Source of the DNA: Lacunisphaera sp.
GTDB lineage: Bacteria > Verrucomicrobiota > Verrucomicrobiia > Opitutales > Opitutaceae
Length of the DNA stretch: 64,000 nucleotides
Reading direction: 5' to 3'
Assembly: GCA_029945445.1 (NCBI GenBank)
Contig: JAQSCO010000001.1
Location: 1-64,000, forward strand
Shown here piece by piece: positions 1 through 64,000 of the stretch (positions are counted from its first letter, which is position 1; every line of letters begins with the position of its first letter). The notes under the pieces were generated by a model. That model was not told the origin of the DNA. It worked only from the letters and a program-made list of their open reading frames with translations, and made no database searches. The translations under genes and the position numbers were made by a program.

Positions 1-1
1 C

Positions 2-670
2 CAGGATGTAGTCTCGAAGGGCTGGGAACTCCAGTTCACGACCAATATTACCCGTAATTGGCGTGCCAGCGTAAGCTACAGTCACTTTGCGACCGAGTTG
101 GCCAACATTGCGCCCACGTCAGGCCGACTGATCGCCCAGTATCGGGATAAGTGGATGGCTACACCAAACGCTTTGATCGGCACGGGCTCTGGAGCACGGA
201 CGGTCGCGGTGGTCGATAATTTGGTTTACAACAGTTATTTGATCACGAAGGCCCAAGAGGGGGCGCGGACCATGAATGAACGCCAGAACAAGTTTACGTT
301 TGTCACGAACTACGACTTCACGGAAGGTCTGCTGAAAGGATTCGGCGTCGGGGCTAATGCCATTTGGGAAGACAAGGCCTCCACCGGTTATGCGCTCAAG
401 CAAGTTGCCGGAAGCTGGGTGCCCGATCCCGCTCATCCTTTCTTTACCGGTAGCCTGTTACGTTTGGGGGCTAGTGTTGGTTACAATCACAAATTGTTTC
501 ACGACAAGATCAATTGGCGGCTGCAGCTGAATGTCTACAACATCGGCGGCATCAACCCCTATGTTGTTCGTGCAAGTGCAGCCAGCACTGCCCCGACCAT
601 CATGATCCCCACCTATATGAACCGTGGGACGCCCCAAGGCTGGTCACTCACCAGCACATTCAACTTCTAA
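2..670 (+). CDS. TonB-dependent receptor, C-terminal part (5' end outside window)
   Basis: This is the C-terminal ~222 residues of an outer-membrane TonB-dependent receptor; the reading frame is open to the left edge, so the start is missing. It would import an oligosaccharide through the outer membrane. The visible part is amphipathic beta-barrel sequence ending in the aromatic residue expected for BAM-dependent insertion (STFNF). It is clearly paralogous to the receptor at 17340-20273: both share the blocks SKGWELQ, TRNWR/TPNWR, an EGAR-x-x-NER segment and a penultimate VNW(R/S) strand. A strong intrinsic terminator follows directly. The PhoD-like gene next to it is convergent. Substrate cannot be told from this fragment; its position suggests the same galactan locus. 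Confidence 0.9.
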   Translation, partial: QDVVSKGWELQFTTNITRNWRASVSYSHFATELANIAPTSGRLIAQYRDKWMATPNALIGTGSGARTVAVVDNLVYNSYLITKAQEGARTMNERQNKFTFVTNYDFTEGLLKGFGVGANAIWEDKASTGYALKQVAGSWVPDPAHPFFTGSLLRLGASVGYNHKLFHDKINWRLQLNVYNIGGINPYVVRASAASTAPTIMIPTYMNRGTPQGWSLTSTFNF

Positions 671-695
671 GTAAATTTCCAACAGAAGCTTGGCG

Positions 696-726
696 AAACA
701 CCCGGGTGATACCCGGGTGTTTTTTT
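696..726 (+). terminator. Rho-independent terminator of the receptor gene
   Basis: A perfect 10-bp stem (ACACCCGGGT / ACCCGGGTGT, 698-707 and 711-720) with a three-base loop is followed by a run of six to seven T residues. It sits 26 bp after the receptor stop codon. Confidence 0.93.
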
Positions 727-769
727 GCACTCTGTCGGCCGGGAGCCGAAGCCCCGGACTTATCATCCT

Positions 770-3124
770 TCAGTCGAGACGATTCTGGCCGTTGTTTTCC
801 TGCTGGTGGATCGTGACGGGCCAACCGGGGAACTGGTTGTCGCGCTTGCCGTCGAGCACATCGACCCTGAACCGGAACGACTCGACCAGGTAGGTGAGTT
901 TCTCCAAGTCGAAGGTGATGAAACCGAAGCCGCTGCCTTTCTCGTGGGCCTTGTCGTAGCGGTTCGGCGCCTGACCGACCACGGGATTGCCGACAGCATA
1001 TACATAGACGCGATTCTCGAAGGCGTCGAGGTATTCGCCAGTGTTCGGCAGGCCGTGCTGCGGGCGGTTTGTGTGCGGCATGCCGGCGTCGTCAGGCAGC
1101 CACCAGCGGGGCCAGCCGGCGGCGATGGCGGGGGTGCAGAACGCCCAGTTGCTATCGCGTTGTGCCTGCACGCCGTATTGGGCGAGAGACGCCAAATGTG
1201 TGTCGCCACAAATGTGCAGCGCCATCGACGGGCGCATGAGCGCGACAGCGCGATTGCGTGGGGTCTGCGGCCAGCTATTGCTGTCGAAGTCGAATTTCAG
1301 GTAGCGATCCGGTCTGGGCTGATGCGTGGACAGGCTGGCAAACAATGTCTGGCTCAATACTGTCTTCAGCTTGTGCCCGCGCCAGTCTTCGGCCCATTGC
1401 TTCAGGAAGGTCTCCTGCCGTTCGCCCAGGATCGACAGCGCAGGCCGGTCGAAGATCTTCCCGGCGACATCCTTGTCGTATTCCTTGCCGACAATCACGT
1501 TCCCTTTCTCCGGACCGCTTTTCCATTGCCGGTCGGCGATGATGGCGAAACCCACCTCGCCGTAGACCATGTCGCCGTAATAGCTGCTGATTCCTTGCTC
1601 AACCGGTGTGGGGTCGAACGGATCGGGATGATGCGCGGTATTGGTCCGGTGAACCACATTAACCATCCGCGGCGGCTCGGCATAGCCACCCAAGATGGAC
1701 GCTCCGTAATCGCGTTCGAGGTTTTGCATCTTGGCGCCGCCCTGTCCCCACAGGTTGCCTTGGAGGACATCGTGGTCGTCCGGCAGACACAGTGTCGGTT
1801 GGTGGCGCATGACCTCGCGGAACGCCCAGCCAAACTGGTAGAACTTCCGCAGGTAATTGAGGATCGCCAGCTCTTCGGGTTCGCGAATGAAGCCGAAGCC
1901 GCCGTGGGTCTCGTAGATCTGGTCGCCGGAGAAAAACACTAGGTCCGGTTTCAGTTTGGCCACGTTGGTCGCAACCGGCTCGTAGGGGAAGCCGTAATCG
2001 TTCTGGCAGGTCAGCGCCGCCATACGCAACGGGCGTCCCTGCGGGTTGGCTGCGATCGTGCCCGTCCAGAGATGGGGTGTCATGGTGCCGTCGCGGTGCT
2101 TTTCCCGGTAAACGAGCTGGAAAGGAGTCGTGGCGGCCGCGTCCCAGTTCGGAATGCGGAAGGTGGCAAGCCAGGCGTCGGTGTTGAGCGGCGCTTCGCC
2201 GAGGGATTGCCAGGCGCCGCCGCGCCGGACCTTGAACTCCACGACTTGGCTGTCAGCCGCGCCCATCGGCCCGGTCAGCGCGCTGAGCTTCAACACGAAG
2301 CCGTCCGCGCCTCGGGAATCGCTGAGCGAATACATGGACCAGAGCAGCGGGCCGAAGCTCCGTTCGGGCCGGACGGTGAAGGCGTCGCCTGCCAACGTCC
2401 AGCGGCTGAAGCGGAAGCGTGAACCGGACGCGGCCTCCTGCTTGCCGGGGCGCTTGTCCGGCGAGCCGGTGGAATTGGTGACCAGCGACACATTGCCGAG
2501 CAGCGACTCGGCCGGCACGGCATGCGTGAGGCGTCCGAGCACAGCGCCGTTCGCGGATGATCTGGCTTCAAGGGTGAGGGAGACTTGGCTGATTTCCGCG
2601 CGACCGGTTAGATGGAGATCCAGTTTGGTCGCGGCGGGGGCGTTCGTCAGCGGCGCAGATTGGGAGCCGAGGATGAGCCGTCCGTTGACCACCACGGCGT
2701 TGACGCCGCGGCGCTCGAAGCAATTGCTGCGATACTCGTTGAGTTCGCTGCGGACGCCGAGGCGGAACCCCGCGCCTTCGTCCTTGCCGCCGAATGCGAC
2801 GCGCTCGAGACGAACCGACATCATGAAACCCGCGGCGGGGTCGGTCATCTCATGCGTGAGTGAGTGGATGCTGCGATTGCCCCCTGTGCTCAGGCACTCG
2901 GCCCAGCCGTCCTTGATGCACCAGTCCTCCATCGGATTGGCCCAGTAGGCGCCGCCAAGCCAGACGCGGTCGTGGGTGCGGCTCCATTGATCTTCATCTG
3001 TGTTACCAGTCGCAGGGACAGGCGCCCCGCGTGCCGCCGGGATAAACAGGTTCCCGATGCTCCCGGCAATCGTGCCAACCGTCAAATATTTCAGGGCTTC
3101 GCGACGGGTGATCTTGTTTTTCAT
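770..3124 (-). CDS. Tat-exported PhoD-like metallophosphoesterase
   Basis: Predicted secreted phosphatase/phosphodiesterase of the PhoD-like metallophosphatase group, 784 aa from the chosen ATG. The start at 3124 is preferred over a longer reading because it begins MKNKITRREALKYL, a twin-arginine signal with RR at residues 7-8 followed by a hydrophobic stretch and an Ala-x-Gly cleavage region. Residues ~50-250 are beta-rich and unassigned. The metal-binding blocks follow: FFSGDQIYE (~397-405), LPDDHDVLQGN (~447-457) and ICGDTH (~648). These match the Asp/His pattern of PhoD-like enzymes. It is divergent from the GH117-like gene, with the palindrome at 3338 between them. A role in removing phosphate or another ester from a polysaccharide, or simple phosphate scavenging, are both possible; the substrate is unknown. 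Confidence 0.85.
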   Translation of the reverse strand: MKNKITRREALKYLTVGTIAGSIGNLFIPAARGAPVPATGNTDEDQWSRTHDRVWLGGAYWANPMEDWCIKDGWAECLSTGGNRSIHSLTHEMTDPAAGFMMSVRLERVAFGGKDEGAGFRLGVRSELNEYRSNCFERRGVNAVVVNGRLILGSQSAPLTNAPAATKLDLHLTGRAEISQVSLTLEARSSANGAVLGRLTHAVPAESLLGNVSLVTNSTGSPDKRPGKQEAASGSRFRFSRWTLAGDAFTVRPERSFGPLLWSMYSLSDSRGADGFVLKLSALTGPMGAADSQVVEFKVRRGGAWQSLGEAPLNTDAWLATFRIPNWDAAATTPFQLVYREKHRDGTMTPHLWTGTIAANPQGRPLRMAALTCQNDYGFPYEPVATNVAKLKPDLVFFSGDQIYETHGGFGFIREPEELAILNYLRKFYQFGWAFREVMRHQPTLCLPDDHDVLQGNLWGQGGAKMQNLERDYGASILGGYAEPPRMVNVVHRTNTAHHPDPFDPTPVEQGISSYYGDMVYGEVGFAIIADRQWKSGPEKGNVIVGKEYDKDVAGKIFDRPALSILGERQETFLKQWAEDWRGHKLKTVLSQTLFASLSTHQPRPDRYLKFDFDSNSWPQTPRNRAVALMRPSMALHICGDTHLASLAQYGVQAQRDSNWAFCTPAIAAGWPRWWLPDDAGMPHTNRPQHGLPNTGEYLDAFENRVYVYAVGNPVVGQAPNRYDKAHEKGSGFGFITFDLEKLTYLVESFRFRVDVLDGKRDNQFPGWPVTIHQQENNGQNRLD

Positions 3125-3337
3125 GTCGGGGTGGGTGTAGCCGGTGCGCGGGGATTGCGGAACGCAAGGGTTGTGAAGATGAGCGTTCAACCACCGCAAA
3201 TCCAGCGATGTGAGGTCCGGGAAAGAGAAGAGACGATCAAGGGATTGCGGATAGGACTGCTCTATTGGCCGAGTGGGGGAATCAGCTTGTTTGGGATATT
3301 AGTGGGTAAATGGACTTGAGCACAACCAAAATGTATA

Positions 3338-3347
3338 TTGCATGCAA
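3338..3347. promoter_or_regulatory. TTGCATGCAA palindrome (candidate operator, site A)
   Basis: Perfect 10-bp palindrome in the divergent region between the PhoD-like and GH117-like genes, followed by a further half-site (TTATGCAAT, 3349-3357). Identical to 34338-34347 and nearly identical to 20360-20371 and part of 23905-23922. It overlaps the first possible ATG of the GH117-like gene. Confidence 0.5.
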
Positions 3348-4580
3348 GTTATGCAATCTCTTAGCCCCGATTTGCTTCGTCGCGTTTTCTTTTCCATTCT
3401 AGTCTTGCGGCTATCGGCCTCGTTGCTGGGGGCGGGTGACGCTCCGGACAATCGCAGCGCCGCCTACAAACGTTTTCGCGAGGGCAAGCTCCGGTTCGAG
3501 GCCTACAACGAGTTCAAGACCGATATCAAATACACCGATGTCACCGGGATCGGCTTCGAGGAAGGAGTCACCCGCCGCGATCCCTCCGGCGTCATCAAGG
3601 TTGGCGACCTGTATTACGTCTGGTATACGAGGCCGCCGACGAGCATCCCTCGTGTCGGCTTGGCCAAGGCCAAGGAGAACCCGAGTCTTCGCGCCTACCA
3701 CTGGGATCTGGCGGAGATTTGGTATGCTACGTCGCCCGACGGCTACCACTGGACGGAAAAGGGTCGGTCAGTGAGCCGCGGGCCCGCGGGCGGATTCGAC
3801 GCACGGAGTGTCTTCACGGCCGACATTCTGGCCGTGAACGGCAAGTATTACCTCTTTTATCAGGCTGCTGGCAGTCTGGATCAGGGAACCGTCCGGCCCC
3901 AAGGGCCGATGACGGGCGATTTTCGTGGCAACGTCATTGCCATGTCGTGGGCGGACTCGCCCGATGGTCCGTGGCATCGGTGGGACAAGCCCATTCTCGA
4001 GGTCGGGCCACCCGATGCCTGGGATGGGAGTGTCATGCATGATCCGAGCCTGATTGTGCGCAACGGGCAGTATTGGCTCTATTACAAGAGTTCGCCGCGC
4101 AATTCCTATGAAGGCGTGAACGACAACAAGGGGTTCAGCCGGGAGTTCGCCGACATGAATCGCGCGATCTGGGGCGTGGCCATGGCGGACAGGCCCGAAG
4201 GTCCCTACGTAAAATCGAAGTTCAACCCGGTCCTCATCAGCGGGCACGAGGTGATCGTCTGGCCCTACCGGCAGGGCGTCTGCGCGTTCATGAGCGAGGG
4301 TCCCGAGCGCAACAGTATTCAATATGCGGAGGACGGCATCAACTTCTACCCGGTCTACCACGGGCTGCGGCCGCCGGAAGCGGCCGGCGTCTTCCGGGCG
4401 GACAATTTCGTCGACACGGACATCAAGCCCGGGCCCGGCATCACCTGGGGGCTCTGCCACATTCTGGGCGACTGGAATTATTTGAAGCGCTTCGACCTCG
4501 ATCTGACAGTCGAGAAGGGTGATCGCATCAACGCGCTCTACGAGCCGGTCCGCCGCCTGCAGCAGGAATCTCAAAAATAG
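3342..4580 (+). CDS. GH117-like exo-alpha-1,3-(3,6-anhydro-L-galactosidase) (neoagarooligosaccharide hydrolase)
   Basis: Exported five-bladed beta-propeller glycosidase resembling GH117 (related to GH43). Family members cleave neoagarobiose into D-galactose and 3,6-anhydro-L-galactose. An N-terminal hydrophobic segment (residues ~10-30) looks like a signal peptide. Conserved blocks are SRRDPS-like TRRDPSGVI (Asp80), repeated propeller strands (YYVWYTRPP, YYLFYQA, YWLYYKS), MHDPSLIV (Asp234) and ISGHEVIVWPYR (His302-Glu303); the Asp/Asp/His-Glu arrangement fits the family. The ATG used here lies inside the palindrome at 3338, and the next ATG (3351) is an equally plausible start. The gene converges on the MFS gene after 62 bp. 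A GH43-like enzyme of other specificity is the main alternative; the GH50 enzyme elsewhere in the locus supports the agar reading. Confidence 0.68.
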   Translation: MQVMQSLSPDLLRRVFFSILVLRLSASLLGAGDAPDNRSAAYKRFREGKLRFEAYNEFKTDIKYTDVTGIGFEEGVTRRDPSGVIKVGDLYYVWYTRPPTSIPRVGLAKAKENPSLRAYHWDLAEIWYATSPDGYHWTEKGRSVSRGPAGGFDARSVFTADILAVNGKYYLFYQAAGSLDQGTVRPQGPMTGDFRGNVIAMSWADSPDGPWHRWDKPILEVGPPDAWDGSVMHDPSLIVRNGQYWLYYKSSPRNSYEGVNDNKGFSREFADMNRAIWGVAMADRPEGPYVKSKFNPVLISGHEVIVWPYRQGVCAFMSEGPERNSIQYAEDGINFYPVYHGLRPPEAAGVFRADNFVDTDIKPGPGITWGLCHILGDWNYLKRFDLDLTVEKGDRINALYEPVRRLQQESQK

Positions 4581-4642
4581 CGCGTTCGCGGCAGCACTGC
4601 CGGAGGATCTATGCACTCAGGCGGGCCGATCGGGACCGCGTT

Positions 4643-5974
4643 CTAGTCGAGCGCCACCTGCACTAGGCGCGGAACCAGCAGTTGCATGATCAGCAGGCCG
4701 AGAAGGTAGGCGGAGGCGGCGATTGCGAAAAGCGGCAGGTAGCCGGCGGTGTTGATGATATAGCCGACCTGGGCGGCGAAGATCGCGCCGCCGATGCCAC
4801 CCATCACGCCGGCGATGCCGGCCACGCTGCCCACAGCGCGCTGCGGGAACTGATCGGAGATGGCAGTGAGCAGGTTCGCGCTCCAACCTTGGTGTGCCGC
4901 CGTGGCCAGCGCGATCAAGCCGACCGCGAGCGGCAGACTGCTGGTGAGAGGAGCGATGATGATCGGCACCACGCACAAGGCGCAGATGAGCATCGTAACC
5001 TTGCGTGCGCGGTTCACCGACCAGCCGCGACCAATAAGCCGGCTGGCCAGCCAGCCGAACGCCACGCTGCCGAGGTCGGAGAAAAGATAAATAATGAGAA
5101 AGGGTATGCCGACATTACGGAGGTCCAGCTTGGTGCTGAAGGCCGGGTTGCTATTGAAAAAGGTCGGCAGCCACGTCAGGTAAAACCACCAGATCGCGTC
5201 GGTGAGAAACTTCGGGATCGCGACCGCCCAGGTGGCGCGATAGGCGAACAGATGGCGCCATTGGACGGCGCCTTCGGTTTCCGCTTCCCCGTCCTGGCGG
5301 ATGTGAGCGAGTTCCCCGGGCGAGAGGCGAGGATGCTCGCCGGGTTTGGCGTAGTCGTGCAACCACCAGAACATCGCACCCAGTCCGACGGCGCCGGTGA
5401 CAATGAAACTGGCGCGCCAGCCCCAGTTGGCGACAAGCCACGGCACACAGAGGGCGGTCAGGATGATGCCGACGTTCGTGCCGGCGATCAGGATGCCCAT
5501 GGCCAGGCTGCGTTCCCGGCGGGGGAACCATTGGGCGATGGTCTTGGTGGCGGCCGGGAAGTTCCCCGCCTCGCCCACGCCGAGCAGACCGCGGGCCCAG
5601 GCCATACCGGTGGCGTTATTCACCATGCCGTGGCCGATGGCCGCGGCGCTCCAACTGACTATGCTGACGACATAACCGAGACGAAGGCCGATGCGGTCAA
5701 CCATGTAGCCGGCGAGTAGAAAGCCGAAAGCGTAGGCGTATTTGAAGACCGCGTCCAAAAAACTCATCTTTTCGCGGAAGACGGCGAGATCCGTCTCTGT
5801 CAGGGGCTGGCTGGCGGGGAGCCCGAGCATCTGGTGCCGGAAGAGGTCGTCCAGCATGGTGAACGAAAAGACGTTCCGATCGAGGTAGTTGATCGTGGTG
5901 GCGACAAATAGCATGGCGCAAATGCGCCAGCGGTAGCGTCCGATACTTTCGGCAATGGGGTGGGGTGCGGTCAC
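4643..5974 (-). CDS. MFS sugar-acid transporter (ACS family, hexuronate-type)
   Basis: Twelve-helix major facilitator of the anion:cation symporter family, 443 aa, GTG start. Features typical of ExuT/GudP/DgoT-type proteins are NYLDRNVFS in the first helix, GEAGNFPAA in TM4, and the loop motif AQWFPRRERSLAMG. These carriers bring hexuronates, aldonates or similar organic anions across the inner membrane with protons. It is last in a long minus-strand series (GH35, Kelch remnant, GH29, GH2, sulfatase, GH2, this gene), but 186 bp separate it from the preceding gene, so it may have its own promoter. Import of galactonate, anhydrogalactonate or neoagarooligosaccharide-derived acids is inferred from context only. 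Confidence 0.85.
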   Translation of the reverse strand: MTAPHPIAESIGRYRWRICAMLFVATTINYLDRNVFSFTMLDDLFRHQMLGLPASQPLTETDLAVFREKMSFLDAVFKYAYAFGFLLAGYMVDRIGLRLGYVVSIVSWSAAAIGHGMVNNATGMAWARGLLGVGEAGNFPAATKTIAQWFPRRERSLAMGILIAGTNVGIILTALCVPWLVANWGWRASFIVTGAVGLGAMFWWLHDYAKPGEHPRLSPGELAHIRQDGEAETEGAVQWRHLFAYRATWAVAIPKFLTDAIWWFYLTWLPTFFNSNPAFSTKLDLRNVGIPFLIIYLFSDLGSVAFGWLASRLIGRGWSVNRARKVTMLICALCVVPIIIAPLTSSLPLAVGLIALATAAHQGWSANLLTAISDQFPQRAVGSVAGIAGVMGGIGGAIFAAQVGYIINTAGYLPLFAIAASAYLLGLLIMQLLVPRLVQVALD

Positions 5975-6160
5975 GGTGGGTTGTGGCTAAAGTATCTCAG
6001 CAGTCGTTTTCAGAGGCGAGGTGGATTCGGTTGCGGTCAACAGACAAAAAATGGCTGCGGCTTGCGCAAGCTGGCCCGCCGGCGAAAAGAGTATGTGCGG
6101 CTGCGGTGCGGGTAGCGAGGGGTGCATGCTTTGACGCGTGATATATCATAGGGTTGGTAG

Positions 6161-8674
6161 TCACGGTTTCGGGAATCCTTTTGCTGGCACGGAGGCATCG
6201 TCGGTTCGCTCATTGCGAGTTTCGCCGGAAAGGGCCGGATAGTAGCGGTAGTAGTTATGATAGCCGAACTGGTTGCGGACGGCCTGAAATTCCCGGGCGC
6301 GGCGGGCGCATTCCAGACGGGCCTGCTCCTGATCGGCGCACAGCAGGTCGTAGAAGTTGTGCGAGAGTTCGCGGCCGTCGTGGTCGCGCAGCGTCAGCGT
6401 CACGCGGAAAACGTCGCCGAGACGGCCGGACACCGTCCAGGGCACGCCGGTCACAGAGGCGGAACTGCTGGAGGGGATCGCGGCTACCGGCTGGACGTTC
6501 CGCCAGAGTGGCGTGCCGCTCGCGTCGGTAATGGCAATCTCGATGGCGCAATTCTCGAAGCCCCGGGCGTAGTCGTTCACCACCCAGACCTGGCCGGTGA
6601 ATTTCTCGCCGGGCAGCCAGCGGCGCTTCTCGTGTTGCAGCGAGACCAACAAGGGCTGGAAGGCTCGTTGCACATAATCGAAGGACCGTTTTTTCACCTG
6701 GTAGGCGTCCACGATGCCCCACTTGAAATCGGGCGCGAAGGTCATCAAGTGACAGATTGAGATGGCGGTGGATTTTGGCTTTCGGCGCCGCATATATTCG
6801 ATGCCGTATTGGAAAATGGTGCCTTGGGCGACCTGCGTGGCCGCGACGAAGTCCTCCAGCGAGCCGGTGCGCTCGTCGCCGAAGACCTGGTAGTTGAGCG
6901 CACGGAAGACATCAAGGTCCGCCCAATGGTAACCCCAGCTGGGACCGGGCGGCCAGATTTCGTCGGCCGGGATGAAACGCTTGATGCTCCCGACGTTGGG
7001 CGCGGAGGTGACGCCGAACTCGGGGATGGCCGCGTAATCCCAGCCGCGCACCTCGTCCTCGATTATTTTCTCGCCGAATTGGTAGAATTGCTGGTGCGTG
7101 TGCGCTGTTTCCTTCGTCCCGCCGATGCCGTGTTCGCGCAGGAAGGGGGGATGGCTCAACGGTGAGGTTGGCACGTATGGCAGGTCGGTGTAAGGACGGA
7201 CAACCTTTTCCAAATCGAGCAAAAACTTCGCGGTGGACTCGCGGTCTTGCGGAAAGTGGCGGGAGAAAAAAGTCTCCTCGCCGCCCTCGATCAGGACGAG
7301 GCTGGGATGGCGGCGGAGGTTTTTGATCACGGCCACGGCCTCGGCGTTGATCGCCTGGTGCGTGGCGTCATCCGGAGGGATCAGGTCCGAGGCCATCGGC
7401 AACAGATCCTGCCAAACGGTGATGCCCTGTTCGTCGCAGAGATCGTAGAAGAGGTCGATTTCGGTGGGATGCCAGCCGAAGATGCGCAGATTGTTGATGT
7501 TTCCCTCGCGGGCGAGGGCGACTAGCCGGCGATATTGCTCGGGGCCGCTGCGGCCGTAGAAGATGTCAGGCGGTCCACCCCAAGCCGCGGAGCGGAGAAA
7601 TGTCGGGGTGCCATTGATGAACATTGTCCACGGATAATGGACCTCCTCCTGGGTGAAGCCCGGGTTGTGTTCCATGCGAATTTCGCGGATGCCGAAGCGC
7701 TTCACGGTGCGATCAAGGAGTCCGCCGTGATCGTCAAACAATGTGACTTCGGCCACATATAAGTTGGGTTTGCCGAGATCCCACGGCCACCAGAGCCGGG
7801 CCTCGGGCACTTGGATCACAACGTGGGCGGTGGTTGCGTCCGTCGACGCGGACACGGGCACCTCGGCGGAGTAGGTGGGGCCGTCGAAATTGGCCCCGTG
7901 CAGAGTGACCGTGGCGCGCAGCGGTTTTTCGCCGACGGTGGCACCGGCGAGCGTCAACTGCACGTCGACGGTGGCGGAACCATCGGCGCCGATCTTGGTC
8001 GCAGGGTGGACATCGGCCAGGTGGCTGGCCCCGGTCGAGACGACGCGCACGGGCTTCCACATGCCAAGGGGGGTGAGGTCGCGCCAGTAGTCACCTTCCC
8101 AATGGAATTTTCTTCCCACCACAGCGCGGTAATTGCGTGGCGGCGGCGCTAGGCGGATGGCGAGGCCGTTCGATTCCCGGCCCTCGCCGCGGTTCACCAG
8201 TTTACTGACATCGAATTCGAATGGTGAAAACATGCCCTCGTGATGGCCGAGATGCACGCCGTTCAGCCAGACGTCGCACGCGTAGTCGACGCCTTCGAAG
8301 ATGAGCCGGATTTTCTTTCCCCGCTCGCTGTCCGGCAGCTTGAAACTGCGAGCATACCACCATTCCTGTTCCATGACCCAGGTGGCCTTGGCGGCATTGC
8401 GACCGAAGTGCGGATCGTCAATCTTGCCGGCTCGCCACAGGTCGGTATAGACGTCGCCTGGCACGAAGGCGGACTCCCAGCTGGCGGTGTTGCCGCCTGC
8501 CAAGTGAAAGGACTCCGTCATGCCCCGGCCCGGGCTGATGCCTTCGAAGGTCCAGAGTGGACCGCTCAAATCCATCGACCACGGTGTGATGGCGGGTTCA
8601 GCCGCTGGAAGGCGGCCGCAGACGACTCCGAGCCACAGTGGAAGAAGAACAAGGGGGATGAATTTCTTACGCAT
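6161..8674 (-). CDS. GH2 family glycosidase (beta-mannosidase/exo-glucosaminidase-like architecture)
   Basis: Exported 837-aa glycoside hydrolase of family 2. A signal peptide covers residues 1-25. A jelly-roll sugar-binding domain follows (FEGVDYACDVWLNG ~127-140), then an immunoglobulin-like domain, then a TIM barrel from ~350 (NNLRIFGWH, VWQDLLPMA). The acid/base position is in LIEGGEETFF (Glu467); the usual Asn before this Glu is replaced by Glu466. The nucleophile is Glu552 in IPEFG. The VWQD block and overall order are closest to beta-mannosidase or exo-beta-D-glucosaminidase members, so beta-galactosidase activity should not be assumed. It follows an S1 sulfatase by 83 bp in the same direction. 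Confidence 0.82.
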   Translation of the reverse strand: MRKKFIPLVLLPLWLGVVCGRLPAAEPAITPWSMDLSGPLWTFEGISPGRGMTESFHLAGGNTASWESAFVPGDVYTDLWRAGKIDDPHFGRNAAKATWVMEQEWWYARSFKLPDSERGKKIRLIFEGVDYACDVWLNGVHLGHHEGMFSPFEFDVSKLVNRGEGRESNGLAIRLAPPPRNYRAVVGRKFHWEGDYWRDLTPLGMWKPVRVVSTGASHLADVHPATKIGADGSATVDVQLTLAGATVGEKPLRATVTLHGANFDGPTYSAEVPVSASTDATTAHVVIQVPEARLWWPWDLGKPNLYVAEVTLFDDHGGLLDRTVKRFGIREIRMEHNPGFTQEEVHYPWTMFINGTPTFLRSAAWGGPPDIFYGRSGPEQYRRLVALAREGNINNLRIFGWHPTEIDLFYDLCDEQGITVWQDLLPMASDLIPPDDATHQAINAEAVAVIKNLRRHPSLVLIEGGEETFFSRHFPQDRESTAKFLLDLEKVVRPYTDLPYVPTSPLSHPPFLREHGIGGTKETAHTHQQFYQFGEKIIEDEVRGWDYAAIPEFGVTSAPNVGSIKRFIPADEIWPPGPSWGYHWADLDVFRALNYQVFGDERTGSLEDFVAATQVAQGTIFQYGIEYMRRRKPKSTAISICHLMTFAPDFKWGIVDAYQVKKRSFDYVQRAFQPLLVSLQHEKRRWLPGEKFTGQVWVVNDYARGFENCAIEIAITDASGTPLWRNVQPVAAIPSSSSASVTGVPWTVSGRLGDVFRVTLTLRDHDGRELSHNFYDLLCADQEQARLECARRAREFQAVRNQFGYHNYYRYYPALSGETRNERTDDASVPAKGFPKP

Positions 8675-8757
8675 AATATGCAGAGTAATTACGAGTTCTC
8701 ACCTTTAGAGGCCGCTGCTGTGGTGCGGGTGTGTAATCACGGGCGCGAGACTTTCGT

Positions 8758-10575
8758 CTAGGGTTTTCCGGCCGTCGCGGACGCGTCGAGCAGCTGCACC
8801 TGCACGAAATAGGCGCCCCGTTCCTTCCCGCTCCGGGCTTCCCGCAAGGCCGTCTTCAAGCGGGCCGGGCCGGCCGGAAGGTCCAGGGTGAAAGTGACCG
8901 AACTGGCATCGGGTGAAGTGACTTGGGTTTGCTTCTGGTCATTAATGATCAAGCGAGCCTCATTAGCTCCGATGGGATGGGGATCATCTTCCGGAAAGCG
9001 TGAAAGTCGGACGGCGTAGCGGCCTGGTTGTGTGATGTCGATCAGCCAGAAACCCTGCGCGAAAAGGTCGCTGTCGGCCAATTGCGCGGTCTGCCAAATG
9101 GCGCGGCCCTCGTCGGGAAACCAGTCGCGCGCGGTGAAGCGGGTGGGGTTCTCATGCGAGTCGCCCACCAGGAACCGGGCTTCTTGCGGGTGTTCGTGGG
9201 ACACGTCCTTGCGCCACTCCCGATAGGCGGTGGTCAAACGATTCACCACATCAGGGTGGTCCGCTGCGACATCGTGCTGCTGCCCGGGATCGGACTTGAT
9301 GGCGTAGAGCTCTCGATTCACCAAGCGCCAGCTTTCAGTCAGAACCGCGAAGGGCGCCCGGGCGGTTGAGGTGATATTTGCTGGCTCGCGGCTGACAACG
9401 AGGGTGCGATCGGGCCAGTTCGGGTGGTCGTGCTCGAGCAAGGGTCGCAGGCTGCGGCCATCAAAGTGGAGCGAGTGGGGCACGTTCAGACCACAGAGAT
9501 CGACGAGAGTGGGCATCAAATCGAAGTGGGCCGTCAGGCCGCCGACCTGACGCCCGCCCCTGAAGCCGGCGGGCCAGCGGGCCCAGCAGCATAGGCGGTG
9601 TCCGCCTTCGTAGACGGAGCCCTTCTCCCCGCGCATCCCAGCGTTGAATAGGGCGGGCTCCGTTCCATTGGTAGGCAGCTTGGCGGCGGTGCCGTTGTCC
9701 CCCATGACAATCAATAGCGTGTCTCGTTCGAGCCCGAGTTCGCGCAGCCGGATGAGTAGCCGGCCCAGATTGTAGTCTAAATTAGCGATCATGCCATAGA
9801 ATCGGGCCCGCTCCTCCGGGTGTCCCTGTGTTCGGTAGGGATCGGCGTAGGCGTCGGTCACGCCAAACGGGCTGTGCATAGCGTTGAGGGGCAGATAAAC
9901 GAAGAAAGGCTGCTTTTCGGGCGAGTTTGGCTTCTCCCCGATGAAACGCATGGTTTCGTCAAACCATACATCGGTGCAGTAACCGTGGAATTTTTCCGGA
10001 TTCCCGTTCCGGTAGTAGGTATCGTCGAAGTAATGGTTGCCGGTCGGGTTGCCGATCTCATCGACTCCGCCGGCGCGGTGGGCCACGACCTCTTGAAAAC
10101 CGCGATACATCGGGGCGTAGGGATAGGGATCGCCGAGGTGCCACTTGCCGAACATGGCGGTGCGGTAGCCGGAGGCGGCGAAGGCCTGGGCCATGGTGAA
10201 CTCGTCGGGGTGGAGGAGCTGGCGGCCTTCCGTGATGGTCCAGGCGCCGGTGCGAACACTGTAACGGCCGGTGAGAAGGGCGGCACGGGTGGGCGTGCAG
10301 ACAGGATCGGTGTGGAAATCCTCCAGGCACACGCTCTCGGCGTGGAGCCGGTCGAGCTGGGGTGTCTTCAGCCAAGGGTTGCCATGGCAGGCCACGTCAC
10401 CGTAGCCCATGTCGTCGGCGAGGATGAGGATGACGTTAGGCCGTGTCGCGGTGGCAGCGCGAAGAGAGGCTGGTCCTATAGCCAAGGCCGCGCTGAGGGC
10501 GCACATCCGGGCGGCCCGGCACAGCCGCCGGGACTTTGCGAGGTGTGAAAGAGTTGGTTCGTTGTTCGTGCTCAA
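8758..10575 (-). CDS. S1-family sulfatase
   Basis: Exported arylsulfatase-type enzyme, 605 aa, removing sulfate esters from sugars. RPNVILILADDMGYGD supplies the first metal-binding aspartates, and PVCTPTRAALLTG carries Cys93, the residue converted to formylglycine. GKWHLGD and the later MGDNGT block complete the active site. The C-terminal ~130 residues form an extra beta-rich domain. The start is uncertain: a TTG at 10575 overlaps the upstream GH2 stop (TTGA), which suggests translational coupling, whereas an ATG at 10506 would give a shorter signal sequence. Regiospecificity cannot be read from the sequence. A formylglycine-generating enzyme is needed but is not in this window. Confidence 0.93.
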   Translation of the reverse strand: MSTNNEPTLSHLAKSRRLCRAARMCALSAALAIGPASLRAATATRPNVILILADDMGYGDVACHGNPWLKTPQLDRLHAESVCLEDFHTDPVCTPTRAALLTGRYSVRTGAWTITEGRQLLHPDEFTMAQAFAASGYRTAMFGKWHLGDPYPYAPMYRGFQEVVAHRAGGVDEIGNPTGNHYFDDTYYRNGNPEKFHGYCTDVWFDETMRFIGEKPNSPEKQPFFVYLPLNAMHSPFGVTDAYADPYRTQGHPEERARFYGMIANLDYNLGRLLIRLRELGLERDTLLIVMGDNGTAAKLPTNGTEPALFNAGMRGEKGSVYEGGHRLCCWARWPAGFRGGRQVGGLTAHFDLMPTLVDLCGLNVPHSLHFDGRSLRPLLEHDHPNWPDRTLVVSREPANITSTARAPFAVLTESWRLVNRELYAIKSDPGQQHDVAADHPDVVNRLTTAYREWRKDVSHEHPQEARFLVGDSHENPTRFTARDWFPDEGRAIWQTAQLADSDLFAQGFWLIDITQPGRYAVRLSRFPEDDPHPIGANEARLIINDQKQTQVTSPDASSVTFTLDLPAGPARLKTALREARSGKERGAYFVQVQLLDASATAGKP

Positions 10576-13487
10576 AGTTGCCGTTGTAGTTCGAAGCCGT
10601 TGAGCCAGACCGCATCAGTGCCGGCAGGATCGGCGGCGTCCGTGATGACCAACGAGACGGGGCTGCGACCGTCGCTGCGGAAGGAAAGCAGATGCCGGGA
10701 GGGGGTGTCCCGCTTGAGATCGGTTCCGGTGCTGACCGGAGTGAGCAAGCCGGCGTCGCGCGTGCCGTCCGCATCGTTGACGGCGAAGGTGAGACGGATG
10801 GCCGATTGGATGTGGTTGAAATCGGCCACAGCCGGGTTGTCCTTCGCCGGGTCCATGGAGTCGGTGTTGCTGCGCGGCACGTGGTGATAGCTGATCAGTC
10901 GGTAGGCGCCGGCGGGCAGCCCTGTGAAGGTGAGCCGCAATCCGCCTCCGCCGGGCACGCAGACGCCGTCGCCGGCGACGTAGCCCAGGCGGCCCTTGAC
11001 GTTCGATTCACCGCGCCACCGGGCGACGCCGGCCGCCGTGCTCGGTGCGACCTCGGCGGCAAAACCGCCCCAGTCGGGAAATACCGCGCGAGAAGGCTGG
11101 CGCTCGATACCGTTCCAAGGCGTCCAGCCGAACTGCACGAGCTGATCGACGGCACCGAGATCGACTTTCAGGGCATCGTAGTCGCGGATGGGCCGGGCTT
11201 CCCGCGCGATGACATCGGGCTGGAAGGGTTGGGTCGAGGCGGTAGCGATGGCGCTTCGCAGGCCCTGGGCCGTGGCGTGGATCGTGACGGTGCCCGCGAT
11301 AAGCCCGGCGCGAACGAGGACAGGCGCGCAACCATCGATGGTGGTGACGGGGTTGGCGCCGATGCGGGCGTCGCCGACGATCGCCCCCGGACCTTCGGTG
11401 GTGAGCGAGATGGCGGTGGGTCCGTCGGGCACCGTGGTGCCGAGCGCATCAACGACCCGCAGGCGGCCCACGACGATGTCGGCGCCGTCGGCGGTCCAGG
11501 CGCGCTGAGCAAGGTCGAGATCGAGGGCCAAGGCGACCGGGAGACCCGGGGTATGCACCGTCTGGGTCGCGAGTATACTGTCGCCCCGCCAGGCCCGGGC
11601 GACCAGTTCACCGGGCTCGAAGGACAGCGGGAAGACGAACGGTGGTGAATGAAGGTATTGCTTGTTAGGATCGATTTCCGGCCCGTGCCGGCCGAGCGAC
11701 CGACCGTTGATCAGAAGCTCCACTTCGGGAGCGGTGCTAAAGACCCGCACGCGCTTGGTGCCGGCGATCCACGGATCGGCGATGAAGACCATCGGGTCCG
11801 TGGTCAGTTCGGAGCGATACCACTCCATGACCGGATAGGGCCGGCGGAATGCGTCCATCATGCCGCTGCGGGTGCGATTCGCGGGATCGGTCGAGGGATG
11901 AAACGTGTAGTAAGCGTGGGCGGTCCACGCGGCCATGCCGAAACGCCGCACGGACCCACGGTAGGCGGACACGAAGAGCTGGTTGCGCTCGCCGTCGCGT
12001 GAACTGTCGTGTTCAGAGGCGAACATCATCTCGTCCGGCTCGGGCACGAGCGCGTAATCCATGTTCGTGAACACGTCGGCGAGGCCGGCACCCTGAAAGC
12101 CCGTCCATTGGCTGTTGTTGGAACCGGTGAGCCGGGTGGGGTCCTCGTCCTTGGCGGCGAAATGGAGGGCGGGCAGCGTGCTGCGGTGATTGATGCCCGC
12201 GCCCCACAGGAAAACACTGGGATGATTGCGGTGGTTGCGGATCATGCGGCGTTCGGCGAGCTCGAGATTGCGCTGCCACTCGGCGTCGCCGATGGAGATC
12301 CACGAGGGGCCCTCCTCGTAGACAAGGATGCCGAGGCGGTCGCAAGCGTCGAGAAAAGCGTTGTCCTGCGGGTAGTGCGCGAGACGGACGACGTTGAAGC
12401 CGGCGTGCTTGAACTGAAGCGCGTCCTGCCAATGCAGCGAGTCCGGCAGGGCGTCGCCGATATACCCGAAGTGTTGGTGACGGTTGGTGCCGATAAGCTT
12501 GGTCAGCACGCCGTTGATGAAGAAGCCCTCATTGGCCCGCAGTTCGAACTGGCGGATGCCGAGCGGATTCTCCACGCAATCGACCGGGGTGTCACCGTCG
12601 AGAATCGTCGTGTTGACGCGGTAACGGTAGGGCGAGTCAGGCGACCAGAGCCGGAGATTTTCGGCGATGCCGCCGACCTGGGAGAAAGTGTGGTCGGCGC
12701 CGGCCGGCACTTCCGCGGTGGTGCGGAGCTTCAGGGAGAGTTCCCCGTCGGCATCGACAATGCGGGTCACGACGGTCACCTTGCGCGCCTCGGGACGCTG
12801 GTTGCGCACGGTTGTGCGGACAGCGATGGTGGCGGCGTCGCGATGAACGGTGGGCGTGGTGACGAAGACCCCGGCCTCGCGTTCGTCCCACGGGAAGGTC
12901 ACATGGACCGGATCCGTCTGCACGAGATAGACGTCGCGGTAGAGCCCGCTGAACTTGACATAGTCGAACGGACCGGGATCGGGCGGGGTATGGCGGTTGA
13001 CGGTGTTGTCGAGTCGGAGCGCGAGGGTATTGGGCCCATCTCGGCGCACGAATCCGGTGATATCGAAGTCAAACGGCGTGTAGCCGCCGATGGCATGCTG
13101 GCCGACGTGCCGGCCATTAACCCAGACGTCGGTGACCTGATGGGCGCCCTCGAATTCAAGAAATACCTGCGAGCCTCCGGTGGGATCGACCAGGAAAGTG
13201 CGCCGATACCAGGCAATTTCACGCTGAAAGGTTTTCTGAAACTTGTCGTCTGTCGAGCCGTCGAGCGCGAGGGAAGTCAACTTGAGCGTGTGCGGAATGC
13301 AGACGGTTTCCCAATCCGCGTCGGGAAAATCAGCGCGGGCGGCCGTCTCGCCCGCGTCGCCGAGATGAAATTGCCAGCCCGGATTGAGCGAGATCTTGCG
13401 GCGGGCCGTTTCCGGATAACCGGAGGGAAGCGCCCCGGCCGCGAGTTGCGCGCAGGAGATGAAAAGTGCAATAAAGAGAATTTTCAT
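10572..13487 (-). CDS. GH2-family protein lacking the canonical acid/base glutamate
   Basis: Exported 971-aa protein with full GH2 architecture: signal peptide (1-19), jelly-roll domain with VWVNGRHVGQH (~121-131), Ig-like domain, TIM barrel beginning near IRQFELRANEGFFING (~311-326), and C-terminal Ig/DUF4982-like and carbohydrate-binding-like domains (from ~570). The barrel has KHAGFNVVRLAHYP and HPSVFLWGAGIN. At the last block, beta-galactosidases have W-S-x-G-N-E; here residues 428-433 read WGAGIN, so the proton-donor Glu is Asn433. A candidate nucleophile, Glu492 (FASEHD), is kept. Sequence around it is intact, so this is not a decayed gene. It could be an enzyme with another proton donor, a different specificity, or a binding protein. 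The following sulfatase start overlaps its stop codon. Confidence 0.85.
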   Translation of the reverse strand: MKILFIALFISCAQLAAGALPSGYPETARRKISLNPGWQFHLGDAGETAARADFPDADWETVCIPHTLKLTSLALDGSTDDKFQKTFQREIAWYRRTFLVDPTGGSQVFLEFEGAHQVTDVWVNGRHVGQHAIGGYTPFDFDITGFVRRDGPNTLALRLDNTVNRHTPPDPGPFDYVKFSGLYRDVYLVQTDPVHVTFPWDEREAGVFVTTPTVHRDAATIAVRTTVRNQRPEARKVTVVTRIVDADGELSLKLRTTAEVPAGADHTFSQVGGIAENLRLWSPDSPYRYRVNTTILDGDTPVDCVENPLGIRQFELRANEGFFINGVLTKLIGTNRHQHFGYIGDALPDSLHWQDALQFKHAGFNVVRLAHYPQDNAFLDACDRLGILVYEEGPSWISIGDAEWQRNLELAERRMIRNHRNHPSVFLWGAGINHRSTLPALHFAAKDEDPTRLTGSNNSQWTGFQGAGLADVFTNMDYALVPEPDEMMFASEHDSSRDGERNQLFVSAYRGSVRRFGMAAWTAHAYYTFHPSTDPANRTRSGMMDAFRRPYPVMEWYRSELTTDPMVFIADPWIAGTKRVRVFSTAPEVELLINGRSLGRHGPEIDPNKQYLHSPPFVFPLSFEPGELVARAWRGDSILATQTVHTPGLPVALALDLDLAQRAWTADGADIVVGRLRVVDALGTTVPDGPTAISLTTEGPGAIVGDARIGANPVTTIDGCAPVLVRAGLIAGTVTIHATAQGLRSAIATASTQPFQPDVIAREARPIRDYDALKVDLGAVDQLVQFGWTPWNGIERQPSRAVFPDWGGFAAEVAPSTAAGVARWRGESNVKGRLGYVAGDGVCVPGGGGLRLTFTGLPAGAYRLISYHHVPRSNTDSMDPAKDNPAVADFNHIQSAIRLTFAVNDADGTRDAGLLTPVSTGTDLKRDTPSRHLLSFRSDGRSPVSLVITDAADPAGTDAVWLNGFELQRQL

Positions 13488-13560
13488 GATAAGAGAAGGA
13501 CTGTGGGTCGAAAGTTCGATGCGGCCGGCGTTTCACACGGCCGCCGGATTGGGTTCATGG

Positions 13561-15093
13561 TCAGAGAAGCTTGGGACTGATTTTCAGCGCGAACGCGTGT
13601 TTGCACAGTGTGTGGGCCGGGAAAGTCACATGGAGCCCGGCGGCGTCCTGGCTCCATTCAAGGTCACCGGGCGTGCCGAGTAGGTTGACCCGGGCGATAC
13701 CCTTGGGAAGAGCCTCGGGGGTGAACGAACTGACGGTGTAGCTGGCGCCATCGCCGGGCCACCCCAGGATGATGGCGTAGATCACATCGCCCTTGGTGGT
13801 AAAACGGATATCGCGCGAGTCGCGCACGGCGGAGCCCTCGTTGAAGCGTTCCTTGGTGTTTCCGATATTGGGGCCCTCGCCGAATTTCACCCAGGGGCGG
13901 GTGCCAAAAATCGCTTCGCCGTTGACTGGCGTCCAGTCGGCAAGTTCGGCGAGGATGACTTCGGATTCGTGGTCCAGCGTGCCGTCGGGATGCTGGGTGA
14001 AGTTGAGCAGGAGGTTGCCGTTCTTGCTGACGATGTCGGCGAGCAAGTGGATAATCTCGGTCGCGGTCTTGTATTTGTAACCCTTGCGGTAGAACCAGTC
14101 CGCCACCGACGTGTCCGTCTGCCATGGCTCGGGTTTGATGCCGAGGAGGATACCGCGCTCGAGATCTTGGACGGCGATACCGTCGTGATATTCGCCATGC
14201 TCCTGATCGCGGCCACGGAAATCCTTGATGTTGTAGACCGCCTCAAGCCGACCACCATGCGCCGCCATGTTCTGGTTGTAAAAGTGCGCGGCGAGCGAAC
14301 GGCCGACCTCGCCGAAGGGAATGCCACCGTCGGTGTAGAGCAGGTCGGGGTGATAGCTGTCGATGAGATCGGTGATGCGGTCGGACCACTCCAGTGGCCA
14401 CCATACGGGCGGATTCGCGGGGTAGTTCCGGCTGTTGTCATCGTGGGGGGAAAAATAGAAATCGGCGAACTGCGGATCGTTGCCATCGTAAGGGACTCCG
14501 GCCAAGGGGCCGTTTTTGTCCGCCCCCTTGTTTGTATTGAACCAACTGTAGCTGCGTTCGAGGTGCTCGGAAACGCCGAAGCGCAGGCCTTCCTTACGGG
14601 CGGCGGCGGCCCATAGGCCGACGATGTCTTTGTGCGGTCCCATGTTCACGGCGTTCCAGCGATGGCTCCTCGAATTCCAGAGATCAAAATTGTCGTGATG
14701 AACCCCCATCGAGACGAAATATTTCGCCCCGGCCTTGCGATAGAGCGCCATCAACCGCTCCGGCTCGAAGTGTTCCGCCTTCCACAATGCGATGATGTCC
14801 TTGTAGCCGAACTTGGACGGGTGGCCGTATTTGGCCCGGTGGGCCTCCGCCTGGCGGTTGCCCTCGATGTAGAGGTTGCGGGCATACCAATCGCCCTCTT
14901 CCGGCACGCATTGTGGTCCCCAATGTGACCAGATGCCGAATTTCGCGTCGCGGAACCACTCGGGACACTGGTAGCGCTGCAACGACTCGACGGTGGAGTC
15001 GAAGGGTGCGAGGGCGGACGGGGAGGGATCCGCAACGGCCGTGCCAAGGGACAGCGCCAGAGCGATTGAGTGCTTCAGGTGTTTCGCGATCAT
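13561..15093 (-). CDS. GH29 alpha-L-fucosidase family enzyme
   Basis: Secreted 510-aa GH29 enzyme that removes alpha-linked L-fucose, or in galactan loci possibly alpha-L-galactose. Signal peptide at residues 1-21. Family hallmarks are WFRDAKFGIWSHWGP (46-60), GVHHDNFDLW (130-139) and HPDLLYTDGG, where Asp255 is the expected nucleophile. A C-terminal beta-sandwich begins near residue 410. It resembles the second GH29 at 25250-26800, with the same closing segment (WPGDGAS-x-TV), so the two are paralogs. It lies 46 bp after the Kelch remnant and 73 bp before a GH2 gene, all on one strand. Confidence 0.92.
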   Translation of the reverse strand: MIAKHLKHSIALALSLGTAVADPSPSALAPFDSTVESLQRYQCPEWFRDAKFGIWSHWGPQCVPEEGDWYARNLYIEGNRQAEAHRAKYGHPSKFGYKDIIALWKAEHFEPERLMALYRKAGAKYFVSMGVHHDNFDLWNSRSHRWNAVNMGPHKDIVGLWAAAARKEGLRFGVSEHLERSYSWFNTNKGADKNGPLAGVPYDGNDPQFADFYFSPHDDNSRNYPANPPVWWPLEWSDRITDLIDSYHPDLLYTDGGIPFGEVGRSLAAHFYNQNMAAHGGRLEAVYNIKDFRGRDQEHGEYHDGIAVQDLERGILLGIKPEPWQTDTSVADWFYRKGYKYKTATEIIHLLADIVSKNGNLLLNFTQHPDGTLDHESEVILAELADWTPVNGEAIFGTRPWVKFGEGPNIGNTKERFNEGSAVRDSRDIRFTTKGDVIYAIILGWPGDGASYTVSSFTPEALPKGIARVNLLGTPGDLEWSQDAAGLHVTFPAHTLCKHAFALKISPKLL

Positions 15094-15139
15094 AAGGGAA
15101 TGGGAAACGAGAGAGCCGGGGACGGAGGGAGGGTGCGAA

Positions 15140-15427
15140 CTAAGGCTTCGGGAAAAGCAGGGAGGCTTCGGTGGATTCCAACTCAGGAGAGCCCCCGCTT
15201 GCGGCGACGTAGATTGAGCCGTTTAATTGGGCGAGGCCGCTACCGTGGCGGCCGGGTTTCAGGGAGGGCCAGAAGGACCAGGTGCCGCTGCGGGCGGCGA
15301 GCGCCTCAACCGTCCTCCAATTGTCGAGGAAGGGCGTGGTCGGCGTAGCGAGAGCGGGTGCGGGAAACATTGCCGCGGAGAGCAGGCCTGCGCCGGCAAG
15401 AGGAGCGAAATAATGGAGCACGCGCAT
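15140..15427 (-). pseudogene. Gutted Kelch-like secreted protein (signal peptide plus last repeat)
   Basis: A 95-aa frame with a clear signal peptide (residues 1-27, ending ALA) joined almost directly to one Kelch-type blade end (PGRHGSGLAQLNGSIYVAASGG). Kelch/galactose-oxidase-like proteins need several such repeats to form a propeller, so this is best read as a gene that lost its middle by an in-frame deletion. It sits in the operon between GH35 and GH29. It could still be expressed as a tiny secreted peptide, but no function is suggested by the sequence. Confidence 0.55.
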
Positions 15428-15486
15428 GGTTGAAAACGTATCTCAGGTAAGCTGGTTCTTATGGGAGGGTGGTGATGCTCGCAGTT

Positions 15487-17154
15487 TTACTCGTAGCGAT
15501 AGACCCGGCAGCGGCTGATTCCGGTGCCCAGGTCGTTCGCGAAAGGAATGCTTTCGGGCTTTCCGGGAAAATCCAGGAATCGCCACCAGTGGCCGCGGCC
15601 GGCTTCGTCGCCGTTTAGGCGCCGGCTGGGGACCCATTGACCGTCGATGAAGCGGCCCTCGTCCACTGCGAGGATGCCGGCGAGCGCCGGACCCGGGGCG
15701 AGCGGCCGGAAGCGCACGCGAAAGCCGAAGCCTGCGCCAAGAAATTCGTTTTCGCCGGTGTTGATGATGAGGCCGCCGGCGGTGGCGGGTTTCTGGCCGA
15801 AACCTTGGTCGAGCGTGATCTCGAGTTCGTAGCCGCCGAGCCGGCGGGTGACGGCCGGCTGTTTCTCGTCGAGCAGGAAGCCGGTCATCGCATCCTTGCC
15901 CTGGTGGGCAAGGATCTCGGGAGCGATCTGGCGCAACACCGCGTATGCGCGGCACAGCGGCTCGCTTTCGATGTCCACCACGGAATCGATTCCAAACGGC
16001 GAAACGCCGATCGCCTCGTGCTCGCCCACGGCATAGAAGGACCATCGCGCGGCCGTCTCCCCCTTGAGCATTTCCGGAATGAAGAGTTGATTGCCGGGGC
16101 GGGCGTAGCTGCGGCACCAGTGCTCGAAATTGAGCTGGTAAATGTCGGGGACAAATAGGTCGAGGTGCGACGCGGCTGCCATCCAGACGTCGAGGGTGTG
16201 GGGGATAGGGCCGCCACTTGGCCAGTCGCCCGGGCGCTGCTCGGGCTTATTGAGCCAGCCGTTGACAAACATGGGAAGGGGATACTCAGCCTTACCGGCG
16301 GTGGTGACGGAGTCGATGTAGGCGGCGTAGTGCCACGCCATGAAAAGTTCGTCGGTCTGTGGGCCGCTGCCGAATACCTCATCCCATGTGCCGCTGGTAT
16401 GGGCGCCATGTGCTTGCCAGAGCGCGGCGAGATCCTTGTCCAGTTCGGCGTGATGGAGGGAAAGATGCGCGAGCAGCGCCGGCGGCACGGGCCCGGCGTA
16501 GGCGAGATTGGCGGCGGCGCTCCGGTCGCGCGAGTCACCGAGCACGCCGACCTCATTCTCCACTTGCACCATGACGACGGTGTGTCGGTCGCCGTCGACC
16601 TCGCGCAGATGCCGCATGAGTGTAGCGAAGGCGCGTCGGTCGGCTTGGAGCGCCTCGTTAGAAAAGGCGGAAACGATCTCGACACTCTGACCGCTCTGAA
16701 CCTTCACGCGAGGAAAGCGCTGGAAATCGCGCTTCATCCACGCGGGAGCGTAGCTCGACATGCCGTTCTTCCATGTGCCGAACCAAAGCAGGATGAGCCG
16801 CAGGTCGCGCCGGCGCGCATCCGCGATCAGTCCGTCGACCAGATGGAAATCGAATTCACCTTCGCGGGGCTCGATCAGCTCCCAGGAGACCGCGGCGAGC
16901 ACCGTATTGAGCTGCAACTTTGCCAGCCGGTCCCACGCGGGAGCCATAAAGGTGAGATCCGACGAACTCGAGTTGTGCAGTTCGCCGCCAAGAACGAGGA
17001 ACGGCTTGTCCGCGACAATCAATTGGGTGGCGGTTCCCTGCTTGGCGAGGTGCGGAATGGCCGGCGCGGCTTGGCTGGCGACAGCGGCGAACGCGAGCCC
17101 GGTGAAGATGAGCAGGGTCAACTGTCGGAGAAAAGGGAGTAGTGTGGTTCGCAT
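15487..17154 (-). CDS. GH35-type beta-galactosidase with C-terminal DUF5597-like domain
   Basis: Exported clan GH-A beta-galactosidase, 555 aa. The ATG at 17154 is preferred to a TTG one codon earlier. Signal peptide spans ~1-30. The TIM barrel shows LVLGGELHNSSSS (54-66), WELIEPREGEFDF (91-103), MVQVENEVG with proton donor Glu201, and LFIPEMLKG with nucleophile Glu361. The C-terminal ~150 residues (from ~420) form the beta-rich DUF5597-type extension seen in Caulobacter-like GH35 enzymes. It leads a minus-strand series of hydrolases and is separated from the TonB receptor terminator by about 115 bp. It would release terminal beta-galactose from galactan oligomers. Confidence 0.87.
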   Translation of the reverse strand: MRTTLLPFLRQLTLLIFTGLAFAAVASQAAPAIPHLAKQGTATQLIVADKPFLVLGGELHNSSSSDLTFMAPAWDRLAKLQLNTVLAAVSWELIEPREGEFDFHLVDGLIADARRRDLRLILLWFGTWKNGMSSYAPAWMKRDFQRFPRVKVQSGQSVEIVSAFSNEALQADRRAFATLMRHLREVDGDRHTVVMVQVENEVGVLGDSRDRSAAANLAYAGPVPPALLAHLSLHHAELDKDLAALWQAHGAHTSGTWDEVFGSGPQTDELFMAWHYAAYIDSVTTAGKAEYPLPMFVNGWLNKPEQRPGDWPSGGPIPHTLDVWMAAASHLDLFVPDIYQLNFEHWCRSYARPGNQLFIPEMLKGETAARWSFYAVGEHEAIGVSPFGIDSVVDIESEPLCRAYAVLRQIAPEILAHQGKDAMTGFLLDEKQPAVTRRLGGYELEITLDQGFGQKPATAGGLIINTGENEFLGAGFGFRVRFRPLAPGPALAGILAVDEGRFIDGQWVPSRRLNGDEAGRGHWWRFLDFPGKPESIPFANDLGTGISRCRVYRYE

Positions 17155-17267
17155 CAAGAGTGCGCCGACTGGGTGGAAGCCGGCAATACTATGCTATTAC
17201 GGGGTCATTGGAATTATCCTCGGTGGGAGGTATCGCTTCCACCGGGATTTGCGATTGCCGTGCTTGG

Positions 17268-17300
17268 AACGAAAGAGCCCATGGCCGTTAAGCCATGGGC
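17268..17300 (-). terminator. Terminator-like hairpin after the TonB receptor gene
   Basis: Perfect 9-bp stem GCCCATGGC / GCCATGGGC (17277-17285, 17292-17300) with a six-base loop, placed 40 bp after the receptor stop on the minus strand. The U-rich tract is weak (TCTTTCGTT). A second, smaller stem (CGGTGG...CCACCG) lies about 30 bp further on. Confidence 0.6.
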
Positions 17301-17339
17301 CCTGCGAAATACGCAACGAGCTTTCTCGGGCGAAGGCCT

Positions 17340-20273
17340 TTAGAAGCGGAAGGTATTTGAGAGCGTGTAGGTGGTGGGCTCACCGCGGCTATACAGCCGA
17401 GTAACCGCCGTAGTTGGTGCTGTCGAGTTTGCCCCTGTCCGAGTAACGAATGGGTCCACCGGGGCCAAGTTGCGCACATTGAACTGAACCGACCAATTCA
17501 CGCGGTCATGATAGATCTTGCGGCTATAGCCGATTGAAGCGCCCACATTCATCAACGAGGAGCCGAAGAATGGGTGCTCGGCGTCGGGCACATACGTCGT
17601 GGCGCCAGTTGACGCATTGACCACTGGCTTGATAGCATACCCCGTAGACGGCACTGACTGCCAAACAACGCTGCCGCCGACTGACAGACCCTTGAGCGCC
17701 CCGTCGGAGAAGGTATAGTTGGTTATGCCGACATACTTATACCGGCGCTCGTTCAGCGACCTGGCGCCTTCGCTGGCCTTGATGGTCTGATAGGCGAAAA
17801 TCATATTATCATACACCGTTTGCGCCGTATCTGTGCGATTTGGAACAATCGCGCTGGGATTAGCCAGCCACTGAGCCTTGTATTGATCGATAAATTTACC
17901 GGTGAAATCCGCCACGTTTGAATTAATGGTCTTATAGTAACTGACGCTGCCCATCAGGCGCCAATTCGGCGTGATGTTGCTGACCATTTGCAGTTCCCAA
18001 CCCTTCGATATTTTATCCTCAACGTCTCTCACCTGAGGAACGCTGACAAATTGTGTCAACCCAACAAGCTGGGAGAGGTCGCTGATTGCAGAACTGACAC
18101 CGGCGCTGTCAATACGCACGTCATTGATGTTGGTGACTGAAGTGTCAAAAACGGTGCCCGTAATGCCAACCTTGTGATTAAACAATTCTACGCGAACACC
18201 TAAGTCCTTCGTCCGGCCGGTTTGGGGCGGAGTATTATGACGGTCTACATAGAGAGTGAAATCCGTGACCGTGAATGAAGTCGATTGATTGTAGGTAAAC
18301 CCGAGGTCGTCGAGAATCCCCTTGTTACGGAGCACATGGAAGACCGCGCCGACACTCTTGTTCTCAGGAGCAAGGGCCGAGGTGGCCAGATCATGATCCA
18401 TCGGATAACTGCGAGCATAATTATTGAATCCGGCACCGGGACCACTCGGATAAAGTGGCGTGAGTTTGGTCGTGTTTAATGCGTATTTATCAATTGCGTC
18501 CTTGCGCCAGCCCAACGTGGTGACCAAGCGGTTGTCCCAAAAATGCGACTGTAATACGTAGAGCTGCGAATTTAGCCTGGTCTTGAAGGCCGTAGGGCCA
18601 CCCGAAGGCAACCAATCGGCATGCACACCGGGCAGTTTATTTGCCTCACGTTGCAAATCCAACGCGCTCTGCATCCCATAAACTGTGTTCGTGTTGATAT
18701 CGACGTAGTTCACGAATCGAATCAGGTTCGAGTTATCACCCAAAAACGCTGAGGCGCCGGCCACAGGGGTGGTATTCCGAAGGGTCAACACATCCCAATA
18801 ATGCTCTGAGGTATCCTTTTCGAACATGGCGGCAAAGTCGTGGACGCCCAACCACCGCAGCTTTTCAGAATGCTTCCCGAAATCAAAGTGATACGAGGCG
18901 GTCAGACGATTGTCCCGGCGATAGCGCTGCTGCTTCAAGCGGAAGCCCGGCGAGAACAGGACATAATACCTGCCGAAGTTGGGATTCGTGGTTCCGTCGG
19001 AAAGTGTGGTGCTGGCGTCGACATTTAGCCGGCCGCCACCATCCGCAAAGAAATCGTAGTAGGACGTCTCGTCATTTACCGCCAGCTGGATGTTGAGATC
19101 TTTCGTTACAGCATAATCGGCGAAGAAATTCACCACATGCCCGGAAAGATCCTGAATATTTGATTCACCGCCCAAGTCTAAATGCTTGTCAACGAAGCCC
19201 AGGGGCAAGGAGACACTGGTTGTGCCAAGCACCGACAAATTGGCTCCGATAGCGCGGTTATTCCAATCCTGGTAGACCGGACCGGCGGAAGAGCCATCAT
19301 AGACCGCCATCGGACGAGTCGCGTTGGCCGCGAAATTTACAATGCCCGCGGGATTAGCCGGAGCCGCTCCGGGGACTGAAGCCCGACCGGGTTTTCCTGC
19401 GACGATCCAAGGAGTCACGCTGTCAAACGGAATGTTGCCTGCCGTGGCCGCACGCAGCCAATCAAAGTGCTCCCAGTTCGCCTTCAGCGTGAGATTCTTC
19501 AGGGGCTTATATTGCACAGCCACATATTCGCGCCGCTGGTCCTGAAAATCCACCGGTTTCAGCCAACGTTCCTGGTCGTCGTCCAGCCAGGCAATATTTA
19601 CGGCCAGCTTGTCCTTTAGAAGAACTTTATTGATGTTGGCGCTGTTGCGCACTGATCCAAAATTGTCGAACTGGGAGGAATATTGATAGGAATCCTTATT
19701 CAGTCGGGCCTCCATTGTCGCGCGGTTCACCAAGCCGGAAGCATCCCCCGCCACACCAAAGAGAACTGCGTTGGGGCCGCGAGTGAATTCAAAACGATCG
19801 GCATTGTAAGTGTCAGACGGAATTTCAGTGCGGAAATAATTGCGGACGATATTTTCGACCTGAATACCACGGAAGCGCGTTTGATCGCCCCAGAAGAGAT
19901 TACCCCCGTTGCCTTCGAATTGCTGGGTGTCATTTTTTTCGCCGCCGGGAGTATAGAGAATCAGATCATTGGTGCTAAATACCCCAAGGTCTTTCCAAGT
20001 CTCGGGCGTAAGAATTGTCATCGTGACGCCCAGATCACCAACTGAAGAATTGAGGCGAGTGCCCGATAATGTGTTTTGCGCTTTATAGCCGACGTCGGCC
20101 GATGCATCGACGACGAAAGGTGAAAGAACGACAACCTCGTCGTCCTTTCCTTTATTTGCGTCTGCGGTTTGGGCGGAAAGCGGCAAGACGATTGCGGCGA
20201 GGGTAGCACAGGCAAAGATAGTGCCTCTAAACGTGCCGACCAGTTGGCCAAGCACAGGGATACGATGGTTCAT
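17340..20273 (-). CDS. TonB-dependent receptor (polysaccharide uptake)
   Basis: Outer-membrane TonB-dependent transporter, 977 aa from the preferred ATG. An upstream ATG at 20357 would add 28 residues without signal character, while MNHRIPVLG starts a proper signal peptide ending near LSAQ. The mature N-terminus carries VVVLSPFVVDAS, then a plug domain with TLSGTRLNSSVGDLG, and a 22-strand-type barrel ending FRF. It is paralogous to the truncated receptor at the left edge. The palindrome at 20360-20371 and an inverted repeat at 20383-20398 lie 87-125 bp upstream of the start, where the promoter is expected. It probably imports oligosaccharides of the same galactan as the neighbouring hydrolases. 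Confidence 0.93.
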   Translation of the reverse strand: MNHRIPVLGQLVGTFRGTIFACATLAAIVLPLSAQTADANKGKDDEVVVLSPFVVDASADVGYKAQNTLSGTRLNSSVGDLGVTMTILTPETWKDLGVFSTNDLILYTPGGEKNDTQQFEGNGGNLFWGDQTRFRGIQVENIVRNYFRTEIPSDTYNADRFEFTRGPNAVLFGVAGDASGLVNRATMEARLNKDSYQYSSQFDNFGSVRNSANINKVLLKDKLAVNIAWLDDDQERWLKPVDFQDQRREYVAVQYKPLKNLTLKANWEHFDWLRAATAGNIPFDSVTPWIVAGKPGRASVPGAAPANPAGIVNFAANATRPMAVYDGSSAGPVYQDWNNRAIGANLSVLGTTSVSLPLGFVDKHLDLGGESNIQDLSGHVVNFFADYAVTKDLNIQLAVNDETSYYDFFADGGGRLNVDASTTLSDGTTNPNFGRYYVLFSPGFRLKQQRYRRDNRLTASYHFDFGKHSEKLRWLGVHDFAAMFEKDTSEHYWDVLTLRNTTPVAGASAFLGDNSNLIRFVNYVDINTNTVYGMQSALDLQREANKLPGVHADWLPSGGPTAFKTRLNSQLYVLQSHFWDNRLVTTLGWRKDAIDKYALNTTKLTPLYPSGPGAGFNNYARSYPMDHDLATSALAPENKSVGAVFHVLRNKGILDDLGFTYNQSTSFTVTDFTLYVDRHNTPPQTGRTKDLGVRVELFNHKVGITGTVFDTSVTNINDVRIDSAGVSSAISDLSQLVGLTQFVSVPQVRDVEDKISKGWELQMVSNITPNWRLMGSVSYYKTINSNVADFTGKFIDQYKAQWLANPSAIVPNRTDTAQTVYDNMIFAYQTIKASEGARSLNERRYKYVGITNYTFSDGALKGLSVGGSVVWQSVPSTGYAIKPVVNASTGATTYVPDAEHPFFGSSLMNVGASIGYSRKIYHDRVNWSVQFNVRNLAPVDPFVTRTGANSTAPTTAVTRLYSRGEPTTYTLSNTFRF

Positions 20274-20359
20274 GGGTAGGTTGGAGTTGGGGTCATAAGC
20301 CAAGTCTGCCGGATTTAGTAGACCTGACGGGCATGGTGTAGAGGTAGCTCTACGCATAG

Positions 20360-20371
20360 ATTGTATGCAAT
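20360..20371. promoter_or_regulatory. ATTGTATGCAAT element (candidate operator, site B)
   Basis: Near-perfect 12-bp palindrome upstream of the TonB receptor; on the minus strand it reads ATTGCATACAAT, matching the TTGCATRCAA pattern found at 3338, 23905 and 34337. Confidence 0.5.
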
Positions 20372-20382
20372 AGACAGAGTAT

Positions 20383-20398
20383 AATGGTCAAGACCATT
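20383..20398. repeat. Inverted repeat AATGGTC-AA-GACCATT
   Basis: Two perfect 7-bp arms with a two-base spacer, 12 bp upstream of site B in the receptor promoter region. Could be a second operator or an mRNA hairpin; only one copy was noticed. Confidence 0.4.
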
Positions 20399-20414
20399 TT
20401 GGGTTTATTCCTAG

Positions 20415-20732
20415 CGAATCCGAGACTCTCTGGCGCCCAGGTCTTTTGGCCACGACACTTCGTTTGGCGTCGGACTAGGCCTCGAAGAACATAACCCGGG
20501 CTTTTACATCCCCTACGGTTTAGATGCGGACTATCCCAGCTGGATGAAATTGGTGCCGCAGAAAGTCACGCCCGTGCTGCACAGTAGAACGGCCGACCTC
20601 GCCAAGGTGCAGCAGCAGCTTGGCCTAGGCGATTTAGGTATCAGAAATCACGGCAACTCTCTCGACCTTCGCAGCTACAGAATCTTGCCGTGCCCATCAA
20701 TGCGAGGAGATGGGGATCCGCGGCGACTATGA
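20415..20732 (+). other. Unassigned open frame in the receptor/GH3 gap
   Basis: An open frame reading from just after a TAG at 20412. Its first half has a coding-like peptide (GLGLEEHNPGFYIPYGLD, then YPSWMKLVPQ), while the second half overlaps the GH3 remnant on the other strand. There is no convincing start or ribosome site. I do not recognise it; it may be a scrap of a lost gene. The rest of 20372-20674 shows nothing else. Confidence 0.25.
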
Positions 20733-21017
20733 CCGCCAGTGGTCCCGGGATATGTCGCGGAGGAGGCAAAGTTGGAGACATGCCCGATGCCATGTGGGAT
20801 GAGCTCCGCGCATTTTGCGAGCGATAGCCTGCCGTCTAAGACGAGGACATTGAGCCGCACGTCTGGTAAGCTGGGCCACCTTCTCCTCAAGCGAGAGCTT
20901 GGCTAGCGCGGCTTCGGCGAGCGCCAGGTCGCGCGGGCTGGGTGCAGCCCGGCCGGGCCATCGCCAGTGTGGCTGCACAATAATGGTGCATAGAATCGTT
21001 GAGAATAGTGGCTTCAT
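20675..21017 (-). pseudogene. GH3 glycosidase remnant (frameshifted and truncated)
   Basis: N-terminal piece of a secreted family 3 glycosidase. The first frame gives a signal-like start MKPLFSTILC, then LAEAALAKLSLEEKVAQL, the typical GH3 entry helix. The family sequence then continues in another frame (PDVRL, LSLAKCAELIPHGIGHVSNFA), so a frameshift lies near 20880. Similarity stops near 20750, and the catalytic barrel, nucleophile Asp and second domain are absent. It is oriented like the MFS and dehydratase genes just upstream (110-bp gap), so it was once their operon partner. Confidence 0.75.
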
Positions 21018-21127
21018 CGAGGCGGGGTGTTTTCGCGAATCACGGTCAGCGTGTCAGCCCGCCACTGCGGGCAAGCCGATAACCGGACGCCACGCACGAG
21101 GTGACGGCGGGCTCGGTAACAGAAAAC

Positions 21128-22420
21128 TCACGGGGTAGATTCCTCGAGGCGCGTGACCTCACCAACCAGAAAGAAATAGGAGCAAAACCCGAGCGCGGAA
21201 ACGCCGCCGATCACGAAGAGCGCGGGGGTGAAATTGCCGTCCTTGGCGAGCCAGCCGATCAGGAGCGGGAAAGTGGCTCCGGAGAGATTGCCGATGCAGT
21301 TGAAAACCCCGCCGACCAGTCCGATCAGCCGAACCGGGGCCAGCGAGGAGATGAAGACCCAGGCGATTGAGGCCAGCCCGTTGCCGAAAAAGGCGATGGT
21401 CATGAAGGTGATGATGAGCGGCGTGCTGGTGGTGAAGTTGGCCGCGACGATGATCGTCATGAGTGCCATGCCGCAAAGCACCGGGGTCTTGCGGGCGAAG
21501 CTCATGGAATGGCCACGCTTGAGCAGCCAGTCGGAGGTGAACCCCGAGAGCAGGACGCCGACGAACGCCCCGAGGTAGGGAAGCGATCCGTAGAAGCCGG
21601 AGCTGAGGCCGGTGAGGCCGCGCGACTCCTTCAGGTAGGTCGGGAACCATGCGAGGAAAAACCAGAACAGCGAGCCGAGGCAGTATTGCCCGATGTAGAC
21701 CCCCCAGAGCTTGCGGTGTTTGAACGCCTCGCCGAGGTCGCGCCAGCTGAACTTGCCGGCCCCGGCTTTCGTGGTGCCGTCTGGTAAGCCGCCGCCGGCG
21801 CGAATGTAGTCGAGTTCAGCCGCGTTGACGGTCGGATGCTCGGCCGGGTTGCGGTAGAGAACCCACACCACGGCGGCCCAGACAATGCCGAGGCTACCGG
21901 TGATATAGAATAGGCCGCGCCAGCCGAAGTTCTGCTCGATCGCGACCAGCGCATACGATAGCGCAGCGAGCCCCAGGTATTGGCCGGAAGTGTAGATGGA
22001 GATGGCAGTGGCCCGCTCGCGGTCGGGAAACCAACTCGTGACAATCTTGTTGTTACAGGGAAATGAGGGTGCCTCGAATACCCCGATGGCGAGGCGGCAG
22101 CCTACCAGCGTAAGCATGGAGTTGGCGAAGCCTTGGACCACGGTGACGACGGACCACAAGAACATGATCACACTGTAAAGGATACGCGTGCGGAAAACAT
22201 CCACCATGATGCCGCCGGGAACCTGCAGGAATGAGTAGGTCCAGCCGAAAGCCGAGAAGATCAACCCCATCTGCACCATGCTGAAACCGAGATCCTGCCG
22301 GAGCGCCGTGCTCGCCACCCCCAGATTGGCGCGGTCCATATAATTGACCACGACGGAAATGAAGAGGAGCACAAGCATGTTGTATCGCTTGCGCGTGGGG
22401 AGGGCGGCAGGAGTGGACAT
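21128..22420 (-). CDS. MFS sugar-acid transporter (ACS family, glucarate/galactonate-type)
   Basis: Inner-membrane symporter of 430 aa with twelve predicted helices. The opening RYNMLVLLFISVVVNYMDRANLG, the TM4 region GVFEAPSFPCNNK, and the loop TSWFPDRERATAIS are characteristic of GudP/DgoT-like carriers. Substrates in the family are aldonates and aldarates. It starts 34 bp after the DgoD-like dehydratase stop, so the pair is probably one transcript for import and dehydration of a sugar acid such as galactonate. It is distinct from the other ACS transporter at 4643-5974. Confidence 0.88.
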   Translation of the reverse strand: MSTPAALPTRKRYNMLVLLFISVVVNYMDRANLGVASTALRQDLGFSMVQMGLIFSAFGWTYSFLQVPGGIMVDVFRTRILYSVIMFLWSVVTVVQGFANSMLTLVGCRLAIGVFEAPSFPCNNKIVTSWFPDRERATAISIYTSGQYLGLAALSYALVAIEQNFGWRGLFYITGSLGIVWAAVVWVLYRNPAEHPTVNAAELDYIRAGGGLPDGTTKAGAGKFSWRDLGEAFKHRKLWGVYIGQYCLGSLFWFFLAWFPTYLKESRGLTGLSSGFYGSLPYLGAFVGVLLSGFTSDWLLKRGHSMSFARKTPVLCGMALMTIIVAANFTTSTPLIITFMTIAFFGNGLASIAWVFISSLAPVRLIGLVGGVFNCIGNLSGATFPLLIGWLAKDGNFTPALFVIGGVSALGFCSYFFLVGEVTRLEESTP

Positions 22421-22454
22421 GGGGCGGGTAAGTTGGGGCAGCGGGAGCGGCGGA

Positions 22455-23630
22455 TCACCAGTTCGTGTAGCTGCCGTCGGCGCGCCAGAGGCGGGGTGCC
22501 TCCCAGAAACGCAGCGACATTTCCTTCAGCGCCTGCTCGTTCACCTCGACGCCGAGGCCGGGTTCCGTTGGGATTTCGTGGGCGTTGCCGGTCAGTGGCA
22601 CGCGGCGGACGAACACGCTCCGGTCGGTGGTGGGCAGGTCCTCGACGGGGGACTCGCGGGATTCGAGGTGGGAGAAGTTCGGAATCGCCGCGGCGAGATG
22701 GACGGAGGCGGCGGTGCAGATCGGTCCGAGCGGATTGTGCAGGAGGAGATCGATGTAGTTGGCCTCGCACATGGCGGCGACCTTCATCGCCTCGGTCAGG
22801 CCTCCGACATTGCAGACGTCGACGCGCGCATACTGGAGGATGTTGCGCTCGATGTAAGGTTTGAACGCCCACTTGCTGGAGAACTCCTCGCCGATGGCGA
22901 AAGGCACGTCGGTCAGCTTGCGGAGCGCCTCATAGGCCTCGGGCGACTCGGCGCGGATCGGCTCCTCGACGTAGTCAATAGTGCCCGGGGGCATCGCCTG
23001 GAGGAAGGTGGCGGCTTCGGGCACGCTCATGCGGTGGTGCGGGTCGGTGCCGATCATGGCGGCCCGGCCGGCGGCCTCGCGGCCGGTAAGCAACACCTTG
23101 ATGGTGCGGGCGCCGGCCTCGCGCACATCGTAGATGGAGCCGCCTTTGCCGGAGTAGTCACCTCCGACGGGCGAGGCGTAGTTGAGTCGGAAGGAATTCC
23201 AGCCGGCCGCGACGAGTTTCTTCGCGATGCCAGGGATCTCCTCAAGCGGCGTCTCACCGGGCACACTGGCGAAACACTCGACCCGGTCGCGCTGGGCGCC
23301 ACCGAGCAGTTGGTAGACGGGCACGCCGAGGCTTTTCGCCACGAGGTCGTGCAGGGCGATGTCGATGGCGGAGATCGCCGCGGTGAGCACCCGGCCGCCC
23401 TCGAAATACTGCCCACGATACATTTCCTGCCAGAGTGCGCCCATGCGGCGCGGGTCCTTGCCCAGCAGAAATTCGCGGAAGTGCCGGACGGCGCCGTCGA
23501 CGGCGAGTTCACGCGAGGAGAGGCCGGATTCGCCCCAGCCAAACTGGCCGTTGTCGGCCTCGACCTTTACCAACATTTGGTTGCGGAAGCCGATCCAAGC
23601 GACGTAGGGAATGATGGCGGTGATTTTCAT
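22455..23630 (-). CDS. Enolase-superfamily sugar-acid dehydratase (D-galactonate dehydratase-like)
   Basis: Cytoplasmic mandelate-racemase/muconate-lactonising enzyme of 391 aa. Mg2+ ligands are Asp196 (GTDPHHR), Glu222 (YVEEPI) and Glu248 (IGEEFS). The second histidine of DPHHR (His198), His298 in LLHNPLGPI, and Glu323 in HLESRES match the DgoD catalytic set. Expected reaction: a six-carbon aldonate to 2-keto-3-deoxy-aldonate, feeding the KDG kinase and aldolase at 34429-36175. 3,6-anhydro-L-galactonate cycloisomerases of agar degraders are also in this superfamily, so that activity is a real alternative. It leads the transcript with the MFS gene; site C lies 275 bp upstream of its start. 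Confidence 0.85.
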   Translation of the reverse strand: MKITAIIPYVAWIGFRNQMLVKVEADNGQFGWGESGLSSRELAVDGAVRHFREFLLGKDPRRMGALWQEMYRGQYFEGGRVLTAAISAIDIALHDLVAKSLGVPVYQLLGGAQRDRVECFASVPGETPLEEIPGIAKKLVAAGWNSFRLNYASPVGGDYSGKGGSIYDVREAGARTIKVLLTGREAAGRAAMIGTDPHHRMSVPEAATFLQAMPPGTIDYVEEPIRAESPEAYEALRKLTDVPFAIGEEFSSKWAFKPYIERNILQYARVDVCNVGGLTEAMKVAAMCEANYIDLLLHNPLGPICTAASVHLAAAIPNFSHLESRESPVEDLPTTDRSVFVRRVPLTGNAHEIPTEPGLGVEVNEQALKEMSLRFWEAPRLWRADGSYTNW

Positions 23631-24061
23631 GATCGTAGGTGGAGGATTATGGCGCAGCTAGGTATGAATCGAGTGTCGGTATCAGGGGCAAAAATTGTGC
23701 GTCCGCAGGAAGGAGGGGCCACCAACGTCTGTTCCGCTGGCAACGAAGTTGATCCAGGCCAGAGGCCGGCCGGTTGCAGTTCCGTCGAGACGTGGATTTG
23801 ATCCCAGCAAGGGACAGGGCATGAAGCGTCGGGTGGGGAATGATGTCGGTCTGTTTTGCACGCTCTTCAAGGAGGCCCGGCTCCAACTCCATGCCAAATT
23901 TAAAATGTATGCAACATGCATAAAACTCGACTCTTTGGTGACCCCTCGGTTACACCATAACCAACCCCACTGCACTTTAGATAGCCTAGCTGGTAGCGGT
24001 AAGTCCGAGGTTCCGCTATGGTGTGGCGCTGCGGCCAAAATCGTCCGCTGCGAAGTCATCT
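23631..24061. other. Divergent intergenic region between dehydratase and P450
   Basis: About 430 bp with no convincing gene. It contains the palindromic cluster at 23905-23922 and must hold the promoters of both flanking genes. Reading frames crossing it lack starts, ribosome sites and recognisable protein sequence. Confidence 0.6.
23905..23922. promoter_or_regulatory. TATGCA-ACA-TGCATA inverted repeat (candidate operator, site C)
   Basis: Inverted repeat with 6-bp arms inside ATGTATGCAACATGCATA. On the minus strand it contains TTGCATACAT, one base from the TTGCATRCAA pattern of sites A, B and D. It lies between the dehydratase and P450 genes. Confidence 0.45.
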
Positions 24062-25216
24062 ATGCCCTGTCCCTTCCATCAAAAGCAGCCCGACCCCTTT
24101 GTCGACGCGCGGCGCGTCGACGGCGTGCTGGTCAACGAATTCCAAGGCAATCCAGTGCCGATGTTGCTCCGGCACGAAGCCGTGCGACAAGCGGCGCGGA
24201 ACTGGGAGCAATTCAGCTCGGATGCACCGTTCAAGGTGCCGATTCCGACGGAGGAAAACGTTCGCACGGTGCGCCAGCTTCCCTTGGAGGTCGATCCGCC
24301 GGCCCAGCAGGAATATCGGACCTTGGTCGAGCCCTTCTTCAATCGGGCGAAGCGGCCTGAAGTGGTCGCCCAAGTGGAGGCGTTGGTCGCGAATCTGATC
24401 CACGACGCCTTGGGGCGGGCGGAGATCGAGGTCGTGCGCGAGTTCGCCATCCCGTTACAGTCGCGATCGCTCGCCTGCCTGCTGAATATGCCGCAGTCAG
24501 AAGCTGGAATCTGGATCGGTTGGGGACTGCATGTGTTTCGCGAGGGTGAGGGCGAGCGCAAGGGATCAGCCTTGGAGCATTACAACAACGGATTGCTCGA
24601 TCGCGCGGCGGCGGCCCCAGGAGAGGACTTCTTCAGCGCCTTGACCTTGGCCCGCTTCCAAGGGCGGCCGCTCACCCGGGAGGAGATGCTGGGTTATTGC
24701 AGCATCGTTTTTGCCGGCGGTCGTGACACAATAATCAATTCGATTTCGGGGATTATCGGGCACCTCGCGGCCCGGCCGGCAGACTTGGAATTTTTGCGCG
24801 AAGACCCGAGACGGATCACGGGGGCGAGCGAGGAATTTTTCCGCGTCCTTTCGCCTTCGACGCATCTGGCGCGAAAATGCCGGCACGCGACCACGCTTCA
24901 CGGTGTGCCGGTCGCGGCGGGCGATTTCATCTCCCTGAACTTCGCGGCGGCTAATTACGATCCCGACGTTTTCGAGTCACCGGAAGAAGTGCGCCTCGAC
25001 CGGCGGCCAAATCCCCATGTGGCCTTCGGTTTTGGTCCTCACTTGTGCCTGGGGGCGCCACATGCGCGGCTAGTCGTCCGGACGCTGCTGAAGACACTAT
25101 GTGACCGTGTGGAGCGGATCGAGCCGATCGAGGTGGTGGACAAATACGAGAACGAGACAGGCTACCGCCGCCGGCTCGCCTACGAATTGCTTAGGGTCCG
25201 GCTGATCGGGCGCTGA
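24062..25216 (+). CDS. Cytochrome P450 (class I bacterial; candidate 6-O-methyl-galactose demethylase)
   Basis: Soluble P450 of 384 aa, starting MPCPFHQ, a common start for such enzymes; the ATG at 24062 is preferred to an upstream GTG. The I-helix oxygen-binding motif is AGGRDT (218-223), the ExxR pair is Glu258/Arg261, and the haem loop is FGFGPHLCLGAPHAR with the thiolate Cys329. It lacks a membrane anchor. P450s in agar/porphyran loci of marine bacteria oxidatively remove the methyl group of 6-O-methyl-D-galactose, and the surrounding GH50, GH117-like and sulfatase genes make that the best hypothesis. No ferredoxin or ferredoxin reductase is seen nearby, so electron partners must come from elsewhere. 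It is the only plus-strand gene between 4.6 and 34.4 kb. Confidence 0.93.
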   Translation: MPCPFHQKQPDPFVDARRVDGVLVNEFQGNPVPMLLRHEAVRQAARNWEQFSSDAPFKVPIPTEENVRTVRQLPLEVDPPAQQEYRTLVEPFFNRAKRPEVVAQVEALVANLIHDALGRAEIEVVREFAIPLQSRSLACLLNMPQSEAGIWIGWGLHVFREGEGERKGSALEHYNNGLLDRAAAAPGEDFFSALTLARFQGRPLTREEMLGYCSIVFAGGRDTIINSISGIIGHLAARPADLEFLREDPRRITGASEEFFRVLSPSTHLARKCRHATTLHGVPVAAGDFISLNFAAANYDPDVFESPEEVRLDRRPNPHVAFGFGPHLCLGAPHARLVVRTLLKTLCDRVERIEPIEVVDKYENETGYRRRLAYELLRVRLIGR

Positions 25217-25249
25217 GCCGGGGTCCGCGCAAGGACTTGTGGCCAACGA

Positions 25250-26800
25250 TTAAGAGCCGGCTGGTGTGACTTTCAAGGTGTAGGCGTGCTGGCCGGGAGC
25301 TTTGGCTGGCAGGGTCACGTGCAGGCCTTTGTCATCCTGGGTCCACTTGAGGGCGCCAGGCGCGCCGAGCATCGTGACTTGCTTGATGCCTTTGGGCAGG
25401 GCGGTCGGCGTGAACCAGCGGACGGTGAAGCTAGCGCCGTCGCCGGGCCAGTCGAGGATGATGGCGTAGACCGTGTCGCCGTGCCGCGTGAAACGCACAT
25501 CCTCGGCGGTGAAATCCTTCCGCCGGTGCTCGGCATCATTGGCCATGGTGCCATCGACGACCTTGGTTGAGCCCTCCCCGAACTTGGTCCATGGGCGGGT
25601 GCCGTAGATGGCCTCGCCGTTCTGCTTCAGCCAGGCGCCGATCTCGCGGAGCATCTGCTGCTCCTGGTCGGGGATGGTGCCGTCGGCTTTCGGGCCGATG
25701 TTGAGCAGCATGCAGCCGTTCTTGCTGACGATGTCGACGAGGTCGTCGACCAGCGAGTTCACGGTCTTGTAGTCCTGATTGGCGATGTGGCCCCAAGAGT
25801 TTTTCGAGACGGAGGTGTCGGTCTGCCAGTAGAGGCTGCGGATGTTGGCGAGGCCGCCGCGTTCGATGTCGAGCACGCCGGCGGTGTCGGGGAAGGACTC
25901 GCCGCCGAATTTCTTGTAATTGATCGCGACCATGTCCTTCCAGGCGGAACCGCGGTTGTAGTAGTAGGCGGAAAAGGTCTGCAGGTGTCGGCTGAACGCG
26001 GGTTGGGCGATCCACCAGTCGAACCAGATCAGGTCGGGATGGTATTTGTCCACGAGTTCAGTTGCGTGCAACAGCCACTCGTCGAGGAAGGCTTTGTCGG
26101 GCGGGGTGGCGCCATTTTCGGACTCATCCTTGTCGCGGGCCGGACCGTAGAGGCCGCGGTAGCGGTCGTCCTGCACGTCGGAGGGCAGTTTGCGGCCGCC
26201 GCCGTAGAACCACCAGTGCTCGGCGAAATGGTTGGAGAGGCCGAAGTGCAGGCCCTCGGCGCGGATGGTCTTCTCCAATGCGGCAATGACATCGCGTTTC
26301 GGTCCCATCTTGGCGGCGTTCCAATCCGTATAATCGGAGGCATACATCGGGAAACCGTCATGGTGCTCGGCGACGGGCACGACGTAACGGGCGCCTGACT
26401 CCTTGAAGAGCTTGGCCCAGGCTACGGGATCGAACTTCTCGGCTTTGAACTGCGGGATGAAGTCCTTGTAGCCAAACTTGTCGACCGGGCCGTAGGTCTG
26501 CACGTGGTGTTCGTAGGCCTTGTGCCGGCCCCCGGGAATATACATCTCCCGCGGATACCACTCGGAGCCGAAGGCGGGCACCGCATAGACGCCCCAATGG
26601 ATGAAGAGCCCGAATTTGGCGTCCTGATACCACGCAGGGATCTGGTAGCCGGCGAGCGAGTTCCAGCTGGATTTGAAGGGGCCGTGGTCGGCGACCTTTT
26701 GGATTTCGTTCAGCCGGCCTTCGTGATCGGCGGAGGGGGCCGCGGCAGCGGCGCTCGCGACCAAGATGGCGAAGGGAAGGAGGAAACGGGTGGTGTTCAT
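25250..26800 (-). CDS. GH29 alpha-L-fucosidase family enzyme (second copy)
   Basis: Secreted 516-aa GH29 enzyme. The start at 26800 (MNTTRFLLPF) gives a clean signal peptide of ~22 residues; longer readings only add hydrophilic sequence. Diagnostic blocks are YQDAKFGLFIHWGVYAVPAF (58-77), AEHHDGFPMY (144-153) and HPDLIWFDWW with nucleophile Asp261. A C-terminal beta-sandwich follows. It is last in a four-gene run (sulfatase, DUF5060 protein, sulfatase, GH29) with gaps of 19, 7 and 43 bp, so it is probably co-transcribed with them. Target may be alpha-L-fucose or alpha-L-galactose caps uncovered by the sulfatases. Confidence 0.93.
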   Translation of the reverse strand: MNTTRFLLPFAILVASAAAAAPSADHEGRLNEIQKVADHGPFKSSWNSLAGYQIPAWYQDAKFGLFIHWGVYAVPAFGSEWYPREMYIPGGRHKAYEHHVQTYGPVDKFGYKDFIPQFKAEKFDPVAWAKLFKESGARYVVPVAEHHDGFPMYASDYTDWNAAKMGPKRDVIAALEKTIRAEGLHFGLSNHFAEHWWFYGGGRKLPSDVQDDRYRGLYGPARDKDESENGATPPDKAFLDEWLLHATELVDKYHPDLIWFDWWIAQPAFSRHLQTFSAYYYNRGSAWKDMVAINYKKFGGESFPDTAGVLDIERGGLANIRSLYWQTDTSVSKNSWGHIANQDYKTVNSLVDDLVDIVSKNGCMLLNIGPKADGTIPDQEQQMLREIGAWLKQNGEAIYGTRPWTKFGEGSTKVVDGTMANDAEHRRKDFTAEDVRFTRHGDTVYAIILDWPGDGASFTVRWFTPTALPKGIKQVTMLGAPGALKWTQDDKGLHVTLPAKAPGQHAYTLKVTPAGS

Positions 26801-26843
26801 GATGGTTAGGCGAGTTGCGGGAAGGCGCAGACGGGATGCGAAC

Positions 26844-28589
26844 TTACGGAAGGAGCTCGACCCCGACATAGAAAGCGCCACGGGATTGTCCGGACGCTTT
26901 GTCGTCGAGGAAGGTCTGCAGATCGGCGGGACCGGCTGGAAGGTTCAGATCCAAGGTCACGGCAGTCGCTCCGGCGGGAATGGCGGTCTTGGCCTCGCGC
27001 TCGCCCACGCGCACGCGGGCAATGGTGGCTTGCAGCGGGATCGGTGCCTCGGCCGGGCGGTGGCGCAGGGTGAAGCGATAGCGGCCGGCGGCGGCGATTT
27101 CGACTTTCCAGACCCCATTGGCTGCTGGCAGAGCGGCGACCTGCTCCTGATCCCACGGGATGGTGCCGTCCGCGGCATGCCAGTCCATGCAGTTGAGGCG
27201 CGTCGGATTCTCGGCCAACGTGCCAAGGGGAATCCTGATCTGGCGGGCGAGAGCCGGGGCGAGGCTCGTCCACCAGCTTTCATAGCGCTGGCGCAAAGCG
27301 GCAACGACGTCGGGATGGGTGGAGGCGACATCGCTTTGCTCACCGGGGTCGGCCGGCAGGTCGTAGAGTTCCACGCCATTCACGAAGCGCCAACGGTCGG
27401 TCATGACTGCGCTATGCGTCCATTTCGGAGGTATTTCCTTCCGTTGCGCATGAGCGAACAGGGTGCGTTCGGGCCACGTGGTGGCGTCTCCGCGCAACAG
27501 CGGGACCAGACTGGTGCCGTCAAGCGCAAGGTTGGCCGGGACGGACAAGCCGCAAAATTCAGCCAGGGTGGGCAGCAAATCGATGTGGGCGGTGAGTTGG
27601 CGCAGGTCTCGTCCGCGGTCGATACCGCCGGCGGGCCAGCGGATGAACAAGGGGTCCCGATGTCCGCCTTCATACTCCGAGCCCTTGGTGCCGCGCATGC
27701 CGGCGTTGAACCCTTTCCAACCAGGGCCCGAAGCGCCGTCCTTGCCCGGCTTGGCCACACCACCCGCCGTGCCGTTGTCCGACATGAAAACGAAGATCGT
27801 GTTGTCGGCCAGACCGAGCTCGGTGAGGCGGGCGCGCAGACGGCCAAGGTTCGCATCGGCGTTTTCAATCATGCCGTAGAAGTTGGCCATGTCGGTCGGC
27901 ACACCGCGCTCGCGGTAGGGCCGGCTATAGTAGTCCGACACATTGAAGGGACTGTGCGGAACGTTGGTCGCAAGGTAGACGAAAAAGGGACGGTTCTTGT
28001 TCGCCTCGATGAAATGGAGGGCTTGGTTGAAGAATACGTCGGTGCAGTAGCCGCTGAAAGACTCAGGCTTGCCGTTGTGCAGAAAGGTGTCGTCGAAATA
28101 ATCGTTGCCCCAGAAATCGGGAGTCTGGCCGATGCCGCCGCCACCGAACGTGAGAACCTCCTCAAAGCCGCGATCTTGCGGCCGCAGGGGATAGTTGTCG
28201 CCGAGGTGCCATTTGCCGAAGAGCGCGGTCCGGTAGCCGCCGCGACGGAAGAGGTCGGCCATCGTGGTCTCGTCGGGAGCGAGGAGTGAGCGGCCCATCA
28301 CCGTGTGCCAAACGCCCGTGCGAGTGGAGTAGCGGCCGGTGAGGAGGGCGGCGCGGGTGGGCGAGCAGGTGGGATCGACGTGGAAGTTGGTGAAACGGGC
28401 GCTCTCGTCGTGCAGACGATCCATCTGCGGCGTGCGGATCATCGTGTTGCCATGGACGGCGATGTCGCCGTAGCCTTGGTCGTCGGTGACGATCAGGATG
28501 ACGTTTGGTCGGGAGGGCTCGGCGCCGTGGGTGGCGACGCATACCAGCGCCGCGAGTAGCAGTCGGATCACAGGTTGCTGGGTGGGCAT
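26844..28589 (-). CDS. S1-family sulfatase
   Basis: Exported sulfatase, 581 aa, with signal peptide ~1-22. RPNVILIVTDDQGYGD provides the metal-binding aspartates and PTCSPTRAALLTG holds Cys75, the formylglycine precursor. FGKWHLGD, FMSDNGT and RGTKGSEYEGG complete the expected pocket. The C-terminal ~140 residues form an added beta domain like that of the sulfatase at 8758-10575, and the two are clearly paralogous. It begins 7 bp after the DUF5060 gene stop. Confidence 0.95.
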   Translation of the reverse strand: MPTQQPVIRLLLAALVCVATHGAEPSRPNVILIVTDDQGYGDIAVHGNTMIRTPQMDRLHDESARFTNFHVDPTCSPTRAALLTGRYSTRTGVWHTVMGRSLLAPDETTMADLFRRGGYRTALFGKWHLGDNYPLRPQDRGFEEVLTFGGGGIGQTPDFWGNDYFDDTFLHNGKPESFSGYCTDVFFNQALHFIEANKNRPFFVYLATNVPHSPFNVSDYYSRPYRERGVPTDMANFYGMIENADANLGRLRARLTELGLADNTIFVFMSDNGTAGGVAKPGKDGASGPGWKGFNAGMRGTKGSEYEGGHRDPLFIRWPAGGIDRGRDLRQLTAHIDLLPTLAEFCGLSVPANLALDGTSLVPLLRGDATTWPERTLFAHAQRKEIPPKWTHSAVMTDRWRFVNGVELYDLPADPGEQSDVASTHPDVVAALRQRYESWWTSLAPALARQIRIPLGTLAENPTRLNCMDWHAADGTIPWDQEQVAALPAANGVWKVEIAAAGRYRFTLRHRPAEAPIPLQATIARVRVGEREAKTAIPAGATAVTLDLNLPAGPADLQTFLDDKASGQSRGAFYVGVELLP

Positions 28590-28596
28590 GATTGCT

Positions 28597-30216
28597 TCAG
28601 CTGTCCTTAAGCTCGACGCTCAGCACCCAGGACTGCGTCTCATTGGGCGGATAAAAACACTGTGAGGGCGCATTGGCGGGCTGCCCAGCATCGCGGAATT
28701 CGCCACTAAGTGGGTTGAACCAGGTGCTCTTGAGAGGTTTGTTCCTGGCCTCGCCGAGTTGGAGGTAGATCGAGCTGGTGTGCGGGAGAAGATAATATAC
28801 GAAACGGTCGCGGTTGTTGGAGAGACAGAAACCCACGTTGCTGAACTTGGGGGCGGGCTCGAGTTCGCTGAGGCCGGCGCGTTGGACCAGTGTGGCCATG
28901 TGCCGGTAATAATTGAGACGGGGGCGATCAGCCTCCGGCAGGCTGCCTGGATCATGGATAACTACGCTCCACGCTGCATCCTGCCAATAGTAGGAGGGAA
29001 AGGCGCCCGCGAAGGCACAGAGGTAGGCGCGGTCGAGAAGGGTCTCCGGATTGAGATAGGCGCCGTCAAACACGCGGAACGGTCCGCGCTCGTAGCCGCC
29101 ATTCTCGATGTTGAGCGCGGGCAGCTTGGGGTGCTTGGTCCCCACGTTCATCATGACATTCCAGATCTCCGGTTTCCAATTTTGGACGGAGATGAAGTCC
29201 ACCATCTCCGGGAAGGCGTCGCAATAGCCATGATCATGCACGGTCACGAGGCGCTGGTGCGCGGCGAGGGCGTGGAGGCGCTTGATCCGGCGGGTGATGT
29301 AGTCATTGTCGTTGTGACCGTAGCCGGTGGCCTCCTTGGAGATGTCCCAGATCAGGTTGGGGAAAGCCTGATAGCGCTTGACGACATAGTCGAAATACCG
29401 GTTGTCGTCATCGGAGTCGGCCGGTGGCCAGGCGACTTGCTTGTTCCAGACGTAGATCATCACGTGGGCGACGAGACCCAGCCGGTCGAGCTCGGCGATG
29501 ACCCGGTCGTAGCGTTGGAAGAATTTCACGGCGAGGGTGCCGTGTTGCGGGGCGGTGTTGTTGCCGCCAAAGGGAAAGACCCGGGGCCTGCCGTAGTCGA
29601 ACTGCGGATCAAGCTTCGGGTCGCGGTGCCAGACGACGTCGTAGGCGAAGACGTTCAGGATGATCTGATTGAATCCGTTGGCTGCGAGCTGAGTCAGCAA
29701 GGTGCGGGTTTTCGGGATGTCGTCGGGGTTCTCGGCATCGAGTGCGAAAAGCCAGTCGGCCTCGAAGGCGATGGGAAAATACCCGGAGCCGTCGGCATGG
29801 GCGAACTGGCGCGGCTTGTCGACGCGCACGACGATAGGGCCGTGCCGACCTTCGCGGGCGGCAGTGACGGAGATCCGGCCGCTTCGGCCTTCGAGCGGTG
29901 CGAGCGAGGAGGCGGTCTTCAAAGACCATTCACCCGCGGCCGGCAGGGTGACTCTCACTAAGTAGCGGTCGTCGCCATCATAAAAGCCCGGGATGACCAG
30001 CTGGGTGCCGTCCGGACCGGTTAGCGTGGCTTGAAACGAGACGTCGAAAGGATTGGCTTTCGCTGGCGGCGGACACGAGAAAACGATGTCCAGCGGCCGC
30101 CACTGGGTCGCTGGGAGAGCGCGTTCGGATGCAAAGGGCAGGGACTCGACCGCATTGACGGGTGTGATCAGAATGCAGCCAGCGAGGAGCGCTGGGAGAG
30201 CGAGTTTCCGATACAC
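28597..30216 (-). CDS. Exported DUF5060/DUF4038-type glycoside hydrolase-like protein
   Basis: Secreted 539-aa protein with GTG start and signal peptide 1-22. Residues ~30-120 form a DUF5060-like Ig domain (FQATLTGPDG, IPGFYDGDDRYLVRV). The rest is a TIM barrel of the DUF4038/GH140-like type: FPIAFEADWLF, NGFNQIILNVFAYD, FPNLIWDISKEA (a candidate acidic catalytic residue) and ALNIENGGYE (the other candidate, Glu in IENGG). Members are apiosidases or related exo-enzymes, but specificity varies and none is implied here. It lies 19 bp after one sulfatase and 7 bp before another, so it likely acts on the same sulfated substrate. Confidence 0.72.
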   Translation of the reverse strand: MYRKLALPALLAGCILITPVNAVESLPFASERALPATQWRPLDIVFSCPPPAKANPFDVSFQATLTGPDGTQLVIPGFYDGDDRYLVRVTLPAAGEWSLKTASSLAPLEGRSGRISVTAAREGRHGPIVVRVDKPRQFAHADGSGYFPIAFEADWLFALDAENPDDIPKTRTLLTQLAANGFNQIILNVFAYDVVWHRDPKLDPQFDYGRPRVFPFGGNNTAPQHGTLAVKFFQRYDRVIAELDRLGLVAHVMIYVWNKQVAWPPADSDDDNRYFDYVVKRYQAFPNLIWDISKEATGYGHNDNDYITRRIKRLHALAAHQRLVTVHDHGYCDAFPEMVDFISVQNWKPEIWNVMMNVGTKHPKLPALNIENGGYERGPFRVFDGAYLNPETLLDRAYLCAFAGAFPSYYWQDAAWSVVIHDPGSLPEADRPRLNYYRHMATLVQRAGLSELEPAPKFSNVGFCLSNNRDRFVYYLLPHTSSIYLQLGEARNKPLKSTWFNPLSGEFRDAGQPANAPSQCFYPPNETQSWVLSVELKDS

Positions 30217-30235
30217 ACGTCCGAGGGGGGGAGTC

Positions 30236-31792
30236 TCACGGATGCGAAGTCTTTTCCCACAAGCGAACTAGGTCGGGATATTTTTCATCCGTGTCACCCG
30301 CGTCCTTTTTCAACTGCAGCAACTGGTCCTTCAACTGCGCCACAGTCTTCGCGTAGGCGGGTTTAGAGTAGACGTTGTGGCGCTCGTCGGGATCCTTACG
30401 CAGATCGTAGAGCTCCCAGCCGGGCGTGGTCGGTGTCGGCAGTGCGTCTTTGGCGTCGAGGGGCAGTCCGTAGAAGAAGATCAGTTTGAAGTCCTTGGTG
30501 CGGATGCCGTAGTGCGCGGGATTGTCGTGGTGTGTCATGTGCATCCAGTAACGGTAGTAGCTGGCGGTGCGCCAGTCGGCGGGTGTGTGGCCTTCGAGGA
30601 TCGGGCGCACGCTGCGGCCTTGCATGTAGTCGGGCGTCTTAACCCCCGCGAAGTCAAGGAGCGTAGGGGCGAAGTCGGTGTTATTGATCAGCGCGTCGTT
30701 GACGGATCCGGCGGCGACGTGGCCGGGGAAGCGAACGATGAAAGGCACGCGTAGCGAAGGCTCATACATCCAGCGCTTGTCGATGTAGTCGTGCTCGCCG
30801 AGCATGAAACCCTGGTCGGCGGTGTAGAGGATGATGGTGTTGTCGAGTTCCCCGGTCTCCTTAAGGTAGGCGAGAAGGCGCGCGACGTTGTCGTCTACGC
30901 CGCGCACACAGCGCAGATATTTCTTCATGTAACGCTGATAGCTGACGCGCATGTATTCCGAATCGGAAAGAGATTTGTCGACAAACATGTGGTCGCCCAT
31001 GTTGCGGCGCTGGTTGCGCTTGCCGACGGAGGTGCCTGTGCCCTTGGTGGCCTCCGACCCGTAGTTGGGGACGTCGCGCATACTGGCGGGCTCCGGGATG
31101 GTGACGTCGTCGTAGAGGAAGTCGTAGCGCTCGGCGTTCTCGAAGTTGTCGTGCGGCGCCTTGAAGTGGTTCATGAGGAAGAACGGCTTCGAGCGGTCGC
31201 GGTGCTTGAGCCACTCGAGACTAAAATCCGCGATGACATCCGTGGAGTGGGCCGAGTCATAGATGTTGTCGCCGGTGTGGATGATGTTGTCGGGCCACTG
31301 GCCGGCACCCTTTTTGTGAAAGGAAGGGTTGAAATACTTCCCTTGGCCAGGGAGCACGCAGTAGTAGTCGAACGCGGCAGGCTCGGAGGTAAGGTGCCAC
31401 TTGCCGATGATGGCGGTCTGGTAACCGGCCTCGCGCATCTGTTTCGGCAGATACTGGTTCGCGACGGGCAGCACATCCGACAGGGTGCGCACGCCGTTAA
31501 CGTTGGAATACTGCCCGGTGATCAGTGTCGCACGGCTTGGCGTGCAGATGGAATTGGTGACGACCGCGTTGGTGAAACGCATACCTTCGGCCGCGAGCCG
31601 GTCGAGGGTCGGCGTCGGGTTCAGCGGAGCGAGGATGCCGCCGTAGGCCCCGATCGCCTCGGCGGCGTGGTCATCCGACATGATCCACAGAATATTGGGC
31701 TGCTTCGGGGTGGCGGCTCCAGCGGCGTTGAGACTGGCGGTAAGGGCGACACTGGCGGTGAGGGCGAATAACGAATGGAGTTTCATGGGCAT
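30236..31792 (-). CDS. S1-family sulfatase (distinct subfamily)
   Basis: Exported sulfatase of 518 aa, signal peptide ~1-26, ATG at 31792 with a second in-frame ATG two codons later. QPNILWIMSDDHAAEAIGAYG gives the metal site; SICTPSRATLITGQYS contains Cys83 for formylglycine formation. GKWHL, MNHFKAPHDNFE and TADQGFMLGEHDY follow. It differs from the other two sulfatases in the first block (DDH rather than DDM/DDQ) and lacks their C-terminal extension, so it is a separate subfamily, probably with a different sulfate position. It heads the sulfatase-DUF5060-sulfatase-GH29 run, 136 bp downstream of the GH50 gene. Confidence 0.95.
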   Translation of the reverse strand: MPMKLHSLFALTASVALTASLNAAGAATPKQPNILWIMSDDHAAEAIGAYGGILAPLNPTPTLDRLAAEGMRFTNAVVTNSICTPSRATLITGQYSNVNGVRTLSDVLPVANQYLPKQMREAGYQTAIIGKWHLTSEPAAFDYYCVLPGQGKYFNPSFHKKGAGQWPDNIIHTGDNIYDSAHSTDVIADFSLEWLKHRDRSKPFFLMNHFKAPHDNFENAERYDFLYDDVTIPEPASMRDVPNYGSEATKGTGTSVGKRNQRRNMGDHMFVDKSLSDSEYMRVSYQRYMKKYLRCVRGVDDNVARLLAYLKETGELDNTIILYTADQGFMLGEHDYIDKRWMYEPSLRVPFIVRFPGHVAAGSVNDALINNTDFAPTLLDFAGVKTPDYMQGRSVRPILEGHTPADWRTASYYRYWMHMTHHDNPAHYGIRTKDFKLIFFYGLPLDAKDALPTPTTPGWELYDLRKDPDERHNVYSKPAYAKTVAQLKDQLLQLKKDAGDTDEKYPDLVRLWEKTSHP

Positions 31793-31928
31793 GGGTGATG
31801 ACGACTGAGTGGAGGCCTCGGAAGCGCGGTGTCCGATTCTAGGTGTATAGTGGCAAACTTTGTTGTCATGGACCGGCCATGAAATGGCAGCCTTGTTTAA
31901 ACAGTTAACGCAGCGAAGCGTCGCAGGC

Positions 31929-34259
31929 TTATTTTCCGGCGCGGCGTTCGTAGAGGCCGTAATTCACGCGCTTGGCCGCCTCCACCATTTCCGGGTAGGG
32001 TATGTCGGTGTTGGTCACCCAACCGACATTGTAGTTTTCGCCGTCATAGGCACGCCCGGTGACTGGATCGTCGACGTATTGAAACCAATGGGCGCCGACC
32101 ATGTAGGGATTATCAATCACTGTAGACATGTATTGTTCATACATGCGGGCGCGGTCAGCCTGATCAATGGCGATCACCAAGCCGGGGTGATACAAGCCCG
32201 TGTCCGAGGTCGACCCGATATGGTATTCCCCGATAATCGTCGGGAAATCCAAATCCTTCAGGAAGCCCCAGGTGTCGGGGTGCATGCCCTCGCGATAATT
32301 GTTGAAGCTCATCACGTCGGTATACTGCTTGGCGACCTTGACGAGTTCGACCGGGATGCCCCACTCAGCGGCGACCCGCACTCCCATATACATGTGATGC
32401 GGCATGACGCGTTTGATCTCGTCGCGCACGATCCGGAAGTAGGTCTCGGCGTAGTTGTGGTAAAGAGCGGAGAAGTCGGCGCGCGCGGTGTCGTTGAGCT
32501 TGTCCATTGCGGCACCGCCGGCAAAGGCCTCCCATGAGGCGAAGCCGGTGCCCCATGCCTTGTTCAGGACGACGATGTCCCGGTATTTGGCCGTGAGGAT
32601 TGCGGTGAAGGCTTTTTTCGCGGGACACTCGGCAGCCGTGCGTGCCAGAGAATAATAGACCAGGCCGAAATGTGCGTGATCGCTGGCCATCGATCCCCAG
32701 CCTTTCTCATTATCGACGAAGAGACCGATGCACCACGGCGAGCCCTTCACTTCACGGGCGATCTGTTCGATGGTCAGCCGTGCGCGTCGCGAAAACTCCG
32801 GATCGTAGACGTCGGGTAACGGGCTCCAGTAGTCCATTCCTGAGTAGATGACCTTGTATTGACCGATGATCCAGCCGTTGGCGAAGTAGGGTAGCTGCTG
32901 GTTGTCGTAGAAGCTGGGATCGATCCAGTTGCCGAACGAGGTGAAGCCCCAGTCTTTCATCCGGTCGAGTGTGACCTTGCGCCAGGTGTCCATGTAGGAA
33001 GCCGGGGCGGTCTGACCGTAACGGCGCTCCAGGTTGGCCTTGTAGAAACTGTAGACCTCGCCGTGCTCGAGCACGCCTTGGTGGACCACGCGTCGATAAC
33101 CGTAGTGCTCGCCCAGCGGATCGTCGTAGGCGGGCAGCCACTCGAACATCTCGCGGCGCTGCGGCGAGGCGAGGAACCGGGTGCCGACCGAAACGGCGGG
33201 CACAGGCACGATGTCGCGAGAATCCTCGGGGGTCAGTTCCTCGGGATCGATGACCCGGACGGAGGGATCACCAAAGTCATAGCCGGTCACGGTTTCCAAG
33301 TTGGCCATGCGCACGTTGGCAATTGCGCTGGAGAAAAACAGGTAGCCGTCCGGGTCGATCATCCACCATTTGCCGTCGACCTTTTCGACGCGGAAATATC
33401 CGGTGGCCTTCTGCTTCGGGCCCTTGGCCCAACCTCCGAAGCGCGAGCGGTTCGGCACCCCAATCGAGGCGGCGAGCGCCTTCTGCTCCCGCTCGGCGAC
33501 GGCCTTGAGTTCCGCCTCCGAATGGATCTTGACGGGATATTCGGCCTTTGCCGTCTGACCGAATCGATCAACAATCCCGACAAGATAATCCGGATCCTGC
33601 GGTGGATCGCGGCGCAATCGAAGGTTGTCGATCACGACCACTTTGTCTTCGAACTGCGCGTAGGTCCGGAAAATGATCTTTGTAACCTTCGAGATATCCA
33701 TGCTCCGGTCACCGCTGCGCCAGGACAGCTTGACCTCGTTCGTTTGCCAGGCGGGTGGGGTGTCGCGCATGCCGGTCTGGCCGTACGCGACGCGCCCGTT
33801 CAGCGGGGCGTAATAGGTTTCCGGCCGGCCCGGGGGAACGGCGACGCTGCGGGATTGTTGCCGGCCTTTATCGTCGACCAATAGGACGAAGACTTGCACG
33901 GAAACTTTCCCCGGATTGTAGGCGTCGAACGCGAGGTTGACCCCGCCCCGACCGCTCCAGTTCCAGCCGTCCTTGGATAGGAGCACGGCGTCCGCCTCCT
34001 CGCGCGGAGCGAACTCGAGTCGCGCGGCCTTGTGGCCGCTTGTCACGCCCTGTTCGGTGACGAGGGACAGTTTCACATCGTGCGACGCCGTTTGATCGAA
34101 ATTCAGGGTCTCAAAGTCATCGAGGGTCGCTATCACTTCCGGTTGAATGACTGAGGCCGAGGGCGACGCATGGGTCGATACGGCCAAGGCTATAAGGAGT
34201 AAGGCTACAGCGTGCGGTTGCTGATAACCTTTTCGTGTGCGAGCAGAGGTCTTTTCCAT
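31929..34259 (-). CDS. GH50 beta-agarase-like enzyme
   Basis: Exported 776-aa enzyme related to GH50 beta-agarases, which cut beta-1,4 bonds in agarose and usually release neoagarobiose. The ATG at 34259 is preferred to a TTG 24 bp upstream. Signal peptide ends near residue 31. Residues ~40-215 are a CBM-like beta-sandwich; the TIM barrel begins around 290 (WWMIDPDGYLFFS). Family blocks include MKDWGFTSFGNWID (434-447), PYFANGWI (457-464), IGLFVDNEKGWG with proton donor Glu518, and TIIGEYHIGS with nucleophile Glu678. It diverges from the aldolase/kinase pair, and site D is between them. Together with the GH117-like gene this is the strongest evidence for an agar-type substrate. Confidence 0.85.
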   Translation of the reverse strand: MEKTSARTRKGYQQPHAVALLLIALAVSTHASPSASVIQPEVIATLDDFETLNFDQTASHDVKLSLVTEQGVTSGHKAARLEFAPREEADAVLLSKDGWNWSGRGGVNLAFDAYNPGKVSVQVFVLLVDDKGRQQSRSVAVPPGRPETYYAPLNGRVAYGQTGMRDTPPAWQTNEVKLSWRSGDRSMDISKVTKIIFRTYAQFEDKVVVIDNLRLRRDPPQDPDYLVGIVDRFGQTAKAEYPVKIHSEAELKAVAEREQKALAASIGVPNRSRFGGWAKGPKQKATGYFRVEKVDGKWWMIDPDGYLFFSSAIANVRMANLETVTGYDFGDPSVRVIDPEELTPEDSRDIVPVPAVSVGTRFLASPQRREMFEWLPAYDDPLGEHYGYRRVVHQGVLEHGEVYSFYKANLERRYGQTAPASYMDTWRKVTLDRMKDWGFTSFGNWIDPSFYDNQQLPYFANGWIIGQYKVIYSGMDYWSPLPDVYDPEFSRRARLTIEQIAREVKGSPWCIGLFVDNEKGWGSMASDHAHFGLVYYSLARTAAECPAKKAFTAILTAKYRDIVVLNKAWGTGFASWEAFAGGAAMDKLNDTARADFSALYHNYAETYFRIVRDEIKRVMPHHMYMGVRVAAEWGIPVELVKVAKQYTDVMSFNNYREGMHPDTWGFLKDLDFPTIIGEYHIGSTSDTGLYHPGLVIAIDQADRARMYEQYMSTVIDNPYMVGAHWFQYVDDPVTGRAYDGENYNVGWVTNTDIPYPEMVEAAKRVNYGLYERRAGK

Positions 34260-34337
34260 TCTTGAGTGGGGTTGGGGTGGCAATCGGATCGCGAGGTTTT
34301 CGAGTCACTCACGGATGATCTGTTTTATGATTGAATA

Positions 34338-34347
34338 TTGCATGCAA
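34338..34347. promoter_or_regulatory. TTGCATGCAA palindrome (candidate operator, site D)
   Basis: Perfect 10-bp palindrome 79 bp upstream of the GH50 start and 82 bp upstream of the aldolase start, in a divergent promoter region. Identical to site A at 3338. Confidence 0.5.
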
Positions 34348-34428
34348 AATGTCCAACAAAATGCTTTCCCCTGTGTGCCTCGTAGGATCGTGAACCCACA
34401 ACTCGCAGCTATCCGCATTGCTTAAAAA

Positions 34429-35079
34429 ATGAGCTCTTTTCCTGAAACTCTTCTTAACCGATTGAGAAAATCAGGCGTCGTAGCCGGATTCTTCGTCGAC
34501 CAAGCATCGCAGGCCGTTCCGCTGTGCCGCGCGCTGCTAGCCGGCGGCATCGACTCCATCGAGCTGATGCTCCGTTCCTCTGCCGGGATGGACGGGGTCA
34601 GGGCGATCGCGGCGGAGTTGCCGCAGATCCTCCTGGGAGTGGGCACGATTTTGACGCCCGAGCAGGCGCGTGAAGTCAAGGCGGCGGGCGCGGCCTTCGG
34701 GGTGGCACCCGGCATGAATCCGCGCGTTATCCGGGCGGCAGCGGAAGTGGGCCTGCCGTTTGCGCCGGGCATCGCCACGCCCTCCGACCTAGAGGGGGCC
34801 ATCGAACTCGGCTGCCGGTTTGTTAAGTTCTTTCCGGCGGAGGCGGCCGGCGGTATTGCTTATCTGCGCAGCATGAGTGCCCCCTACAAGCATCTCGGCA
34901 TCCAATATTTCCCTCTCGGCGGGCTGAGCAACAAGAACATGTTGGAGTATTTGAAAGAACCCAATGTGCCCACCATCGGCGGCTCATGGATTGTGAAACC
35001 TGAACTGGTGGCCAAGGCCGACTGGGCGGGCATTACCACCAGCGCGGCCGCTGTCGTCCAGGCAGTGAAACAACGTTAA
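34429..35079 (+). CDS. 2-keto-3-deoxy-6-phospho-aldonate aldolase (KDPG/KDPGal aldolase)
   Basis: Cytoplasmic class I aldolase of 216 aa that splits KDPG or KDPGal into pyruvate and glyceraldehyde-3-phosphate. The Schiff-base lysine is Lys133 in FVKFFPAE and the general acid/base is Glu45 in SIELMLRS, the same positions as in E. coli Eda. GVGTILTPEQ and FAPGIATPSD are typical phosphate- and substrate-site loops. The kinase starts 4 bp after its stop, so the two form one operon. With the DgoD-like dehydratase this makes a DeLey-Doudoroff-type branch for galactose or anhydrogalactose acids. Eda and DgoA cannot be separated from sequence alone. Confidence 0.93.
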   Translation: MSSFPETLLNRLRKSGVVAGFFVDQASQAVPLCRALLAGGIDSIELMLRSSAGMDGVRAIAAELPQILLGVGTILTPEQAREVKAAGAAFGVAPGMNPRVIRAAAEVGLPFAPGIATPSDLEGAIELGCRFVKFFPAEAAGGIAYLRSMSAPYKHLGIQYFPLGGLSNKNMLEYLKEPNVPTIGGSWIVKPELVAKADWAGITTSAAAVVQAVKQR

Positions 35080-35083
35080 ACAC

Positions 35084-36175
35084 ATGAAAAACGTGGTAGT
35101 GACATTTGGCGAGATCATGGGACGGCTTGCCTCTCCCGAATTATTGCGATTGCGCCAGGCGCGCACGCTCGAAGTGACCTATGCGGGTGCGGAAGCCAGC
35201 GTCGCCGCCTCGCTCTGCAACTTTGGCGGCACGGCGCGTTATGTGACGGCCTTGCCGAAGCACGCGCTGGCCGATGCTACGATGGATGCTGTCCGTGCCA
35301 TTGGCATCGACACACGTTACATTCTGCGCACAGACCAAGGACGGCTCGGCCTTTACTTTCTGGAGACTGGTGCGAATCAGCGGCCGAGCAACGTGATTTA
35401 CGACCGCGCCGATTCCGCCATCGCGATCACGTCGGCGGACAAATACGACTGGGCGGCGATCTTCGCCGACGCCCGGTGGCTACACCTCAGCGGCATCACG
35501 CCTGCGCTGTCGAAGACTGCCGCCGAAGCTACATTGGTTGCTGCGCAAAAGGCGAAGGCCGCCGGCTGCCAGGTGTCCATTGACTTGAATTTCCGTGGCA
35601 AACTCTGGCAGTGGGACGCATCTAGGAAATCCCGCGAGCTGGCGCGAGAAACGATGCAGAAGATACTGCCGTTCGTGGATGTGGTGATTGCGAACGAAGA
35701 AGATTGCCAGGACGTGCTCGGCATCAGGGCCGGTGAAACCGACGTTCATGCCGGTGCGCTTGAAACGGCGCGCTATCCTGATGTGGCCCGACAGGTGGTG
35801 AAACTGTTTCCCAGCGTCAGCAAGGTGGCGATTACGTTGCGCGAAAGTTATTCCGCCACGCACAACAACTGGGGCGCGATGCTCTACGACGTGAAACTGG
35901 ACCAGGCGGTCTTCGCACCGCTCGATGCGAAGGGCAGCTACCAGCCCTACGAAATCAGGAACATCGTCGACCGCGTGGGCGGTGGCGATGCTTTCGCGGG
36001 CGGACTGATCTTCGCGCTCACGACCTCGGAACTTAACGAGCCGCAGGCGGCGTTGAAATTTGCCGTGGCGGCGTCCTGCCTGAAGCACTCCATTAAGGGC
36101 GACTTCAACTATTCCACCCGGGCGGAAGTGGAGGCCCTCATGGGCGGCTCCGCCTCCGGGCGTGTCGTCCGATGA
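35084..36175 (+). CDS. PfkB-family 2-keto-3-deoxy-aldonate kinase
   Basis: Ribokinase/PfkB-family sugar kinase of 363 aa; KDG/KDGal is the likely substrate. TFGEIMGRL at the N-terminus and TYAGAEASVAASLCNFGG (32-49) form the substrate lid region typical of KdgK. VSIDLNFRGKLW contacts substrate, and DRVGGGDAFAGG carries the catalytic base Asp302. It is coupled to the aldolase (4-bp gap) and its product is that enzyme's substrate. Its stop codon overlaps the start of the sulfatase remnant (ATGA). Confidence 0.92.
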   Translation: MKNVVVTFGEIMGRLASPELLRLRQARTLEVTYAGAEASVAASLCNFGGTARYVTALPKHALADATMDAVRAIGIDTRYILRTDQGRLGLYFLETGANQRPSNVIYDRADSAIAITSADKYDWAAIFADARWLHLSGITPALSKTAAEATLVAAQKAKAAGCQVSIDLNFRGKLWQWDASRKSRELARETMQKILPFVDVVIANEEDCQDVLGIRAGETDVHAGALETARYPDVARQVVKLFPSVSKVAITLRESYSATHNNWGAMLYDVKLDQAVFAPLDAKGSYQPYEIRNIVDRVGGGDAFAGGLIFALTTSELNEPQAALKFAVAASCLKHSIKGDFNYSTRAEVEALMGGSASGRVVR

Positions 36176-36483
36176 ACGGGTCGCGCAACCACCCGCTGTC
36201 ACGTAACATGAATCTTGCCCGGAAATTGATTTCCTCATGCGGCCTGCTTGTTCGCGCGGGCAGTTCAAGCGTTGTGGATCGGACCAACCTTCACTTCATC
36301 GCGATCGATGACCTGCGGCTCGGATTGGGATGCTATCCCCAGTTGCTTCGGGACATGGTGGCAGAAACGGAGAAGTGGAGCCGGAACCATGTCCGGCCTC
36401 TTTGGTTTGACAGTGAGGCGGCGGAACAGATGTGGGATAGGAACGGCATGCCGAACTACGAGGCGACTTTTGAGGTCAAATGA
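36172..36483 (+). pseudogene. S1 sulfatase remnant with large internal deletion
   Basis: A 103-aa frame whose residues ~40-55 (HFIAIDDLRLGLGCY) match the first strand and metal site of iduronate-sulfatase-like S1 enzymes. It is followed directly by a typical sulfatase C-terminal tail (WSRNHVRPLWFDS, then WDRNGMPNYEATFE). The ~350-400 residues expected between them, including the Cys-x-Pro-x-Arg maturation motif, are missing, so it cannot be an active sulfatase. Its start overlaps the kinase stop by 4 bp, showing it belonged to the aldolase-kinase operon. Confidence 0.72.
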
Positions 36484-36636
36484 TGTGGGTATCCGGCGAA
36501 ATAGGACCCCCTCGATGAAAGTCTTTCCTGAACAGATTGAGTGGTCGTGCCATGATCATCCGTTCGGGAGGGGACAGCGGTTCGTCGGAGATCCTGATTA
36601 GAGTTTTGCTATCGCGTGCTTGAAACGAAAAGAATC
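36484..36636 (+). other. Short gap after the sulfatase remnant
   Basis: Contains a 28-codon frame (36515-36601, MKVFPEQIEW...) that may be the tail of another lost gene. No terminator or other feature is evident. Confidence 0.25.
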
Positions 36637-38838
36637 ATGCGCGTGCCACAACAAATCATATCGAGAAGGTTCTGCCTACTGAACAGGGGGCGGATATTTA
36701 TCCTGTTTTTTTCGGTCGCTGGCATGATCACGGGAGGTGGCACTGGCTGCCGGAAAGCGCCGCCCGCACAAAGGCCGACCGTGGCCCGGGCAGTGGCGCA
36801 GACCTCGGCTTCCTGCCGTGAATGTCATGCAGAGATCTTCGCCGCGTGGGCAGACACTGATCATGCCCTGGCCAACCGGCCGGTTTCGCCTTTGTCGGAC
36901 GCGGCCGCGTTGGCGGGGTTTCGTCCGCCGGCGGAAAGCGGGCCGGCTTCGAGTCCGGACCTTATCCTCGGCCACAAACCCTTATGGCAACCCTTGATCC
37001 CGGCGCCCGGCGGACGCTGGCAAGCGCACGAACTGGCCTACGATCCGGCAAAGAAAGAGTGGTTCAACGTGTTCGGCGCGGAGAACCGACGGCCCGGCGA
37101 GTGGGGACACTGGTCCGGTCGCGGCATGAATTGGAATTCCATGTGCGCCCAGTGCCATATGACCGGTTATCAAAAGAACTTCGACGCGGAGACCGACGCC
37201 TATCATTCGTCGTGGGTCGAGCATGGCGTCGGTTGCATTCAGTGCCACGGGCCGACAGCCAGCGCTCACGGCGACAAGAGCAAACCGGCACGGCCCGGAT
37301 CTAGGCCGCCTTTCTACGGCGACCGCAACAGGATGATGCAGACCTGCGCGCCCTGCCACGCGCGCAACGAACAGCTGACCCCGGATTTTCAGCCGGGCGA
37401 CAGCTACGCCGATCATTATCGCGTGACTCTGCCAGTGGAGCCGGGGGTGTATTATCCGGACGGGCAGCAACGCGACGAGGACTTCAACTGGACCTCCGTG
37501 CTGCTCAGTCGTATGGGCGGCCACTCCGGCGTGACCTGCCTCGACTGTCACGACCCGCACACGACCAAGACGCTTTTGCCCGCGGCCAACAACCTGCTTT
37601 GCCTTCAATGCCATGCCGCCCCGGGCCGCGAGCAGCCCAATGGTGTGCGCGCAGTGCCCATCGACCCGGTGGCCCATTCGCATCACGTCGACGGCAGCAC
37701 CGGTAATTCCTGTATCGCGTGCCACATGCCGACGACCACCTACATGCAGCGGTCGCCGCGGCATGATCACGGCTGGCTGAAACCCGATCCGCTGCTGACC
37801 AAGGAACTCGGCATCCCGAACGCCTGCAGCACCTGCCACGCGGACAAGCCGGTCGAGTGGAGCGTCGCCAAGGCCGACGAGTGGTATGGCGCCAGGCTGG
37901 ACTCCCGCCAGCGCGCCCGCGCGCGAACTGTTGCGGCCGCGCAAAACGGCCGGCCTGAAGCCGTGGCGGGCCTGCTCGCGCTGCTCGTCGAGGACGATAT
38001 CCCCGCTTGGCGGGCCACCTACCTTTCGCTACTGGCCACGGCCGCCGGGCCGGCTGCGGAAATCATTTCCGCTGGGCACCGCGCCCTGACGGCGGTCGAT
38101 CCGATCGAGCGGGCCGCCGCCGTGCGACTGCTGACTGGCCATGAGGAGGCGAAGGAGTGGGTGAGGCCATTGTTGAAGGATCCGGCGCGGCTCATGCGGC
38201 TCGACGCCGAATGGATGCTCTCGTCGGAGCTGGCGGCGGACTCGCCCGAACGCAAGGAGCTGGATGCCTATCTGTCTCTTTCGCTCGACCAGCCGGCCGG
38301 CCGGCTGCGGCTCGGGCAAGACTTGGCCAACCGGGGCAAGCTGCCCGAGGCCGAGAAGGAAATGGCACTGGCGGTCCAATGGGACAAATTCTCCGCGGGC
38401 ATCCGCGACAGTCACGGCATGGTGCTCGCGGCGATGGGTCGGAGCGACGAGGCTGCCGCGGAATTCCTGCATGCTGCGGAATTGCAGCCAACCGATGCCA
38501 CGGCGGCCATGCGGGCCGCACTGGCCTTCGCCGAGGCCGGGCGCCTGCCGGACGCGGAGTCGGCCTTCCGGATGGCCGTGGTGCGCGACCCGAATTTTGA
38601 CCGGGCTTGGTATAACCTTGGTTTGATGCTGGCGCAGAAGAACGAGCTGACCGCGGCCATCACGGCCCTCACCAAGGCCGTCGCGCTGGCGCCGCAGGTG
38701 GCGGAATATCCCTACGCCCTGGCCACGGTGCTGCTGCGTTCGGGCGATCGTGTCGGCGCCCGGGCTGCAGCGCAACGGGTGCTTTCCCTCGATCCGGCCA
38801 ACGAGGCCGCGAGGCAGATTCTGCGCACGCTGCCCTGA
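36637..38838 (+). CDS. Octaheme c-type cytochrome lipoprotein with TPR domain
   Basis: Predicted exported electron-transfer or oxidoreductase protein, 733 aa from ATG 36637 (a GTG 21 bp earlier is possible). A hydrophobic N-terminus ends in GGGTGC, a lipobox-like site at Cys38. Eight CxxCH haem motifs are visible in the first ~400 residues: CRECH, CAQCH, CIQCH, CAPCH, CLDCH, CLQCH, CIACH and CSTCH. The second half is helical and ends in TPR-like repeats (AWYNLGLMLAQ, YPYALATVLL). This cytochrome-plus-TPR arrangement is known in Verrucomicrobiota and Planctomycetota. Its partner and reaction are unknown, and no other respiratory gene is nearby. Confidence 0.87.
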   Translation: MRVPQQIISRRFCLLNRGRIFILFFSVAGMITGGGTGCRKAPPAQRPTVARAVAQTSASCRECHAEIFAAWADTDHALANRPVSPLSDAAALAGFRPPAESGPASSPDLILGHKPLWQPLIPAPGGRWQAHELAYDPAKKEWFNVFGAENRRPGEWGHWSGRGMNWNSMCAQCHMTGYQKNFDAETDAYHSSWVEHGVGCIQCHGPTASAHGDKSKPARPGSRPPFYGDRNRMMQTCAPCHARNEQLTPDFQPGDSYADHYRVTLPVEPGVYYPDGQQRDEDFNWTSVLLSRMGGHSGVTCLDCHDPHTTKTLLPAANNLLCLQCHAAPGREQPNGVRAVPIDPVAHSHHVDGSTGNSCIACHMPTTTYMQRSPRHDHGWLKPDPLLTKELGIPNACSTCHADKPVEWSVAKADEWYGARLDSRQRARARTVAAAQNGRPEAVAGLLALLVEDDIPAWRATYLSLLATAAGPAAEIISAGHRALTAVDPIERAAAVRLLTGHEEAKEWVRPLLKDPARLMRLDAEWMLSSELAADSPERKELDAYLSLSLDQPAGRLRLGQDLANRGKLPEAEKEMALAVQWDKFSAGIRDSHGMVLAAMGRSDEAAAEFLHAAELQPTDATAAMRAALAFAEAGRLPDAESAFRMAVVRDPNFDRAWYNLGLMLAQKNELTAAITALTKAVALAPQVAEYPYALATVLLRSGDRVGARAAAQRVLSLDPANEAARQILRTLP

Positions 38839-38908
38839 TCCTGAATTGCGGGGCAAGGCGGTTTGTCCGCTTCTGCATTTGCTCGGCGGTGGACGGCGCC
38901 ATTTGGCG

Positions 38909-38930
38909 GCTGCAGCACCCCCGCTGCAGC
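38909..38930. repeat. Hairpin between cytochrome and mobile-element genes
   Basis: Two copies of the self-complementary octamer GCTGCAGC separated by ACCCCC. It lies between two convergent genes and may act as a bidirectional terminator, though no T-tract follows. The rest of 38839-38974 holds nothing recognisable. Confidence 0.35.
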
Positions 38931-38974
38931 TTGACGATCCGTGTCCACGGGGTCCGAAAAGCTCCCAGGCGCAC

Positions 38975-40477
38975 CTACTGGAATAGCTCGTTTCTTCGCG
39001 TAAACTCGGTGTTGGGCAATTTCAACCGGCACGGACGGCCGCAATTATTCGGATGCCTGACGATGGCCCGGCCTTCCGGCAGTGCCTGTAGTTCGGCCGG
39101 TTTGAACCACGGTATGTCTTGTAATTGCCAACCCGTGGTAGGTGCACCACCGGCGTAGCCACCACTGAATTTCTTTCCCTCCCGTCCGCCCATCTTTTCT
39201 GAAAGAATCTTTGCCCCCTGTTCGTCGGCCGCCCGAAAATGAATCTGTGTCCGCAGATTGGCCATGAAGACGTCCGCCTTGGTCTGCGTTTCAAAGGACG
39301 CGTAGAGCGACAGCGGAGTCTGAGTGGCCGAAATCAGGCAGACCCCGGCCTCGCGCAATTCATCGACTGAAGTGTGATCCGCAAAACCGTCCTCGGACAC
39401 CAAGGTCGTTTTCTGGCCCTCATCCAGAACCAGCACGATGACGTTTCGACGCCGCATCTCCTCCGAGACGAGATCGAATCTCCGGAACGCATGCAGGAAA
39501 AACAATTGTTTGCAAAGCAGGTTGAGGTATTTGCGCTCAAGTTGAAAGGTCTGGGGGACGGACAGGCAGATCAACCGGCCTTGATCCACCTCCTTTAGCG
39601 AGAAATTCGGCTCCTTGCTGCAAAAGACCTGGGCAATGTCAGGTGGGGTGTAAGGCCGCAAGTAGTTGGCCACTGTGGAAACCGTGCCGCCGCGCTGATC
39701 GACGGGTTGCTTCAGAAAGTCGCTAAAATACTGCACCTCAACTTTAGCGGCTTCGCTCCGCGGCTCATTTGCTTCTGCAAGTATTCCCAATTTATCGCGG
39801 AGCCACTTCATACGCAAGGTCGAGCATATGGCATCATAGGCCGCTTCCAGCGTCACAGGTTCCTGGAGCAGGTCTAAGGCCTGCATCGCATGGGTGATCA
39901 GGTCCCGGGCGGCTTCCTTGAAGAAGGTTTGCCCTCCCTTCTGTCCTGCGGCGGTCGCCGTATCGACGATCATCTTCGCATAGGAGCTCCACGGCACGGT
40001 TTTATCCTCCAGTAGATTGAGGCGCAGGGGAGGAATCCACTCTTTGACGGGAATATGCGCCGGCCGCACCCGAATCAGACGGAGATCGGATTCCTGGCCG
40101 AGTGCCTTGGCGATTTCCGCCATCGGCCGCCAAAGCGCCCCCTTCGAATCAACCGCCATGATGCCCGTCTGGCGCAGGGTGGAGCGGAGTCCGTGGATGA
40201 TCGGCACAACCGCACGGGCCGTCTTCCCTGTCCCTGTTGCTCCTGTGATAAAGAAATGACAGCAAACCTCGTCCCGGGTCCACGTCAGGCCCCACAGTCG
40301 GAGCACAGCCTGAGCGCGGGTCGACCACCACGGCCGCAGGGAGTGAAAGAGCAACCAGGCCCCGGTTGCCATACTCGCGAGGGCGAGCCCCGTGCCGGGT
40401 GTGCCTGGCACGGCAGACCTTGAGAAAAGCCCGATGCCGAAAGCCACAACCACCAGTATCCCAGCTTGGGCTTTCAC
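38975..40477 (-). CDS. Type IV coupling protein-like ATPase (TraD/TraG/VirD4-like)
   Basis: Inner-membrane ATPase, 500 aa, GTG start overlapping the preceding stop (GTGA). Two N-terminal membrane segments (~5-18 and ~30-46) precede the nucleotide-binding domain. Walker A is GATGTGKT (79-86) and Walker B is VLVLDEGQ (~366-373). The ISATQTPLSLYASF stretch and the RTQIHFRAADE segment resemble the TraM-recognition region of VirD4/TraD proteins. Such proteins hand the relaxase-DNA complex to a type IV secretion channel. It ends a four-gene operon whose members overlap by exactly 4 bp each. Confidence 0.85.
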   Translation of the reverse strand: MKAQAGILVVVAFGIGLFSRSAVPGTPGTGLALASMATGAWLLFHSLRPWWSTRAQAVLRLWGLTWTRDEVCCHFFITGATGTGKTARAVVPIIHGLRSTLRQTGIMAVDSKGALWRPMAEIAKALGQESDLRLIRVRPAHIPVKEWIPPLRLNLLEDKTVPWSSYAKMIVDTATAAGQKGGQTFFKEAARDLITHAMQALDLLQEPVTLEAAYDAICSTLRMKWLRDKLGILAEANEPRSEAAKVEVQYFSDFLKQPVDQRGGTVSTVANYLRPYTPPDIAQVFCSKEPNFSLKEVDQGRLICLSVPQTFQLERKYLNLLCKQLFFLHAFRRFDLVSEEMRRRNVIVLVLDEGQKTTLVSEDGFADHTSVDELREAGVCLISATQTPLSLYASFETQTKADVFMANLRTQIHFRAADEQGAKILSEKMGGREGKKFSGGYAGGAPTTGWQLQDIPWFKPAELQALPEGRAIVRHPNNCGRPCRLKLPNTEFTRRNELFQ

Positions 40478-40959
40478 GGTAACAGGAGGATCGCGACGGA
40501 GGAACCACCGAGCACAAACCCGACCAACAGGGCCGCCAGAGCCTGACGGTTTTGGGCTGCGGCCAGTGCCGTTTGCATGGCTTCCACCAGGTTGGCGGCG
40601 GCGCGAGCCGCGGCGTTGACCTCGGCAACGGCACGGGTGACCGGGCGTTGCAGATCCGCCTCCAACTGCCGGCCGAGGGCGGCCGGCTTTTGTTCCAGTG
40701 CGTCCTGCACCTGCTTCAGCTGTTCCTGCACGGCCAGCACGGTTTCAGACGAACCCACAACCGTGGCGATGCGGCTATCCACCGCCGCTTTCAGGTCCAT
40801 CAGTGCCGAGCGCAACGAGTCCTCTCCTTTCTGGATCCGGTGCCAGTGCCACGCGACCAACAGGTAGACGGGGTCGTTGGGCTGGAGGCGGTATTCTGAG
40901 GCCAGCCAATGGAGATCTTCCGGCAGAGTCTCCACGTTCAGAAGCTCTTCCGGCTTCAT
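40474..40959 (-). CDS. Small tail-anchored helical protein of the mobilisation operon
   Basis: Unrecognised 161-aa protein. Residues ~60-135 are Ala/Gln/Leu-rich and probably form a coiled coil (VQEQLKQVQDALEQK); the C-terminus is one hydrophobic helix (ALAALLVGFVLGGSSVAILLLP region, ~140-161). This suggests a tail-anchored membrane protein. Its 4-bp overlaps with the ParA-like gene and the coupling-protein gene imply coupled translation and possibly a shared complex. Confidence 0.75.
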   Translation of the reverse strand: MKPEELLNVETLPEDLHWLASEYRLQPNDPVYLLVAWHWHRIQKGEDSLRSALMDLKAAVDSRIATVVGSSETVLAVQEQLKQVQDALEQKPAALGRQLEADLQRPVTRAVAEVNAAARAAANLVEAMQTALAAAQNRQALAALLVGFVLGGSSVAILLLP

Positions 40960-41651
40960 GGGAGCAGGACCTCGTTGGCCTTGCGGAACTCAGCTGCCAT
41001 CTGGTGATGGTAACGGGCACACCTTGACCGATCGAGGAGGTGCAGCTGTTCAGCGGAGCGACCGCGACCCACCGTGAGATCGGCCAACTGCAGGCGATTG
41101 CGGGTCACTTCTGCGAGGCAAGGCACATCCACTTCGACGGCGCCCAGATCAAGTAGCCGGCGCCGGGTGTTGCTCTGTCCGAAAAGCCGCAGTAGGGTGC
41201 CGTCTCGCAGGTTCCGCGCAACTACCCAGCGCACTTTGTCTTCATAGCGGTCCACCAGATCGGCGATCTGCGAAATCGCATCCTTGTCGTCGTTGGCGAC
41301 GACGAGGAACACCAGGGCACAACCGAGTTCGGTTTGGAGTTCGGGTAACCTGACCTCGTCGAGATAGTGCAGGATCTTTTCCCCGCCGGAGGCGCGGTTG
41401 TCCGCTAAAACGACATCCGCGACCTCTAGCGCCAGGAGAAGGCGGTCTAGAACAGCCAGTTTGCCCACATCCACGTCAGTATCGATGAATTCGGCTTCGG
41501 GCACAAAGCGATTGAATGTCGAATTGGCATGATCCAAGTCGAACGCTTTTAGCGTCACGCCTTGATCACAAAGATAGTCGTAGAGGAGGGTGGCCACAAA
41601 GCTCTTGCCGATGCCGCCTTTGTCCTGCGGGAATAAGATTAGCTTTTTCAT
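40956..41651 (-). CDS. ParA/MipZ-like P-loop ATPase
   Basis: 231-aa ATPase of the SIMIBI class with the deviant Walker A KGGIGKS (10-16). VADVVLADNRASGG occupies the switch II/Walker B position and lacks the usual DxxP-type sequence of classic ParA, so it is a divergent member. Similar proteins occur in transfer operons, where they position or recruit the relaxosome rather than partition a plasmid. No parB gene or parS array is visible. It overlaps both neighbours by 4 bp. Confidence 0.82.
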   Translation of the reverse strand: MKKLILFPQDKGGIGKSFVATLLYDYLCDQGVTLKAFDLDHANSTFNRFVPEAEFIDTDVDVGKLAVLDRLLLALEVADVVLADNRASGGEKILHYLDEVRLPELQTELGCALVFLVVANDDKDAISQIADLVDRYEDKVRWVVARNLRDGTLLRLFGQSNTRRRLLDLGAVEVDVPCLAEVTRNRLQLADLTVGRGRSAEQLHLLDRSRCARYHHQMAAEFRKANEVLLP

Positions 41652-42007
41652 AAGTCTTTGCGGGCAATCTTTGGACCGCGCTGCCCGTTATAGGTTGAGG
41701 TCCTTGTGGAATCGGCGGAACGAGTGCTCGCAGATTCTGTTGGCTGTTTCGCGCCGCCCACGGGGCGTCGGGCTGATTCGATTTCCGTCTTGGTGAATTG
41801 CCTTCGGCAAAAGATGCCCACGGCCGCCGGCGATACCCGGAGGCCATGCCGAGCCAGCGTCGCGGAAATCTGCTCATAGCTCATGAACTTCGCCCGCTGG
41901 AGCAGCAGCACATCCCGGAAGGGTGCCAGCAGGCCCCGGGTGTGGGCCGCCGGGTCATACCGACGGGCATCCTCCAGTAATTGCGTGTGCAGTTCGTTTG
42001 GGTCCAC
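41648..42007 (-). CDS. Small DNA-binding protein (TraK/MobC-like accessory)
   Basis: 119-aa protein, GTG start, leading the transfer operon. Residues ~24-70 form a helix-turn-helix-like segment (LLAPFRDVLLL, MSYEQISATLARHGLRVSPAAVG) that is common in small plasmid transfer-region proteins. The C-terminal third is Ser/Thr/Arg-rich and probably disordered. It is next to the presumed oriT and could bind the repeats there, regulating both divergent operons or helping assemble the relaxosome. The assignment is by fold and place only. Confidence 0.65.
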   Translation of the reverse strand: MDPNELHTQLLEDARRYDPAAHTRGLLAPFRDVLLLQRAKFMSYEQISATLARHGLRVSPAAVGIFCRRQFTKTEIESARRPVGGAKQPTESASTRSADSTRTSTYNGQRGPKIARKDL

Positions 42008-42024
42008 GCGGCAAACCTAGCATA

Positions 42025-42039
42025 AGTATGCCAGTATGC
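42025..42039 (+). repeat. AGTATGCCAGTATGC repeat, left copy
   Basis: 15-mer, 18 bp upstream of the transfer-operon start; 14 of 15 bases match the copy at 42293-42307 in the same orientation. It overlaps a GCATA-AG-TATGC inverted repeat (42020-42031). Candidate operator. Confidence 0.55.
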
Positions 42040-42292
42040 AAGTAACAGGCCGGATCGGCCCGGTTTAAGCAGGTAGCGGATGAGGAGCGATAAAGTAGTG
42101 GCGGAGTAGTGGGTTTGGGCCGGCCAGCCTAACGGAGTTAGGGGTTCTGCGTCCTCTATACTATATATTAAGGATAGTTCTTCCCTAAGCTTGATGAGGT
42201 TCATGGATGATCACGGTTTCTTTAGTAATAATATTTGGCGGATGCGTAGGTTGAGGTGGTAAATTGACGGATTTTAGCTTTCGATTGAATAT

Positions 42293-42307
42293 AGTATGCC
42301 AATATGC
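42293..42307 (+). repeat. AGTATGCCAATATGC repeat, right copy
   Basis: Matches the left copy at 42025-42039 and lies 12 bp upstream of the relaxase ATG. It is part of a larger inverted repeat at 42296-42321. Confidence 0.55.
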
Positions 42308-42321
42308 TACCGTATTGGCAT
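42296..42321. repeat. Inverted repeat at the relaxase start (ATGCCAATA...TATTGGCAT)
   Basis: Perfect 9-bp arms (42296-42304 and 42313-42321) separated by 8 bp. The right arm includes the first bases of the preferred start codon of the relaxase, so a bound protein would block both transcription and initiation. Confidence 0.55.
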
Positions 42322-45022
42322 GGTCAGATTTGATAAACCGTGCATGAGCCTGAAGGGTGCTGTGGGATATTTCCGCGAGCACCTGAAGGTCGGCGATTAT
42401 CTCGTGGAGGAAGGCAAAGCGGAAATGACTTGGTATGGCCAGGGGGCCCAGAGACTCGGTCTGACCGGGGTTTGTGATTTGGAGGATTTTAGCCGCCTTT
42501 GCCTCGGCCAGCATCCCCAGACCGGCGCCAAGCTGGGGGTCCGGGACAAGGGGGCGCACCGCCGCCTGTGCTATTTCGGCCAGATTTCCGCGCCCAAGGA
42601 CGTTTCCATCGCCTATTTGGTGGGTGGGGATGCCCGCATCGGCGGGTGGTGGGAGGAGGCGATCAGTGATACCCTCAAGGAAATGGAGGCTGTAACCTCC
42701 ACCCGGGTTCGCCGAGGTGGGGCCGATGAGGACCGGGTTACCGGCAACATGGTGGCGAGTGTGGTGACCCACGATGCCAGCCGGGCACTCGACCCGCAGC
42801 TCCATACCCATGTCTGCATAATGAATCTCACCTTTGATCCGGTGGAGCAACGTTGGAAAGGCGTGCAGCCGTCACTGTTTTACCGCCATAACAGTTTCTT
42901 CCGGGAGGTCTGCCATGCCAAGCTGGCGGCGAGGATGCAGGAGGCGGGATACGAGTTGGAGTCCTCGCGCAAGCTGGGTTTCAACATCAAGGGCTTTCCT
43001 CCCGAGCTGAGGGACAAATTCAGCAAGCGTCGGACGGAAATCCTTCGCCGGGCTGCGGAGGAAGGAGCCACTTCGCAGGCGGCTCTGCAGGCGATTGTTG
43101 TGAAGACCCGGGCGCGCAAGACCAAGGCAACGGTCGCCGAGCTGCGGGCGGGATGGATTGAACAGGCCGGCGAGGGCTTGGCGGCGGTGCGTGCCACCAT
43201 CGCCAGTGCCGATGGCGTGCGCCGAGCCCCCCCGCCGTTGACGCCGGCAGAGGCCTTGGCCTCGGCCGAGGCACACCTTTTCGAGCGCCGGTCGGTCGTG
43301 GACGGACGATTCCTGTTGCGCGAAGCCTTGATTGCCGGTCGGGGAGGGGTCTCCCTCGATCAAATTCGGGCGGAAGTAGCCACCCGGCTCGCGCAAGGCG
43401 AATTGCTGCACATCGAGGGCGAACTGGCTTCACGCGAGACCCTCGCCGCCGAGAACGAATTCGTCGGCTGGGCGAAGGAGCAGTGTGATGCCTGCGGGGA
43501 GTTGGGCCGGGCCGGTGACCTTGCCGGGCTGGGCCGTGACCAGCAACAGGCCGTGGTCGAACTGCTCGCTTCCCCATCCCGCATCACGATCCTGCAAGGC
43601 GACGCGGGCACGGGAAAAACGACCTGCCTGCGGTCAGTGGTCGCCGGCATCGAATCAGCCGGTGGGCGGGTGTTCGGCTGTGCGCCTTCGGCCGGTGCGG
43701 CCGACGTCCTCCGACGAGAACTGACCCCGGAGGCAAACACCCTTCAGCAGTTGCTCGTGAATCAGTCGCTGCAACTTGCGACCTTCGGCCGGGTCCTGAT
43801 CGTCGATGAGGCAGGTTTGATATCTGTCCGCCAGATGCGGGACCTTTGCCGGCTGGCCTACGCCAACAACAACCGGCTGCTGCTGGTCGGCGATACCAAG
43901 CAGCACACGTCGGTCGAGGCCGGTGACGCCCTGCGTTGCCTGGAGGAATACGCGCAGGTGCCGGTCGCACACCTGAGCCAAATCCGCCGGCAACAGGACC
44001 CGGCCTATCGCGAGGCTGTCGGCCTGCTCGCGCGGGGCGACGCCTTCGGGGCGTTCAATGCCTTTACCCGGCTGGGAGCCGTGCAGGAAATCGCCGATGA
44101 GCAGCGGCTATTCAAGGCGGCGGCGGATGATTACGTGCAGACGATTTCCTCCGGGAAGAGCTGCCTGGCGATTTCTCCGGTGTGGGCGGAGATTCGCACT
44201 TTCACAACTGAGGTGCGCACACAGTTGAAAGCGACCGGGCGGATTTCCGGAGAGGAGAAAAACTACGCCACGGTGTTCTCCCTCCAATGGACCCGGGAGG
44301 AATGCCGTCGGGTCGAGCAATACGAGGCGGGTGATGCGCTCACCTTCCATCGGGCGACGGAGGGTTTCGCCAAACATGAGACCGTGGTGGTGGCGAGACG
44401 GGAGGAGGAGCGCTTGGTGGTGCGCGGCGACGATGGACGGGACCGGTCCATCGATCCCAAGAAGATCGCCGGATTCGATGTGGGCGTCGTCCGGGAAATC
44501 CCCGTCGCCATCGGCGACCGGCTGCTGATTCGGGCCAACCTCAAGGAGGCGCACCTCAAGAATGGTGACACCCCGGAGGTAGCGGGCTTTGCCGCCGATG
44601 GTGGCATCACGCTGAAGGACGGCCGGGTGGTGCCGCCCAACTTCCGGCAATTTTCGCACGGCTACGCCACCACCTCCCATTCCTCGCAGGGCAAGACCGT
44701 GGACCGGGGGCTCCTGCTCATGGCTGAAGCGGGGATCGCCGCCGGCAATTTGAAGCAGGCGTACGTGAGCAACTCCCGGTTCCGGTTCAGCCAGATGATC
44801 TACACCACAGACCGGAAGGCAGCGCAGGAGGCGATGATGCGCCCGGCGGATCGCAAGCTGGCGACCGAACTGGTCGATCCCGATCCCTTGCACCGGCGCG
44901 TGTTCCTCGCCCGGGCCTATCGCCTGGGCCAGCCGATCGGGGCGGAAGTCCTGCACCGGGGCTGGTGGGGCGGGACACCGGAGGCGGCGGTGGCCGCGGC
45001 TGCACCCAGGCAGATGCCATGA
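42320..45022 (+). CDS. MobF-family relaxase-helicase (TrwC/TraI-like)
   Basis: 900-aa protein that would nick oriT, bind the 5' end covalently and unwind the strand for transfer. The start MVRFDKPC at 42320 is preferred to an ATG 24 bp upstream because relaxases need a short N-terminus before the catalytic tyrosine (Tyr17 in GAVGYFREHL). The three-histidine metal site is His151, His162 and His164 (VVTHDASR, then DPQLHTHVC). A RecD-like helicase domain follows with Walker A GDAGTGKTT (~430), Walker B VLIVDEAG (~490) and a C-terminal YATTSHSSQGKT motif. The next gene overlaps its stop by 4 bp (ATGA). Confidence 0.92.
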   Translation: MVRFDKPCMSLKGAVGYFREHLKVGDYLVEEGKAEMTWYGQGAQRLGLTGVCDLEDFSRLCLGQHPQTGAKLGVRDKGAHRRLCYFGQISAPKDVSIAYLVGGDARIGGWWEEAISDTLKEMEAVTSTRVRRGGADEDRVTGNMVASVVTHDASRALDPQLHTHVCIMNLTFDPVEQRWKGVQPSLFYRHNSFFREVCHAKLAARMQEAGYELESSRKLGFNIKGFPPELRDKFSKRRTEILRRAAEEGATSQAALQAIVVKTRARKTKATVAELRAGWIEQAGEGLAAVRATIASADGVRRAPPPLTPAEALASAEAHLFERRSVVDGRFLLREALIAGRGGVSLDQIRAEVATRLAQGELLHIEGELASRETLAAENEFVGWAKEQCDACGELGRAGDLAGLGRDQQQAVVELLASPSRITILQGDAGTGKTTCLRSVVAGIESAGGRVFGCAPSAGAADVLRRELTPEANTLQQLLVNQSLQLATFGRVLIVDEAGLISVRQMRDLCRLAYANNNRLLLVGDTKQHTSVEAGDALRCLEEYAQVPVAHLSQIRRQQDPAYREAVGLLARGDAFGAFNAFTRLGAVQEIADEQRLFKAAADDYVQTISSGKSCLAISPVWAEIRTFTTEVRTQLKATGRISGEEKNYATVFSLQWTREECRRVEQYEAGDALTFHRATEGFAKHETVVVARREEERLVVRGDDGRDRSIDPKKIAGFDVGVVREIPVAIGDRLLIRANLKEAHLKNGDTPEVAGFAADGGITLKDGRVVPPNFRQFSHGYATTSHSSQGKTVDRGLLLMAEAGIAAGNLKQAYVSNSRFRFSQMIYTTDRKAAQEAMMRPADRKLATELVDPDPLHRRVFLARAYRLGQPIGAEVLHRGWWGGTPEAAVAAAAPRQMP

Positions 45023-45363
45023 GTAATTTCCCGAGCCGCGAATTGATCCCGCCCCCGCCGCCGCTGCCGTGGGGTCGCCTGGTGGACGAGGGCAAGTTAG
45101 CCGCTGTGATCCGGTTTGTCACCCCCCAGCAAACAGTCTCCTGGCCCATGCACGGGCTGACTCGTTGGATCTGGAGCCCGGGCGAGTCAGAATCGCTGGT
45201 AGTTCACGCCGCCGGTGCGACCATCACCGTGACCGGCCGGAAACTCGAAATCGTGCGCGATGCGCTGGACGCCGGTCGGCTGCAGCAGGTCCAGGTCATG
45301 ACCGAACGAGCAGCAGCGGCGGCGGGGCCGTTCATCCGGGGAATCACGATTGCCACTCCATGA
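45019..45363 (+). CDS. Hypothetical protein of the relaxase operon
   Basis: 114-aa protein starting inside the relaxase stop (ATGA overlap), indicating coupled translation. After a proline-rich start (PPPPPLPWG) it has mixed alpha/beta sequence without a motif I recognise. No membrane segment or signal peptide. Confidence 0.7.
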   Translation: MSNFPSRELIPPPPPLPWGRLVDEGKLAAVIRFVTPQQTVSWPMHGLTRWIWSPGESESLVVHAAGATITVTGRKLEIVRDALDAGRLQQVQVMTERAAAAAGPFIRGITIATP

Positions 45364-45366
45364 ACG

Positions 45367-48300
45367 ATGCCCCTAAAACCCAGCAACGACCCATACCAGC
45401 TTGATCTCTTCGAGCACGCCAGAAATGACCGCACTACTCGCATACGCCCGGATGGCAGAGAACCATTGGCGCCAGCATTGCCCCCGGATGGTGCGGCAAC
45501 TGCAGGAGGACGGACGACTGGAGTCGGCCCTCCTGGAGGCGCAGGAGCGGACGCTGGACGAAATGGAATCACTGATACGGGATTTCCGCCAGCAGGGGCT
45601 GACTTCGCCGCAGGCGCACGATCAGGCTTGGGAGCTGGTGCGCGAGAAATACCTTCTGATCCCGGCGGAGAGGGAGTAGTTGCACCGCCGCGGAATCAGG
45701 CGTGCTACCGGATCACGGACGCCGACCGGCTGGGCGAGGGCTCAGCGAAGGAGAAGTTTCGCGGCAACGTGGCCGCCATCGAGCTGCTCCGCGCACTGGA
45801 GGAGCAACGCCGTCTCCCGACTGACGAAGAAAAAGGTATCCTCGTGCGTTACGTGGGCTGGGGCGGCATCCCGCAGGCTTTTGCCGAACCGAAGGATGCC
45901 CCAAAATGGAGCGCCGAGCAGAAATTGCTCAAGCAGTTGCTCCAGCCGCGGGAATACCGCCACGCCCGGGCCACGGTGCTCAACGCCCACTACACCCCGC
46001 CCGTTGTCATCAAGGCCATGTATGCCGCCATGGAGCGCCTGGGTTTCAGGGGCGGGCAGGTGCTGGAGCCGGCCTGCGGAACAGGGCATTTCTTCGGACT
46101 CATGCCGGAGGAGATGCGCTCCCGGTCCCGTCTCACCGGGATCGAGATCGATCCCCTGACGGCCCGATTCGCCGCCATGCTTTATCCCGATGCCGAGATT
46201 CGCGCCCAGCCTTTCGAGGAGGCGACGCTGCCGACCAATCAATTCGACGTCGCCATCTCCAACGTCCCGTTCGGCGACTACAGTCCCTTTGATCCGCGCC
46301 ATAATCCCTGCAAGTTCCGCATTCACGACTATTTTTTCGGTGCGGCGCTTGCGCGGGTCCGGCCGGGCGGGCTGGTCATGTTCGTGACCTCGGCCGGCAC
46401 GCTCGACAAGGGCAACACCTTCGTCCGCGAAATGCTCGCGCAGGATGCCAATCTCGTCGGCGCGATCCGTCTCCCGAACACCACCTTCAAGAAGAACGCC
46501 AACACCGAGGTGACGACCGACATCGTGATCTTGCAACGGCGCGAGCGGGGCACGCCCGCGCAAGGCCCGGTTTGGCGCCAGAGCCTGCCGTGGCCGGGCA
46601 GCGGGGAGATTGATGTGAACGAATACTATCACGCGAACCCGCAGATGCTGCTCGGGCGGATGCAACGGTCGACCGGTGCGCCGCACCTGCGGGGCAAGCA
46701 GGAGATGGCGAGCGATGATCGCGAGCTGGGCGCAGCTTTGGCCGCAGCGGTGGCTGTATTGCCAGCTGGAGTCTATCAGCCACTCACGCCGGCCGAGGAA
46801 GCAAGCATTCGGCAGGTGCTGCTCGCGCCGCCGGAGGTTAAGCCGAACGCCTACGCCCTCACTGAACTGGGCGAGGTGGCCCGGCGGGAGGGCGACGATC
46901 TGGTCATCCTTGAAAACCTGCCTTTGCCGCTGCTCCGGCGGTTGCGCGGCCTGATCCGGCTCCGTGAGTCGGCGCGATTCTGCCTGCGGGTCCAAGTGGA
47001 AGACCGGGCGGAGGAGGAACTGGCCAATGCCCGGTTGCGGCTCAATCAGGACTACGACCAGTTTGCCGGCCAATTTGGACCGGTCTCGCAGTCGGCGAAC
47101 GTGCGGGCCTTTGCGGGTGATCCGGACTTACCGCTTCTGCTCTCACTGGAAAACTTTGATGATGATGCGGGCACGGCGACCAAGACGGCGATCTTCACTG
47201 AGCGCACTATTCAGCGGCGACGGCCGGTCGAGCGGGTGGAAACCGCGGGAGAGGCACTGGTCGTCACGCTCAGTGAAAAGGGGCGCGTGGATCTCGACCA
47301 CATGGCCCAACTGCTGGGCCGCCCCGAAAAGGAGTTCCTGTCGGAGTTGGCCGGCCTCATCTTCCGCAACCCGGTCACCAGTTGGCGATGGGAAGCCGAA
47401 GACGAATACCTGTCCGGCAATGTGCGCGAAAAACTGGCGGCGGCCGAAAAGGCGGCCAGGGTCAATCCGATCTACCGGGCCAACGTCGAAGCCCTGCGCG
47501 CTGTCCAGCCGGCCGATCTGAAGGCGACGGAAATCGACGCCCGGCTTGGGGCGGTGTGGATCCCGGCGGATGACGTGGCGGCCTTCGCCCGCGAACTGCT
47601 GCACCTTGCCAAACACGATACGCAAGGTCTTCGCGTCGCCCATGTCCCGCAACTGGGGCTATGGTCGGTGGACATTGGTTATTACGCCAAGCGGAGCGTC
47701 GCCAACCTGAGCGAGTGGGGCACCGAGCGTGCTCCTGCCCACGAGTTGATCGCCGATGCGCTCAATCTCCGCACCCCCACGGTCCACGATCTCGATGCCA
47801 AGAAAAACCCGGTCATCAATCCGGCCGCAACCGAAGGTGCGCGGGAGAAACAGCAGAAGATCAAGGACCGGTTCGCGACCTGGATCTGGGAGGACGACAC
47901 GCGGCGGGCGCGGCTGGTGGCGCAATACAACCGGGAGTTCAATCACCTGCGGCTGCGGACCTTCAACGGCGATCATCTCGCCCTGCCCGGCGCCAGTCCG
48001 GTCATCAGCCTGCGTCCCCACCAGAAAGCGGCCGTCTGGCGGATTCTGCAAAGCCCCAATACCCTTTTGGCTCATGTGGTGGGAGCCGGGAAGACCTATA
48101 CCATGGTGGCGGCGGCGATGGAGATGAAGCGGCTGCGCCTCGCCCGGAAACCGCTGTTCGTGGTGCCGAATCACATGCTGGGGCAGTTTTCGTCGGAACT
48201 GCTGACACTGTATCCCGGGGCCAATATTCTCGTCGCCGGCAAGGCCGACTTTGAAAGCAGCCGGCGCCGGCAGTTGATGGGGCGGATTGCGACCGGCAAT

Positions 48301-50514
48301 TGGGATGCCGTCATCGTCACCCACTCGGGCTTCGAGCGGCTGCCGATTTCGCAGAAGGCGCAGAAGGACTTCATTGAGCGGCAAATCACGGAGCTGGAGG
48401 TTTGTATCCGGGAACAGCGGGAAGATGATTCCGACACCCGCATAGTGAAGGAGCTGGAGCGTGCAAAAAAACGGCTGGATGCCCGGTTGAAGTCGCTGGC
48501 GGCCGAGCACCGCAAGGACAACACGTTCACGTTCGAGGAATTGGGGGTGGACCGCCTGTTTGTCGATGAAGCGCAGGCCTTCAAGAATCTCTTCTATGTG
48601 ACCAAGATGACGCGCGTGGCCGGCCTGCCGCAGACGGCCTCAGAGCGGGCCTTCGACATGCTGCTCAAGGTGCAGCATATCCAAAAGATCAATGACGGTG
48701 GCGGGGTGGTATTCGCCACCGGAACGCCCGTGACCAACACCATGGCGGAGCTGTTCACCATGCAGCGGTTTCTGCAGATGGACGGGTTGCGCAAACAAAA
48801 CCTCCAACACTTCGATTCTTGGGCCGCCACGTTCGGTGAACCGGTCACGGCCATGGAATTGGCTCCGGACGGCGCGGGCTACCGGCTCAATACCCGGTTT
48901 GCCCGCTTCGTGAATGTGCCGGAATTGATGCAGCAGTTCCGCCAGATCGCCGATATCCAGACGGCCGAAATGCTCAAACTCCCGGTGCCGGCGCTCGCTG
49001 GGGGCAAGGCCAGCGTCATGCGGGCTCCGGCGACTCCGGAACTCAAGGCCATCGTCACGGCGCTGGCCAGGCGCGCGGAAAAATTGAAGACCAGTCGCGT
49101 TGATCCCCGGGAGGACAACATGCTCAAAATCACGGGCGAGGGCCGGAAGGCAGCCCTCGACCTGCGGCTGGTTCGCGGCCGTTCCGTCGATCACCCTGAC
49201 AGCAAGGTCAACCAGGCGGTCCGGGAAATCCTGGCCATCTGGCAGGAAACCAAGGCGAATCGGCTGACCCAACTGGTGTTTTGCGACCTTTCGACCCCGA
49301 AGATCGATGGCCGTGGTTTTTCCGTCTACGATGACATCAAGGTCAAGCTCGTTGCCGCCAAAGTGCCGGCCGCCGAAATCGCCTTCATCCAGGAGCACGA
49401 CAGCGATGCGGCGAAAATGGCGCTGTTTCGCGACGTGCGGGCGGGCAAAGTACGGATTCTGCTCGGTTCCACGCAGAAGATGGGTGCGGGCATGAACGTG
49501 CAATCCAAGCTGGTGGCCCTGCATCACCTCGATGCACCTTGGCGGCCGGCCGACATTGAACAACGCGAAGGGCGCATCCTGCGGCAGGGCAATGCCAACG
49601 CGACCGTGAAGGTGCTCCGCTACGTGACCGAGGGCAGCTTCGACGCCTACATGTGGCAGACCCTTGAGACCAAGGCCAAGTTCATCGGCCAGATCATGAC
49701 GGGTCAGTCCACGGCCCGTAAAGTGGAAGACCTGGACACGCCGGCGCTGACCTATGCCGAGGTCAAGGCCATCGCATCCGGCAACCCCCTCGTCATCGAA
49801 AAAGCCAAGGTGGATGCCGAAGTCATGCGGCTGTCCCGCTTGCGGGCCGAGCACGCCGAGGCACAGTTCACCGCGCGCAGCCGGGTGCGGATGCTGGAGC
49901 AGGATATACCGCGGATCGAAAAACAGGTGGCCGGGATGAAGCAGGACTTGGCGGCCCGGCAGGATACCAAGGGCGAACTTTTCCGCATGGCTGTAAACGG
50001 ACAGGCTTTCACCGAGCGCCCCAAGGCCGGGGAGGCATTGATTCAGATGGTCGACAAGCACTACCGGGCCCCGGCTCCGGTCACCGTCGGTGAATTGGCC
50101 GGCCTTCGCATCGAATTCCGTTCGTCGCTTCCGGATACATTGACGCTATGCGGTCAGATGGCCTATCCGGCCAAGGTCTCGCCGAGCTCCGCCGGAATCA
50201 TCCGCTCCCTGGAGCATGCAGTGGCCTGCATCGAGGACCGGATTGCTGCCCGGGAGGCCGATCTCAATCAGACGACCAAAAATCACAAGGAGCTTTCAGC
50301 TCTGGTCGGGCAACCCTTCGAGCACACGGTCCGCCTCGAGCAGCTGCTTTCCAGACAGAACGAACTCGTGGAATCCCTTGATCTGACCAAGAACCAGGCA
50401 TCCAGTGAACTATCCGGCGACGTTATCGAGGTCGATTCCGTGGGGCCGGAGCAGGCTGAGGCAGTGGCCGAAGCTCTCGAAACCGATCCGACGTCAACCC
50501 GAGTTGCCATTTAG
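45367..50514 (+). CDS. Giant N6-adenine DNA methyltransferase-helicase fusion
   Basis: 1,715-aa protein of the type found in large plasmids and phages. A clamp-binding-like pentapeptide QLDLF is at residues 11-15. Residues ~20-105 are a Gly/Ala/Pro-rich linker read over a second gene in another frame. Conserved sequence begins at ACYRITDADRLGEG (~112). The methyltransferase has SAM motif LEPACGTGHF (~233-242) and catalytic ISNVPFGD (NVPF 299-302, a variant of NPPF/Y). The helicase has GAGKT (~905), LFVDEAQAFKN (~1062-1072) and motif VI near GRILRQGN (~1404). A coiled-coil tail follows. Possible roles are protection of transferred DNA from restriction, or regulation; no restriction enzyme is paired with it. 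Confidence 0.88.
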   Translation: MPLKPSNDPYQLDLFEHARNDRTTRIRPDGREPLAPALPPDGAATAGGRTTGVGPPGGAGADAGRNGITDTGFPPAGADFAAGARSGLGAGAREIPSDPGGEGVVAPPRNQACYRITDADRLGEGSAKEKFRGNVAAIELLRALEEQRRLPTDEEKGILVRYVGWGGIPQAFAEPKDAPKWSAEQKLLKQLLQPREYRHARATVLNAHYTPPVVIKAMYAAMERLGFRGGQVLEPACGTGHFFGLMPEEMRSRSRLTGIEIDPLTARFAAMLYPDAEIRAQPFEEATLPTNQFDVAISNVPFGDYSPFDPRHNPCKFRIHDYFFGAALARVRPGGLVMFVTSAGTLDKGNTFVREMLAQDANLVGAIRLPNTTFKKNANTEVTTDIVILQRRERGTPAQGPVWRQSLPWPGSGEIDVNEYYHANPQMLLGRMQRSTGAPHLRGKQEMASDDRELGAALAAAVAVLPAGVYQPLTPAEEASIRQVLLAPPEVKPNAYALTELGEVARREGDDLVILENLPLPLLRRLRGLIRLRESARFCLRVQVEDRAEEELANARLRLNQDYDQFAGQFGPVSQSANVRAFAGDPDLPLLLSLENFDDDAGTATKTAIFTERTIQRRRPVERVETAGEALVVTLSEKGRVDLDHMAQLLGRPEKEFLSELAGLIFRNPVTSWRWEAEDEYLSGNVREKLAAAEKAARVNPIYRANVEALRAVQPADLKATEIDARLGAVWIPADDVAAFARELLHLAKHDTQGLRVAHVPQLGLWSVDIGYYAKRSVANLSEWGTERAPAHELIADALNLRTPTVHDLDAKKNPVINPAATEGAREKQQKIKDRFATWIWEDDTRRARLVAQYNREFNHLRLRTFNGDHLALPGASPVISLRPHQKAAVWRILQSPNTLLAHVVGAGKTYTMVAAAMEMKRLRLARKPLFVVPNHMLGQFSSELLTLYPGANILVAGKADFESSRRRQLMGRIATGNWDAVIVTHSGFERLPISQKAQKDFIERQITELEVCIREQREDDSDTRIVKELERAKKRLDARLKSLAAEHRKDNTFTFEELGVDRLFVDEAQAFKNLFYVTKMTRVAGLPQTASERAFDMLLKVQHIQKINDGGGVVFATGTPVTNTMAELFTMQRFLQMDGLRKQNLQHFDSWAATFGEPVTAMELAPDGAGYRLNTRFARFVNVPELMQQFRQIADIQTAEMLKLPVPALAGGKASVMRAPATPELKAIVTALARRAEKLKTSRVDPREDNMLKITGEGRKAALDLRLVRGRSVDHPDSKVNQAVREILAIWQETKANRLTQLVFCDLSTPKIDGRGFSVYDDIKVKLVAAKVPAAEIAFIQEHDSDAAKMALFRDVRAGKVRILLGSTQKMGAGMNVQSKLVALHHLDAPWRPADIEQREGRILRQGNANATVKVLRYVTEGSFDAYMWQTLETKAKFIGQIMTGQSTARKVEDLDTPALTYAEVKAIASGNPLVIEKAKVDAEVMRLSRLRAEHAEAQFTARSRVRMLEQDIPRIEKQVAGMKQDLAARQDTKGELFRMAVNGQAFTERPKAGEALIQMVDKHYRAPAPVTVGELAGLRIEFRSSLPDTLTLCGQMAYPAKVSPSSAGIIRSLEHAVACIEDRIAAREADLNQTTKNHKELSALVGQPFEHTVRLEQLLSRQNELVESLDLTKNQASSELSGDVIEVDSVGPEQAEAVAEALETDPTSTRVAI
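45425..45679 (+). CDS. Small helical protein nested in the methyltransferase-helicase gene
   Basis: 84-aa protein (MTALLAYARMAENHW... to ...LIPAERE) in a different frame within the low-complexity 5' part of the large gene. Its codons have the strong G/C third-position bias of real genes here, and its sequence is well-mixed and amphipathic, resembling small hypothetical proteins found beside such methyltransferases. The overlapping reading of the large protein is compositionally odd over exactly this stretch. Function unknown. The start could also be a non-ATG codon 24 bp upstream. Confidence 0.65.
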   Translation: MTALLAYARMAENHWRQHCPRMVRQLQEDGRLESALLEAQERTLDEMESLIRDFRQQGLTSPQAHDQAWELVREKYLLIPAERE

Positions 50515-50522
50515 GAGGGACG

Positions 50523-50900
50523 ATGACGTTGCTGACTTTTGCGGATCAGGCCGGTCTCTCTGATAAGGAGCGAATCCGCCGGATTGGCGAATTACTCGCC
50601 ACAGCGATCATTCGGTATCGTCGACGAGAACGAACTGCAGAAGGCCCAATGCCAAAATCCGCCCCCTCCGCTGTTCTCGACCCAATCGGATTGGTCAGTG
50701 ATGAAATCGAAAAACGTCTCGTTCGCTATCTGGCGAGTGCCGGCGCGGCGACTCCGTGTGACTTGAGTGCGGGGCTGGGTTTCTCACGTGCTACGGTGAC
50801 ACGAAAACTCGCTCGCCTGCGGCAAGCGGGCATAGTGACAGTTTCCGGCCGGACAAAAGGCGCAACCTACAAGCTGAAGACCGACTTCTCCCAAAACTAA
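50523..50900 (+). CDS. Winged-helix (MarR-like) transcriptional regulator
   Basis: 125-aa protein with a strong ribosome site (AGGAGG, 50512-50517) before ATG 50523. Residues ~60-120 form a winged helix: VRYLASAGAATPCDLSAGL, recognition helix SRATVTRKLARLRQAG, and wing VTVSGRTKGATYKLK. The first 50 residues are unassigned. It lies 8 bp after the methyltransferase-helicase and converges with the recombinase, with overlapping stop codons. It probably controls functions of the element; the repeats at 42.0-42.3 kb are one possible target. Confidence 0.8.
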   Translation: MTLLTFADQAGLSDKERIRRIGELLATAIIRYRRRERTAEGPMPKSAPSAVLDPIGLVSDEIEKRLVRYLASAGAATPCDLSAGLGFSRATVTRKLARLRQAGIVTVSGRTKGATYKLKTDFSQN

Positions 50901-52993
50901 TCCTGGCTCCGCTGCATCTCTGCGAATCGCTTGAGCTGTTGTCGCTGGGGCAGGTCTGCGAGCGCCTTCATGCGGTTCAGGCTGAACTGCCGCAATTCCT
51001 GCTCGGTCTTCAGCGTGATCAGGAATGTCTGAATATCCGGAGCCAACTGGAGGAGCTTGAGGTGATGCGTCAGAGTGCCAGGAGCAACCCCAGCGTTCTT
51101 TGCTAGGACAGCTTGGGTCAGGCTCGGTTTGGCCGCCAACTGGCGTTGCCATTCAAGGGCGCGTTGGAGGGGATGACTGGGGGCCCCCTGGATTACTTTG
51201 GCCACCGGCTCTTGTGTGGGCGAGATGGCCCGCCGGAAAGGCGCCAGGATTGCGATTGGGTCAGGTGCATTGGTGCGAGCGATGGAGCATCTCATTTCCA
51301 GGCACAGCAGCCTGACCGGCGGCAGCGGCCCGCGGGTCTTCGGACGTGCTTGCACAACAACTTTTTGCTCCATACCGGCAATGAGCCGGCTCATGTGAAA
51401 CCGGATGTGTAGCTCGAAATTGCGGCTGGTGGCCGCGGCCTTCCCGCCCGTGGCGCCGCTCGGGAGGATTTCAATCTTCGCGATGAATAGCGTCACCAGG
51501 CTGCGCTGCTCCTCATGAGAGAGCGTCGGGAGCACTTCACTGAATTTCGTCAATGACTCGCGAAGACGGGTCGCATCGAGCTGATCTTGGTCGCTCGCGG
51601 AAAGGTCCTGGCGCAAGCGCTCGCACTCGACCAACAGGCGCTGTTTTTCCGTCCTGAGCGACACGGCGCGTTCGCGCAATTCGTCCACCATGGCATCCAT
51701 TCCCCCAACCGCCACGACCTCCGCGCAATTGCGAAGTTGCTGGGTGATGTCGGCCAGGGAATCTTCGGCCGCGGCGAGAGCCGTCCGAAGCGGTTTGCGG
51801 TTCGTCTTGGCCCGCAGCCGGGAACTTTCTTCGGCCGCTTGCAGGATTTCCGGATGCTGGCTGCATTCCCCGATGAATCCGATGATGGCGGCTTCCAGCG
51901 CAGCCGCGGAAACATGGCGCACCGGACAGATCGTGACGGCACCCGGTTGGCGGGTATGGCCGCAGGTGTAATACCTGTAGGGTCTCCCGTCGCCGTCCTT
52001 CTTGCCGCTGGCATTCGGAATCATCGCTCGACGGCAACAGCCACAATGCAGCACCCCCTTGAGCAGGTGGAAATGCTTGTCTCGGGTATTGAGCAGGCAA
52101 CGAGCAGGCTGAAGACTCTGTTTGATTGCGGCGTTGGCCCGCTCCCAAAGATCCGGTGACACGAGGCCCTCGTGCAAGCCGGGGTATTGCTGGCCTTGCA
52201 TCCTGACTCGGCCGGCATAAATCGAATTCCTGATCAACTTTCGGAGTCCATCACTGCGAAACGAAAGGCCGCCCACCTCTTCTTTGGCTCCGTCCCGGCG
52301 AACAAAAACCCGGAGTTTCGTCCGGATACTATCGGCCGCAAGGCCGTTGGCCACCTTGGTGAGGGGAACAAGGCTGGCGGCCTCCGCGAAGATCCGGCGC
52401 ACGACGACAGCCTCCTCCGGGTGCTGATGCAGGGTTTGGGTGGTCTTGTCGTAGGTATAACCATACGGAACCAACCCGCAGCTCCAGTAACCTCTTTTGG
52501 CCTGCTCCAGCAACTTGGTGCGCACTTTCTCGGCCGTGTTGAGCCGTTCGTATTCCGCCACGCTCACCAGTAGGTTGTTCTTCAATCGCCCCGATGGTGT
52601 TTCGTCGTTCAAATCTTCCGTTGTGCTGACCAGTCGGCAATTGTGCTTCTGGAGAAACGACCGAAAGGGCGACCATTCATCCGTGCTCCGCAGCACTCGC
52701 TCGAGCTTGAAGATCAGAGCTACCTTTACATCGCCGGCTTCAATCCTGCGTTTCAGCCCCTGAATGCCTGGACGATTCATGGTGCCGCCCGAATAGGCCG
52801 GGTCTGAGAAAGACGCGACCTCGTGCCAGCCTTCCGCTGCGCGCTTGCTAATGTATTCGCGGCAGACGGCGGCCTGACTCTCGCAGGAATCAAAACGCCC
52901 ACCCACTTGGTTGACCGTAGAAACGCGAGTATAGATAGCGACGGGAACCGACCCGGACGTGACTGTGTTGGCCTCACGGCGAAGCGTATGCAT
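50897..52993 (-). CDS. Large serine recombinase (integrase/excisionase of the element)
   Basis: 698-aa site-specific recombinase. The ATG at 52993 has a near-perfect ribosome site AAGGAGG 5 bp upstream, which excludes longer readings. The catalytic domain opens VAIYTRVSTVNQ with nucleophile Ser25. Next come the recombinase domain (GYWSCGLVPYGY), a zinc ribbon (HCGCCRRAM, then YYTCGH and TICPVRH), and a coiled coil (~390-490). Residues ~610-690 form an extra C-terminal helix-turn-helix (LTQAVLAKNAGVAPGTLTHHLKLL) recalling ParB/KorB-type domains. It should integrate and excise the element. Confidence 0.95.
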   Translation of the reverse strand: MHTLRREANTVTSGSVPVAIYTRVSTVNQVGGRFDSCESQAAVCREYISKRAAEGWHEVASFSDPAYSGGTMNRPGIQGLKRRIEAGDVKVALIFKLERVLRSTDEWSPFRSFLQKHNCRLVSTTEDLNDETPSGRLKNNLLVSVAEYERLNTAEKVRTKLLEQAKRGYWSCGLVPYGYTYDKTTQTLHQHPEEAVVVRRIFAEAASLVPLTKVANGLAADSIRTKLRVFVRRDGAKEEVGGLSFRSDGLRKLIRNSIYAGRVRMQGQQYPGLHEGLVSPDLWERANAAIKQSLQPARCLLNTRDKHFHLLKGVLHCGCCRRAMIPNASGKKDGDGRPYRYYTCGHTRQPGAVTICPVRHVSAAALEAAIIGFIGECSQHPEILQAAEESSRLRAKTNRKPLRTALAAAEDSLADITQQLRNCAEVVAVGGMDAMVDELRERAVSLRTEKQRLLVECERLRQDLSASDQDQLDATRLRESLTKFSEVLPTLSHEEQRSLVTLFIAKIEILPSGATGGKAAATSRNFELHIRFHMSRLIAGMEQKVVVQARPKTRGPLPPVRLLCLEMRCSIARTNAPDPIAILAPFRRAISPTQEPVAKVIQGAPSHPLQRALEWQRQLAAKPSLTQAVLAKNAGVAPGTLTHHLKLLQLAPDIQTFLITLKTEQELRQFSLNRMKALADLPQRQQLKRFAEMQRSQD

Positions 52994-52998
52994 TGGAA

Positions 52999-53005
52999 CC
53001 TCCTT
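52999..53005 (-). promoter_or_regulatory. Ribosome binding site of the serine recombinase
   Basis: AAGGAGG on the minus strand, 5 bp before the ATG at 52993. It decides the start codon. Confidence 0.85.
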
Positions 53006-53095
53006 GATTGTTGGAGGGCGATCCAATTGGCCTCAGCCCGGTTAGAATTTCACTAGGGAAACTCTGTCGAATTCCGCCACAAACTCAAGCGATGG

Positions 53096-53187
53096 AATTT
53101 AACGGTTGGTCCGATTTTACACGGAATCGAAGCCTTTTCATCACAAAGCCTAATGGAAGTCCGAACTCTGGCCAAAACCGTTAAATT
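53096..53187. repeat. 12-bp inverted repeat beyond the recombinase
   Basis: AATTTAACGGTT (53096-53107) and AACCGTTAAATT (53176-53187) are perfect inverted copies about 70 bp apart, between the recombinase start and the tRNA. They could be recombinase arm sites, an operator, or the element end. Nothing else is seen in 52994-53271. Confidence 0.5.
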
Positions 53188-53271
53188 TCCCGATTTCTGT
53201 TTCGGCCAGCCGACCAGTGACTTACCCAGAAAATTTAATGACCCCCGAAGGGGTTCTGGTTTTGATGTCGA

Positions 53272-53348
53272 TGGTCGGGACGGAGAGATTCGAACTCTCG
53301 ACCTCTTGCTCCCGAAGCAAGCGCTCTACCAGGCTAAGCTACGTCCCG
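53272..53348 (-). tRNA. tRNA-Pro(CGG)
   Basis: 77-nt gene with acceptor stem CGGGACG/CGTCCCG, D-arm AGCTTAGCCTGGTAGAGCG, anticodon stem CTTGC/GCAAG with loop TTCGGGA (anticodon CGG, proline codon CCG), T-loop TTCGAAT, and encoded 3' ACCA. It is the first chromosomal gene beyond the recombinase. Confidence 0.97.
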
Positions 53349-53389
53349 ATTTCGACTTCACTTCCTCGCGGAAATGAGCGGTCAAGAGA

Positions 53390-53405
53390 CCCCAAAGGTT
53401 TGGGG
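53390..53405. repeat. Short hairpin CCCCAAA-GG-TTTGGGG
   Basis: Perfect 7-bp arms in the ~200-bp gap between tRNA-Pro and the LacI gene end, on the 5' side of the tRNA. No T-tract. Could be a weak terminator for the LacI transcript; the gap holds nothing else evident. Confidence 0.35.
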
Positions 53406-53551
53406 GTAGCAATCAAAATTATTCAAATCGTTCCTCGGTTCACAAATGGGCTGCGGAGCCGGCGTTAGGCGGGTTTTTTGGACGGCCCGTCTCCCGTCGG
53501 CCGCGGTCGACCGGGAGGTCGACCCTCCAGCCAGACAAGGTTCGGTCCTTC

Positions 53552-54574
53552 TCAACCCTTGCGCAGGGTCGGGCCGTCGACCCACACGGCGGGGATGGTG
53601 GTGGTGGAGGGGTGGTCCGGCACGCCGCAGTCGTTGCGGTGCAGCGCGGCGATCAGCAGCTCGACGCCGCGGGCGCCGAGCAGGCCGGGTTGCAGGTCGA
53701 GCCCCGAGCAGGGCCGGGTGTTGCTGGCGACGTTCAGGCAGCAGAAGCCGTGGGTCTCGGGGATCTTCGCGCCGCATGCCTCCATCCATTCGATCACCTC
53801 GGCCCGGTGGCACAGGACCGCGTCGGGTTTCTTGGTCTTGAACCAGCGGATGAAGGCCTTCTTGTCCCACTCGGGCAGGATCAGGGGTGGCAGCGCCTCC
53901 TTTTGGGCGTGATGCTCGTGATAGGCGTGGAAAGCGGCTTCCCAACGGTGCAGCAGCCGGGCGTCGTGGCTGGCCTGCAGCACGAGCCCCAGCCGGTGGT
54001 AGCCGAGGGTGTGCAGTTTTTGCACGGCAAAAACCATGGAGCGGTAATGATCGGGGCAGACGGCGTGCAGGGCGGGCCGCTCGATCAGGTAGTCGGTGTA
54101 GATCCCGGAAAAATGCGTCCAGTCGAGTCCGCTGATATCGGCGTCGCCGGCGATGGGCAGCAGCAGCAGCCCGCGGATGCCGCGGGCCTGCAGGATGGTG
54201 TCGAGCCGCGTGTCGGAAATGCCCTGCGTCCCGGTCACGATGGTCTCGGCCTTGAAGCCGAGCTCCGCCGCGCGGGCGGTGGCGCCGCGCGCGAGCTCGC
54301 GGTGGTAGCGGTTCGAGCTGGCCGGCCGGCGGTCCGGGCCGTCGAGGTCGAGGATGGCCAGCACGCCGCGGAACGTGCCGGAGCGCGCGCGCCGCATCTC
54401 GGACATCAGCGCGCCGGCGAGCGGATTCGGGCGGTAGCCGACCGCCTTGGCCGCCTTCTGCACACGCTTGCGCGTCACCTCGTTCACACGCGGCGAATCC
54501 CGGATGGCTTCGGAAACGGTGGTGTGCGACAACCCGAGGCTGCGGGCGATTTCGCGGATGGAGGGGGCGCTCAT
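53552..54574 (-). CDS. LacI-family transcriptional regulator
   Basis: 340-aa repressor with an N-terminal helix-turn-helix (SIREIARSLGLSHTTVSEAI, residues 5-24), a hinge helix (NPLAGALMSEM), and a periplasmic-binding-protein-like effector domain. The ATG at 54574 is chosen because the HTH must lie at the N-terminus; upstream in-frame sequence is not protein-like. The 13-bp palindrome TCTTACTGTAAGA sits 9-21 bp upstream of its ATG, and the same palindrome lies upstream of the oxidoreductase and the TonB receptor. This indicates a local regulator of the GH42 locus that also represses itself. Effector probably a galactoside or derived sugar. Confidence 0.93.
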   Translation of the reverse strand: MSAPSIREIARSLGLSHTTVSEAIRDSPRVNEVTRKRVQKAAKAVGYRPNPLAGALMSEMRRARSGTFRGVLAILDLDGPDRRPASSNRYHRELARGATARAAELGFKAETIVTGTQGISDTRLDTILQARGIRGLLLLPIAGDADISGLDWTHFSGIYTDYLIERPALHAVCPDHYRSMVFAVQKLHTLGYHRLGLVLQASHDARLLHRWEAAFHAYHEHHAQKEALPPLILPEWDKKAFIRWFKTKKPDAVLCHRAEVIEWMEACGAKIPETHGFCCLNVASNTRPCSGLDLQPGLLGARGVELLIAALHRNDCGVPDHPSTTTIPAVWVDGPTLRKG

Positions 54575-54582
54575 CGTGGGGC

Positions 54583-54595
54583 TCTTACTGTAAGA
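54583..54595. promoter_or_regulatory. LacI-type operator, copy 1
   Basis: TCTTACTGTAAGA, a perfect palindrome around a central base, immediately upstream of the LacI-family gene. Same as copies at 58311 and 62469 apart from the strand-dependent centre. Confidence 0.75.
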
Positions 54596-54745
54596 ACTAA
54601 GACGGCTCCGTGACGCCGTGACCAGCGGGAAGTTGCCGGCGCCAGCAATGCCTTGCCGGCCAGGAGAGCGTTGGAATCCCACTCTCAAGCCTTCGACCTC
54701 GGATAGCCCGGGTGATCATGGAGGAACTTTCCGTAACCTGGGGAT

Positions 54746-54829
54746 TGTCATCCTGAGCGGAGTGAAGAATCCAGCCGCGTCACCGGATGCGAACATCCTT
54801 CCGGATCATTCGCTCCACTCAGGATGACA
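54746..54829. repeat. REP/MITE-like imperfect inverted repeat
   Basis: Two ~27-bp arms (54746-54772 and 54803-54829) around TGTCATCCTGAG and its complement. Similar CATCCTGAGCG-type palindromic repeats occur in intergenic DNA of many bacteria. It lies between the GH42 stop and the LacI start. Nothing else is seen in 54575-54897. Confidence 0.75.
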
Positions 54830-54897
54830 GGCCTGGAGCCCATCCGTGCCGAACGGTGCAATCTTTGGCCAGAAAATCAGGAGCGGGTTACCGTCAC

Positions 54898-56904
54898 TTA
54901 GCGCTTCAGCTGGATCACCGCAGCGTCGAGTGGGGCCAGGGTGAGGGTGCGGGCGGTGCTTCGGCCGGTGAGCAGGTTGGTGCCGCGATATTTTCCCAGG
55001 GAAATCCGCGCCGGGCGGCCGGTGTGGTTCAGGGCGAAAAGAAATTGCCCGCGCTTTGCATCGCGCCGGGTGATCTCGACGCCGGCCGGCGCACGCAGGG
55101 GCGCCTTGACTCCGGCAGTCTTCGTGACGCGCAGCAGCAGGGCGTCGAGTCCGGCGGCATCCAGCCGCGTGCCGAGATAGTAGGCGGTGCCGCGGCCATG
55201 CCGGTGCCGCGTGACGGCCGGGCGGCCGGCGAAGAAATCGCCGGTGTAGGTCGCGAGCGGCTTCGCGCCTTCGAGGTGCAGCAGATCGCACCAATGGTCG
55301 CAGGTGAACTTGCGCCCGCCGAGGCGCACGCCATTGGTGCGGCCGTCGGGGTAGGGCGCCCATTCCTCGACCCAGAGGCCGAGCGCCTGCCGCAGCAGCG
55401 CCGGGTAGCCGCCAAGCACGATGTGCTCGTGCTCGTCCACGATGCCGGAGAAATACGTTGCCAGCAGCGTGCCGCCGCGCGCCGTGAAGGCGGTCAGGTT
55501 CGCGGCCGCCTGCTTGGTGAGCAGGTAGAGCGCGGGCGCCACGACGAGGTCGTAGCCGGCGAGCTCCGCTCCGGGATGCACGAAATCGACGCCGATGTTT
55601 TTTTGATAGAACCAGCGGTGCAACGACTGGGCCCAAGCGGCGTAGTCGATGCGGCCGGGCTTGGACTCCAGCTCGACGGCCCACCACGCGTGCCAGTCGA
55701 AGGCGATGGCCACGCGGTTGCGCACGAGCGACCCGGCAACGGGCGTGAGCTTCTTCAGCTCCGCGCCGAGGGCTGTCACTTCAGCAAAGACGCGGCTCTG
55801 CTTGGGCGGGACATGTGGGAGGAGCCCGCTGTGGAATTTCTCGGCGCCGGCCTTGGACGCGCGCCACTGGAAAAACATCACGCCGTCACCGCCGCGGGCG
55901 ACGGTCTGCAGGCTCTGGAGCCGCATGATGCCGGGACGCTTCGGCAGGTTGACCGATCGCCAGTTCACGGCGGACGGGGCCTGCTCCATGAGCACAAACG
56001 GCCGGCCGGGCTTCAGCGAGCGCATCAGGTCATGGCCCACGGCGCCGGCGTGGCGGGCGGCGGCCTCGTCGACAGGATCGGGATAGCTGTCCCACGCCAC
56101 GTAATCGATCTCCGGCGCCCACGCCCGGTAGTCGAGCGGCTTGAAGAAGCCCATGAAGTTGGTCGTGAGCGGAATCGCCGGCGTCGCGGCGCGGAGGATG
56201 GCCGCCTCCATCCGGTAGAGCGCGAGGAAGGCGTCGCTCGTGAACCGCTTGAAATCCAAGCACTGTGTCGGGTTGCAGTGATACGGCGCGCGGCGCGGCG
56301 TGAAGATCTCCGCCCAGTCGCCGTAGGCCTGGCTCCAGAACGCCGTGCCCCACGCGTCGTTCAGCGCGGCGAGCGTCCGGTATTTCGCGCGCAGCCAGGC
56401 GCGGAAGGCGCGCGTGCTGTCCGCGTTGTGGCACTCCGGCAGATGGCAGGCGTATTCGTTGTTGATGTGCCAGGAGGCGAGCGCGGAGTGACGGCGGTAG
56501 CGCTGCGCGAGTTTGCGCACGAGCGCAGCGGCGAACTTTTTGTAGACCGGGCTGCTCGGCGAATACTGCTGGCGCGAGCCGACCTGCAGCGTCACGCCGT
56601 CGGCCGTGACGGGCAGCACCCCGGGATATTTTCTTGTGAGCCACGGCGGCGGCGAGGCGGTCGCGGTCGCGAGGCAGACCGAGATGCCGTTTTTCGCGAG
56701 CAAATCCATGACGCGATCGAGCCAGCCGAAGTCGAAACGCTTCTCGCTGGGCTGCAGCCTGGCCCAGCTGAAGATGCCGAGGCTGACGATGTTCACCCCG
56801 GCGGCGCGCATCAGGCGGACGTCCTCCAGCCAGACTGACTCGGGCCACTGCTCCGGGTTGTAGTCGCCGCCGTAGAGCAGCTTGGGCGGAAGTCTGGGCG
56901 TCAT
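54898..56904 (-). CDS. GH42 beta-galactosidase
   Basis: 668-aa intracellular beta-galactosidase of family 42, with no signal peptide. The ATG at 56904 is chosen because MTPRLPPKLLYGGDYNPEQW matches the family's N-terminus. Acid/base is Glu150 (SWHINNEYACH) and nucleophile is Glu307 (FVLMEQAPSAVNW). The trimerisation/Rossmann-like domain (HWWFYQ to GTLLATYFSG region, ~380-590) and a short C-terminal beta domain are complete. It starts 56 bp after the oxidoreductase stop, so the two form one transcript behind operator copy 2. It would hydrolyse galactosides brought in through the adjacent TonB receptor; the inner-membrane transporter is not here. Confidence 0.95.
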   Translation of the reverse strand: MTPRLPPKLLYGGDYNPEQWPESVWLEDVRLMRAAGVNIVSLGIFSWARLQPSEKRFDFGWLDRVMDLLAKNGISVCLATATASPPPWLTRKYPGVLPVTADGVTLQVGSRQQYSPSSPVYKKFAAALVRKLAQRYRRHSALASWHINNEYACHLPECHNADSTRAFRAWLRAKYRTLAALNDAWGTAFWSQAYGDWAEIFTPRRAPYHCNPTQCLDFKRFTSDAFLALYRMEAAILRAATPAIPLTTNFMGFFKPLDYRAWAPEIDYVAWDSYPDPVDEAAARHAGAVGHDLMRSLKPGRPFVLMEQAPSAVNWRSVNLPKRPGIMRLQSLQTVARGGDGVMFFQWRASKAGAEKFHSGLLPHVPPKQSRVFAEVTALGAELKKLTPVAGSLVRNRVAIAFDWHAWWAVELESKPGRIDYAAWAQSLHRWFYQKNIGVDFVHPGAELAGYDLVVAPALYLLTKQAAANLTAFTARGGTLLATYFSGIVDEHEHIVLGGYPALLRQALGLWVEEWAPYPDGRTNGVRLGGRKFTCDHWCDLLHLEGAKPLATYTGDFFAGRPAVTRHRHGRGTAYYLGTRLDAAGLDALLLRVTKTAGVKAPLRAPAGVEITRRDAKRGQFLFALNHTGRPARISLGKYRGTNLLTGRSTARTLTLAPLDAAVIQLKR

Positions 56905-56960
56905 GGATGGATAATCAGATGCCGGCGCGGCGCCGCGTTGTCCAGTCGGCAAGGCGCGGT

Positions 56961-58157
56961 TCACGCCGTGCGGGCGGGGGCGAGCACGAAACCCGTCTCG
57001 CGCAACTGGCTGTGCGCGGCGAGGGCGCGGCAGAGGGCGGCCTCGAGTCCGTTGACCACCGGGACAGGGGCGGCGCCGGTGGCGGGCTGCTCCCACGAAA
57101 TGAACTCGGCCGGCACCGCCTGCACCTTGGCGGCGGCGTGGACGGCCTCGACGAAGGCGGTGTGGCTCTGCGCGAGGGCGGCGGTGCAGACCAGCGTGTC
57201 CGGGGCCCGCAGCTTGGCCAGCACGGCGTTGAACATCGAAAGCCGGTTGGCGGTGCTGTCGGGCAGGGCCCGCTCTTCGCGCGACCCGTCGGCGCGGAAC
57301 AAGACGCAGCTGCGCTCATGCTGCCACTCGACCCGGCCGGCGCTGCCCTCGAGGTAGATCTCGGGTTCGCGGACCTCGCGGCAGGTGTGGGTGGCGCCGA
57401 ACCAGAAGGCGATGCCCTCGGCCGAGCGGGCGAGCACCACGCTCGTGTCGAAGCTCTCAATGGCGTTGGCGCGGAGCAGCTCGGCGGACTCGACGTGGGC
57501 GAGGGCCGCGGTCTCGGGCGTGGTGCCGGCGAAATAGAGGCTGAGGTTGACGAAGTGGGCGAAGGCGTTGTTGAGCGGCGAGTCGAGCACGGGCGTGCCC
57601 TCGGCATGGAGCCGGCCGGCCCAGGGATTGCGCGTGAAATAATCGGCGGGCCGCGGCCACAGGCCGAGGAAGCGCACGGTGTGCAGCGGCCCGATCGCCC
57701 CGGCGCAGAGCTGCTGCTTCAGCCAGCGGTTCACCGGGCTGTAGATGTCCTGGAAGCCCACGGCCACGAATTTGCCACTGCTGCGCTCGACCTCGCGGAT
57801 CGCGGCCACCTCGGCAAGCGAGCCGGCGAGCGGTTTTTCCACGAGGACGTTGGCGCCGGCGCGGAGCGCGGCGAGCGTCATGCGCGTGTGCCAGGGAATC
57901 CCGGTGGGAATCAGGCAGAGATCCAGCCGGCCGGCCTCCGCGCGCAGCATCTCCTCGTAGTCGCGGTAAATGACACAGCCCTTCTGGCGCAGCGCGGCCT
58001 CATTGGCCGCTTCTTCCGCAGGGTTGATGATCACGGCCGCGCTGAGGCTGATCTCGCCCCGGTCATGCGCCGCGCGCGCCAGCGCCAGGTAGATCCGCGC
58101 GTAACCGGACACCCCGATGAGGGCGACGCGCGGACAGGATGGAACGGTCGGCGTCAT
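56961..58157 (-). CDS. Gfo/Idh/MocA-family oxidoreductase
   Basis: Cytoplasmic NAD(P)-dependent sugar or inositol dehydrogenase-like protein, 398 aa from ATG 58157. The Rossmann fold starts VALIGVSGYAR (11-21) and the conserved EKP is at 107-109 in NVLVEKPLAGS. The C-terminal substrate domain follows (LNNAFAHFVNLSLYF). Family members oxidise sugars, inositols or nucleotide sugars, and some work as glycosidases, so the exact reaction is open. It heads a transcript with the GH42 gene; operator copy 2 is 154 bp upstream of its start. Confidence 0.88.
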   Translation of the reverse strand: MTPTVPSCPRVALIGVSGYARIYLALARAAHDRGEISLSAAVIINPAEEAANEAALRQKGCVIYRDYEEMLRAEAGRLDLCLIPTGIPWHTRMTLAALRAGANVLVEKPLAGSLAEVAAIREVERSSGKFVAVGFQDIYSPVNRWLKQQLCAGAIGPLHTVRFLGLWPRPADYFTRNPWAGRLHAEGTPVLDSPLNNAFAHFVNLSLYFAGTTPETAALAHVESAELLRANAIESFDTSVVLARSAEGIAFWFGATHTCREVREPEIYLEGSAGRVEWQHERSCVLFRADGSREERALPDSTANRLSMFNAVLAKLRAPDTLVCTAALAQSHTAFVEAVHAAAKVQAVPAEFISWEQPATGAAPVPVVNGLEAALCRALAAHSQLRETGFVLAPARTA

Positions 58158-58310
58158 GCGCGCAGGTTTTCGCAGGGCAAGCGGCGATGGAAAGGCATCA
58201 TGGGGGTAGGCAGACAGGCGGGGCCGAACTGGGGGAAAACCAGCCGCCCAACGGCGATTGGAGACGATGTTTATGTGGCACAGCACTGAGGCCGCGCGAC
58301 TCGGCGCAAG

Positions 58311-58323
58311 TCTTACAGTAAGA
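58311..58323. promoter_or_regulatory. LacI-type operator, copy 2
   Basis: TCTTACAGTAAGA upstream of the oxidoreductase-GH42 transcript, between it and the terminator of the TonB receptor gene. Confidence 0.75.
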
Positions 58324-58384
58324 AGAACTGCGTCCTGTCCGCCGGCAAAACAGCAGAGGTCCGGCGAGGTGAGTTTTCCCGGAT

Positions 58385-58411
58385 AAAAAAAGCCTCCCTT
58401 GGGGGGAGGCT
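58385..58411 (-). terminator. Rho-independent terminator of the TonB receptor gene
   Basis: On the minus strand, stem AGCCTCCC/GGGAGGCT (58404-58411 and 58391-58398) with a five-base loop is followed by TTTTTT. It lies 30 bp after the receptor stop. Confidence 0.9.
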
Positions 58412-58440
58412 CTTGGACGGACCGGCCAGGCCAGCGGGGC

Positions 58441-61400
58441 TTAGAAGTCGAAGGTCGTCGTCAGGGTGAACTTCCTTGAATCGATGATGCGGTAACCGTA
58501 GGGCGAACCGTCATAGTTCACGCCCACCAACTGCAGGTGGCCATTCTCGAAGACATTTTCCACGTTCAACTGCACGTTCATCGCCACCCGGTCATGCCAG
58601 ATCCGGCGCTTGTAATTCACAAAAAGATCCGTGTAGGCGTTGGCCTTGTCGTAGATCGGCCGGGTAACATCGGAAATGTCGATGAGGTTCGGGTTCGCCG
58701 CGTTGCCATGACTCGACCGGCCGTAGTAGCCGATGATGGATTTGTCTTCCCAGCGCTGGGCGCCGCCGAGGCCAAATCCCTTCAGCCGGCCGGAAGTGAA
58801 ATCGTAGGCGCTGTTGAAGGCCCAGCGATATTTGCGCTGACCGGGGGCCTCCTGCCCGTCGAGGTCCTTCGAGAGCTGGACCTGCGGCGTCAGGTTGATG
58901 TTGATCCAGTCCTGGACGCTCTGGCCGCCGCTGGCATTGTTGATCCGCACCGTGCTGTTGTAGCCATAGCTGGGCAGGAAATTCGTCAGATTCACCTGCG
59001 TGCCGCTCGCCGTGGTGTAGGTGGCGAGGCTCTGGTATTGCGGCAGCAGATAAGTGGCCGCCTTGGCCGCCGCCCACACCGGATTGCGGGCGGCATACCA
59101 CGCATCAAATTGCTTCAGCACGTTGGAATTGCTGGTCACCTGCTTGCCGAAGGTGAAACGATTCCGCCAATTGCGGGTGTTATAGTTCAGCTGAAACTCC
59201 ATGCCGGTTGAGACGGCGTCCCCGGTCGCGGTGATCGCCCCCGGGAGGTTTTCGTAATACTTATACGGCAGCCCCCAGATTTTCTCCGCCGCCGTCTCGA
59301 TATCGAGTTCCTGCTGCGGGCTCAAGGTTGGCGCGGGATTATCAATGAGCGGGTCGAAGCCCAGATTGATCTTGGCGATGGCGCGCGCCCAAGTCTTGAA
59401 GAGCGCGTCCACACTGGCGGCGGCGCTGTCCGGCGTGGTGATCGGAACCTGGGCGGTCAGGCGGCCGATCGCCGTGCCGGCCGAGAGCCGCTGGTTCTGA
59501 TTGGTCGAGCGGAACCAGGTGACGCGGGCGAACAACTTGTTGTCGAGCGCCGCGAACTGGAAGCCGAAGTCGCGGCCAATGCCCTGCGGGTTGGGCAGTT
59601 GCTTGCCAAACGCGTCGACCTGCGGGCCGGACGGGGCATCGAAGTTGTTGGACCAGTTGTAAACCACGCCGAAGCTTCTGACCACCTGCCAGAATTGGCT
59701 GCCGCTCTCTGCCCGGCGCTCGATGCCGTCCCAGTTGCGGAAGGGCGTCAGGACGCCGCCGCCGGTCTTGGTCCGGCCCGTGGTGCGGTTCCACGCATTG
59801 AAGCGATTCCAGACCGCGCTGTAATCATAGTAGCCGGTGGGCAGGAATTTTTGCTGCGGCGTGAGGGCGGGGATCACGGTGCCATCGGCGAGGGTGATCG
59901 CGCCGCTGGTGCTGCCCCGCGCCTTGAACTTGTCGAGCCGCGCGCCAAAGGTCGTGACCAGCCGGTCGTTCCAGAAATAGTCCGTGATGCCGCCGCTCCA
60001 GGATTGCAGCGTCCGCTGGGTCCGCGCCGGGTCGGTCACGGCGACATTGTATTTCTCGGTGACATTCGCGTTTTCGAAGGTGTTGGTGAGGTAATTATAA
60101 ACCTGGATGTTGCCGGTGTAGGTATCCGCGTTCCACTCGCCGGAGGCGGAGGACACCTTGCCCATCGGGTCGCCCGGGTTGGCGAGATAGTAGAGCCGCT
60201 GGGTGGCCCCGCCAAAGTTCCAGCCCGTGCGGGTGCCGTCGGCGTTGTTGGTGGGATTGGCCACGAAACGCACCGCCGCGGACAGGGAGCCGGCATTGAC
60301 GTAGTTGAGCCGCATGCGCTCGGCGAGCGCCATGGATTCATCCCGCGACCACAAGCCGAGGACCTGGTGATGGCCGAGCCATTTCATCCAGCCGCTTTTC
60401 TGCGTGAAATCGGGCGTCCAGGCCAGCATCGCGCGGAAGTGGTCATCGCGCTGGCTGTTCACATAGCGGTCCGGGTCCGTGTCCTGGACAAAGGGCAGGC
60501 CGAAGAAGGGGTTGGCCGTGCCGTTCGGCAGGTATTTGTTTTCGTCAACCCGCAGCGCCACCGCGTTCAACTGCCCGATGGTGTAGTTCGACGACTGCTT
60601 GAATTCCTGCCGGAACCAGCCCCCGTTCAGGAAGAGATTGCCGAGCAGCTGCTGCTCAAAATCGAGCTGGTAATTCTTGTTTTTCTGGGAGCCGTAATCG
60701 GCCTGCAGGATGTTGACCTTCTTCCAATCGTAGATCGCCCGGCTGGTCACGCCGGGGTAGCGATAGTTGCCCAGGTTGTTGGTGAACGAATTGTTGGTCC
60801 AGCCGGTGGAGGCAAAGGTGGCGCGATCGAAGACATCGGACGAGGCCAGGTTATTCCAGATGTTTGAAATGGGATTGTTGACGTTGGGCGGGGCGGGCGT
60901 GCCGCCGACCCCCGGGATGGCGTAGGCGGTCGTGTAGGTGGTGTTGAAGAGCGGCAAATACCAGTTTTGCAGCTGGCCGTTTCCGATCTGCATGACCGCG
61001 CGACCCTGATTGATGAGCGCCAAGCCCGGGACATAGAGGGCCGACGCCGCGGGGTCCGGCACGCTCAAGCTCAGAACGGGCGACATCTGGGCGAAGGTGC
61101 CGCTGTAGATCGGCTGGCCGTTATAGAACGAGAACGTGGTGTCGGTCCCGCCGAAGGCGGTGGCCGACGTGCCCCGCAACGCCGGATTATAATTCGGCAT
61201 GGCGATGAGGGCATCGCGCACCGTTTGCGCAAACGGGGAGCTGGCGCTGCTGATGTAGGGTCCGTAGGTCTTGCCGGTGGCGAGCAGCGTGACCTTCTTC
61301 GTCAGCGCATCATAGGTGGGCTTGCCGGCCAGGTTCCATTGGGTGATGTAGTCGATCGGCGAGATGGTGTTGGGGCGCCGGTTCGCGTTGTCGTAGTTTT

Positions 61401-62301
61401 CGAAATTCGCGCGGAGGGTGGTCTTCGGAAACGGCTTGTAGGTGATCGCGGCGTATTCTCTTTTCGTCAGGTCAAAGGACGGCTTGCGCTCGAATTGCTT
61501 GTCCTCGTAAAGAAACGCCCCGGCGACGGCCAGTTTGTCCTTAATCAGCACGCGATTGAGCGAGAGACTGCTGCGGAAGGAGCCGCGGTCGTCGGTGCGG
61601 ACCTGCACCCGGTTGGTATCCTTGTTGAGCGCCGCCTGCATGGTCGCGGAATTGGCGATGCCCGCCGGGCTGCCCAGGCCGAACAGCATCGAGTTCGGGC
61701 CGCGGCTGATTTCCAGGTATTCGATGTTATAGGCGTCGGGCGGCAGGGCCGCGATCGAGGGGAAGTAATTGATCGCGGCGCTGGGGCTGCCGATGCCGCG
61801 CACGCGGTTCGCCGTGGCGTTGGTGAGCGAAGCCACGTTGTTGCCCTGCGTGCCGCCGGCGTTCACGTCGAGAATGCCGTCGTTGCGGAAGGCCTGCGTC
61901 GCCGGCGTATAGGTGCCGGAGCCTTCGGTGTTCACTTCATAGCGGAACGCGTCGTTCAGGTCGACGGAGGCGAAGTCCTCCATCTGCGCCTTCGTGACGA
62001 CCGAAATGGCCGCCCCGAGGTCCGCGAGGTTCGTCCGCATGCGGCTGCCCGCGAGCGTATTTTGCGCATAGTAGCCGGTGTCCTTGTCGGTCGTCACCAC
62101 GAACGGGGACAGCACCAGCGCCTCATCGGAGCTCTTGGCGGGGCCGGCTTCCACCGGGACCGGGTTCTTTGCCGTCGCGGGGTCATCCTTGGGGGCGGTG
62201 GTGGTCTGCGACCAGGCGGCCGGCGCGGTCGCGAGGCCGAGGGTCAGCGCCAGCAGGAACCGGCGCGTTAGGGTAGCTTGGGTGGTTGGGTTCATGAGCA
62301 T
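58441..62301 (-). CDS. TonB-dependent receptor (galactoside locus)
   Basis: Very large outer-membrane receptor, 1,286 aa (a second ATG two codons in is equally likely). Signal peptide with a basic start (LTRRFLLALTLGLATAP) ends near AWSQ. The mature part starts with a spacer, then ALVLSPFVVTTDKDTGYYAQNTLAGSRMRTNLADLG, the plug domain, including EYLEISRGPNSMLFGLGSPAG, and a barrel ending FTLTTTFDF. It differs from the two receptors of the agar-type locus, being ~300 residues longer with expanded loops. Operator copy 3 lies 168 bp upstream, so it should be co-regulated with GH42 and the oxidoreductase. Confidence 0.95.
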   Translation of the reverse strand: MLMNPTTQATLTRRFLLALTLGLATAPAAWSQTTTAPKDDPATAKNPVPVEAGPAKSSDEALVLSPFVVTTDKDTGYYAQNTLAGSRMRTNLADLGAAISVVTKAQMEDFASVDLNDAFRYEVNTEGSGTYTPATQAFRNDGILDVNAGGTQGNNVASLTNATANRVRGIGSPSAAINYFPSIAALPPDAYNIEYLEISRGPNSMLFGLGSPAGIANSATMQAALNKDTNRVQVRTDDRGSFRSSLSLNRVLIKDKLAVAGAFLYEDKQFERKPSFDLTKREYAAITYKPFPKTTLRANFENYDNANRRPNTISPIDYITQWNLAGKPTYDALTKKVTLLATGKTYGPYISSASSPFAQTVRDALIAMPNYNPALRGTSATAFGGTDTTFSFYNGQPIYSGTFAQMSPVLSLSVPDPAASALYVPGLALINQGRAVMQIGNGQLQNWYLPLFNTTYTTAYAIPGVGGTPAPPNVNNPISNIWNNLASSDVFDRATFASTGWTNNSFTNNLGNYRYPGVTSRAIYDWKKVNILQADYGSQKNKNYQLDFEQQLLGNLFLNGGWFRQEFKQSSNYTIGQLNAVALRVDENKYLPNGTANPFFGLPFVQDTDPDRYVNSQRDDHFRAMLAWTPDFTQKSGWMKWLGHHQVLGLWSRDESMALAERMRLNYVNAGSLSAAVRFVANPTNNADGTRTGWNFGGATQRLYYLANPGDPMGKVSSASGEWNADTYTGNIQVYNYLTNTFENANVTEKYNVAVTDPARTQRTLQSWSGGITDYFWNDRLVTTFGARLDKFKARGSTSGAITLADGTVIPALTPQQKFLPTGYYDYSAVWNRFNAWNRTTGRTKTGGGVLTPFRNWDGIERRAESGSQFWQVVRSFGVVYNWSNNFDAPSGPQVDAFGKQLPNPQGIGRDFGFQFAALDNKLFARVTWFRSTNQNQRLSAGTAIGRLTAQVPITTPDSAAASVDALFKTWARAIAKINLGFDPLIDNPAPTLSPQQELDIETAAEKIWGLPYKYYENLPGAITATGDAVSTGMEFQLNYNTRNWRNRFTFGKQVTSNSNVLKQFDAWYAARNPVWAAAKAATYLLPQYQSLATYTTASGTQVNLTNFLPSYGYNSTVRINNASGGQSVQDWININLTPQVQLSKDLDGQEAPGQRKYRWAFNSAYDFTSGRLKGFGLGGAQRWEDKSIIGYYGRSSHGNAANPNLIDISDVTRPIYDKANAYTDLFVNYKRRIWHDRVAMNVQLNVENVFENGHLQLVGVNYDGSPYGYRIIDSRKFTLTTTFDF

Positions 62302-62468
62302 TCGGATCTGGGTTTTAGTTCAGACGAAATTTGCCGCGACAAACACGGGTGTGCAGCAGCGGCAGGGGGTAGCTTGTGGGTAGGGTGGGGTGGGCGGGGA
62401 ATCCGAATTCCTCGCAGGGTAGGTCTCTATCTGTGCGCTAACTTTAACCGACTTCAACGGGTGCGGAA

Positions 62469-62481
62469 TCTTACAGTAAGA
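62469..62481. promoter_or_regulatory. LacI-type operator, copy 3
   Basis: TCTTACAGTAAGA in the promoter region of the large TonB receptor; identical to copy 2. Confidence 0.75.
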
Positions 62482-62898
62482 GGGTTTCCGGAGGTATGGG
62501 GTATGCCCGGGATTGATCCACGCCGGGTCCACTTCCCGGCCGGTTGGATTCATTCCGGCGGCGGCCTGTGGCTGGTCGCTTGCCGGCGGGGCGCGGCGCG
62601 TTGAACGAAGGCCGTGCCGGAGCACGGGACTTATGACAGGATTGGGTGCCGGGCCGCCGAACGGGCTGCTCCGCTCGGCTGTGCGCCCGACGAGCGACTA
62701 CGGTGCTGGTCCGGGGCGAAAAACATGATTGCAAGGGACGCCCGTAAGGCGCGTTGATTCTGCTTCCATGCACGGGCGCATTCCGTCGGCTTCGGTCCAA
62801 GCGTGGCACAATAGTAGCTCCAACATTTTCCCGCCCAGCCTCCTCCCGTAAAACACCGCCCCCTCCCGTCCCGCTTTTCCGCGCCCGCCGCCCTTTCC
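62482..62898. other. Divergent intergenic region before glutamate synthase
   Basis: About 415 bp, GC-rich, with no convincing gene. It should hold the gltB promoter. The 167 bp between operator copy 3 and the receptor start also show no gene. Confidence 0.5.
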
Positions 62899-64000
62899 AT
62901 GCCCAACCCGACTGACACCACCCTCGCCGGCCGCCCCGGCAAGCAAGGCCTCTACGACCCTTGGTTCGAGCACGATGCCTGCGGCGTCGGCTTCGTGGTG
63001 GACATGAAGGGCCGCGCGACGCACGCGATCCTGCAGCAGGGCCTGCAGGTGCTGACCAATCTCGACCACCGCGGCGCGAGCGGCGCCGAGGCCAACACCG
63101 GCGACGGCGCGGGCATCCTCCTCCAGCAGCCGCACAAGTTCAACCTGGACGTCTGCAAGAAGGCGCGCATCACGCTGCCCGACGCCGGCCAGTATGGCAG
63201 CGGCCTCGTCTTCATGCCGCGCAATCCCACGATGCGCCGCAAGCTCGAGCAGGTCTTCGGCGCGCTCGTGCAGTCCGAGGGCCAGACCCTCCTCGGCTGG
63301 CGCACCGTGCCGACCGACAACTCCAGCCTCGGCGAGACCGCCAAGTCCGCCGAGCCGGTCATCCGCCAGGTCTTCATCGGCCGCAACCCCGCGCTGACCG
63401 ACGACATGGCCTTCGAGCGCAAGCTCTACGTCATCCGCAAGCGCGCCTACACCGCCATCCGCACCGCCACCATCGGCGGCGGCGAGACGTGGTATATCCC
63501 GAGCCTGTCCTACAAGACCCTTGTTTTTAAGGGCATGCTCACCACCGAGCAGCTCGGCCGGTATTTTCTCGACCTGCAGAACCCCGCGATGGAGACCGCC
63601 ATCGCGCTCGTGCACTCGCGTTTCTCCACGAACACCTTCCCGAGCTGGGACCGCGCACACCCCTACCGCTACATCGCGCACAACGGCGAGATCAACACCC
63701 TCCGCGGCAACATCAACTGGATGCATTCCCGCGAGGCCCACTTCGCCTCCGAGTTGTTCGGCGAGGACATGGCGAAGATCCTCCCGATCATCAACCCCAA
63801 CGGCTCCGACTCGTCGATGTTCGACAACACGCTCGAGCTGCTCGTGCTCGCCGGCCGCCCCATGGCGCACGCCATGATGATGATGATCCCCGAGCCGTGG
63901 TCCTATCACCAGACGATGGACGACGACCGCAAGGCCTTCTACCAATACCACTCCTGCCTCATGGAGCCGTGGGACGGCCCCGCCGCCATCGCGTTCACCG
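62899..64000 (+). CDS. gltB: Glutamate synthase large subunit, N-terminal part (runs off window)
   Basis: First 367 codons of the large (alpha) subunit of NADPH/ferredoxin-type glutamate synthase, which makes two glutamates from glutamine and 2-oxoglutarate. The visible part is the class II glutamine amidotransferase domain. The catalytic Cys is residue 28 in DACGVGFV, after a 27-residue propeptide that is normally cut off. Supporting blocks are [38 protein letters not shown] and [12 protein letters not shown]. The frame is open at the right edge, so synthase and FMN/Fe-S domains lie outside. Housekeeping nitrogen assimilation; it marks the end of the catabolic loci. Confidence 0.97.

Follow-up and report, generated by a model that had tools for sequence, protein, structure and literature searches.

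The demethylation of an algal polysaccharide sugar by a cytochrome P450 has been described for marine Flavobacteriia, in which the enzyme works with dedicated partners. According to that work (PMC10033563), the P450, a ferredoxin and a reductase convert 6-O-methyl-D-galactose into galactose and formaldehyde, the demethylase P450 genes of Flavobacteriia are clustered with genes for an ADH and an esterase, and Zobellia needs the ADH to grow on 6-O-methyl-D-galactose. CYP236 is given for Bacteroidetes in a further source, the available part of which mentions neither porphyran nor Verrucomicrobia (PMC9100364). No publication on a verrucomicrobial CYP236 was found by a literature search that was thin on subscription journals, which is weak evidence of novelty. 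The solved structures 6g5o and 6g5q are taken here to be those of the Zobellia 6-O-methyl-galactose P450 (Robb et al. 2018), with CYP236 as its presumed name. Their entry title reads 'a carbohydrate active P450'.

The window considered here, a stretch of 64,000 nucleotides from a Lacunisphaera sp., contains an intact P450 gene (Table 1). Its open reading frame matches the Pfam p450 family with an E-value of 4.7e-15, and it is the only P450 of its genome in a search at E<=0.001. The protein presents the Cys-ligand loop, the ExxR motif, the acid-alcohol pair of the I-helix and the P450 fold; moreover, Cys329, AGGRDT and ExxR occupy columns that are at least 98% invariant in a 103-sequence alignment. 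The complete P450 with these three elements that the earlier note had described is thus confirmed, and so is its remark on orientation, given that the gene lies on the forward strand and both domain-recognised flanking genes on the reverse one. Since the relatives begin with MPCPFH or MSCPFH, the ATG at 24062 is the likely start and a longer reading from the GTG at 24023 is unneeded. No signal peptide is evident in the protein.

Table 1. Positions of the P450 gene, its motifs and the neighbouring features in the window
Feature	Position	Strand	Basis
GH2 beta-galactosidase-like enzyme	10572..13487	-	family match
GH42/GH35-like enzyme	15487..17157	-	family match
MFS transporter; nearest model D-galactonate transporter, 379.1 bits, below cut-off 395	21128..22420	-	
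Enolase-superfamily sugar-acid dehydratase; nearest model galactonate dehydratase, 265.7 bits, below cut-off 311	22455..23630	-	
Intergenic region between divergent dehydratase and P450 genes, 431 bp	23631..24061	.	
Perfect inverted repeat TATGCA-ACA-TGCATA, candidate operator	23908..23922	.	
CYP236-type cytochrome P450, 384 aa	24062..25216	+	ORF, Pfam, closest solved structures, predicted fold
B-C loop stretch, residues 64-76 (E64, R68, R71, Q72, P74, E76), candidate sugar contacts	24251..24289	+	family-wide invariance
I-helix motif AGGRDT, residues 218-223	24713..24730	+	sequence, invariant alignment columns
ExxR motif, residues 258-261	24833..24844	+	sequence, invariant alignment columns
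Haem-ligand Cys329	25046..25048	+	sequence, invariant alignment column
Alpha-L-fucosidase family (GH29-type) enzyme	25250..26881	-	Pfam
Sulfatase	26844..28589	-	Pfam
Sulfatase	30236..31792	-	Pfam
Agarase-type enzyme, Agarase_CBM + GH42-like barrel	31929..34283	-	Pfam
KDPG/KHG-type aldolase	34429..35079	+	family match
PfkB-family sugar kinase	35084..36175	+	family match

Among solved structures, the best relative of the window P450 is 6g5o (4.1e-92, 312 bits; the runner-up reaches 122 bits), with 40-42% identity. By the convention of about 40% identity or more for a CYP family, this value is borderline, and the protein has no official name. An AlphaFold2 model (mean pLDDT 86.6, with residues 56-65 below 50) superposes on 6g5q and 6g5o with TM scores of 0.91-0.94 at 40-41% identity, and the other 46 structures listed do not exceed 0.85. 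Sequence, predicted fold and phylogenetic tree therefore support the proposed CYP236-type placement, and the window protein is assigned to this 'carbohydrate-active P450' type: a known kind of P450, in a little-described branch.

The conservation extends beyond the catalytic motifs. In the 103 rows, including 6g5o, residues E64, R68, R71 and Q72 of the B-C loop, W151, W154, H157 and F159 of the F-region and R221 of the I-helix are at least 98% conserved; together with E76, these invariant residues suggest a shared sugar pocket. Differences in the pocket region are S266 and A270, which are Leu and Gly, respectively, in 6g5o. Together with the local sugar-acid dehydratase, PfkB kinase and KDPG-type aldolase and the genome-level association with agarase described below, these features speak for demethylation of 6-O-methyl-galactose, the best reading of the window P450 and a reasonably probable one. 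In the scheme that we infer, the P450 would act in the cytoplasm, oxidising the 6-O-methyl group of free 6-O-methyl-D-galactose and yielding D-galactose and formaldehyde. Electrons from NAD(P)H would reach it through redox proteins whose genes lie elsewhere and which also serve other pathways, and the dehydratase, kinase and aldolase encoded close by could process the released galactose.

The surroundings of the gene in this window fit a galactan locus. Pfam matches reveal agarase, beta-galactosidase-type and fucosidase-type enzymes and sulfatases, as in agar/porphyran-type loci; in all there are two GH2 enzymes, one GH42/35-like enzyme, two members of the fucosidase family, three sulfatases and one agarase-type enzyme (presumably GH50), besides two MFS transporters, TonB-receptor-like proteins, the aldolase and the PfkB kinase. 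An agar- or porphyran-type galactan locus is plausible on this gene content. It may include a galactonate-type route for D-galactose, proposed with reserve because the dehydratase and the transporter score below the curated cut-offs (Table 1). The genome carries a second agarase-module gene on another contig (G000:C16:9022-9555). Further downstream in the window, a multihaem cytochrome with TPR repeats (36616-38838) is followed by a block (38975-53026) with a conjugative coupling-protein-like gene, a MipZ/ParA-like ATPase, a TrwC relaxase, a methylase-helicase protein of 1715 aa and a serine recombinase; taken together, these genes resemble an integrated mobile element lying next to the galactan genes.

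Upstream of the P450, a 125-aa open reading frame (23682-24059) has no family match, and a promoter scan of 23500-25400 found none. The inverted repeat of the intergenic region could be an operator. As a regulon marker it was discarded, being present once only in the genome, with up to one mismatch allowed, and absent from the fetched loci except for copies of the window region. In 12 of 102 loci, the window not being one of them, AraC-type regulators are encoded no more than 1.5 kb from the P450.

The neighbourhood was compared with that of 101 distinct relatives, with flanks of up to about 10 kb. At least 3 kb was available on both sides in 66 of the 101 and less than 1 kb upstream in seven, so that some linked genes may have been missed. 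Homologues of the GH2, GH29, GH42-like and GH50-like enzymes of the window are found near 0/101 of the relatives' P450 genes, another glycoside hydrolase homologue near one and sulfatases near 23; several of the closest relatives have unrelated neighbours, such as an amino-acid permease, an HD/OB-fold protein or an RlmN-type protein. The earlier description of the P450 as lying inside a galactan locus is consequently true of this window, but the arrangement is not conserved. As a separate observation, proteins resembling, by eye, uroporphyrinogen-decarboxylase/methyltransferases lie within 1.5 kb of the P450 in five loci (L050, L073, L075, L101 and L118); such matches number five in 287 kb near the P450 versus three in 1219 kb farther away.

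At the genome level, the agarase still tracks the P450. In 387 genomes drawn from the phylum Verrucomicrobiota, a close homologue of the window P450 (E<=1e-100) is present in 24, and any match at 1e-20 in 37. The agarase module PF17992 occurs in five of the 387 genomes, and the P450 is present in four of these five but in only 20 of the remaining 382 genomes (Fisher p 5.5e-5, a test that ignores relatedness and is optimistic here because G035 and G383 belong to one genus and the agarase match of G186 is partial). The module is absent from 20 of the 24 P450 genomes. Given this absence and the unconserved context, proximity to galactan genes says little; galactan users are thus among the carriers of the P450, without being the only ones.

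These observations bear on the possibility that, with pocket and chemistry unchanged, the enzyme naturally acts on a different O-methylated hexose or deoxyhexose, such as one from a freshwater algal or cyanobacterial exopolysaccharide, the galactan neighbours having been gathered by chance or recently. The distribution of the agarase module speaks for it, as do many record titles among the best 80 of at least 570 relatives, which, in our reading, name lakes or sludge and not red-algal habitats. Botryococcus braunii is a freshwater alga. Its exopolysaccharide contains a 6-O-methylhexose, according to the available part of a paper citing Allard and Casadevall (PMC8750022), and hence a non-marine source of such a sugar exists. 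Nevertheless, the residues that may form the pocket are invariant all the way from 6g5o to the clade of the window, the genome has two agarase-type genes and sulfatases stand in the P450's own locus, so this alternative is considered a serious but minor one.

The galactose-specific reading has a difficulty of its own. A search of the window's genome at E<=1e-30 gave no homologue of the FoADH/ZoADH-type ADH, the query being the verrucomicrobial ADH of locus L048, which is FoADH-like by its context and Pfam matches only. Such a gap in the enzyme that Zobellia needs counts against 6-O-methyl-D-galactose as the substrate.

It could also be argued, from the missing linked partner and the unconserved neighbourhood, that the gene is a vestige or acts on a non-carbohydrate; an in-frame TAA stop in the P450 match of one relative (L043, G119) may indeed mark a decayed copy. 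The window gene itself is an intact open reading frame with its catalytic and family-specific residues conserved, and the clade is large and widely conserved, which makes this explanation very improbable.

Returning to demethylation of 6-O-methyl-galactose, a source of electrons is required. The earlier note had stated that neither redox partner is encoded in the window. This is borne out: no ferredoxin or P450-type reductase was found there, and in searches of the genome PF00111, PF14759, PF13459 and PF00258 matched either on other contigs only or not at all. Electrons for the P450 must therefore come from unlinked proteins, which are probably borrowed from elsewhere in the cell, because the P450 usually lies alone in the genomes of its bacterial group. 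The window's genome has no Reductase_C-type reductase and no Flavodoxin_1 protein; it has two single-cluster 4Fe-4S ferredoxins (contigs C49 and C57), candidate donors in combination with some reductase, and six Fer2 matches. By reading of the sequences, five of the six are enzyme or corrinoid-type subunits, resembling xanthine-dehydrogenase, hydrogenase/NuoG-type, SdhB and corrinoid-activation proteins. The sixth (G000:C57:48366, L022) is a membrane-anchored FAD-NAD-[2Fe-2S] reductase with the domain order of phthalate dioxygenase reductase, a further candidate donor.

This last protein raises the possibility of one specific unlinked partner instead of a shared pool, compatible with either substrate. 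It is, by the same reading, the sole Fer2 protein of the genome that looks like a dedicated donor, and its FAD-NAD-Fer2 order aligns with 2pia and with the P450 chain 6laa. Its gene, as seen by eye, adjoins multihaem cytochrome-like genes; besides, no Fer2 match at 1e-5 exists in four of the 24 P450 genomes (G268, G319, G277 and G234), so it cannot be the general partner. A dedicated role for it is accordingly regarded as rather unlikely, and a supply shared with other pathways is preferred.

The absence of partners is no oddity of this locus. They are truly missing locally, but this is the usual state in the verrucomicrobial relatives: a ferredoxin gene adjoins the P450 in eight of the 101, a linked ferredoxin reductase is found in one (L049) and a strongly similar linked ADH in three (L048, L051 and L124). 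Genome-wide, a Reductase_C-type reductase is absent from 23 of the 24 P450 genomes and present in G267, and Flavodoxin_1 is present in 20, the exceptions being G160, G298, G267 and the window's genome. The idea that a PF13459 ferredoxin tracks the P450 was set aside as uninformative (18/24 P450 genomes against 248/387 overall).

One relative has a candidate linked donor of another type. In L051 (G210) a diflavin gene (10376-12160), followed by an ADH gene, shares 4 bp with the P450 gene (9228-10379). The 594-residue diflavin protein, with Flavodoxin_1, FAD_binding_1 and NAD_binding_1 domains, is nearer to CysJ (427 bits) than to P450 reductase (264 bits). This pairing, seen in one of 102 loci, is a possible partner swap.

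A contig scan gave at least 586 matched stretches, at least 570 of them relatives at E<=1e-3. Judged by record title, the best 80 of these in similarity to the window comprise 78 Verrucomicrobiota, one member of Pseudomonadota and one of Planctomycetota; being the nearest to the window, these 80 say little on other phyla. A quick tree of 103 rows shows one unlinked group of 89 rows (SH-aLRT 92), outside which stand eight linked rows, five further unlinked ones and 6g5o. The window falls in a 21-row subclade with support of 100, recovered at 100/100 in a careful 53-row tree whose bootstrap had not settled. A single loss of the ferredoxin is not established, since the latter tree places the long-branched L049 (linked) and L044 (unlinked) inside the large group; either there was more than one loss, or gain, of the ferredoxin, or the tree is distorted by long branches. 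Residue 328, just before the haem Cys and the most discriminating column scored, was rejected as a partner marker. It is Leu in the window P450 and Asn in 6g5o; N, S or T in 9/9 ferredoxin-linked rows (6g5o included, as linked per literature) and L, F, V, M or I in 89/89 rows of the large unlinked group. Four of the five other unlinked rows are polar there and only two independent pairs lie on supported branches, so that the signal is inseparable from ancestry.

Many verrucomicrobial genomes thus carry a P450 of this branch without any linked electron donor. It is tentatively suggested that a large verrucomicrobial branch dropped the dedicated ferredoxin and runs on each cell's own redox proteins, and that at least one lineage couples the enzyme to a CysJ-like diflavin reductase. 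On this view, the demethylation of methyl sugars by a P450 would be no marine red-algal speciality but a trait widespread in fresh water. Should the branch carry out this chemistry through shared partners, P450 demethylation would be far commoner and would reach lakes, and the ferredoxin-linked, diflavin-linked and unlinked forms would offer a natural series for testing the redox-partner choice of one P450 fold.

The nearest systems can be compared by their partners. The verrucomicrobial ferredoxin-P450 operons (e.g. L038, L048, L049, L124) share the P450 family of the window at about 46-59% identity, and some carry a divergent AraC regulator and an ADH gene; the ferredoxin gene lies upstream of the P450 (ferredoxin, reductase, P450 in L049), whereas the window clade has none. 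The L051 pair likewise has the P450 family in common and neither locus has a linked ferredoxin, but the window's genome is without Flavodoxin_1. Compared with the porphyran demethylation cluster (P450, ferredoxin, reductase, ADH, esterase), the window is without linked ferredoxin and ferredoxin reductase and the genome without an ADH of the FoADH/ZoADH type. The CYP236-type enzyme of marine Flavobacteriia differs in the same respect, the window P450 having no linked ferredoxin, reductase or ADH and belonging to a verrucomicrobial branch. What the window P450 has in common with 6g5o and 6g5q is the fold, the haem and ExxR motifs, and the invariant residues of the B-C loop and the F-region.

Follow-up and report, generated by a model that had tools for sequence, protein, structure and literature searches.

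The window analysed here, the whole stretch of 64,000 nucleotides from a Lacunisphaera sp. contig (hereafter C1), carries at 38975-53187 a compact module in which all the genes named in an earlier note on this DNA (serine recombinase, MobF relaxase, T4CP-like and ParA/MipZ-like ATPases, tail-anchored protein and methyltransferase-helicase) are present with intact motifs, and the reading frames of the T4CP, ParA-like, MobF, DarB-like and serine recombinase genes contain no internal stops. On the reverse strand, a type IV coupling protein (T4CP; VirD4/TraG/TrwB type) of 500 amino acids (38975-40477; PF10412 1e-10, PF02534 2e-7) has an intact Walker A motif (GATGTGKT) and, by eye, two N-terminal hydrophobic segments, and its homologues in close syntenic relatives share 58-70% identity. 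It is accompanied on the same strand by a small membrane protein with a C-terminal anchor (40474-40959), which keeps its position across the relatives, by a ParA/MipZ-fold ATPase of the TraL (IncP)/StbB (R388) kind (40956-41651; PF09140 6e-5; Walker A KGGIGKS on motif check) and by a 119-aa protein adjoining a putative oriT (41648-42007), which had been overlooked earlier. As a candidate stbABC/traKLM-like set, these genes comprise a TraL match (PRK13886, 1e-11), a weak StbC match (NCBIfam, 9e-4) and, for the 119-aa protein, no family match in the profile searches. Identity of the latter protein is 46-73% in most close relatives, falling to 32% in distant ones, and its position would fit the StbA/TraK-type oriT-binding proteins.

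The intergene that follows is a candidate oriT (42076-42156), also missed by the first reading, with iterons (GTAGTGGCG/GAGTAGTGG) at 42095-42112 and an inverted repeat (CCTAACGGAGTTAGG) at 42128-42142, then GGTTCTGCGTCC. Of 20 relatives, 18 have an inverted repeat that fits this pattern, with GGGGTGGCG coming next in about 16, and the post-hairpin motif has diverged in the window (GGGGTTCTGCGTCC against the family consensus GGGGTGGCGTGTCC; consensus motif GGGGTGGCGTGT). On the forward strand, the 908-aa MobF relaxase-helicase (TrwC/TraI type; 42296-45022; PF08751 3e-73, PF13604 3e-49) scores 198 bits against the NCBIfam MobF model (cut-off 100), was also aligned with TraI/TrwC structures and possesses the TrwC domain, the N-terminal tyrosines, the HTH triad region and an SF1 helicase with an intact GDAGTGKT motif; no relatives of it were found among viral contigs, and three further MobF genes occur in the same genome. 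Downstream lie a previously unnoticed 132-aa protein conserved in the module (44965-45363, forward; 34-53% identity in relatives, no Pfam family match) and a 1715-aa protein (45367-50514, forward) combining an N6-adenine methyltransferase and an SNF2 helicase (PF02384, PF00176, PF00271), which is assigned to the DarB-like antirestriction family on the basis of its match to phrog_10089 ('DarB-like antirestriction', 1708 bits). A winged-helix regulator (50523-50900, forward; PF01022 2e-7), likewise overlooked earlier, has relatives adjoining serine recombinases on two other contigs of this genome, C33 and C52. The module ends with a large serine recombinase (SR; 50897-53026, reverse) with the resolvase domain, recombinase domain and zinc ribbon of a large serine integrase (PF00239 1e-24, PF07508 3e-11, PF13408 8e-12), an intact Y-T-R-V-S motif, a C-terminal ParB-type HTH (PF17762 8e-4) and an integrase match to phrog_95 (8e-94).

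The TraK/L/M proteins of IncP plasmids form a set comparable to stbABC. The arrangement resembles the oriT region of R388 with stbABC and trwC (PMC3098194), in that a ParA-like ATPase and small proteins are transcribed away from an oriT-like intergene, the MobF relaxase stands on its other side and a T4CP belongs to the block. Unlike R388, the module is chromosomal and includes a serine integrase and a DarB-like gene, the T4CP lies within the stb-like operon, StbC is matched weakly and StbA has no match.

The right junction (53271/53272, from the start of homology of relatives) coincides with the 3' end of an intact tRNA-Pro(CGG) target gene, a further feature overlooked earlier (53272-53348, reverse; ARAGORN; Rfam RF00005, the only match in the Rfam scan). 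In most relatives of the genus, homology to the region begins at 53270-53272, and empty sites are found in two genomes (G001 and G011) with native genes 30-55 bp from tRNA-Pro. G015 carries an SR copy at tRNA-Pro with 85% DNA identity, in which the SR and its end are kept; the SR end lies at tRNA-Asn in L050, L061, L064 and G221A and, by eye, at tRNA-Ser-like 3' ends on C33 and C52. Beside the tRNA is a terminal repeat array (53096-53242), in which a motif of about 12 bp occurs three times in alternating orientation (53096-53107, 53176-53187 and about 53229-53242); its geometry recurs beside the tRNA in L050, L061, L064, L039 and G221A, where the motif sequence differs, and a like geometry was seen by eye on C33 and C52. 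A 46-bp tRNA-Asn block in L039, considered as an att site of the module's family, was rejected on inspection by eye, which pointed to a scar left in that tRNA by a different, second element, possibly one with a tyrosine integrase. Integrative DNA with a relaxase and a coupling protein, as claimed earlier, is borne out by the tRNA 3'-end junction, the empty-site and syntenic relatives and the oriT-like intergene. Comparison with relatives lacking the insert, the route proposed for finding att sites, gave the right junction and the empty sites and failed for the left limit, and only the right limit of the module, at the tRNA-Pro 3' end, is supported.

The size of the insertion had been put at about 14 kb, a figure that is not supported. 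No displaced tRNA-Pro end, 3' duplication or att-like repeat was found near 38838-38975, and the left junction of G015 has no tRNA fragment. The two modules of G221 (A and B) were tried for fixing the left end and rejected, as their similarity stops within a TonB receptor gene and not at an att site. The native flank of the same genome lies instead on contig C46 (positions 1-12806), ending in a tRNA-Pro 3' fragment (AAATGGTCGGGgCGaG, about 10-14 bp) beyond which foreign DNA begins. Because the native tRNA-Pro flank is on C46, beyond the displaced fragment, the inserted DNA from native flank to tRNA-Pro amounts to at least 67 kb, of which the 14 kb are a conserved backbone, not delimited on the left side. 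Positions 1-38838, which fall on the tRNA-Pro side of that displaced flank, hold a fucosidase/sulfatase cluster (Pfam/NCBIfam) with sulfatases, two alpha-L-fucosidases, GH2/GH42-type proteins, galactonate/KDG genes, a TonB-type receptor and a multihaem TPR protein, which may be cargo of the same island, as perhaps are the ShosTA/DISARM-type genes that come after the displaced fragment on C46. IS-like sequence is present at contig ends. Overlaps of 55 bases link C10 with C46 and C16 with C17, while C46 and C24 merely share an end; C1, for which such overlaps with C16 and C46 were sought, is without any link, and C1 and C46 are not joined.

A search for syntenic relatives of the MobF-methyltransferase-recombinase set, suggested earlier, found the module as a block in more than 20 Opitutaceae loci, so that the gene set is far from a chance assembly; the copies lie at different tRNA genes, with variable flanks and up to three per genome. 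In L039, the SR, DarB-like, relaxase, T4CP and VirB4 genes fall within 22 kb of one contig, and in G221B module and channel are about 60 kb apart on a single contig.

The statement that the module has no secretion channel is right for the window, in which queries from the C16 and G009 clusters found no channel genes, and wrong for the genome. Contig C16 carries a divergent hybrid locus of VirB4/VirB10-type proteins with GspE, GspF, secretin and prepilin, comprising an AAA protein, VirB2/3-like proteins, VirB4 (TIGR02746 2e-24), a VirB5-like protein, VirB10 (PF03743 4e-18) and GspF (4e-39); the secretin (5e-62), GspE (9e-131) and prepilin were characterised on the G009 homologues, and VirB6/8/9-like assignments follow gene order, with no family match. 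The VirB4/TraC-type ATPase and VirB10/TrbI of a T4SS in the broad sense are thus found on C16 and not in the window. The classical VirB4 model PF03135 is above its cut-off in none of 21 genus genomes and in two of 252 family genomes; a host devoid of any channel, first suggested by this absence, was rejected when PF19044 revealed the divergent VirB4. The C16 VirB4 is 75% identical to that of G221B, 66-70% to those of seven loci in class-A genomes, the closest relatives of the module, and 40% to one linked to class B, another MobF class; the C16 channel thus appears cognate to the module. The earlier note named, as an outcome against its view, that the element has mating-pair genes at another place. 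This is probably so, since this cognate channel is present and relatives have both module and channel on a single contig; the C1-C16 link itself is inferred.

We consider it probable that a large integrative and conjugative element (ICE), from a family specific to Opitutaceae, has its end for recombination and mobilisation at 38975-53272 and its channel on C16. What can be read from the sequence in its favour is the gene set with its site-specific integrase (SR), relaxase (MobF) and coupling protein (T4CP), its conservation, the tRNA 3'-end junction, the displaced flank, the cognate channel locus and the single-contig relatives; C16 would then lie in the same physical element. The SR would excise the element and reinsert it at the 3' end of a tRNA gene, here tRNA-Pro, which would stay intact. 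MobF would nick the oriT-like intergene and unwind the strand, assisted by the StbA/B/C-like (TraK/L/M-like) proteins, and the T4CP would pass the relaxase-DNA complex to the hybrid channel of C16, which combines a T4SS of the VirB4/VirB10 type and a type IV pilus. The DarB-like protein is predicted to shield incoming DNA against restriction, and the fucosidase/sulfatase cluster, perhaps with the ShosTA/DISARM genes of C46, would travel as cargo.

The main rival, which we regard as rather unlikely, is an integrative mobilisable element (IME) with a backbone of about 14 kb at the tRNA 3' end that borrows the C16 channel of a separate element in trans, the sugar genes on the left being stacked or resident DNA. 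The 38.8 kb past the T4CP are free of channel genes, as are about 77 kb past the T4CP of the similar module G221A, both of which count against the ICE reading, as do the missing assembly link and common contig ends between C1 and C16, the lack of PF03135 and the VirB6/8/9-like calls by gene order. The IME would also agree with L071/L072 (about 18 kb past the T4CP) and L050 (6.6 kb), where no channel lies near the module, with G009, where only one of three modules has a scored P-loop_TraG match beside it, and with the other MobF genes of the genome. It is opposed by the relatives with a channel on the module's contig, including L039 with SR and DarB, and by the 38838-38975 region, where the displaced tRNA fragment expected of it is lacking and is found instead adjoining the native flank.

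Independent elements stacked at one tRNA-Pro are possible, since the left att junction of the window's copy is on a contig unjoined to C1. That several elements have gathered there and the block no longer moves by itself is improbable: the diverged post-hairpin motif, which also counts against the ICE reading, the DISARM/ShosTA genes that occupy the far end and the IS-like contig ends would suit such decay, but the large ORFs are all intact with conserved motifs and the SR and its end persist at the same site in G015. A conserved chromosomal core region that is not mobile, the other outcome named earlier as adverse, would explain a gene block kept across the family; it is extremely improbable and already contradicted by the variable flanks, the native sites lacking the block, the different tRNA genes and the multiple copies per genome.

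The integrase of PAPI-1, an ICE of Pseudomonas aeruginosa, is a tyrosine integrase. Transfer of PAPI-1 requires an element-borne type IV pilus (PMC5297154), and PAPI-1 is like the proposed ICE in being a conjugative island with type IV pilus genes; the PAPI-1 pilus is of the R64-like type IVb (PMC5297154), whereas here MshL/GspE/GspF-type parts adjoin a divergent VirB4/VirB10 set. A gut survey described five clusters of serine-integrase IMEs in Verrucomicrobia (PMC6907783), which share with the module a serine integrase and a relaxase with no adjoining channel; the module differs in having a T4CP and, in relatives, a channel on the same contig. The family match of the 1715-aa protein recalls DarB of phage P1, but its gene is carried by a conjugative-type element, and the antirestriction role is predicted.

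Conjugation in Verrucomicrobiota is almost undocumented; limited literature searching found no paper dedicated to it and no description of this element, in keeping with its having been called undescribed. We tentatively suggest that Opitutaceae ICEs and plasmids quite possibly share an unclassified mating-pair system invisible to PF03135, in which a highly divergent VirB4/VirB10 channel is assembled along with a type IV pilus of its own, made up of secretin, GspE, GspF and prepilin. The system would be served by a family of serine integrases directed to tRNA 3' ends via a three-site alternating repeat array, with polysaccharide-degradation and defence cargo possible. If true, this would be a concrete way for fucose/sulfate-sugar pathways and phage-defence genes to pass between Opitutaceae. 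With a family-wide ICE lineage that the standard VirB4 model misses, mobile DNA of this group would be mis-scored as 'mobilisable' or 'non-mobilisable', as in the case of two plasmids of Opitutaceae, CP007054.1 (TAV5) and NZ_CP109797.1 (T. mucosus), which PLSDB types as mobilizable and non-mobilizable. A hybrid channel of the C16 kind is also present on these plasmids, both having VirB4-like, secretin and GspE homologues and a T4CP, together with VirB8/9/10, GspF and MobF in NZ_CP109797.1 and a DarB-like protein and prepilin in CP007054.1; both are circular, with VirB4 identity of just 28-29%.

The block at 38975-53272 was analysed with Pfam, NCBIfam and PHROGs, and all the genes named in the earlier note were recovered at their places, namely a T4CP, a ParA/MipZ-like (TraL-like) ATPase, a StbC-like membrane protein, a MobF relaxase-helicase, a DarB-like methyltransferase-helicase and a large serine recombinase. 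The large ORFs lack internal stops and carry the catalytic motifs. The block also includes conserved proteins of 119 and 132 aa (o119 and o132), a winged-helix regulator and an oriT-like intergene, with tRNA-Pro(CGG) directly past the recombinase.

Relaxase copies with 60-66% identity were identified in many of the 252 same-family genomes searched, often two or three per genome, their hosts in the named collection being mainly Opitutaceae; since the best match reaches only 66%, the window copy has no close published twin. Syntenic relatives, which the earlier note had proposed to look for, share a common gene order in a tblastn map of 42 loci, T4CP-TM-ParA-o119 / relaxase-o132-DarB-(wHTH)-(recombinase), with variable flanks. 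The oriT-like intergene (42007-42296) holds GTAGTGGCG/GAGTAGTGG iterons and an inverted repeat CCTAACGGAGTTAGG, followed by GGGGTGGCGTGTcC in most relatives and by GGGGTTCTGCGTCC in the window, a difference that is possibly a sign of altered specificity or decay.

The VirB4 model PF03135 matched none of the 21 genus genomes and 2 of the 252 family genomes. PF19044 gave weak matches to ORFs of ~870-970 aa, many about 5-35 kb from these relaxases and one on C16, another contig of the same genome. The C16:27-44 kb region carries genes for an AAA protein, VirB2/3-like proteins, VirB4/TraC (TIGR02746, 2e-24), a VirB5-like protein, a 351-aa VirB6-like protein, VirB10/TrbI (4e-18), GspF/PilC, a secretin, GspE/PilB and a prepilin (the last three characterised on homologues in the related genome G009, 73-76% identical), together with VirB8- and VirB9-like proteins assigned by position. 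The C16 VirB4 shares 66-70% identity with seven loci in genomes with the window's MobF class (class A), 75% with G221B, one of two copies in genome G221, and only 40% with a VirB4 that accompanies another MobF class. A search of 72,556 plasmids gave a VirB4 relative on just two, both from Opitutaceae and with the same hybrid set. The two G221 copies (A, L067/L156/L191/L202; B, L068/L157/L192/L204) are islands sharing ~50 kb at 93-99% identity, including an RHS-like protein, TonB receptors, an ABC transporter and CobW/ThrRS/HisI-like genes; in the ~108 kb read, the channel occurs in copy B only.

At the right end, homology of most relatives in the tRNA region begins at 53270-53272, the tRNA-Pro 3' end, and G015 carries the same recombinase (85% DNA identity) at the same tRNA-Pro. 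The recombinase end abuts tRNA-Asn in L050, L061, L064 and G221A, and recombinases on C33 and C52 of the Lacunisphaera genome, 54% identical, end at tRNA-Ser-like 3' ends; these contigs (L189/L198, L190) represent two more MobF elements, of class B, and also break there. The tRNA-recombinase interval holds three copies of a ~12-bp motif in alternating orientation. The distances between the copies, about 80-87 and 50-57 bp, hardly vary, but the sequence of the motif changes from element to element (window, GAAATTTAACGG; L061, GTGTTAAAATG; G221A, GATCGGTCAAAA; L050, L064 and L039, GTGTTAATCAC). In L064, additional genes (hipBA-like, by eye) separate the array from the recombinase, so the array is part of the element terminus and not the recombinase promoter; it may bind the recombinase or an accessory protein at the att site. 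The motif GTGTTAATCACTTGG of L050, L064 and L039 is very similar to the anticodon arm of tRNA-Asn, as though the tRNA contained a fourth copy; the tRNA-Pro copy shows no such resemblance. A 46-bp tRNA-Asn 3' half at L039:21052-21097 adjoins the serine-recombinase end and precedes an apparent tyrosine-integrase ORF, and was read as a second element occupying that tRNA. In L147, 32 bp of the tRNA-Pro 3' end are duplicated ~2 kb away (14051-14082 versus 16084-16160), a pattern repeated in G008:C72 and attributed to a different small insert using the same tRNA-Pro.

No tRNA fragment was found at the left boundary of the 14-kb block. In G001 the end of a native gene and the tRNA-Pro 3' end are 30-40 bp apart, and in G011 the distance from the tRNA to the start of a dipeptide epimerase is ~55 bp. 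In the Lacunisphaera genome itself, the native block (contig C46:1-12806), which shares synteny with G001, G009 and G017, is followed by AAATGGTCGGGgCGaG, a tRNA-Pro 3' fragment, and then by foreign DNA with ShosT/ShosA, DrmA, DrmB and a methyltransferase. These ShosTA and DISARM-type genes span C46:13150-25039 (L195:3150-15039), starting about 325 bp past the displaced fragment. C46 and C10 have a 55-base end in common and are thus neighbours in the assembly graph. As the native flank lies on C46 and the tRNA-Pro in the window, the intervening DNA adds up to no less than 13.7 kb of C46 and 53.3 kb of the window. Of the ~14-kb insert described earlier, the right limit is supported and the left is not.

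We conclude that the block belongs, as the recombination and mobilisation end, to a family of Opitutaceae ICEs with a hybrid channel. In L039 a 22-kb stretch holds the module, recombinase and DarB included, along with the channel; in G221B the two are on a single contig, separated by ~60 kb in which cargo lies. These loci and C16 speak against the earlier view of an element without a secretion channel, which fits G221A, where the module is present and the channel absent in ~77 kb. The window copy is rather likely to be part of such an ICE, and an integrative mobilisable element helped in trans is the less probable reading, the mobilisation and recombination module itself being upheld. One parallel is R388 stbABC, where stbB deletion abolished conjugation and stbA deletion increased transfer (PMC3098194). 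The other is PAPI-1, which depends on its type IVb pilus for transfer (PMC5297154).

The 38.8 kb to the left of the block (1-38838) encode sulfatases, two alpha-L-fucosidases, GH2/GH42-type enzymes, a TonB-type receptor and galactonate/KDG genes including galactonate dehydratase and KDG kinase. Cargo of the element is favoured for these genes over a stacked neighbour. Together they make up a locus for the utilisation of sulfated-fucose-type sugars; in Massachusetts Verrucomicrobiota isolates, megaplasmids are reported to carry the fucoidan genes (PMC8857213).
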